From the IMG/VR virus record IMGVR_UViG_3300008108_000364, positions 1 to 22,378 of that record: a stretch of DNA of 22,378 nt; one strand, written 5' to 3'. Positions 1 to 22,378 of the stretch are shown in pieces. The notes beneath the pieces were generated by a model. It had not been told where the DNA came from, searched no databases, and was given only the letters and a program-made list of their open reading frames with translations. Positions within the stretch are counted from its first letter, which is position 1. The number at the start of each line of letters is the position of its first letter. This stretch comes from a virus. Position numbers and translations under genes: made by a program.

Positions 1-103
1 CCGATATATCACGGTCTAATAGATGGATAGAAGGTAGTATCATGTGTTTCATGCCGTCTGCGCTTGTTTTTTGGGCGGCGGCGGTTCAAAAAAAGGAGGT
101 TTT

Positions 104-397
104 ATGGCAAGTGAAAGCAAACAGTATGGGGTGTTGGTCTGCCCCAAGTGTGGCAACGACTCCTCCTCCAAGGAGAAAATCACATACCGTTACCTTATGT
201 GGGTCTCCCATGAGGTTAGGGGAAAGGATGAAGATACTATCGTCATTGAAGGGGATGATTCTGATCTGGAGTTCGTTGGGGTGGGGATGAAAACAACAGC
301 AACCAATGTCCCTGACAAACAACCAGACTGTTCTCACTTCCATTGCGGAGCCTGCCGGTGGAACTGGTGGGAAGACAAGGACAAAGACTTCAGGTAA
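104..397 (+). CDS. Small zinc-ribbon protein, unknown function
   Basis: 97-aa protein. Cys13-x2-Cys16 (CPKCGN) near the N-terminus and Cys76, Cys81 and Cys84 near the C-terminus (CSHFHCGAC) look like the two halves of a zinc ribbon, with an acidic middle segment and a Trp-rich end (RWNWW). The ATG is chosen because it follows a near-perfect AAAAGGAGG; upstream in-frame ATGs lack a ribosome site. It opens a long same-strand array of small genes. No promoter can be made out in the first 100 bases. The zinc ribbon is seen in the sequence; the role (nucleic-acid or protein binding) is not known. Confidence 0.85.
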   Translation: MASESKQYGVLVCPKCGNDSSSKEKITYRYLMWVSHEVRGKDEDTIVIEGDDSDLEFVGVGMKTTATNVPDKQPDCSHFHCGACRWNWWEDKDKDFR

Positions 398-428
398 GGC
401 CGACCGGGCTAACAAAGGAGGAACGAGA

Positions 429-632
429 ATGCCGAATTACAAGTATACCATGACCGAACAGATCACGGCATCCATTGAGGTGACCGTGGAGGCAGACAAC
501 GAAGAAGAGGCTATGGAACTGGCAAGGGAAAAGGCCTTTGCTATCCCCCTGCATAGGGAGGAATGGCAGAGCGAATCCGAGATCATCGAGGAAGACATTG
601 AGGAGTTGCGAGGGGAGGTGCGGAATGGCTAA
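429..632 (+). CDS. Small conserved-fold protein, paralogue of the next gene
   Basis: 67-aa acidic protein with no recognised family. It shares a clear pattern with the N-terminal half of the next protein: KYT, then SI or SIE, an acidic stretch, A-x-E-x-AR-x2-AF, PL and W. This is consistent with a small alpha/beta domain duplicated in tandem. The start follows AAAGGAGGAACGAGA. It ends 8 bases inside the next gene, so the two are probably translationally coupled. Confidence 0.85.
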   Translation: MPNYKYTMTEQITASIEVTVEADNEEEAMELAREKAFAIPLHREEWQSESEIIEEDIEELRGEVRNG

Positions 633-939
633 GTACACGGTGTTGGTGACCGAGAGCATCAAAGCTCACATCTATATCCAGGTCGAGGAATATGATGACG
701 ACCAGGCCCTGGAGAAGGCGCGGGACGAGGCCTTCAACACGCCGTTGAATCAGTGGACGATCACCGACGAAGATGGCGACATGGAGTTTGAAAAGGAGTT
801 GGGTCGGGGCACGGAAAAGTGCGATAACTGCGGTGTTTTGACCGATAATCACCACGAAGTGGTTTGGGAAAGCACCGGAGATGTGGAGTTGTACTGCGAC
901 AATTGCCATAAGGAGCAGTCATGCAATACCCAGAGTTGA
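625..939 (+). CDS. Paralogue of previous gene with added C-terminal zinc ribbon
   Basis: 104 aa. Residues 1-60 repeat the fold of the preceding protein (KYT, SI, AL-E-x-AR-x-EAF, PL, W). Residues 66-94 add a four-cysteine ribbon, Cys66-x2-Cys69 and Cys91-x2-Cys94, with a His-His pair at 76-77 between them. The GGGGAGGTG before the ATG lies inside the upstream gene. Function unknown; the ribbon suggests nucleic-acid or protein contact. It overlaps the next gene by 19 bases. Confidence 0.85.
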   Translation: MAKYTVLVTESIKAHIYIQVEEYDDDQALEKARDEAFNTPLNQWTITDEDGDMEFEKELGRGTEKCDNCGVLTDNHHEVVWESTGDVELYCDNCHKEQSCNTQS

Positions 940-1184
940 AGGCCTGGAAAATCCGCAACGCCGACGATGGGAAGGCCTACATTCGGTGGCTTGTGGCCAA
1001 CAAACTGACCTTTCATTTTGACGACAGTCCGGAGGACATCATCTGGTCGGGGACAGACAAAAAGCCAACCCCGGAGGATGTCGCCGAGTTGTCGAGAATC
1101 CACGATGAGTTGTGGGGCGCAGGCGATCCCTGGGCTTGGCTGGAAGACCAGGAACTATGGAACCTTTATATGGGAGGTGAATGA
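921..1184 (+). CDS. Hypothetical acidic Trp-rich protein
   Basis: 87 aa, not assigned to a family. It is acidic and rich in Trp (about seven), with no transmembrane segment or cysteine motif. The start is supported by AAGGAG five bases upstream, inside the end of the preceding gene. Its stop overlaps the start region of the next gene (GAATGATGG), typical of the coupled arrangement here. Confidence 0.85.
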   Translation: MQYPELKAWKIRNADDGKAYIRWLVANKLTFHFDDSPEDIIWSGTDKKPTPEDVAELSRIHDELWGAGDPWAWLEDQELWNLYMGGE

Positions 1185-1363
1185 TGGATAGTTTCTTTGA
1201 ATACATGGAAGAATTTCGGCAGCGTTACAGAGTCAGCAGAACCGCTGTCATCCGACTGTTGTCGGACTTCATAGACGATCACGGGGTGGACAACGAGGCG
1301 AACGGTTATGTGGGAGGCGCGGATGTGGACCTGCTCAAGGAGATGGACCCGACCGATGACTGA
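1184..1363 (+). CDS. Hypothetical small protein
   Basis: 59 aa; a basic, helical N-terminal half (EEFRQRYRVSRTAVIRLL) and an acidic C-terminus. The first half could be a small helix-turn-helix-like segment (RVSRTAVIRLLSDFI), but this is only suggestive. Two adjacent ATGs (1181 and 1184) are possible; GGGAGG is better spaced for the second. Just after its stop lies a short sequence that would encode an LSQTDNELQ tail in another frame, like the C-termini of three other genes here. Confidence 0.75.
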   Translation: MDSFFEYMEEFRQRYRVSRTAVIRLLSDFIDDHGVDNEANGYVGGADVDLLKEMDPTDD

Positions 1364-1429
1364 GCCAAACCGACAACGAACTGCAATAGGGTTGGAACGA
1401 CTCACCGGGCTAATGGAAGGAGGACGCAA

Positions 1430-1621
1430 ATGATCATTGACAGGCTGACAGGTGCAGATGTATCCGTGATTATAAGTGCTATAGATCTTGCTATTGAGGC
1501 TAGCAAGGGCAGGAGCAGGCGCATCAATGAACTCCTGACTGCAAAGCACAGGGTATTATGCGCCAAATCCGAGGAAGAAGAAGTTTATAACCCCGAGAAA
1601 TCGGGGGGTGTTGTGGAGTGA
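1430..1621 (+). CDS. Hypothetical small protein
   Basis: 63 aa, no family recognised. An amphipathic helical N-terminal part (IISAIDLAIEASKGRSRRINELL) is followed by a charged end. The start follows GAAGGAGGACGCAA. It lies 66 bases after the preceding gene, and that gap carries the orphan QTDNELQ-coding remnant. Confidence 0.75.
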   Translation: MIIDRLTGADVSVIISAIDLAIEASKGRSRRINELLTAKHRVLCAKSEEEEVYNPEKSGGVVE

Positions 1622-1656
1622 GGGATATTAAGCTGGACAGTCTTAAGGAGGTTTCA

Positions 1657-1953
1657 ATGGACATTTCTAAGCTGGCGGGTGCTTTTATGACCCATCACGA
1701 CATTCTGGATGAGTTCCGCCCGGACTGGACGGAAGAGCGGGCCAAGGCCTGGCTGGAATGCAACCGGAAGAAACTCGGCGACCTCATGTACCAGGCAGGA
1801 CTGGATGCTATGGAGAGGTTGCTGGACAAGCAGTACCCCAGGGGCGAGTTCTGTGAGTGTTGTGAAGACTTCTTCGACGCGTCGGACATGGTCGGGGACA
1901 CATGCAAGGACTGCATGAAATCGGCGGGTCAAACGAAGGACGAACTGCAATAA
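1657..1953 (+). CDS. Small protein with C-terminal Cys cluster and QTKDELQ tail
   Basis: 98 aa. The N-terminal two thirds are helical and charged (DWTEERAKAWLECNRKKLG). The C-terminus carries a compact zinc-ribbon-like cluster, CECC followed by CKDC. It ends in SAGQTKDELQ, a tail also seen on an unrelated 245-aa protein downstream. The ATG after TCTTAAGGAGGTTTCA was chosen over an upstream GTG at 1618 that lacks a good ribosome site. Function unknown. Confidence 0.8.
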   Translation: MDISKLAGAFMTHHDILDEFRPDWTEERAKAWLECNRKKLGDLMYQAGLDAMERLLDKQYPRGEFCECCEDFFDASDMVGDTCKDCMKSAGQTKDELQ

Positions 1954-1969
1954 CAACAGGAGGTGTTCA

Positions 1970-2581
1970 ATGCGAATTCTTGTGGCTTGCGAGAGCAGCG
2001 GTGTGGTGCGTGAGGCTTTCAGGTCTTTTGGGCACGATGCCTGGAGTGCGGATGTGCTTCCGGCAGACGATGGCAGTCCCCATCACATTCAGGGGGATGC
2101 GACGAAGATTCTCGGCGATGGGTGGGACATGCTGATCGCTCACCCCCCATGTACCTACCTGACGAATGCCGGGGTGCGTTGGTTGTACAACGCCGACGGG
2201 ACCAGGAACGAGGAGCGTTGGGAGGCGATGCGGGAGGGCGCAAAGCTGTTCCTCGCCTTCTGGAATGCCCCGGTGGAGAGGGTGTGTGTGGAGAACCCCG
2301 TCATGCACCGATACGGCAAGGAGATCATCCGAGCCAGCTTCGCCCAAAGCGTCCAGCCCTACGACTTCGGACACAAGGAGGTCAAGCGGACTTGCTTCTG
2401 GCTGCGTGGCCTACCCAGGCTTGAGCCGACAACCAACCTGAAGCAGGAGACGATGTCCCTGCCGTACAAGGACCGGGCGAAGGTGCATCTGACCTCGCCG
2501 GGGCCGAACCGATGGAAGATACGGAGCAAGACCTACCGTGGGATTGCCCGAGCAATGGCGCAGCAATGGGGAGGGCGATGA
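1970..2581 (+). CDS. C5 cytosine methyltransferase-like protein (compact)
   Basis: 203 aa, shorter than active C5 DNA methyltransferases (usually 300 or more). The N-terminus (MRILVACESSGVVREAF) matches the S-adenosylmethionine-binding motif I. HPPCTYL with Cys61 occupies the position of the catalytic PC motif, and VENP at 107-110 that of the ENV motif. Downstream, GHKEVKRTCFWLRGLP resembles the QxRxR/motif VIII area, but no clear target-recognition domain or GNxV motif X remains. Members of this compact family are common in phages and their activity is largely untested. It may methylate DNA or a nucleotide. The start follows ACAGGAGGTGTTCA; the stop overlaps the next start (ATGA). Confidence 0.85.
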   Translation: MRILVACESSGVVREAFRSFGHDAWSADVLPADDGSPHHIQGDATKILGDGWDMLIAHPPCTYLTNAGVRWLYNADGTRNEERWEAMREGAKLFLAFWNAPVERVCVENPVMHRYGKEIIRASFAQSVQPYDFGHKEVKRTCFWLRGLPRLEPTTNLKQETMSLPYKDRAKVHLTSPGPNRWKIRSKTYRGIARAMAQQWGGR

Positions 2582-2901
2582 CGATGTCTATCGGCAACTA
2601 CCGACAAGAATTTACCGACTACGACGAGGACTTGACAACGCGTGTCGCCCCCCTCCTGGGGATGGGCTTCAAGGATGTGTCCTGGAAACAGGATCAATGC
2701 CCACACTTTGCAAGCGACACGCTCTGTGTCTGGATCGACTACAAGGACCCGGAGTTGCGGTACGATCCGGATGCCGGATGTCGGCGCTACACGGTGGTGA
2801 GGCTGGAGGGTGGATGCTACAAGAGTGTGGTGGAGTACATGCTGGAAACCGATGACTGGCAGGATGTTCTTGACTTGGTCCGTAAGGACATGGCAGTTTA
2901 A
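2578..2901 (+). CDS. Hypothetical protein
   Basis: 107 aa, no family recognised. It has scattered Cys and His (CPHF, DTLC, DAGCRRY, GGCY) that might bind a metal but form no standard motif, and a helical acidic C-terminus. The ATG overlaps the stop of the methyltransferase-like gene (ATGA), with GGGGAGGG just upstream, so it is probably co-translated with it. Confidence 0.85.
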   Translation: MTMSIGNYRQEFTDYDEDLTTRVAPLLGMGFKDVSWKQDQCPHFASDTLCVWIDYKDPELRYDPDAGCRRYTVVRLEGGCYKSVVEYMLETDDWQDVLDLVRKDMAV

Positions 2902-2921
2902 TGTTACCTAGGAGGACAACG

Positions 2922-3182
2922 ATGAAGATCAAGGCTGATTTGACGGAAGCGGAATTCGATGGGCTGGATGCGAAGCTGTTCATGGAAGTGGGCGGGACAA
3001 CCACGGTGTTGTTCTGGACCCTGTCCAAAGAATGGGCCGCCTTCAGCATCGGCTGGCAGGAGGAGTCGGGCCGACTGAACTTCTACGAAGGAACCGAAGT
3101 GGTGAAGACAAAACGCAACATCAGCCTGGAAGATGCGGTGACGCTAGTCCGGGCGGCGCAGATTGAAAGGAGGGCGTCATGA
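2922..3182 (+). CDS. Hypothetical protein
   Basis: 86 aa, mixed alpha/beta, no cysteines and no transmembrane segment. The ribosome site CTAGGAGGACAACG is nearly the same as that of the 245-aa gene downstream (CTAGGAGGACAGATTA). It overlaps the next gene by four bases (ATGA). Function unknown. Confidence 0.85.
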   Translation: MKIKADLTEAEFDGLDAKLFMEVGGTTTVLFWTLSKEWAAFSIGWQEESGRLNFYEGTEVVKTKRNISLEDAVTLVRAAQIERRAS

Positions 3183-3469
3183 CCGAGGAACTGAAGGTGG
3201 CGATTCTGAAGTACATCGACAGGTGGGGATTGGGCAAGGATCACAGATTCTACGACCCGAAGGAATGGCAGGGGCGAGGCGAGGAGATGGGGCAGTACGC
3301 CGACCTCACCCTCACCTGCGAGGGAACTCTCAATCATGTCCTCAACGGTTACAGGACAGACTCCAGGCATCTGATTGATGACTTCAACCGGACGGTGAAC
3401 GGTACTGGTTACTGGTACGAATGGGGTCATGCTTGGTCGATTCACTTTTACAAAATGGAGAAGAAATGA
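3179..3469 (+). CDS. Hypothetical protein
   Basis: 96 aa; aromatic C-terminal half (GYWYEWGHAWSIHFYKM). No family recognised. Start preceded by GAAAGGAGGGCGTC within the upstream gene and overlapping its stop; the stop again overlaps the next start (ATGA). This is part of a chain of at least three overlapping genes. Confidence 0.85.
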   Translation: MTEELKVAILKYIDRWGLGKDHRFYDPKEWQGRGEEMGQYADLTLTCEGTLNHVLNGYRTDSRHLIDDFNRTVNGTGYWYEWGHAWSIHFYKMEKK

Positions 3470-3690
3470 TCTGGAATCACATCAAGACCTACTCGGCTAT
3501 GGAAGATGGGGCAGAGGCTTCAGTCTATCAGTCGGGTGACTTGGTCAAGTTCTATCAGATCGTGGTCAAGCCCAGGAGCGGGTGCGGGTTCACAATCAGC
3601 ACGGGTTCGGGGATGGGGCACGAGGCGAACTGGATCGCCAAGCGGATCAGCGAGGGAATGTTGAGCCTAACCCCAGGGAAACTGCAATAA
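3466..3690 (+). CDS. Hypothetical protein ending in LTPGKLQ
   Basis: 74 aa with a Gly- and Ser-rich centre (SGCGFTISTGSGMGHE). The tail LSLTPGKLQ, and the DNA around its stop (AACTGCAATAAGG), resemble the QTKSELQ tails of two other proteins here. The ribosome site is weak (GGAGAAGAA), consistent with coupling to the upstream gene through an overlapping stop. Function unknown. Confidence 0.8.
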   Translation: MIWNHIKTYSAMEDGAEASVYQSGDLVKFYQIVVKPRSGCGFTISTGSGMGHEANWIAKRISEGMLSLTPGKLQ

Positions 3691-3710
3691 GGGTGAAAAG
3701 GAGGTGACAC

Positions 3711-3989
3711 ATGGCGGTTGAAGAGACTTTGGCGTACAAGATCAATCTGGCATGGCCGAAGACATACGAGTGGCACAAGATGGATGCGGGTCAAGTCCAA
3801 GCGTTGAGCGATCCGCAATACATCGGCGGCTTGGTGAATAAGCCGGTCAAATGGGGAAAGTTTCTCAATCGCTGGGTTTGTGCCTGGGCGATGCAGAAAA
3901 TCCTCCCCTGTGGATGGATTTACCGCGTCGGACTGAGGAATGGTAAGACTTTCGACTATCTGGTTGTTCACAAGGAGGAAGTGCAATGA
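3711..3989 (+). CDS. Hypothetical protein
   Basis: 92 aa, basic and Trp-rich (about six), no cysteine motif. The start follows AAAAGGAGGTGACAC, a strong ribosome site. It overlaps the next gene by four bases. A possible small beta-rich domain; function unknown. Confidence 0.85.
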   Translation: MAVEETLAYKINLAWPKTYEWHKMDAGQVQALSDPQYIGGLVNKPVKWGKFLNRWVCAWAMQKILPCGWIYRVGLRNGKTFDYLVVHKEEVQ

Positions 3990-4243
3990 GCGAGTTGCTG
4001 CATGCGAAACTGAAAACTCTGTGCATATTCATCGAAAAGAAAGAGGATGGCTATCTCCTCTCCTGGGGCGACTATGTGGCGAACAGCTGGGATGAGAAGT
4101 GCGCCACGCTCAGCCAAGCCCTGATCCGGGCAGCGATGCTGGCGAGGATCGATGAGAGCGATAGCGACAAGTTCTTCACCGTGTCGGAAGAGGAACTCCC
4201 CGCAGTCAGCGAAAAGTTCTTCGGCGAAACACTTTCCGACTAA
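3986..4243 (+). CDS. Hypothetical acidic protein
   Basis: 85 aa, acidic C-terminal half (DESDSDKFFTVSEEELPAV). The pattern of a short beta segment (YLLSWGDYVANSW) followed by a helix (LSQALIRAAML) recalls small phage antitoxin- or HicB-like folds, but no assignment is made. Start overlaps the previous stop; AAGGAGG lies upstream inside the previous gene. Confidence 0.85.
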   Translation: MSELLHAKLKTLCIFIEKKEDGYLLSWGDYVANSWDEKCATLSQALIRAAMLARIDESDSDKFFTVSEEELPAVSEKFFGETLSD

Positions 4244-4258
4244 CAAGGAGAAGTGACG

Positions 4259-4450
4259 ATGGCGATTCGACCGAGCCTGTCTCTGTGGCGTTACATGTTC
4301 GTCAACAAGTACGCCCAACTGACAGGCATGTCCTGGGAAGACGGTGGCGGCGACGATGAGGAGATTGAGAAATACTTCGATCTGAACTTTACCCCAGCCG
4401 AGGCGGTGGAAGATCAGATATGTAAGTATGATCTGGATTGTGTTCTTTAA
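4259..4450 (+). CDS. Hypothetical small protein
   Basis: 63 aa, strongly acidic (GGGDDEEIEKYFD). The ATG was chosen over an in-frame GTG six bases upstream because it is better spaced from AAGGAG. No family recognised. Confidence 0.8.
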   Translation: MAIRPSLSLWRYMFVNKYAQLTGMSWEDGGGDDEEIEKYFDLNFTPAEAVEDQICKYDLDCVL

Positions 4451-4469
4451 CCCAAAGGAGGAATGGCAA

Positions 4470-4775
4470 ATGTTAAAGGATCAAGTGCATGTCGGTATGA
4501 AGGTGTTGTTCGGGAGACCGAACGGGACAAAGACCCTGGGTGTGGTCGAGAAAATCAACCCATCGAGGGCGAAGATCAAGAAATTCGACTCTCTGGGGTC
4601 GATGTGGATGGTGCCCTACTCGCTGATCTACCCTATCGATGGCGACATCGAAAAGCCCGGGTTGACCCAGCCGGTGAGCATGGTGCATCAGCGAGTGGAG
4701 CAACTGGTCAACCGCCACGGCCTGGCCGAGGTCGTTGCCGCCCTGAAGAAAATCACCGGGAAATCCGAACTATGA
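4470..4775 (+). CDS. Conserved phage/plasmid-type hypothetical, SH3-like barrel
   Basis: 101 aa. The N-terminal 55 residues (VHVGMKVLFGRPNGTKTLG, VVEKINPSRAKIKKF, WMVPYSLIYPI) have the strand-turn pattern of a small KOW/SH3-like barrel that I associate with hypothetical proteins on phages and plasmids. The last 35 residues are helical. The start follows AAAGGAGGAATGGCAA. Its C-terminus (TGKSEL) partly resembles the shared KSELQ tails. The stop overlaps the next start. A nucleic-acid-binding role is possible but unproven. Confidence 0.85.
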   Translation: MLKDQVHVGMKVLFGRPNGTKTLGVVEKINPSRAKIKKFDSLGSMWMVPYSLIYPIDGDIEKPGLTQPVSMVHQRVEQLVNRHGLAEVVAALKKITGKSEL

Positions 4776-5029
4776 AAATGGTGAGGATGTCAAGGGAGGC
4801 GGCCGCGCAACTCACAAAGATCATTGAGTTGCACGGTTCGTCTATCTTGCCAAACAAGGACTTGCTGCTGCTGATGAAGGAAGTCAGCAGAGTCTTCTTC
4901 AACAATGACACGGGGGACAATCCAGATGCGACAAAAGAGAAAGTTGACAGCGTTCGTCTACAGGAATCTCCACCACCCAGGAGTGGTCTGGTCCGCAAAA
5001 TCAAGCGAGGGGAAAGTCATTTTGCATGA
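4772..5029 (+). CDS. Hypothetical protein
   Basis: 85 aa, basic C-terminus (RSGLVRKIKRGE). Helical N-terminus with a leucine-rich stretch (KDLLLLMKEVSRVF). Its ATG overlaps the previous stop (ATGA), and its last 104 bases overlap the next gene in another frame. That long overlap makes its C-terminal third less certain. Confidence 0.7.
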   Translation: MKMVRMSREAAAQLTKIIELHGSSILPNKDLLLLMKEVSRVFFNNDTGDNPDATKEKVDSVRLQESPPPRSGLVRKIKRGESHFA

Positions 5030-5324
5030 CGAGAACCTCCTAGTTAAGAATGTTCAGTTCGTTGTTCAGCCAGGCGGCCGGGATCGGGTGAGGGCATTGG
5101 GCAAAAAGCTGGTTCATGCCGGAGTCAAGGGGGAGATCGTGACCGACCCCATCGAGGCTGGCAAACTCATCAGCAGTATGCCCAAAGACAAGACTGCCTA
5201 CTACAACCCCTACAAGGTGGACAGTTTTGTGGACGGCGACGGGAAAAAGCTCGAGACCGCGGGGGTGGTGCTGCTGACCAGCGTGGACGGCAAGCCCAGG
5301 CTTTTCTTCCAGGAGGCTGCATGA
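4926..5324 (+). CDS. Conserved hypothetical protein (phage/plasmid type)
   Basis: 132 aa. It begins MRQKRKLTAFVYRNLHH, continues with beta-rich segments (GKVILHDENLLVKNVQF, GRDRVRALGKK) and ends in a segment (YYNPYKVDSF, GVVLLTSVDGKPRLFF) typical of small conserved proteins found near phage replication or recombination genes. From memory such proteins carry VYxNLHxxxWS and RxNVHAxVxG motifs, matched here by VYRNLHHPGVVWS and KLVHAGVKG. The role is unknown. The start is set by GGGGGAC upstream and overlaps the preceding gene by about 100 bases. Confidence 0.8.
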   Translation: MRQKRKLTAFVYRNLHHPGVVWSAKSSEGKVILHDENLLVKNVQFVVQPGGRDRVRALGKKLVHAGVKGEIVTDPIEAGKLISSMPKDKTAYYNPYKVDSFVDGDGKKLETAGVVLLTSVDGKPRLFFQEAA

Positions 5325-5566
5325 TGGCGAACAAGAACACCGAACTGCCCGATCTGGGGAGGGTTAGCCTGACCAAGATGCGAAAGCTGAAGGTTGGTCA
5401 GACGATTGGTTTTGACCGGCCTGATGTCCGGACAGATCGGTATGTCAGCGGCAATATCATGAGGCTCAGGCTCCTGGGCGGGGAATACACGACCAAGATC
5501 GCAATCCTGGTCGATCCCAAGGCGGCGGTTTCCAAGAAGGTTATTTTTGTAACAAGGACAGAATAA
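5324..5566 (+). CDS. Hypothetical basic protein
   Basis: 80 aa, basic (about 15 Lys/Arg), beta-rich, no Cys. Possible small nucleic-acid-binding fold, not assigned. Two adjacent ATGs exist (5321, 5324); AGGAGG suits the second. It overlaps the upstream stop. Confidence 0.8.
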   Translation: MANKNTELPDLGRVSLTKMRKLKVGQTIGFDRPDVRTDRYVSGNIMRLRLLGGEYTTKIAILVDPKAAVSKKVIFVTRTE

Positions 5567-5611
5567 AATGACACATCTTGATTGGAGAAAGGTTACGAAG
5601 GAGGTATCACA

Positions 5612-5806
5612 ATGAACAGGTTGTCGGGACTGTACACGGCAAACGCCTTCGGGGATGTTGAGTTCCTGAAGGACTTGAGCGTGGATGAACTGGTTGACGA
5701 GTGCGGGAAACTGCTGCGGCACTGGGTGGGTGTGCTGGGTTGGGACCTGGGCGACACGACCGCAGACAAGATCGCCAATTTTCTGGAAAGGGAGTGGGGA
5801 CGATGA
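5612..5806 (+). CDS. Hypothetical small acidic protein
   Basis: 64 aa, acidic and helical (VDELVDECGKLLRHWVG, TADKIANFLEREWGR). Start follows GAAGGAGGTATCACA. A 15-codon reading frame from 5568 ends exactly over this ATG, but its own ribosome site is poor. The stop overlaps the next start (GATGATG). Function unknown. Confidence 0.8.
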   Translation: MNRLSGLYTANAFGDVEFLKDLSVDELVDECGKLLRHWVGVLGWDLGDTTADKIANFLEREWGR

Positions 5807-5958
5807 TGTACGAGATTCAGTTTGAAAACGAGATCAGCAGCGGTAGAAAGATGTTCCATGCAAATTCAGAAGTGGAGGCGTTGAGAAAATTCCGAGAATC
5901 CTACGAAGGTTATGAGATTCCATCGCACTGGGTGGTGGGCATCTGGTCCGTTGACTAA
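5803..5958 (+). CDS. Hypothetical small protein
   Basis: 51 aa (50 if the second ATG is used). The pattern MYEIQFE...FHANSEVEALRKF resembles the small beta-strand/helix domains that adapt arrays of phage peptides, such as the paralogous pair near the left end, but similarity is weak. Its stop TAA overlaps the following ATG (TAATG). Confidence 0.75.
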   Translation: MMYEIQFENEISSGRKMFHANSEVEALRKFRESYEGYEIPSHWVVGIWSVD

Positions 5959-6194
5959 TGGAGTTCCATGAGATGGAAATGATTCCCGATGACAACGCCT
6001 ACAACTTCCGCTATTTGGAAGTTTCACACCGGGCCGGGTACTGCCAGCTATACGAGTTGAACGACCGCGTCTCGGTGAAGCTGATCCACGATGCAGCCAG
6101 GCAACTGAAGATGCGCTGGGCAGAAGCCTGGGCGACCCTCATGAGGGGCAACGAGCTTAAGCTGAAGAACTCGGTGTTTCGTTTGGCAAAGTAA
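5958..6194 (+). CDS. Hypothetical protein
   Basis: 78 aa, slightly basic C-terminus, helical (SVKLIHDAARQLKMRWAEAWATLM). No ribosome site; start is coupled by TAATG overlap. A 207-aa antisense reading frame runs across it, but that one lacks a good start site. Function unknown. Confidence 0.75.
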   Translation: MEFHEMEMIPDDNAYNFRYLEVSHRAGYCQLYELNDRVSVKLIHDAARQLKMRWAEAWATLMRGNELKLKNSVFRLAK

Positions 6195-6219
6195 TTGACT
6201 TTTCTAGGAGGACAGATTA

Positions 6220-6957
6220 ATGTTGAAGTGCAAATTGCAACTACGAAATTCAATCTTGGGGCGGGGGCTTTTCCCCGTTGACGGCGAATGCAAGTCGATC
6301 CTCGACAAGCTTTACGGTTCCGACTACGACAAGCTGAAGAGGAGCGAAGTCTGCTGTATGAAGAACGATGTCCAGGCATGTCTGGCCCACATCCGATCCG
6401 TCGCCAACAGCTACGGTTTGAAAGTGTCGGTCTGCGGCAGCAAACACGCCCCGACATTGAGGTTCTTCGCCAGGAAGGAGATGGAGGACAAACCGACCGA
6501 GGAGGTGTCGGTTGATCTGCGCTACTCCATGTGGAGTGACGAACAGGCCATGTGGGAGGAGTTCGCCCCAGGTGTGTGGGAGAAGATGCGGAACGCGTTT
6601 GAAGGCAAGTCAGGCCCGATAACGATTCACACAAACCCCAAGAAGGAAATCTACCACGGCACGGTGACCATTTTCAAAGGAAAGGCTTGCGGTGCCCTGA
6701 CCACGGAATGGGACGATCCCGAATCCCTGGCTGGCACGCTGGGCGTGCCTTGCGACGAAGCTTTCATCGATTCGATTCCATTCACGGCAGAGAACATGGC
6801 TCCTGGGATTGGATGGAACTTCAAGATCAAGGCAAGAAGTTTCCAGGCCTTGGTCAAAAAGATAGACAGAGGGGAGGGAGAACTGATCAAGCAAGACGAA
6901 AACGAATGGGACCTTCTGGCGAAATCGGTTAGTCAAACGAAAAGCGAACTGCAATAA
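6220..6957 (+). CDS. Hypothetical 245-aa protein with QTKSELQ tail
   Basis: This is the largest protein of the left block. An N-terminal segment with a Cys-Cys pair (SEVCCMKNDVQACLAHI) is followed by a beta-rich domain (TLRFFARKEM, VSVDLRYSMW, ITIHTNPKKEIYHGTVTIF) and a Lys-rich helical C-terminus (KARSFQALVKKIDRGEG). No family recognised. It ends KSVSQTKSELQ, the same tail as the 98-aa zinc-binding protein upstream. The start follows CTAGGAGGACAGATTA. Confidence 0.85.
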   Translation: MLKCKLQLRNSILGRGLFPVDGECKSILDKLYGSDYDKLKRSEVCCMKNDVQACLAHIRSVANSYGLKVSVCGSKHAPTLRFFARKEMEDKPTEEVSVDLRYSMWSDEQAMWEEFAPGVWEKMRNAFEGKSGPITIHTNPKKEIYHGTVTIFKGKACGALTTEWDDPESLAGTLGVPCDEAFIDSIPFTAENMAPGIGWNFKIKARSFQALVKKIDRGEGELIKQDENEWDLLAKSVSQTKSELQ

Positions 6958-6976
6958 GGATGAAAGGGGGTTTGCG

Positions 6977-7183
6977 ATGACGAAAGACGAACATGTGAAA
7001 CGGACGATCAAGGCTTACCGCGTCGTGATCCGAAAGATCAAGAGGCTGAAAGCCAAGAAAAATCCTCTGGCAGATTCTTATCAACTGTTGGCCGGGCTGG
7101 CTTCTGCCCATCTGGCTGAGCTTGGCGTGGACTTCAAGAAGATTCTGCGCCAGGAATTTCCAAACGCAAAGTGGGAGGATTGA
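6977..7183 (+). CDS. Hypothetical basic small protein
   Basis: 68 aa, very basic N-terminal half (KRTIKAYRVVIRKIKRLKAKK), mostly helical; could bind nucleic acid. Start follows GAAAGGGGGTTTGCG. The DNA just upstream (AACTGCAATAAGGATGAAA) is one copy of the shared gene-end sequence. Confidence 0.8.
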   Translation: MTKDEHVKRTIKAYRVVIRKIKRLKAKKNPLADSYQLLAGLASAHLAELGVDFKKILRQEFPNAKWED

Positions 7184-7185
7184 TC

Positions 7186-7455
7186 ATGGCCCAGAAAAAA
7201 AACTTGGTTTCTTTGCCGGGGCGTGGAGGAAGCGGTCGGTATCTGCTGCAAGAGTTTCCCATCGACTGGGACGGTCGCGGGTTTCAGTATGAAAAATTGT
7301 ACGATGATCGTGCGAAGTACAATGTGTTCCTTTCCAATGAGGGATGTGAACACGACAGCTGCGACTGCCCGGATGCGACCTTCCGGGAAAGGCGGTGCAA
7401 ACACATCGAGGCAGCCAGGGCGTTCCTGGTTGCAAGCTTGAGGAAAGGAGTTTAA
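7186..7455 (+). CDS. Small SWIM zinc-finger protein
   Basis: 89 aa. C59-x-C61 followed by C71-x-H73 (CDC, then RRCKHIEAARAF) fits the SWIM zinc-finger consensus CxCxnCxH, which binds DNA or proteins in transposase-, helicase- and recombination-linked proteins. The first 50 residues form a short beta-rich lead (YLLQEF, FQYEKLYDD, YNVFLS), as in free-standing SWIM proteins. The start follows GTGGGAGGATTGATC. This is a family-level call from the motif only; partner and role are unknown. Confidence 0.8.
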   Translation: MAQKKNLVSLPGRGGSGRYLLQEFPIDWDGRGFQYEKLYDDRAKYNVFLSNEGCEHDSCDCPDATFRERRCKHIEAARAFLVASLRKGV

Positions 7456-7457
7456 GA

Positions 7458-7781
7458 ATGAACGAGACAACCACCACATGGATCGACCTTGCGTCCGAAC
7501 AAGCAGACATCGCAGCCGAGTCTGTTTTTGAAGCGGCGAAGGAATTCGTCAACGAAAAGGACGCTCAACATCTGGCTGACCAGGCATGGGCTAGGACGAT
7601 TCGTTTTGAGTTGTGGTCTCCTGGAAGCAAAACAATCAAGGAGATGGGTGCTTCCGATGAAGGTATCATCTGCGGCAACATCATTGACTGGCTCAGAAGG
7701 AGGGCAGGCGAATCACCAAAACTCAAAAAATATGACATGGCCTTTAGGCTCCTGGAAGAAGGATGGTTTGCCTTCAAATAG
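7458..7781 (+). CDS. Hypothetical helical protein
   Basis: 107 aa, mostly helical, acidic N-terminal half. No family recognised. Start follows GGAAAGGAGTTTAAGA. It is the last gene before a 66-base gap that contains an inverted repeat (CCTATT...AATAGG). Confidence 0.8.
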   Translation: MNETTTTWIDLASEQADIAAESVFEAAKEFVNEKDAQHLADQAWARTIRFELWSPGSKTIKEMGASDEGIICGNIIDWLRRRAGESPKLKKYDMAFRLLEEGWFAFK

Positions 7782-7785
7782 ACTT

Positions 7786-7811
7786 GCCTATTTTGTGGCC
7801 TAACAATAGGC
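7786..7811. promoter_or_regulatory. Inverted repeat GCCTATT...AATAGGC
   Basis: Perfect 7-bp arms with a 12-base spacer in a gap between genes. There is no T-run after it, so a terminator is unlikely on its own. The same core (CCTATT...AATAGG) recurs before the sigma gene at 11424-11448. It could be an operator or a processing hairpin. Confidence 0.35.
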
Positions 7812-7847
7812 TGTTCTATGGCGTTATGTCTTTTCATGGAGGAAACG

Positions 7848-8021
7848 ATGAGCGGAATGGAAGCAAAACTGCTGGCAAAGCTAGTCGCAATCGAGCAGGT
7901 AATGTACGAGGTAATGACCGATGAGCAGCGGCAAGAATTTGCGACGCGGGTTGCGTGGCGAATGCTTGAGTGGGACAGCGAGGACATCCTGGCAGGGACG
8001 ATCTGGGAGGAAATACAATGA
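7848..8021 (+). CDS. Hypothetical small helical protein
   Basis: 57 aa, acidic and helical (LLAKLVAIEQVMYEVM). Upstream in-frame ATGs at 7818 and 7836 exist, but this ATG follows GGAGGAAACG. Its stop overlaps the next start (ATGA). Function unknown. Confidence 0.75.
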   Translation: MSGMEAKLLAKLVAIEQVMYEVMTDEQRQEFATRVAWRMLEWDSEDILAGTIWEEIQ

Positions 8022-8164
8022 TCAAAATGATCTTGGTGTTTGTCGCCGCTTTCGTGGTTGGGTGCTGCTGCCAACGGTCGATGACCGTCAAAAGCAAATT
8101 TGATCCGTACAACCAAGCGAAGCCGGTTGAGTCGATTGAGTTTCAATGGAGCATTACTTACTAG
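8018..8164 (+). CDS. Small predicted lipoprotein
   Basis: 48 aa. A hydrophobic N-terminal segment (MIKMILVFVAAFVVGCCC) ends in VVGC, matching a lipobox for signal peptidase II. This predicts a lipid-modified peptide of about 34 residues, with three adjacent cysteines, anchored in a membrane. Alternatively it is a simple single-pass membrane peptide. It is coupled to the upstream gene by overlap and is the first of three tiny membrane-protein genes within 700 bases, an arrangement seen in phage lysis or superinfection-exclusion modules. That link is inference. Confidence 0.75.
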   Translation: MIKMILVFVAAFVVGCCCQRSMTVKSKFDPYNQAKPVESIEFQWSITY

Positions 8165-8175
8165 GAGGTGAGGTG

Positions 8176-8262
8176 ATGGTTCAAATTCTGGTAATTGCTG
8201 GCCTTTTGGCCACGCAATGGTTGTTCTTTTACTGCGAATGGGACAATGGAGGTGATCAATGA
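8176..8262 (+). CDS. 28-residue membrane peptide
   Basis: MVQILVIAGLLATQWLFFY forms a single hydrophobic segment followed by a short acidic tail (CEWDNGGDQ). The ribosome site is strong (CTAGGAGGTGAGGTG), and the stop overlaps the next ATG. The tight fit between two genes argues for a real gene despite its size. Function unknown. Confidence 0.65.
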   Translation: MVQILVIAGLLATQWLFFYCEWDNGGDQ

Positions 8263-8570
8263 ACAGATTGCTTAAGATTTTTTCTAAGTGTGAACAAGAT
8301 ATCCACAAGCGATTTGGCAACAATACTGATCTGCTAGAAGCCAAGGGACCGCCGAGGTGGTCTCCGGAAACATGGGGTTGGGTCGAGCAAAGGGTCAGCC
8401 TTTTTGAGGAGGTGGCAGAGTGGGCAACACCCCAGGAAAAACAGACAGTTCGTTCCTGGTTGGGAGGCAGCGTCGAAGAATACAATGCCAAGGATGCCGT
8501 GGTGCGAGCCTGCTTTGAACATGTGGTCGCAACAGTAGATCGCTTCCTCAACGAGAAAGGACACAACTAA
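8259..8570 (+). CDS. Hypothetical protein
   Basis: 103 aa, helical, with Trp-rich middle (PPRWSPETWGWVEQRVSLF). Start overlaps the previous stop and follows GGAGGTGATCA. Its stop TAA overlaps the next ATG. No family recognised. Confidence 0.85.
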   Translation: MNRLLKIFSKCEQDIHKRFGNNTDLLEAKGPPRWSPETWGWVEQRVSLFEEVAEWATPQEKQTVRSWLGGSVEEYNAKDAVVRACFEHVVATVDRFLNEKGHN

Positions 8571-8680
8571 TGGGAATTGCTTTTGCGATTGGCATGGTTC
8601 TAATTTTTCTCAAAGCGTTCTTTGATGAACTGGAAGAACTCTCCTGGGGTTGTACCCGTTATGTCGGGAGAAAACGATGA
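8570..8680 (+). CDS. 36-residue membrane peptide
   Basis: MGIAFAIGMVLIFLKAFF is a hydrophobic segment followed by a charged tail (DELEELSWGCTRYVGRKR). Positive residues at the end suggest a cytoplasmic C-terminus. It starts on TAATG, with AGAAAGGA just upstream, and ends on an ATGA overlap. Function unknown. Confidence 0.6.
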   Translation: MGIAFAIGMVLIFLKAFFDELEELSWGCTRYVGRKR

Positions 8681-8964
8681 AGCTGGTAAAAAACAACGGG
8701 AAAATCGTGGTGTTTCGACATCACGATCATTTTCGCCAGGCGGTTTCCAAAGGCCACCCCAGAAGAATCATTCTGGAGGTGGCCGGTTCGTTTGCCCATC
8801 TGACTGTACTGGCCAAAGAAGGCCGGTTGACGATTACTTACCCCAGCGTGGCAGCCATGAAAAAAGCTTTGGCAAACTGGCGTTCGCTGGAAGGTATCCC
8901 AATGATCGTCAACGGGAAGAAGCGCGGGTGCGTTTCTCGGAACAATCCGGAACTGATCGCATAA
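8677..8964 (+). CDS. Hypothetical basic protein
   Basis: 95 aa, strongly basic, beta-rich (KIVVFRHHDHF, RRIILEVAGSF, LTVLAKEGRLTITYP), with a RNNPELIA end. Nucleic-acid binding is plausible but not shown. Start coupled by ATGA, with GGGAGAAAACG upstream. A longer overlapping frame (8622-8999) is Ser/Arg/Gly-rich and lacks a ribosome site. Confidence 0.8.
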   Translation: MKLVKNNGKIVVFRHHDHFRQAVSKGHPRRIILEVAGSFAHLTVLAKEGRLTITYPSVAAMKKALANWRSLEGIPMIVNGKKRGCVSRNNPELIA

Positions 8965-8973
8965 GGAGCAACA

Positions 8974-9291
8974 ATGCCCAGGGGAAGAAGGCCGATTGAG
9001 GAGATCACCGACAAGCAGAAAGAAGTTCTGAAGCTGCTCATCTCTCTGACGGAGAAAAACGGCTATCAACCGAGTCGGGACGAGCTAGCTCTGATCATTG
9101 GAACGACAAGACATGCGGTGACACAGAGGGTTTGGCAGCTTGAGAAAAAAGGCTATCTGGAAAAACCTCCGCAGGGAGGCGAAAGATGTCTGAGGATACC
9201 AGGCATCAGTTTCAGGGCTGTGCGGAACAAGCAGGAGATACCGGAAATGAACCGCGGTGTGGTCAAGGAAATCGTGGGGGGAATGAAATGA
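8974..9291 (+). CDS. LexA N-terminal-type winged-helix DNA-binding protein
   Basis: 105 aa. Residues 10-75 match the LexA DNA-binding domain: ITDKQKEVLKLLISLTEKNGYQPS, then RDELALIIGTTRHAVTQRVWQLEKKGYLEK, where helix 3 reads the operator. No Ala-Gly cleavage site or Ser/Lys protease dyad follows, so it cannot be a self-cleaving LexA. It is probably a small phage transcription regulator using the same fold. The C-terminal 30 residues are unrelated. Start follows ATAAGGAGCAACA. Confidence 0.85.
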   Translation: MPRGRRPIEEITDKQKEVLKLLISLTEKNGYQPSRDELALIIGTTRHAVTQRVWQLEKKGYLEKPPQGGERCLRIPGISFRAVRNKQEIPEMNRGVVKEIVGGMK

Positions 9292-9569
9292 GCAAGTATG
9301 TGGCGGTAGTGATCGACTGCGAGAACAACGCCGACCTGTGGTGGGAGAACATGCGGAAGTGCGCCCCGGCGTTCACCGCATCCCTCTCCAGGGACGGCGT
9401 GGCTGTGATCCGCAAGGAGTTGTGCGAAATACTGGCTGGCGTACCTGGCTATAAAGAAAGTGACTCGCCAGACTACGCCCCGTTCCCGGTGATCTTTTAC
9501 GAGGAGGGACACAGGGACTGGGAATCGCTGACGAGAGAAACGCATCTGGTTTTTGACGAGTTGTCCTAA
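9288..9569 (+). CDS. Hypothetical protein
   Basis: 93 aa, acidic, alpha/beta pattern beginning MSKYVAVVIDCENNADLWW. No family recognised. ATG overlaps the end of the LexA-like gene; GGGGGG lies upstream. Function unknown. Confidence 0.85.
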   Translation: MSKYVAVVIDCENNADLWWENMRKCAPAFTASLSRDGVAVIRKELCEILAGVPGYKESDSPDYAPFPVIFYEEGHRDWESLTRETHLVFDELS

Positions 9570-9583
9570 CAGGAGGATGTGCA

Positions 9584-10048
9584 ATGGAAAGCTTGACGGA
9601 TTTGGACTGCGTGATGATCGACAACATCCGTTTCATGCGGAAAGTCCGCAACAGCCCTGGGGGGCCATCAAGTTCCGGCTCGTATGCCAGCGACACCGGG
9701 CGATACTGGTTCGATGGCAAGGACGAGTCCGGCCTGATCCAGGTTTACCGGGGCGAAATCGGCGACAAGTCCAAGCCGGTCGGCGACGAGAACAGCGTCA
9801 TGACCGAGATCATCTCCCGATGCGGGGAAAACGATCTGGACAAGCGCAAGGCCGCTGTGCAGCAGGAACGGCTGTATCGCATCTGGGGCGGACGGGAGGA
9901 GTACTACAAGACCTTCCCCTGGCTGAAGGGGGGCTATCTGCCCCATCGGGATGCCGATGTGGTGGACAACTGCTGCACGGAGTGCGGGGTGCGCGGACTG
10001 GCCAAGGGGCTGGTGCGGTGCAACCGGTGTCGTCGTGGTGAATTCTAA
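9584..10048 (+). CDS. Hypothetical protein with C-terminal zinc ribbon
   Basis: 154 aa. The C-terminal 30 residues contain CCTECGVRG and CNRCRRGEF, a four-cysteine ribbon. The centre is charged and helical (DKRKAAVQQERLYRIWGGREE). Start follows AACAGGAGGATGTGCA. Probably a nucleic-acid- or protein-binding accessory protein; no family name is assigned. Confidence 0.85.
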   Translation: MESLTDLDCVMIDNIRFMRKVRNSPGGPSSSGSYASDTGRYWFDGKDESGLIQVYRGEIGDKSKPVGDENSVMTEIISRCGENDLDKRKAAVQQERLYRIWGGREEYYKTFPWLKGGYLPHRDADVVDNCCTECGVRGLAKGLVRCNRCRRGEF

Positions 10049-10062
10049 CACGGGAGGCAGCG

Positions 10063-10413
10063 ATGATTGAGGAACCGGAAAAGAATACCTGGGAATGGGA
10101 CTTGGAGGAAATCCAGGCCACGATCGACGGCACCACATGGTTCGCCACGGTCACCATGGCGGGGGACATCTCCTGGAAACTAAAAGACTTTGAATGCTGT
10201 TCCACGGGGCGTTCCAGCGAGGAATGGGTCGGCAAGCCGATCAATCCCAGGGTGAAGTCGATTGGCGAGGCGTACAACGCCGACACCGATACGGTGGAGC
10301 CGCTGCCGGAGGGGGGGTGGGATGCCTTCTCTGCGGTGGCGATGGATCAGATCAATCTGCAAGAAATCGATATCCCGAATGTCGATCCTAAGACTGGGAA
10401 GGGTTTTCAGTAA
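10063..10413 (+). CDS. Hypothetical protein
   Basis: 116 aa, acidic and Trp-rich, beta-rich N-terminal part (ATIDGTTWFATVTMAGDISWKL). Start follows GGGAGGCAGCG. It is the last gene of the left block; its end overlaps the convergent - strand gene by 26 bases. Function unknown. Confidence 0.85.
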   Translation: MIEEPEKNTWEWDLEEIQATIDGTTWFATVTMAGDISWKLKDFECCSTGRSSEEWVGKPINPRVKSIGEAYNADTDTVEPLPEGGWDAFSAVAMDQINLQEIDIPNVDPKTGKGFQ

Positions 10414-10858
10414 CCCGCTCCCTCCAAATCTCGACATTGGCTCCGGCCGCACGAAACATCTGAGTGCCGTACAGCCGGACCACCGTCAGCATCTTCTTCG
10501 ACAAATTCTGAAACAGTTCCTGGCCGGACGGGGAGTCGAGGGCACCAGCCCAGACCTCCTGCCCGGCCAGATGCGCTAAGCCCGCCGGAGTCTGGTGGGC
10601 CGCCACCGGATACAGCATCACCCCGCTCCTGTCCGGTCGCAGATGGTCGGGAATCCACCCGTACAGGAAGGCGCAGTTCCAGGAGCCGCAGACATCAGGC
10701 CTGGACGGATCCGTCCAGATTCCGCAGCCACCCCCCTTTTTTCTGTGGGCGCAATCCGTGTACTCCGGTTTTCCTAACTCCCGCACCTCCAAGATTCTAC
10801 AGCAAACATCACACTCGCCACAAGACTTGGATAGCGTGTTTAATGCGATTCTGTCCAT
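10388..10858 (-). CDS. Cys-rich YkgJ-like metal-cluster protein
   Basis: 156 aa and the only supported gene on the - strand. The N-terminal third has CGECDVCC (Cys13, 16, 19 and 20), Cys36, Cys45, Cys57 and Cys62 in the pattern of YkgJ/UPF0153-type proteins, thought to hold a zinc or iron-sulfur centre. The rest is a helical tail. The start follows AAGGAAGATC on the - strand. It faces the left block tail-to-tail with a 26-base overlap, so opposing transcription could interfere. Its promoter would lie in the control region. Function unproven. Confidence 0.8.
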   Translation of the reverse strand: MDRIALNTLSKSCGECDVCCRILEVRELGKPEYTDCAHRKKGGGCGIWTDPSRPDVCGSWNCAFLYGWIPDHLRPDRSGVMLYPVAAHQTPAGLAHLAGQEVWAGALDSPSGQELFQNLSKKMLTVVRLYGTQMFRAAGANVEIWRERVTENPSQS

Positions 10859-11386
10859 GATCTTCCTTGATGGGCCAATCGTGTCTGTTTACTGGTTATA
10901 GGTAGATTGGACATAGCCCCCGGTTGGGCAAGCCGTCGCATCAGCGGGACTGCGGTCAATGGTGCAGGTCGTCGACCCCGACCGTCGTGTAGTGGTCCTT
11001 CAGATATACATCAAAAGCTATCTGTCGTAAGCTTGGTGCCCGGTAAGGTAAAGAGGAGTTCACGGCCGGGAGGGGAATCAAATTCCCCGCTGCCAGAGAA
11101 CAGCGTTGTCCGACAGGGCGACTCTGGCGGATGAAGTGGTTTCCACCCCAGGCTCTTTTTACCGTCTTGCCGGGCCTCCTCACAGACAGAAAACCTTGGA
11201 TCCAGTACAGCCTTCCAAGACAGCGTCGACAGGAAGAAGCGGGCAAAGACCCCCAGCCCTGAGCGCAAAGCGTTGACGGTAGACGCTCGGGTGGTGCTGC
11301 ACGGCATACCAATCTCTGGTTTCAAGGTAAAGAGTTATTGAATTGCCACAAAAGAATCATTTGTTTCAGATTCATAAAAATTCTAC

Positions 11387-11414
11387 TTGACACCCCAAAT
11401 TGCCTAGTTAAGCT
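11387..11414 (+). promoter_or_regulatory. Candidate sigma70 promoter for the sigma-factor gene
   Basis: A consensus -35 box TTGACA lies in AT-rich DNA. At 16 bases it is followed by TAAGCT, with TTAATAA just beyond, as weak -10 candidates. The position about 110 bases before the sigma gene, after a long gene-free region, fits a promoter. The -10 match is poor, so the exact element is uncertain. Confidence 0.4.
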
Positions 11415-11423
11415 TAATAAATC

Positions 11424-11448
11424 AACCTATTCTTGTCTGCAATAGGTT
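11424..11448. promoter_or_regulatory. Inverted repeat AACCTATT...AATAGGTT
   Basis: Perfect 8-bp arms with a 9-base spacer in the presumed 5' leader of the sigma gene, followed by an A/T-rich tract (TAATTTTGTTAT). It shares CCTATT...AATAGG with the repeat at 7786-7811. It may be an operator overlapping the transcription start or an attenuator hairpin. Confidence 0.4.
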
Positions 11449-11516
11449 TAATTTTGTTATGGGAATAGTCGGTCAGGAAGACCCTCGTTGCGCGTCCCCG
11501 CAGAATCGAGGTTCTG

Positions 11517-12077
11517 ATGAGTGTTGAGCTGGACAATCCCGTCGAGTCGCTTTACTTGGATGGCTATTTGGATTCCATCCTGAACCGCAAGCCGATGCTC
11601 AAGCAGGAGTGGGAGGTGGAAGACTTCCGCCAGGAGCTGGCGATGAACTACCTGCGCAAGGTTCCGGCGGACAGGCGTCGCTCCATGCCCGATGACCACA
11701 AGCGTTTCCTGGTCAAGCGGATGGCCGTGCAGCTTTCCAACGACAAGCTGCGCCAGATGCAGAGGGGCAAGCGCGACTGCCGTCTGACGCTGCGTAGCCA
11801 CGACATCGACCTGCCCGAGAGGAGAGAGGACGCCCTGGACAATCTGTGCAGCGAGGAGTCCTGGGCATTTCTCCGTCGACGCCTGAGCGACGAGGCCTGG
11901 CAGATTTTCTGCCTGAGGAACGCCGACCTGAGCTGGGACGACATCGTCAGCCGGATCGGTCGAGGCAATGTCAACTCGTTGCGCATGCGTTATTGTCGTT
12001 CGATCCGCAAGGTGGCTACTCTCTTGGAAGAGGCCGCCGGAGTTTGCGATGATCGAGCGCAGGGGGGATCTGTTTAG
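11517..12077 (+). CDS. ECF-like sigma70-family RNA polymerase sigma factor
   Basis: 186 aa, the usual size for a group 4 sigma factor. Residues about 35-85 (DFRQELAMNYLRKV, HKRFLVKRMAVQLSNDKLRQ) fit region 2, which contacts core polymerase and the -10 element. Residues about 120-165 (LSDEAWQIFCLRNADLSWDDI, then RIGRGNVNSLRMRYCRSIRKV) fit the region 4 helix-turn-helix that reads the -35 element. It would redirect host polymerase to phage genes, or alternatively act as a sigma-like regulator. The start follows TCGAGGTTCTG, after a 650-base control region. It overlaps the next gene by 29 bases. Confidence 0.75.
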   Translation: MSVELDNPVESLYLDGYLDSILNRKPMLKQEWEVEDFRQELAMNYLRKVPADRRRSMPDDHKRFLVKRMAVQLSNDKLRQMQRGKRDCRLTLRSHDIDLPERREDALDNLCSEESWAFLRRRLSDEAWQIFCLRNADLSWDDIVSRIGRGNVNSLRMRYCRSIRKVATLLEEAAGVCDDRAQGGSV

Positions 12078-12480
12078 GCAGGAACGCGGCTGGGTCGGCA
12101 TTCCGACCAGCTGTGTCATCACCCATTCCGTCAAAGGCCCGCGGTTGGTCATGGGGGCTGGCGTGGCCAAGGAAGCCCGGGACAGGTGGCCTGGGCTGGA
12201 TCGGTTCTGGGGCTACCATGTGCGTGATCACGGCAATGTCCCGTGCGTGGTACCTTGGTTGCAGATTGTGTCGGTACCCACCAAACACCACTTCTCTGAA
12301 AAATCCGACCTTGGATTGATCCAAAGATCGGTTCTCTTTCTTTCCCATTGGGCTTGGGACAATGCGATTGAGGAAATTTACCTGCCCAAAATTGGATGTG
12401 GCTGCGGCGATCTGAGATGGGATCAGGTCAGGCCGTTGCTGGAAGGCATTCTGGACGATCGTTTTGTCATTCTCAGTTGA
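12049..12480 (+). CDS. Macro-domain (ADP-ribose-binding) protein
   Basis: 143 aa, the length of a single macro domain. IERRGDLF opens the fold, MGAGVAKEARDRWPGL matches the ADP-ribose-binding loop and following helix, and LPKIGCGCGDLRWDQV matches the second phosphate-binding loop of the Appr-1''-p-processing and DarG-like families. Such proteins remove or bind ADP-ribose on nucleic acids, proteins or nucleotides. In a phage it could undo ADP-ribosylating defences (for example DarT-type) or recycle ADP-ribose phosphate; both are inference. The ATG lies inside the sigma gene. A strong terminator follows immediately. Confidence 0.8.
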   Translation: MIERRGDLFRQERGWVGIPTSCVITHSVKGPRLVMGAGVAKEARDRWPGLDRFWGYHVRDHGNVPCVVPWLQIVSVPTKHHFSEKSDLGLIQRSVLFLSHWAWDNAIEEIYLPKIGCGCGDLRWDQVRPLLEGILDDRFVILS

Positions 12481-12513
12481 GGTGTCACACACAAGTGTGG
12501 CGCCTCTTTTTTT
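12479..12513 (+). terminator. Rho-independent terminator
   Basis: 12-bp stem, GAGGTGTCACAC with GTGTGGCGCCTC (two G-U pairs), ACAA loop, then seven Ts. It starts at the stop codon of the macro-domain gene and closes the sigma/macro unit. Confidence 0.9.
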
Positions 12514-12631
12514 ATTTACCCACCGCTGCACTCAAGTGCCCACATTTCCAGGTCGGCAGGGTAGTATCTGTCGAGTGATCCATGCAATCAAACCGGGGTA
12601 TAGTCCTATGATCAATCCAGGAGCACCTGTC

Positions 12632-13099
12632 ATGGACATCTCGGTTGAATACATGGTGAAACGCCATCTGCCCGATGTCCTCGAGGTGGAGCGGGGGGCG
12701 TGGACCTACCAAGACAAGGATTTCGGCGAGATACTCCATCCGTTCCATTGGGACGAGGCCAAGTTTATCGCCGAGGTGCGTCGCAAGTCCACCGTTTTCT
12801 ATGTGGCGATGGAAGGACCGGTTGTCAGCGGATTCGCCATGGTCTCGCGCAACAAGGATCGCTCCACCACGACCATTGAGCGTCTGGTGGTTCACCCGCT
12901 TTTCCGTCGGCGTGGCCTTGGTTCCGCCATGCTGGAAGAAATTCTGACCCGCAGCGTCAGTAGTAAGTTTGTCGCCCATGTCAGGGAGCATGACCAGGAC
13001 TCCATCTATTTTTTCCGAACTAAGGGTTGGCAGGGCAAGCTAGCCACCAATCTGTATGGTCGTGACCAAGACGGAATAGTTTTTTCTCGTCCAGATTAA
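12632..13099 (+). CDS. GNAT-family N-acetyltransferase
   Basis: 155 aa with a GNAT fold. The central strands (STVFYVAMEGPVVSGFAMVS, TTIERLVVHP) lead into motif A, RRRGLGSAMLEEIL (residues about 92-105), which binds the pyrophosphate of acetyl-CoA. The C-terminal part (FVAHVREHDQDSIYFFRTKGW) resembles RimI-like enzymes that acetylate protein N-termini or small substrates. The target is unknown. This ATG is chosen because AGGAG lies eight bases upstream; an in-frame ATG at 12608 lacks a site. It stands alone between two terminators. Confidence 0.85.
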   Translation: MDISVEYMVKRHLPDVLEVERGAWTYQDKDFGEILHPFHWDEAKFIAEVRRKSTVFYVAMEGPVVSGFAMVSRNKDRSTTTIERLVVHPLFRRRGLGSAMLEEILTRSVSSKFVAHVREHDQDSIYFFRTKGWQGKLATNLYGRDQDGIVFSRPD

Positions 13100-13101
13100 T
13101 T

Positions 13102-13131
13102 GCTTAACAATCGTCCTAGTTAAGAATATTC
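13102..13131 (+). promoter_or_regulatory. Candidate promoter TTAACA-17-TATTCT
   Basis: TTAACA (13103-13108) and TATTCT (13126-13131) are separated by 17 bases, ahead of the 162-aa gene. CTTAAC/GTTAAG arms (13102, 13118) form an inverted repeat across the spacer. The -10 box matches consensus moderately and overlaps the putative terminator hairpin. Confidence 0.35.
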
Positions 13132-13153
13132 TGACACTAGTCAGCATTCTTTT
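13121..13153 (+). terminator. Terminator-like hairpin
   Basis: AAGAAT pairs with ATTCTT around an inner CTGAC-ACTA-GTCAG stem, followed by TTCT. It would terminate the acetyltransferase transcript; the T-run is short, so efficiency may be moderate. Confidence 0.5.
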
Positions 13154-13166
13154 CTGGGAGCGATTC

Positions 13167-13655
13167 ATGCCTAACCAACTTCTTGAAGATGCCCGCGATA
13201 TTCTGGATTCTCTTCTCCAAACCACCCAAAATTCGCCTTTTCATCAGCGTGTGACAGACGCTTATGTCAATGTCTCGCGCGGTATTGAAGAGTTGAAGAA
13301 GTCCATCTCCGAACGAGAGGGGATGTTCCAGAATCAACTGGTTCACGAGGCCATGAAACCCACCTGGGCTTCCACGGTCGATGTGGAAAAAGCGATCTCG
13401 GGCGATAAACCTGGCGACCACCTCATTTCCATCCGGCCCACCGAAAAGTTTGAGGGCTTTGAACTAACGAACGCCCTGTTCCAAACCAGAACGATTCCCA
13501 TTTCGGCGATCACCAATCCAGCCAATGCCGCCGAAAAACAAATCACGCTGAATGCCATCAGCATCGTTGACGGCGGACTGCGGGTGTCCTTTGGTCCCGA
13601 TGAACGATTTTATTCCGTCGAAACGGCCACTCTGCTGGCTGAGGATGCCCCGTGA
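13167..13655 (+). CDS. Hypothetical protein
   Basis: 162 aa. Helical N-terminal half (LLEDARDILDSLLQ, VNVSRGIEELKKSISEREG), possibly a short coiled coil, then a beta-rich C-terminal half (DHLISIRPTEKFEGFEL, RTIPISAITN). No family recognised. Start follows TGGGAGCGATTC. Its end overlaps a GTG that could start the next gene. Confidence 0.8.
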   Translation: MPNQLLEDARDILDSLLQTTQNSPFHQRVTDAYVNVSRGIEELKKSISEREGMFQNQLVHEAMKPTWASTVDVEKAISGDKPGDHLISIRPTEKFEGFELTNALFQTRTIPISAITNPANAAEKQITLNAISIVDGGLRVSFGPDERFYSVETATLLAEDAP

Positions 13656-13681
13656 TACGCACTTTTATCGAGGGCGACCTG

Positions 13682-13870
13682 ATGACGATCGCCGACTACC
13701 GGCTCCATCGGTGGTTTGAGGCGATAGAGAAGGCCAGAAAGTCTGGCTACCGGGTTGTCTCCGTCCGGTGTGTGCGCGGTTGGATTTTCAACTCGTATGT
13801 AGCGGCCCTGACCTTGAGTTCCGGGTTCGCTGTTGATTTTTCCATAGGGCCAGTTCGGAGTCGTTCCTGA
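13682..13870 (+). CDS. Hypothetical small protein upstream of methyltransferase
   Basis: 62 aa, basic. A GTG at 13652, coupled to the upstream stop, would add ten residues; the ATG after CGAGGGCGACCTG is preferred because nearly all genes here start with ATG. Helix, then beta segments (YRVVSVRCVRGWIFNSY). Its stop overlaps the methyltransferase ATG, so the two are probably translated together. Confidence 0.7.
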   Translation: MTIADYRLHRWFEAIEKARKSGYRVVSVRCVRGWIFNSYVAALTLSSGFAVDFSIGPVRSRS

Positions 13871-16104
13871 TGCGTTATTTATCTGTTTGCAGCGGTATTG
13901 AAGCAGCGACCCAGGCCTGGCACCAACTGGGCTGGACTCCTGTGGCATTCAGCGAGATTGAATCGTTTCCCTCTTCTGTTTTGAAGTACCGTTACCCCGA
14001 TGTCCCGAATTGGGGTGACATGACCCGATGGAGAGAATGGCCAGATGAAAAGATCGAAGTCCTCGTCGGCGGCACCCCTTGTCAAAGCTTCAGCGTCGCA
14101 GGCCTCAGGAAAGGCCTCACTGACCCCCGCGGCGGCCTCATGCTTGACTATGTTGGAATCGCTGGGCGTTACCGACCTAAGTATATCATCTGGGAAAATG
14201 TCCCCGGTGTTCTCACATCAAACGGAGGACGGGATTTTGGAACCCTCCTCGGGGCGTTGGGGGACCTGGGGTATGACCTCGCCTACCGGGTTCTTGACGC
14301 TCAATGGGTCCGAACACAACAGTTTCCACACGCCGTCCCACAGCGTAGACGCCGTGTGTTCGTTGTCGGATGTCTTGGAGAGAGGGGTCGTGCCGCCGAG
14401 ATACTTTTTAAGTCCGAAAGCCTGTGCGGGAATCCTCCGACGCGCAGAAAAACGGGGCAAGGCCTTGCCAGAGATGTTGCACCGAGCCTTGTTAGCAGTG
14501 GTCGAGGCGTCGAACGAACAGGAGAATCCCGAGGGCAAGACCCAGTCGTAGGTTGCTGGTGGGACGGCGGTCAGGTCAGCCAGACTCTGGACGCCGTCCT
14601 TTCCAAGGGGCAGACCATGCCGGAAAAGAACCGTTTTCCAGCCGTTCTTCAGGGCAAGTTGGATTGGCCTGCCGATGTCAGCTGCTCATTGAATGCGTCA
14701 TTCGGAAACAAGCAGGGCCTGGAGGATCAGCATGTTGACAGCGCCTGCCCGATGTTTGTTCCTGGAGTGGTCGCTCCGACCCTGACTGCCACCAACGATC
14801 CCAGCCGCAGTCCTCAGTCGGCGGAAATCACCGCCCAAGTTGCTGCCGTTGTGGAAGCCATGGCCTTCGCCCAAAACCAAGTGGGCGAGGTGCGGACGAA
14901 CAACATCGCCAACACTTTGAACACCAACAGCAATGCCAGCGGACGGAACACGCCGTTGGTCGCCGTGTCGGTGGACGAGGACTTGGTCCTGATGGATCAG
15001 GGAGGGTCGGTCATGCAGACTCTTCAGGACGGTTCCGTCGGGACTCTCCGCAGGGAAATGCACGGCCACGAGCCTATAGTCCTCCACGCCGTGGGGACGG
15101 ACTGCTACAACGGGGCGATCACGGGCGATGTGGCGGCGACGATGGGAACGCCAGGCTCCAGCGTGAACGCCAGCGGGCCGACTGTCATGCAGCCTGTCGA
15201 AGTGCCGGATGTGGCCGGGACCATGAAGTCCTGCGCCAATTCTGGTGGTTGGAGCAACAGCGCAGATCATGCAGCCGCCGGATACATGCTGCCCGTTTCT
15301 GATACTGCTAATGGAGTTGCTTTTACCTTCAGCGGTTATTCTAACCAGCCAGCTTGGATAACTGGTGACAGGACAGATTGTTTGTCGTCAAGTGGACACA
15401 GCGACGGAAGCCATCAAGGCATAGGAATAATAACGAATCCGACATCGTTCCATCCAACTCAGGATCCGATACCGTCGGAAGACGGTAAGTGCCACGCAAT
15501 CGGGTGCGGGAGTAAAACAGGCTGTGCGACGGCCGCCGTTGCTTATGTGAAATCCACCAATCCCCACAACAAGGAGGAGGCTCCCACCTTCAATGAAACC
15601 GAGGTCGCCGCCTGCCTGAACGGGTGGGACGAGAGGCACAACCCGCCAAAACACATGGCTATCGCCATGCAGGATGTCCGCGGGCTTGACAAAAAACAGA
15701 ATGGGCGTGGTTGGAACGACGAAGGAACTAGTTACACGGTTGACGCTTCGGCTACTCAGGGGGTTGCTGTGGACGCTGAAGGCGTGGCTTATCACGCCAG
15801 CAGACGAGACAGCGTCAGGGTCAATGTCGGAGTCAGCCCGACTGTTGAAGCGCAATGGGGGACGGGCGGAAACAATGTGCCGAATGTCATGAACAAAATG
15901 CCTCCGATGGTAGTCCGCAGACTTACTCCTGAAGAATGCGAATCACTCCAGGGATTTCCCCGTGGTTGGACAAACATACCCCACAAGAAGAAGCCCGATT
16001 CGCCGGACGGCCCCAGATACAAAGCCTTAGGAAACAGCATGGCTTGCAACTGCATGCAATGGCTTGGCGAAAGGATTCAAGCTGCGGAAAACAGAACTTT
16101 GTGA
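13870..16104 (+). CDS. C5 DNA cytosine methyltransferase with expanded target-recognition region
   Basis: 744 aa, about twice the usual length. Motif I YLSVCSGIEAATQAWHQLG, catalytic motif IV GGTPCQSFSVAG (Cys71), motif VI WENVPG (Glu109), motif VIII PQRRRRVFVVG (about 157-167), motif IX RRLTPEECESLQGFP (about 683) and motif X ALGNSM (about 719-724) are all present. It should methylate cytosine C5 in DNA with S-adenosylmethionine. The roughly 500 residues between VIII and IX are a string of degenerate repeats (APTLTAT, ANTLNTN, AGTMKSC, SPTVEAQ, each followed by Gly/Asn-rich runs), as in multispecific phage enzymes. Target unknown. No partner endonuclease is visible, so protection from host restriction is likely. 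Confidence 0.93.
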   Translation: MRYLSVCSGIEAATQAWHQLGWTPVAFSEIESFPSSVLKYRYPDVPNWGDMTRWREWPDEKIEVLVGGTPCQSFSVAGLRKGLTDPRGGLMLDYVGIAGRYRPKYIIWENVPGVLTSNGGRDFGTLLGALGDLGYDLAYRVLDAQWVRTQQFPHAVPQRRRRVFVVGCLGERGRAAEILFKSESLCGNPPTRRKTGQGLARDVAPSLVSSGRGVERTGESRGQDPVVGCWWDGGQVSQTLDAVLSKGQTMPEKNRFPAVLQGKLDWPADVSCSLNASFGNKQGLEDQHVDSACPMFVPGVVAPTLTATNDPSRSPQSAEITAQVAAVVEAMAFAQNQVGEVRTNNIANTLNTNSNASGRNTPLVAVSVDEDLVLMDQGGSVMQTLQDGSVGTLRREMHGHEPIVLHAVGTDCYNGAITGDVAATMGTPGSSVNASGPTVMQPVEVPDVAGTMKSCANSGGWSNSADHAAAGYMLPVSDTANGVAFTFSGYSNQPAWITGDRTDCLSSSGHSDGSHQGIGIITNPTSFHPTQDPIPSEDGKCHAIGCGSKTGCATAAVAYVKSTNPHNKEEAPTFNETEVAACLNGWDERHNPPKHMAIAMQDVRGLDKKQNGRGWNDEGTSYTVDASATQGVAVDAEGVAYHASRRDSVRVNVGVSPTVEAQWGTGGNNVPNVMNKMPPMVVRRLTPEECESLQGFPRGWTNIPHKKKPDSPDGPRYKALGNSMACNCMQWLGERIQAAENRTL
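14045..14551 (+). CDS. Possible overlapping gene in the +1 frame of the methyltransferase
   Basis: A 168-codon open frame lies wholly inside the methyltransferase gene. Its last 75 codons (VCSLSDVLERGVVPPRYF, SPKACAGILRRAEKRGKAL) look like a real helical protein. From memory I recognise this pattern in stand-alone hypothetical proteins annotated near phage C5-methyltransferases. The first half is Ser/Ala-rich and less protein-like. There is no strong ribosome site at the ATG; internal starts (14195, 14273) are possible. It may be dual coding, or it may simply mirror conserved methyltransferase sequence. Confidence 0.4.
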   Translation: MKRSKSSSAAPLVKASASQASGKASLTPAAASCLTMLESLGVTDLSISSGKMSPVFSHQTEDGILEPSSGRWGTWGMTSPTGFLTLNGSEHNSFHTPSHSVDAVCSLSDVLERGVVPPRYFLSPKACAGILRRAEKRGKALPEMLHRALLAVVEASNEQENPEGKTQS

Positions 16105-16107
16105 TTT

Positions 16108-16128
16108 TCCCCGCGTGGGGATTTTTTT
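16108..16128 (+). terminator. Rho-independent terminator
   Basis: TCCCC-GCGT-GGGGA hairpin followed by seven Ts, just after the methyltransferase stop. It separates that unit from the Ig-like gene, whose start is only 22 bases further on. Confidence 0.85.
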
Positions 16129-16149
16129 GAGTGTTTTTAGGAGTTAGCC

Positions 16150-16473
16150 ATGTCTCTCGTGCTCACAGACAACCAAGAAGTTTCCTTGTCGGTCACGCCG
16201 GTCAGCAAGGGCGGGAACGAGGCCCCGGTGGAATCCCCCGAATGGTCATCGTCTGATCCCTCGGTGATCGAGGTGGTCGTCGATGCCGCCAGTCCCCTGA
16301 AAGCCCTGGTCAAGACCACCGGCAAGGTGGGCAGCGCCCAGGTCAAGTTCTCCTGCGACGCCAGGATCGGCGACGGGATCAGCCCTTTGCTGTCGACGCT
16401 GGATGTCGAAGTCGTTCCCGGCGAGGCCGTCAATGTCAAGATCGACGCCGCCACCCCCTCCGAGAAAGCCTAG
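16150..16473 (+). CDS. Bacterial Ig-like (Big-2-type) domain protein
   Basis: 107 aa, almost entirely one beta-sandwich domain: VLTDNQEVSLSVTPVSKGG, then PEWSSSDPSVIEVV, ALVKTTGKVGSAQVKFSCDAR and a final VEVVPGEAVNVKID strand. The W-SSSDPSV and GKVGSAQV segments are typical of Big-2-like domains found on phage virion surfaces and adhesins. It has no signal peptide, so display on a capsid or tail is more likely than secretion. Start follows TAGGAGTTAGCC. Confidence 0.8.
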   Translation: MSLVLTDNQEVSLSVTPVSKGGNEAPVESPEWSSSDPSVIEVVVDAASPLKALVKTTGKVGSAQVKFSCDARIGDGISPLLSTLDVEVVPGEAVNVKIDAATPSEKA

Positions 16474-16484
16474 AGGTTGCCGCC

Positions 16485-16742
16485 ATGGTGAAGCGCGCCG
16501 ACTACATTGAAGCCCTCCAGAAGATGAACGACGAGTCTTTCTGGGACGGCATCTATGACAATGTCGAGCGGCTTTACTTGGTGGAACCCCTGATCAACGC
16601 CATGCAGGCGTTTGCTGTTGCTGACCAGGCTCTCGCCCTCGCCAAGGAGGTCATCTTCTCCCTGGTGGAGGGCAAGCCCGGCGCCAAGGCGATGGCCGAA
16701 CTCTTTTTGAAGGAGATGGCCGATGAGTCCGATGGCCCTTGA
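16485..16742 (+). CDS. Hypothetical helical protein
   Basis: 85 aa, helical and acidic, no motifs (YIEALQKMNDESFWDGIYDN, ALALAKEVIFSLVEG). Start preceded by AGAGG. It overlaps the next gene by 20 bases. Function unknown. Confidence 0.8.
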   Translation: MVKRADYIEALQKMNDESFWDGIYDNVERLYLVEPLINAMQAFAVADQALALAKEVIFSLVEGKPGAKAMAELFLKEMADESDGP

Positions 16743-17055
16743 GGAGGCTGGATTCAAGGAGTTTCCTGTCCCACCCATGTGGAATTGCACAAGGTTGTGG
16801 GGATATGCCCGCAAGGATGCACGCGGGCGCCAATTCAACATCAATGTCCGATACTACGACCTTCGCAAATATCACTACAACGCGGAATCCTGGGACGCCA
16901 TCTCCCAGTTCTGGTTCCGCATCAACGACCGGGAATGCACCACCAATGTGGAACTGATGGATATCGAGGGTATGTCTCCCGAGGACATCGTCGATTGGTT
17001 CCATAGCGTCTGGCAGGATATGGGCGCTCATTACGAGAAGAAGTGGGGGGAGTAA
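16723..17055 (+). CDS. Hypothetical protein, paralogue of the gene at 17868
   Basis: 110 aa, rich in aromatic residues. It shares an ordered pattern with the 105-aa protein two genes downstream: E-AGF, VP, then RGRQFNINVRYYDLRKY, A-x-FWF and a final DxxDWFHSVW-x-MGAHY-KK. The shared core is about 90 residues, evidently a duplicated family. The start follows AAGGAG inside the preceding gene. Function unknown. Confidence 0.85.
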   Translation: MSPMALEEAGFKEFPVPPMWNCTRLWGYARKDARGRQFNINVRYYDLRKYHYNAESWDAISQFWFRINDRECTTNVELMDIEGMSPEDIVDWFHSVWQDMGAHYEKKWGE

Positions 17056-17056
17056 G

Positions 17057-17335
17057 ATGCCGAAGCATTGGCATGATTCCATACGGATTCAGCAGCCCGC
17101 CGACATGAGGGCTGGCAAAGACGAAATCCAGACGATGGACATCAAGATCGAGCCAGCCGACGATCGCCACTACATCGTCATCAAGACCAAGCGATGGGCC
17201 TTTGAGGCCGACGAACTGGAAGATTTCATCGCCTACCTGAGACAACTCTGCCAGTCTGCCGACCAAGCGGTGGACGAGGCCTTGTCCTCGACGGAATTCC
17301 CCGGGTGTGACCGGATGCGATTGGAGGTCAAGTGA
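17057..17335 (+). CDS. Hypothetical protein
   Basis: 92 aa; beta then acidic helix (HYIVIKTKRWAFEADELEDFIAYLRQL). No family recognised. Start one base after the previous stop, with GGGGGGAG upstream; the stop overlaps the next gene's start region (GTGATG). Confidence 0.85.
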   Translation: MPKHWHDSIRIQQPADMRAGKDEIQTMDIKIEPADDRHYIVIKTKRWAFEADELEDFIAYLRQLCQSADQAVDEALSSTEFPGCDRMRLEVK

Positions 17336-17871
17336 TGCTGCGCAACGATGAGCTGGAAGCCATTCGTGTTCGGGCCGAGAAGGCGACGCCGGGTCCCTGG
17401 TACGCCGCCCTGACCGACGACGACCTGTGCATGAACGCTTGTTATGTGACCACCAAGCATTCCCGTTTTGAGCACGACAACCGATTGGGCATGGCTCCTG
17501 GTGGCGTGGATCACGAGAGCGTAGTCTGTATCACCCTCCTCCAACATCCGCGCCTGGCTTGTCACAAGGCTGAATGCTGGGACGAGGATGCCGACTTCAT
17601 CGCCAACGCCCGACAGGATGTGCCCGCCCTTCTGAAGTCTTTGGATGAACTACAACTTTACAACGAGGAACTCAATTCGCTGGCAAGTTTGCAGGACATG
17701 CGGATTGACAAGTTGGAGTTGCTGCTGGCGATGATTGCCAGACACCCCTCCCTGCTCAATGTCAAGATGCCGCTCTTTGAAAACCAGACTCTCAGCCAGA
17801 TTCTCCAGTCCGGCGACACAGACGATATCACCAGCGCCATCCATTTCATCGAGAACGGGGCTGGGGAATGA
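17335..17871 (+). CDS. Ead/Ea22-like phage protein
   Basis: 178 aa. Hallmarks are RVRAEKATPGPWYA near the N-terminus and DADFIANARQDVPALLKSL in the middle, the signature of Ead/Ea22-like phage proteins (lambda ea22 region, function poorly known). A leucine-rich helical C-terminus follows (LQDMRIDKLELLLAMIARH). Start chosen at the ATG after TTGGAGG; an adjacent GTG would add one residue. It supports a phage origin for this block. Confidence 0.85.
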   Translation: MLRNDELEAIRVRAEKATPGPWYAALTDDDLCMNACYVTTKHSRFEHDNRLGMAPGGVDHESVVCITLLQHPRLACHKAECWDEDADFIANARQDVPALLKSLDELQLYNEELNSLASLQDMRIDKLELLLAMIARHPSLLNVKMPLFENQTLSQILQSGDTDDITSAIHFIENGAGE

Positions 17872-18185
17872 CCGTCGACTCCATCCTTGAGGCGGGTTTC
17901 CGGGAATGCCGTGTGCCGACTGGTATGTTGTGCGACCGCTTTTTCCAGCGACCGCAACGGGATGATAACGGGACGCGCTATTATCTGAATATTGAATACT
18001 ACGACAACAGAAAGTACGGTGGCGTCGAGGGCTACCAGGCCGAAGCCCAGTTCTATTCGGGTGATTTCCACATCAACATGTCCGTGCCGGGTGTTGCTGG
18101 CAAGGATATCGACTCGGTATGCGGCTTGTTCGACTCGTTATGGGTCAAGATCGGTGCGGGCTACGCCAGGAAAAACGAAGAATGA
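17868..18185 (+). CDS. Hypothetical protein, paralogue of the gene at 16723
   Basis: 105 aa with the same core as its paralogue: LEAGFRECRVP, then YYLNIEYYDNRKY, AEAQFYSG and a final FDSLWVKIGAGYARK. Divergence is large, so the duplication is old or the copies arrived separately. Overlaps the Ea22-like gene by four bases and the next gene by four. Function unknown. Confidence 0.85.
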   Translation: MTVDSILEAGFRECRVPTGMLCDRFFQRPQRDDNGTRYYLNIEYYDNRKYGGVEGYQAEAQFYSGDFHINMSVPGVAGKDIDSVCGLFDSLWVKIGAGYARKNEE

Positions 18186-18400
18186 ACAGCATTTTGCAGA
18201 CAGAAGTCACCGTCAAGAACCTGGGGGACGGCAACTGGAAGTGGCATGTCCAGGTCGAGTATGAGGACGGGGCCGACACCTGGCAGATCACCGAGGATGG
18301 CACGGAGTCCTCGTACCTGACGGCCAGGGAGGCGGCGGCAGATTCCTTGTATTTGGCTGAGAAAGAAATCCTTGCGGAGCAGCGTGATGAATCGGAGTGA
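18182..18400 (+). CDS. Hypothetical acidic protein
   Basis: 72 aa: beta strands (SILQTEVTVKNLG, WKWHVQVEYEDG) then a helix (TAREAAADSLYLAEKEIL). A single small domain of unknown function. ATGA overlap with the previous gene; the next gene begins 14 bases before its end. Confidence 0.8.
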   Translation: MNSILQTEVTVKNLGDGNWKWHVQVEYEDGADTWQITEDGTESSYLTAREAAADSLYLAEKEILAEQRDESE

Positions 18401-18560
18401 TGATTTCAGCAAGCTGGAACAGCAGTTGGTTTTTGAATTGGTCTTTGCCATCAAGGTGCTGTATATGGTCTCGTTCTCCTCCATCATTGTGTTTTCGCTT
18501 TTGTTGGGAGCAAGGGACAGGGAAATCAGGGAACTCAGACATGAAATCTCCCAGCGATGA
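18387..18560 (+). CDS. Small single-pass membrane protein
   Basis: 57 aa with one hydrophobic helix (AIKVLYMVSFSSIIVFSLLLGA, about residues 26-46) and a charged, coiled-coil-like C-terminus (RDREIRELRHEISQR). The N-terminal part is acidic. Start follows GGAG seven bases upstream. Function unknown; it sits next to a second membrane protein. Confidence 0.7.
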   Translation: MNRSDDFSKLEQQLVFELVFAIKVLYMVSFSSIIVFSLLLGARDREIRELRHEISQR

Positions 18561-18807
18561 GTGGGTTGATCTAGCTGCGGATATTGCGGCCTTCTGGCTG
18601 TTTCATATGTCGGCGTGGCTGGTCGTGTTCGGGGTGGTCGAATTGGCCTTGGGCATGACGGAGAGGGGCTGGGACACCCTCGCCTTCGGCCTGTTGTCGC
18701 TCTTGTCGTGGAAGATGCAGAGCTTGGTGGTCGGACAATTCAGGGGGTGGCGAGATGACCTTGACCAACAAAGACCTGATGCGGATGGTGAAGACGGGCA
18801 GTCATAA
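18541..18807 (+). CDS. Small membrane protein, two predicted helices
   Basis: 88 aa. Hydrophobic segments span about residues 11-37 (LAADIAAFWLFHMSAWLVVF) and 44-60 (WDTLAFGLLSLLSWKM), with an acidic C-terminus (DLDQQRPDADGEDGQS). It overlaps the preceding membrane-protein gene by 20 bases. Two-helix small proteins of this size occur among phage holins, but no endolysin is visible nearby, so this is not claimed. Confidence 0.75.
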   Translation: MKSPSDEWVDLAADIAAFWLFHMSAWLVVFGVVELALGMTERGWDTLAFGLLSLLSWKMQSLVVGQFRGWRDDLDQQRPDADGEDGQS

Positions 18808-18967
18808 GCCTTACGAAATCCAGGAGGAGGCCATCAGGGGATTGGCGAGGGAGTTGTTGCGAGTGCGCCTGATTGTCCAGTCCCAAGCCCCCGCCATCAT
18901 TCTTCGCGGCCAACGAATGCTGCCAGACTGGGCGATATCTGTTATATATGGTGAAGGAAATGAGTGA
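18755..18967 (+). CDS. Hypothetical basic protein
   Basis: 70 aa, basic and helical (EIQEEAIRGLARELLRVRLIV). Overlaps the membrane-protein gene by 53 bases; start preceded by GGGGGTGGCGAG. No family recognised. Confidence 0.75.
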   Translation: MTLTNKDLMRMVKTGSHKPYEIQEEAIRGLARELLRVRLIVQSQAPAIILRGQRMLPDWAISVIYGEGNE

Positions 18968-19179
18968 TGGTCGACGAGAAAATTGAGATTGAGAGACTGC
19001 GTGATCTGCTCCGCTGGCGAGACGCGTGGGGTGAGCCACCGACTGAACACGGCAACTACCTTGTTCATCGGCACGAATTTTACGGTGATTCTGAAATTAC
19101 GGCTCTTCATTGGAACGGAAGTTGGCCACTGCGAGCTATATCGCATTGGCGACCAATTGGCCCGCTGCCGGGCGAATAA
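18967..19179 (+). CDS. DUF551-like small phage protein
   Basis: 70 aa. A helical N-terminus (DEKIEIERLRDLLRW) is followed by PPTEHGNYLVHRHEFYGDSE and the end ITALHWNGSWPLRAISHWRP. That Trp-rich end, finishing in HWRPIGPLP, resembles DUF551 proteins, which end in a THWMPLP-type motif and are common in phages. Function unknown. ATG chosen over an overlapping GTG. Confidence 0.7.
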   Translation: MVDEKIEIERLRDLLRWRDAWGEPPTEHGNYLVHRHEFYGDSEITALHWNGSWPLRAISHWRPIGPLPGE

Positions 19180-19185
19180 CGACAT

Positions 19186-19206
19186 CCGGCGACACCTGCC
19201 GGTTTT
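19186..19206 (+). terminator. Weak terminator candidate
   Basis: CCGGC-GACACCT-GCCGG hairpin followed by four Ts, a few bases after the preceding stop codon. The stem is short, so it is only moderately convincing. Confidence 0.45.
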
Positions 19207-19253
19207 ACCCAAGTGGTGTGACTCCACAGAGATGGAACTAAAGAGGTTTTTAC

Positions 19254-19553
19254 ATGTCTGCCAAGCTTATTCCTGGGTATTGGTCTAGCAAAGCCTGCGC
19301 TTATTCAGAAGGCACAGAACGTATGGCTGTTTTGGCGGCCACGCCAAATGGGGAATCTGCCCGAAAGGGCTATCTTCACTATCTTTCCTTTTGCAACAAC
19401 AAAGCAACTTTTCAGGTCGGTCCAGTCATGCCGTCTGACAACCTGAAAAATCTGAAGTTCTTTGATGTTCCACCTGAAGTGGCTGACGCGGCTATCCAGG
19501 CTGCAATCGGCGTTGTGTTGTTATGGCAGCAGTCTGCTGCTGAAAAAAACTGA
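19254..19553 (+). CDS. Hypothetical protein
   Basis: 99 aa, alpha/beta, Ala-rich C-terminal helix (VPPEVADAAIQAAIGVVLLW). No family recognised. Start follows AAAGAGGTTTTTAC, and a strong terminator follows the stop, so it may be a single-gene unit. Confidence 0.8.
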   Translation: MSAKLIPGYWSSKACAYSEGTERMAVLAATPNGESARKGYLHYLSFCNNKATFQVGPVMPSDNLKNLKFFDVPPEVADAAIQAAIGVVLLWQQSAAEKN

Positions 19554-19571
19554 CCGCTAACGGTTGGTTTA

Positions 19572-19600
19572 GCCGGGGTCGAAAGACCCCGGCGTTTCTT
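19572..19600 (+). terminator. Strong Rho-independent terminator
   Basis: Nine-bp GC-rich stem GCCGGGGTC/GACCCCGGC with a stable GAAA loop, followed by GTTTCTT. A smaller ACCG-CTAA-CGGT hairpin sits just before it. It ends the transcript of the preceding gene. Confidence 0.85.
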
Positions 19601-19618
19601 GCACACACGAGGTGAGTG

Positions 19619-19804
19619 ATGAGTGACTGCTGCAAATCGACGTTGGAAGAACTTATTAAGCGGATGAGCGACAAATTCGGCCCGCTGGTCGATACTGCCG
19701 ACCCCAACACCCCCATGACTGAAGAACAATTCGGCATGTTCAAGGTGATGATGTGGGTAGGGACTGAGGCAGAAAAGATGGCTGAGGGCGAAGAAGGTGC
19801 GTGA
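19619..19804 (+). CDS. Hypothetical small acidic protein
   Basis: 61 aa, helical; two Cys near the N-terminus (SDCCKSTLEELI). Start after GAGGTGAGTG; an adjacent GTG is possible. Stop overlaps the next ATG (GTGATG). Function unknown. Confidence 0.75.
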   Translation: MSDCCKSTLEELIKRMSDKFGPLVDTADPNTPMTEEQFGMFKVMMWVGTEAEKMAEGEEGA

Positions 19805-19965
19805 TGAGTGACCCCTGCCCATTCTGTGGCCACCAACCCATCTGGTTTGGGGAAATAGTTGTGGCTTGCCGTTGCAATGTCCACGATTTGGAGGGTGTAG
19901 TTGTCATTGAAGCTATTCAAGAAGCTATTCAGGATTTCCCCACCCATAATGCCAAAACAACATAA
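19804..19965 (+). CDS. Lar-like zinc-ribbon peptide
   Basis: 53 aa beginning MSDPCPFCGHQPIWFGEIVV, then ACRCN. CPFCG followed by CxC matches the N-terminal ribbon of Lar-type restriction-alleviation and related phage peptides, which usually run about 60-70 residues with a second CxxC. Here the second half is CRC, a slight departure. The rest is an acidic helix. A role in restriction alleviation is only a family-based suggestion. Coupled to the upstream gene. Confidence 0.7.
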   Translation: MSDPCPFCGHQPIWFGEIVVACRCNVHDLEGVVVIEAIQEAIQDFPTHNAKTT

Positions 19966-19998
19966 AATATGCTGATTTGCATATGAAAGGGGGGCGAT

Positions 19999-20226
19999 GT
20001 GTCACACGATAAAGCTATTCAGCATGGGAAAGAGCATCGGTGCGAGTATCGCAACTCAAAGAAATTTGATAAAACTTGTAGAAACCACGGAAGTTGCCCA
20101 CATTGCCAGGACAACAGACAGTACGCCGACAGGAAAAGGGAGGAGGCCGCGGATGAACAGTTACGAGATGACCCCGGAGAGGACCGAAGCAGCCCTGATG
20201 TGCGCCTTGACCGCACAGAGGACTGA
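19999..20226 (+). CDS. Cys/His-rich small phage protein (GTG start)
   Basis: 75 aa from GTG, preceded by GAAAGGGGGGCGAT. Residues HGKEHRCEYRNSKKFDKTC, then RNHGSCPHCQDNRQYADRKR, resemble a recurrent phage peptide family with the pattern SCRNHGSCxxC, probably a zinc knuckle. A competing ATG two bases upstream opens another frame; its early translation shows no family pattern. It overlaps the next gene by 74 bases. Confidence 0.7.
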   Translation: MSHDKAIQHGKEHRCEYRNSKKFDKTCRNHGSCPHCQDNRQYADRKREEAADEQLRDDPGEDRSSPDVRLDRTED

Positions 20227-20338
20227 CAACCCCTCCCTGGCCGAATCTGCCCAAAAAATGATCGAGGATTTTGGCGCCCTCTGGGTTCGTGGGCTGGCAG
20301 AAGAAGTCATCAGGCTGCGCCAGCAACTTGGATCGTAA
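20153..20338 (+). CDS. Hypothetical small helical protein
   Basis: 61 aa, helical (TPERTEAALMCALTAQ, LAEEVIRLRQQLGS). The ATG follows GGGAGGAGG with good spacing, deep inside the preceding gene. An upstream in-frame ATG at 19997 would make a 113-residue product but would compete with the Cys/His gene. Function unknown. Confidence 0.7.
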   Translation: MNSYEMTPERTEAALMCALTAQRTDNPSLAESAQKMIEDFGALWVRGLAEEVIRLRQQLGS

Positions 20339-20360
20339 CCTGGGCCTCTCGGGTTATTAT

Positions 20361-20502
20361 CAATGACCTGAATGATCTAAGCTTGTCCTGCCTTGACAAG
20401 CCATGGGCCAGGCTGGGATAGGGTGCGACCGTTTCCCGGCCAGAAGATACCGGATCGCACGAAGTCTGGTCATGAGAGTTCGAGTCTCTCTTCAGGTTAT
20501 TG
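20361..20502 (+). ncRNA. Candidate structured RNA with tRNA-like T-arm and acceptor helix
   Basis: CAATGACCTGAA (20361-20372) pairs with TTCAGGTTATTG (20491-20502) in 12 pairs, one of them G-U. Directly stacked on it is GAGAG-TTCGAGT-CTCTC (20474-20490), a perfect T-arm with a canonical T-loop. Inside lie GCTTGTC-CTGCCTT-GACAAGC (20381-20401) and GTGCGACCG/CGGATCGCAC (20423-20460, one bulge). The length (about 130) and missing D-arm placement exclude a normal tRNA. No CCA is encoded. It is an intergenic RNA of unknown class, or a decayed or insertion-bearing tRNA. Confidence 0.5.
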
Positions 20503-20527
20503 GGGTGGGGCAGCCTAGAGGCCCCCG

Positions 20528-21064
20528 ATGTACTGGATTGGTTTTGTTCTGACGGCTTGGTTGACCGCCGACTTCCTGACCGGTCTGTTCCACTGGTTTG
20601 AGGATCGGTACGCCAATCCCAAATGGCCCGTCTTTGGCCCCTTAGTGGCCGCCCCCAACGAATTGCACCACGCCGAACCCCGCGCCTTCCTGCGGGGAAG
20701 CTACTGGGATCGCAACAACACCACCCTCATCCCCTGTCTGACTGTCGCCGCCCTCCTGGCCTACCAGGAGCAATGGTGGTGGGCATTGGTCGCTTTCTGC
20801 GCGGCCCAGGCCAACGAGCTACACGCCTTCACCCACCGGGCCGGTATTCCCCGCCCGATCCGCGTCCTACAGGACACGGGAATCCTCCAGAACGCCCGCC
20901 ACCATGCCCGCCATCATGTCAATCCTTACGCCAGTCATTTCTGTGTGATGTCCAGCTGGCTCAATCCTGTGCTGGATAGCGTAGGTTTTTGGCGTTTCTT
21001 GGAATGGTTCGTTTATTTGGTCCTAAGGGTTAAGCCCAAGCAGGACCGCCTAGGAGAATTGTGA
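20528..21064 (+). CDS. CarF/TMEM189-type plasmanylethanolamine desaturase homologue
   Basis: 178 aa membrane protein. The histidine motifs of this family appear in order: GLFHWFEDR (His22, Asp26), NELHHAEP (His47-48), NELHAFTH (His99, 103), ARHHARHHVNP (His125-130), and then YASHFCVMSSWLNP followed by LDSVGFWRFLE. These hold a di-iron centre that forms the vinyl-ether bond of plasmalogens from plasmanyl lipids. Two hydrophobic stretches (1-20, 66-95) fit membrane insertion. Bacterial CarF mediates a singlet-oxygen response in myxobacteria. A copy in a phage-like context is unusual. Substrate in this host is inferred. The ribosome site is weak (TAGAGG). Confidence 0.85.
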   Translation: MYWIGFVLTAWLTADFLTGLFHWFEDRYANPKWPVFGPLVAAPNELHHAEPRAFLRGSYWDRNNTTLIPCLTVAALLAYQEQWWWALVAFCAAQANELHAFTHRAGIPRPIRVLQDTGILQNARHHARHHVNPYASHFCVMSSWLNPVLDSVGFWRFLEWFVYLVLRVKPKQDRLGEL

Positions 21065-21384
21065 TGCTACAAGAGATCAAGTCCCAGCATAATGTGGACG
21101 AAAACGGCAACCCGGCTGGGGGGAACACCTGGGGGGTTGGAATCCAAATTGAGTGGCAGAACGGCCCTCTGGCTGTTGACGGCGTCCGCAAGGAACCCAA
21201 CGGGGCGTTCGTGGAAGGGGTGATTCAAGCCGCCCTGGACCGCCTCCAGTTTTACCAGTCGGGCAAGTTCGCCTGTCGGGAGAACGCCTTGGCCATTACC
21301 AAGCTGGAAGAGGCTCTCCATAGGTGCCAGCACCGCACCGCCAACAGGGAGAAGCGGGGCGTGGAAGGGACTCACGCCGTATGA
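21064..21384 (+). CDS. Acb2/Tad1-like nucleotide-sponge protein (candidate anti-defence)
   Basis: 106 aa. The N-terminal part (GVGIQIEWQNGPL) gives strands, then NGAFVEGVIQAALDRLQFYQ, then FACRENALAITKLEEALHRC and the end QHRTANREKRGVEGTHAV. The CRENALAITxLEEAxxxxxxRT and RGVEGTH segments are, from memory, hallmarks of the Acb2/Tad1 helical-hairpin family. Acb2 proteins soak up cyclic nucleotides made by CBASS, and Tad1 proteins soak up the gcADPR signal of Thoeris. Which ligand this one binds cannot be told from sequence. Start ATG is spaced from AGGAG; an adjacent GTG is possible. Coupled to the desaturase gene. Confidence 0.8.
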   Translation: MLQEIKSQHNVDENGNPAGGNTWGVGIQIEWQNGPLAVDGVRKEPNGAFVEGVIQAALDRLQFYQSGKFACRENALAITKLEEALHRCQHRTANREKRGVEGTHAV

Positions 21385-21578
21385 TCCGGAAATTTCTCTA
21401 CAACTGGCTGGTTCGTCGAAAAGAGAAGATTGAGCTTGTCGGCCCTAAAGCCGATCTGAAAGTCGTTATGACTTATCAGGTCGGCAACGAGGAAGAGGTT
21501 TTTCGTGCCAAGAAAGAGCTTGAAAAACTACTTCAAGCCAATGGGTATGTAGTTTTGTCTTGGCGTCCTTTCCCTTAG
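21381..21578 (+). CDS. Hypothetical basic protein
   Basis: 65 aa; basic N-terminus (MIRKFLYNWLVRRKEK), then a beta segment and a helix (EEEVFRAKKELEKLLQANGY). ATGA overlap with the preceding gene. No family recognised; ends just before the direct repeats. Confidence 0.75.
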   Translation: MIRKFLYNWLVRRKEKIELVGPKADLKVVMTYQVGNEEEVFRAKKELEKLLQANGYVVLSWRPFP

Positions 21579-21586
21579 GCGAAAGC

Positions 21587-21665
21587 TCAAATTCGGGGAG
21601 CATCCGGTCAAATTCTGGGAGCAGACGGTTCAAATTCAGGGAGCTGGTGGTCAAATTCGGGGAGC
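21587..21665. repeat. Four 15-bp direct repeats, 21-22-bp period (iteron-like)
   Basis: TCAAATTC(G/T/A)GGGAGC occurs at 21587, 21608, 21630 and 21651, differing only at one central base. Starts are 21, 22 and 21 bases apart, two turns of the double helix. The six- or seven-base spacers differ. This matches iteron-type protein-binding arrays at replication origins or operators. The last copy supplies the ribosome site (GGGGAGC) of the next gene. They are too short and closely spaced for CRISPR. Confidence 0.85.
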
Positions 21666-21668
21666 GCC

Positions 21669-22211
21669 ATGGTTGGCTTGGCGAAAATTGTTCTCGTCTA
21701 CCTGATCATTGTTGAGCGGGCGTGGCTCCCCCCACCCGTTGTTCAGGACAATCCCTTCTTCCAGAAGCTGCTGGCACAAGTCGCCGAGGACCTGGAACTG
21801 TTTGCCTACCCCGAATGCACCTCCCTGAACAAGGCCCGGAACGCCTACGAGGAGGTGCTGACCTGTCGGGCAAAACTGGCAGATGCCCAAAAGTTCTTCT
21901 TTATCGACTTTGGGGTAGAAGGGACAACCTGTTACATGATCTGGGCGATGAAATACAACCGCCCTTTTGACGAGGTCTGTCGCCGAAATATTTTGCAAAG
22001 TTACGGCGAGTCCCGGGATTTTTGGATGATTGTTCAGCGGGAAAACGATTTGATTTACAAAGTGTACGATTTGCTTGACGATCAGTACCGAAACATACCA
22101 CTCTATTCCAAGCGACTTAAGCTAGATCGATTGCGTGAACTTTTGGGCGGCGAAGCCTATGAGGCTGGCTGGCTTCCCAATCCCACACCGACTTGGAGAT
22201 TCTCACCATGA
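21669..22211 (+). CDS. Hypothetical protein
   Basis: 180 aa. The first 18 residues are hydrophobic (LAKIVLVYLIIVERAW) but carry a charge early and lack a cleavage motif, so a signal peptide is unsure. The body is helical and acidic with aromatic patches (FFIDFGVEGTTCYMIWAM) and a basic helical end (LYSKRLKLDRLRELLGG). No family recognised. Its ribosome site is inside the fourth direct repeat, so a protein bound there could also block translation or transcription. Confidence 0.8.
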   Translation: MVGLAKIVLVYLIIVERAWLPPPVVQDNPFFQKLLAQVAEDLELFAYPECTSLNKARNAYEEVLTCRAKLADAQKFFFIDFGVEGTTCYMIWAMKYNRPFDEVCRRNILQSYGESRDFWMIVQRENDLIYKVYDLLDDQYRNIPLYSKRLKLDRLRELLGGEAYEAGWLPNPTPTWRFSP

Positions 22212-22309
22212 AAGAATACGATCTTTATCGCTGCATTGCCGACTTAGCCTGCGTTGCCAGCTTTACCTTCATTGCTTGGATGTTACTTAGAAAAAATTCT
22301 TTGAGATAA
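22208..22309 (+). CDS. 33-residue membrane peptide
   Basis: MKEYDLYRCIADLACVASFTFIAWMLLRKNSLR: one hydrophobic helix (about 11-27) with a basic end. Start overlaps the previous stop (ATGA). Function unknown. Confidence 0.6.
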   Translation: MKEYDLYRCIADLACVASFTFIAWMLLRKNSLR

Positions 22310-22350
22310 CCTAGACGATTTCTTTGGGTGGTTTACCATAAGGAGTCGGC

Positions 22351-22378
22351 GTGGGCAGGCGGCCTGTGCCTTTTTTCA
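22351..22378 (+). CDS. Partial CDS running off the window
   Basis: A GTG five bases after AAGGAG opens a frame reading GRRPVPFF to the window edge. Only nine codons are visible, so product and validity cannot be judged. The last six Ts could otherwise belong to a terminator, but no clean hairpin precedes them. Confidence 0.35.

Follow-up and report, generated by a model that had tools for sequence, protein, structure and literature searches.

Described relatives of the gene

The enzymes closest to the gene discussed here are the plasmalogen-forming plasmanylethanolamine desaturase CarF/TMEM189 (PEDS1) and the plant trans-16:1 phosphatidylglycerol desaturase FAD4, both of which contain the PF10520 (Lipid_desat) domain with the same eight metal-site histidines. 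FAD4 shares the superfamily motifs yet makes a different double bond, and F118 (mouse PEDS1 numbering) is among the residues totally conserved between the two enzymes (PMC8960569). Exchanges in mouse PEDS1 have shown how much single positions matter, as D100A has no activity, F118A has 6%, and H131A retains about 7% (PMC8960569). H131 is a ninth, PEDS1-specific histidine that FAD4 lacks. Its counterpart in CarF (H113) is essential for CarF and occurs in metazoan, myxobacterial, and Leptospira homologs, and plants usually have an arginine at this position (PMC9131029).

Lipid desaturation is also known as an auxiliary function of viruses. Arctic viruses and cyanophages carry fatty acid desaturases of the stearoyl-CoA/cyanobacterial type that are proposed to raise the unsaturation of host membrane lipids, with membrane fluidity and virion release as the proposed benefits (PMC7300359). 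These proteins were modeled on stearoyl-CoA desaturase (PMC7300359), whereas the protein described below has PF10520 as its only family above cut-off in a Pfam scan. Our literature search found no publication on phage plasmalogen auxiliary genes. Searches combining PF10520 or CarF with phage gave no mention of the accession or the Pfam name, and the matches to “CarF” concerned CRISPR CARF-domain proteins and general phage-defense work.

A lipid desaturase homolog with a complete metal site

The window, by which we mean the whole stretch of 22,378 nucleotides of viral DNA that was analyzed, encodes a protein of 178 amino acids at 20528-21064 (+) with an ATG start, exactly where the initial annotation had placed a desaturase homolog. 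The protein matches PF10520 over the full profile (positions 1-175 of 175) with 140.6 bits against a cut-off of 26.4 (E 7.1e-41). The fatty-acid hydroxylase family PF04116 (FA_hydroxylase) scores 20 bits, under its cut-off of 31, so the best match is not to the unrelated hydroxylase family that would have spoken against the annotation. No PHROGs family matches the protein, and a sequence search of the PDB with it gave no match.

All histidine motifs quoted in the initial annotation are present, namely H22-x3-D26, NELHHAEP (44-51), NELHAFTH (with H99 and H103), RHHARHHVNP (with H126, H129, and H130), NPVLD (146-150), and FWRFLE. Placed on mouse PEDS1 (numbering of PMC8960569), positions 96, 100, 118, 121, 122, and 131 correspond without gaps to 22, 26, 44, 47, 48, and 57 of the window protein, and by spacing 187, 191, 215, 218, and 219 correspond to 99, 103, 126, 129, and 130. 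The first metal-ligand histidine and the essential aspartate (H22-W-F-E-D26; mouse H96 and D100) are encoded at 20591-20605 (+) and are invariant in an alignment of 40 proteins. The segment N44-E-L-H47-H48 to G57, at 20657-20698 (+), keeps the histidine pair (mouse H121 and H122); column counts per group of sequences place N44 at the F118 position and G57 at the H131 position. Downstream, the alignment identifies H99-x3-H103 at 20822-20836 (+) (mouse H187 and H191) and the histidine box H-H126-A-R-H129-H130 at 20900-20917 (+) (mouse H215, H218, and H219).

None of the metal-binding histidines is thus lost on alignment: all eight, together with D26, keep the PEDS1 spacing. In the 40 diverse relatives, G19, H22, D26, H47, H48, H99, H103, Q115, H126, H129, H130, C139, and N146 are invariant. 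The 103 viral homologs that were counted, near-copies among them, retain the eight histidines and D26 with few exceptions. The gene is under purifying selection, with a dN/dS of about 0.05 relative to the copy on a 149-kb phage contig, 0.04-0.05 relative to copy L005, and 0.12-0.13 relative to copies L006 and L008. An AlphaFold2 model, for which 34 proteins of the window and of related loci were aligned, is all-helical and has a pLDDT of 95.7 and a pTM of 0.90. Among viral structures, the top match of the model is to a lipid desaturase domain protein of Harvfovirus (TM 0.70). Judged from its sequence, the gene is a real, conserved, and apparently intact PF10520 homolog with a complete set of metal ligands.

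Desaturase or hydroxylase

The di-metal scaffold of these enzymes also supports hydroxylases, and the protein could accordingly be a fatty-acid or lipid hydroxylase. The best Foldseek match in the PDB, with nothing else of weight, is the di-metal hydroxylase domain of Scs7p (a weak match, E 0.1), and PF04116 matches below threshold recur among the phage copies. Against this, PF10520 outscores PF04116 by more than 100 bits for the window protein, all PF04116 scores stay under the cut-off, and the characterized PF10520 enzymes considered here, PEDS1 and FAD4, are desaturases. We consider a hydroxylase unlikely.

Why plasmalogen formation is not the favored function

The initial annotation went further and called the protein a homolog of the plasmalogen-forming desaturase. 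Membership of the CarF/TMEM189 superfamily, a full metal site, and carriage by a phage all stand, but the words “plasmalogen-forming” are not supported. The motifs listed there are common to the whole superfamily, including plant FAD4.

Hallmark residues, score, and phylogeny set the window protein apart from CarF/PEDS1. At the F118 position, a phenylalanine is found in 17 of 18 CarF-type proteins from bacterial genomes but in only one of the 103 viral sequences, 98 of which have asparagine, as does the window (N44). At the H131 position, where the window has G57, the histidine is present in 17 of the 18 CarF-type proteins and in four of the 103 viral sequences. Since mouse H131A retains about 7% activity, loss of this residue alone cannot prove that plasmalogen activity is absent; published homologs from plants and alphaproteobacteria without an equivalent of the ninth histidine, on the other hand, fail to rescue a carF mutant (PMC9131029). 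The window protein is also shorter than Myxococcus xanthus CarF (178 versus 281 amino acids). It scores 71.8 bits against the NCBIfam CarF equivalog NF045946, far under the cut-off of 500 bits, a strict threshold under which the CarF-type proteins L128 (217 bits) and L113 (160 bits) also fall.

In a tree of 61 proteins, a single clade unites the CarF-type proteins (SH-aLRT 99), and it does not include the window clade; this reference set was defined by signature and NF045946 scores, and M. xanthus CarF and plant FAD4 are absent from the trees. Those of phages fall into two main groups, one of prophage and Cbk-like copies and one containing the window, together with alphaproteobacterial copies bearing the signature PNxxHH (SH-aLRT 91). 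Grouping the window clade with the CarF-type clade is rejected by the AU test (p 0.006). An earlier tree of 70 proteins agrees, with a support of 100/98 for the window clade and with alphaproteobacterial copies and that of Erythrobacter phage vB_EliS-L02 as its neighbors. The phylogeny with bacterial and phage copies, which had been suggested as a check, thus turned out against a CarF identity.

It is consequently improbable that the gene encodes a true plasmanylethanolamine desaturase making vinyl-ether plasmalogens in the infected host, even though it belongs to the same superfamily, retains the eight catalytic histidines and the D100 equivalent, and has the CarF model as its sole NCBIfam match. 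On residues, equivalog score, and tree, we dropped plasmalogen synthesis as the leading explanation. Nor does the protein fit FAD4, from which it differs by N44 instead of phenylalanine and G57 instead of the usual arginine, a separation that follows published descriptions (PMC8960569, PMC9131029).

The hallmarks themselves do occur elsewhere among phages. The PF10520 copy of LR756511, an uncultured phage of 595 kb (L016, 5983-6441), has both of them (EFQEHH and FLYHSQ), scores 90.6 bits over 153 amino acids with the CarF model, and is placed, with a long branch, among the CarF-type proteins of the tree; on its sequence, it makes a stronger candidate than the window gene for a plasmalogen enzyme encoded by a phage. 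Three contigs related to Cbk-like phages (L154, L157, and L159) have an intermediate signature, with asparagine at the F118 position and histidine at the H131 position.

CarF was reportedly confined to few bacteria. In the phylum of L113, however, 16 of 198 sampled genomes (about 8%; L128-L144) have PF10520 matches, and the CarF signature is present in nearly all of these.

Distribution across phages and bacteria

Relatives of the gene are encoded on at least 178 IMG/VR contigs according to a profile scan (of which 80 were kept), and a second scan returned 118 contigs, partly overlapping with the first set. The carriers include several unrelated phage lineages: Mu-like and P2-like prophages, the Cbk-like vB_EliS-L02, the lineage of the 149-kb contig, and freshwater phage contigs. 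Several records with apparent IMG isolate-genome numbers in their names are phage regions of 30-40 kb and, going by these names, would be prophages of sequenced isolates. Among annotated phages, only vB_EliS-L02 and LR756511 carry PF10520 relatives. The former is a cultured lytic phage of another, Cbk-like group, whose copy (UIS25202.1) is 40% identical, has all catalytic residues, and is annotated merely as hypothetical; the paper describing this phage does not mention a desaturase (PMC9127768).

PF10520 matches above the Pfam cut-off occur in five of 385 genomes from the class of an Erythrobacteraceae metagenome-assembled genome (MAG). Within the family of this MAG, a sphingomonad family, 18 of 299 genomes have matches, of which 15 are low-scoring and partial; the other three are high-scoring and full-length, and all three lie in Mu-like prophages. 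The PNxxHH signature is shared by PF10520 proteins of Alphaproteobacteria, Bacteroidota, and Verrucomicrobiota, with alphaproteobacterial proteins as the nearest cellular relatives in the trees. To our knowledge, no function is known for any of these cellular PNxxHH-type proteins. The copies in Chitinophagaceae are chromosomal, stand-alone, and not phage-borne; read by eye, they lie between an acyl-CoA dehydrogenase-like gene and xseA/dxs-like genes. The gene order in bacteria might have pointed to the substrate, but the Chitinophagaceae copies are not in a lipid operon, and this line was given up.

PF10520 copies were also seen on short contigs (3 to 27 kb; L085-L090) assigned to Pirellula and Planctomycetota MAGs. 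The three that were included in the tree (L085, L086, and L087) fall inside the phage clade, and two of these are almost identical to IMG/VR copies. These contigs may be misbinned phage or prophage.

The gene thus recurs in genuine phage genomes, as expected of a phage auxiliary gene. Such carriage had been called surprising, a judgment that needs tempering since the subclass is common in phages. Going by sequence comparison, PNxxHH represents a branch of the CarF/TMEM189 superfamily that is widespread in phages, unannotated, and apparently undescribed.

Neighboring genes and a possible link to lysis

Among 102 ORFs neighboring diverse copies, the commonest are the large and small terminase subunits, neck proteins, and PhoH; portal, tail sheath, and endolysin genes are also found beside copies. 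Because its positions vary, often among late phage genes, the gene behaves as auxiliary cargo. In the window, it is followed by an ORF of 107 amino acids with a GTG start (21061-21384, +) that overlaps its stop by four bases, so that translational coupling of the two is possible.

Alternatively, the protein might belong to the phage lysis module and alter the membrane to ensure the proper timing of holins or spanins. In the P2-like prophage L167, the gene directly follows an endolysin (phrog_7), and in the Mu-like prophage L182 it lies between weakly matching Rz-spanin-like ORFs and the small terminase gene. However, the families listed for the 102 neighboring ORFs contain just one endolysin and one amidase match, the hypothetical-labeled copy of vB_EliS-L02 lies between PhoH and portal, and the neighborhood of the window copy revealed no lysis gene. 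Although L167, L182, and, on inspection by eye, L186 had hinted at a general association with lysis cassettes, the loci taken together do not bear it out. As an overall explanation we judge lysis to have little probability, although an unproven role in the lysis of some phages is possible.

The window as part of a large phage genome

The window, an IMG/VR record, is a phage contig of a large bacterial virus. It is collinear, with some gaps and at 64-93% DNA identity, with a phage contig of 149,106 bp from another sample that encodes a terminase large subunit, portal, DNA polymerase, DnaB helicase, and ribonucleotide reductase (RNR), and over its final 9.85 kb it shares 99.98% identity with another IMG/VR record (L003). 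That the desaturase homolog really belongs to a host, the contig being mis-assembled or misclassified, is extremely improbable: no structural gene was identified within the window, but the collinear contig carries terminase, portal, and replication genes, relatives occur in an isolate phage genome and in prophages, and none of 72,556 plasmid records holds a copy, and host contamination was ruled out by the vB_EliS-L02 copy and the collinear contig.

Other genes of the window include a GNAT acetyltransferase, a LexA-type DNA-binding protein, many small ORFs, and a C-5 cytosine DNA methyltransferase of 744 amino acids at 13870-16104 (+) (PF00145, E 1.1e-43). The best methylase match of the latter spans residues 1-172 only, and its long middle part is unusual. 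Positions 1-10000 (+) are densely packed with very small ORFs (60-130 amino acids), often overlapping, and this part resembles an early or accessory region.

Proposed function

We favor, at a probability of roughly 0.68, the reading of the gene product as a small integral-membrane, O2-dependent, and probably di-iron lipid desaturase of the PF10520 family, belonging to a PNxxHH subclass distinct from CarF/PEDS1 and FAD4, that would remodel the chains of host phospholipids. The phage would make the enzyme during infection, thereby changing the hydrocarbon chains of the host membrane phospholipids. By analogy with the superfamily, an O2-dependent di-iron center, fed by electron carriers of the host, would remove two hydrogens from a membrane phospholipid chain; iron as the metal, desaturation over hydroxylation, and phospholipid acyl chains as the substrate are all presumed here. 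The enzyme probably rewrites host membrane lipids. The phage might benefit through the fluidity or stress tolerance of the infected cell's membrane, through support of membrane-dependent assembly, or through the conditions of lysis.

A bolder version of the proposed desaturase, which we put forward tentatively and hold to be rather doubtful, is that PNxxHH is a dedicated and widespread phage family with its own chemistry (neither of the vinyl-ether nor of the FAD4 type). Unrelated phages would have gained it to introduce a specific double bond into host phospholipids that favors the production or release of virions.

Significance

Phage auxiliary genes that modify lipids were already known; what is apparently undescribed is this PF10520 subclass. 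With it, the superfamily that contains the human plasmalogen enzyme gains a large set of unannotated phage genes, and the case illustrates that the histidine motifs by themselves do not mean plasmalogens. The plasmalogen label should thus be dropped unless an assay supports it. With vB_EliS-L02 and Erythrobacter litoralis DSM 8509, a cultured pair is at hand in which the function can be tested directly. If the enzyme is active, annotation under the CarF name would mislabel such phage genes, and many aquatic phages may remodel the membrane lipids of their hosts by a route that has so far gone unrecognized.
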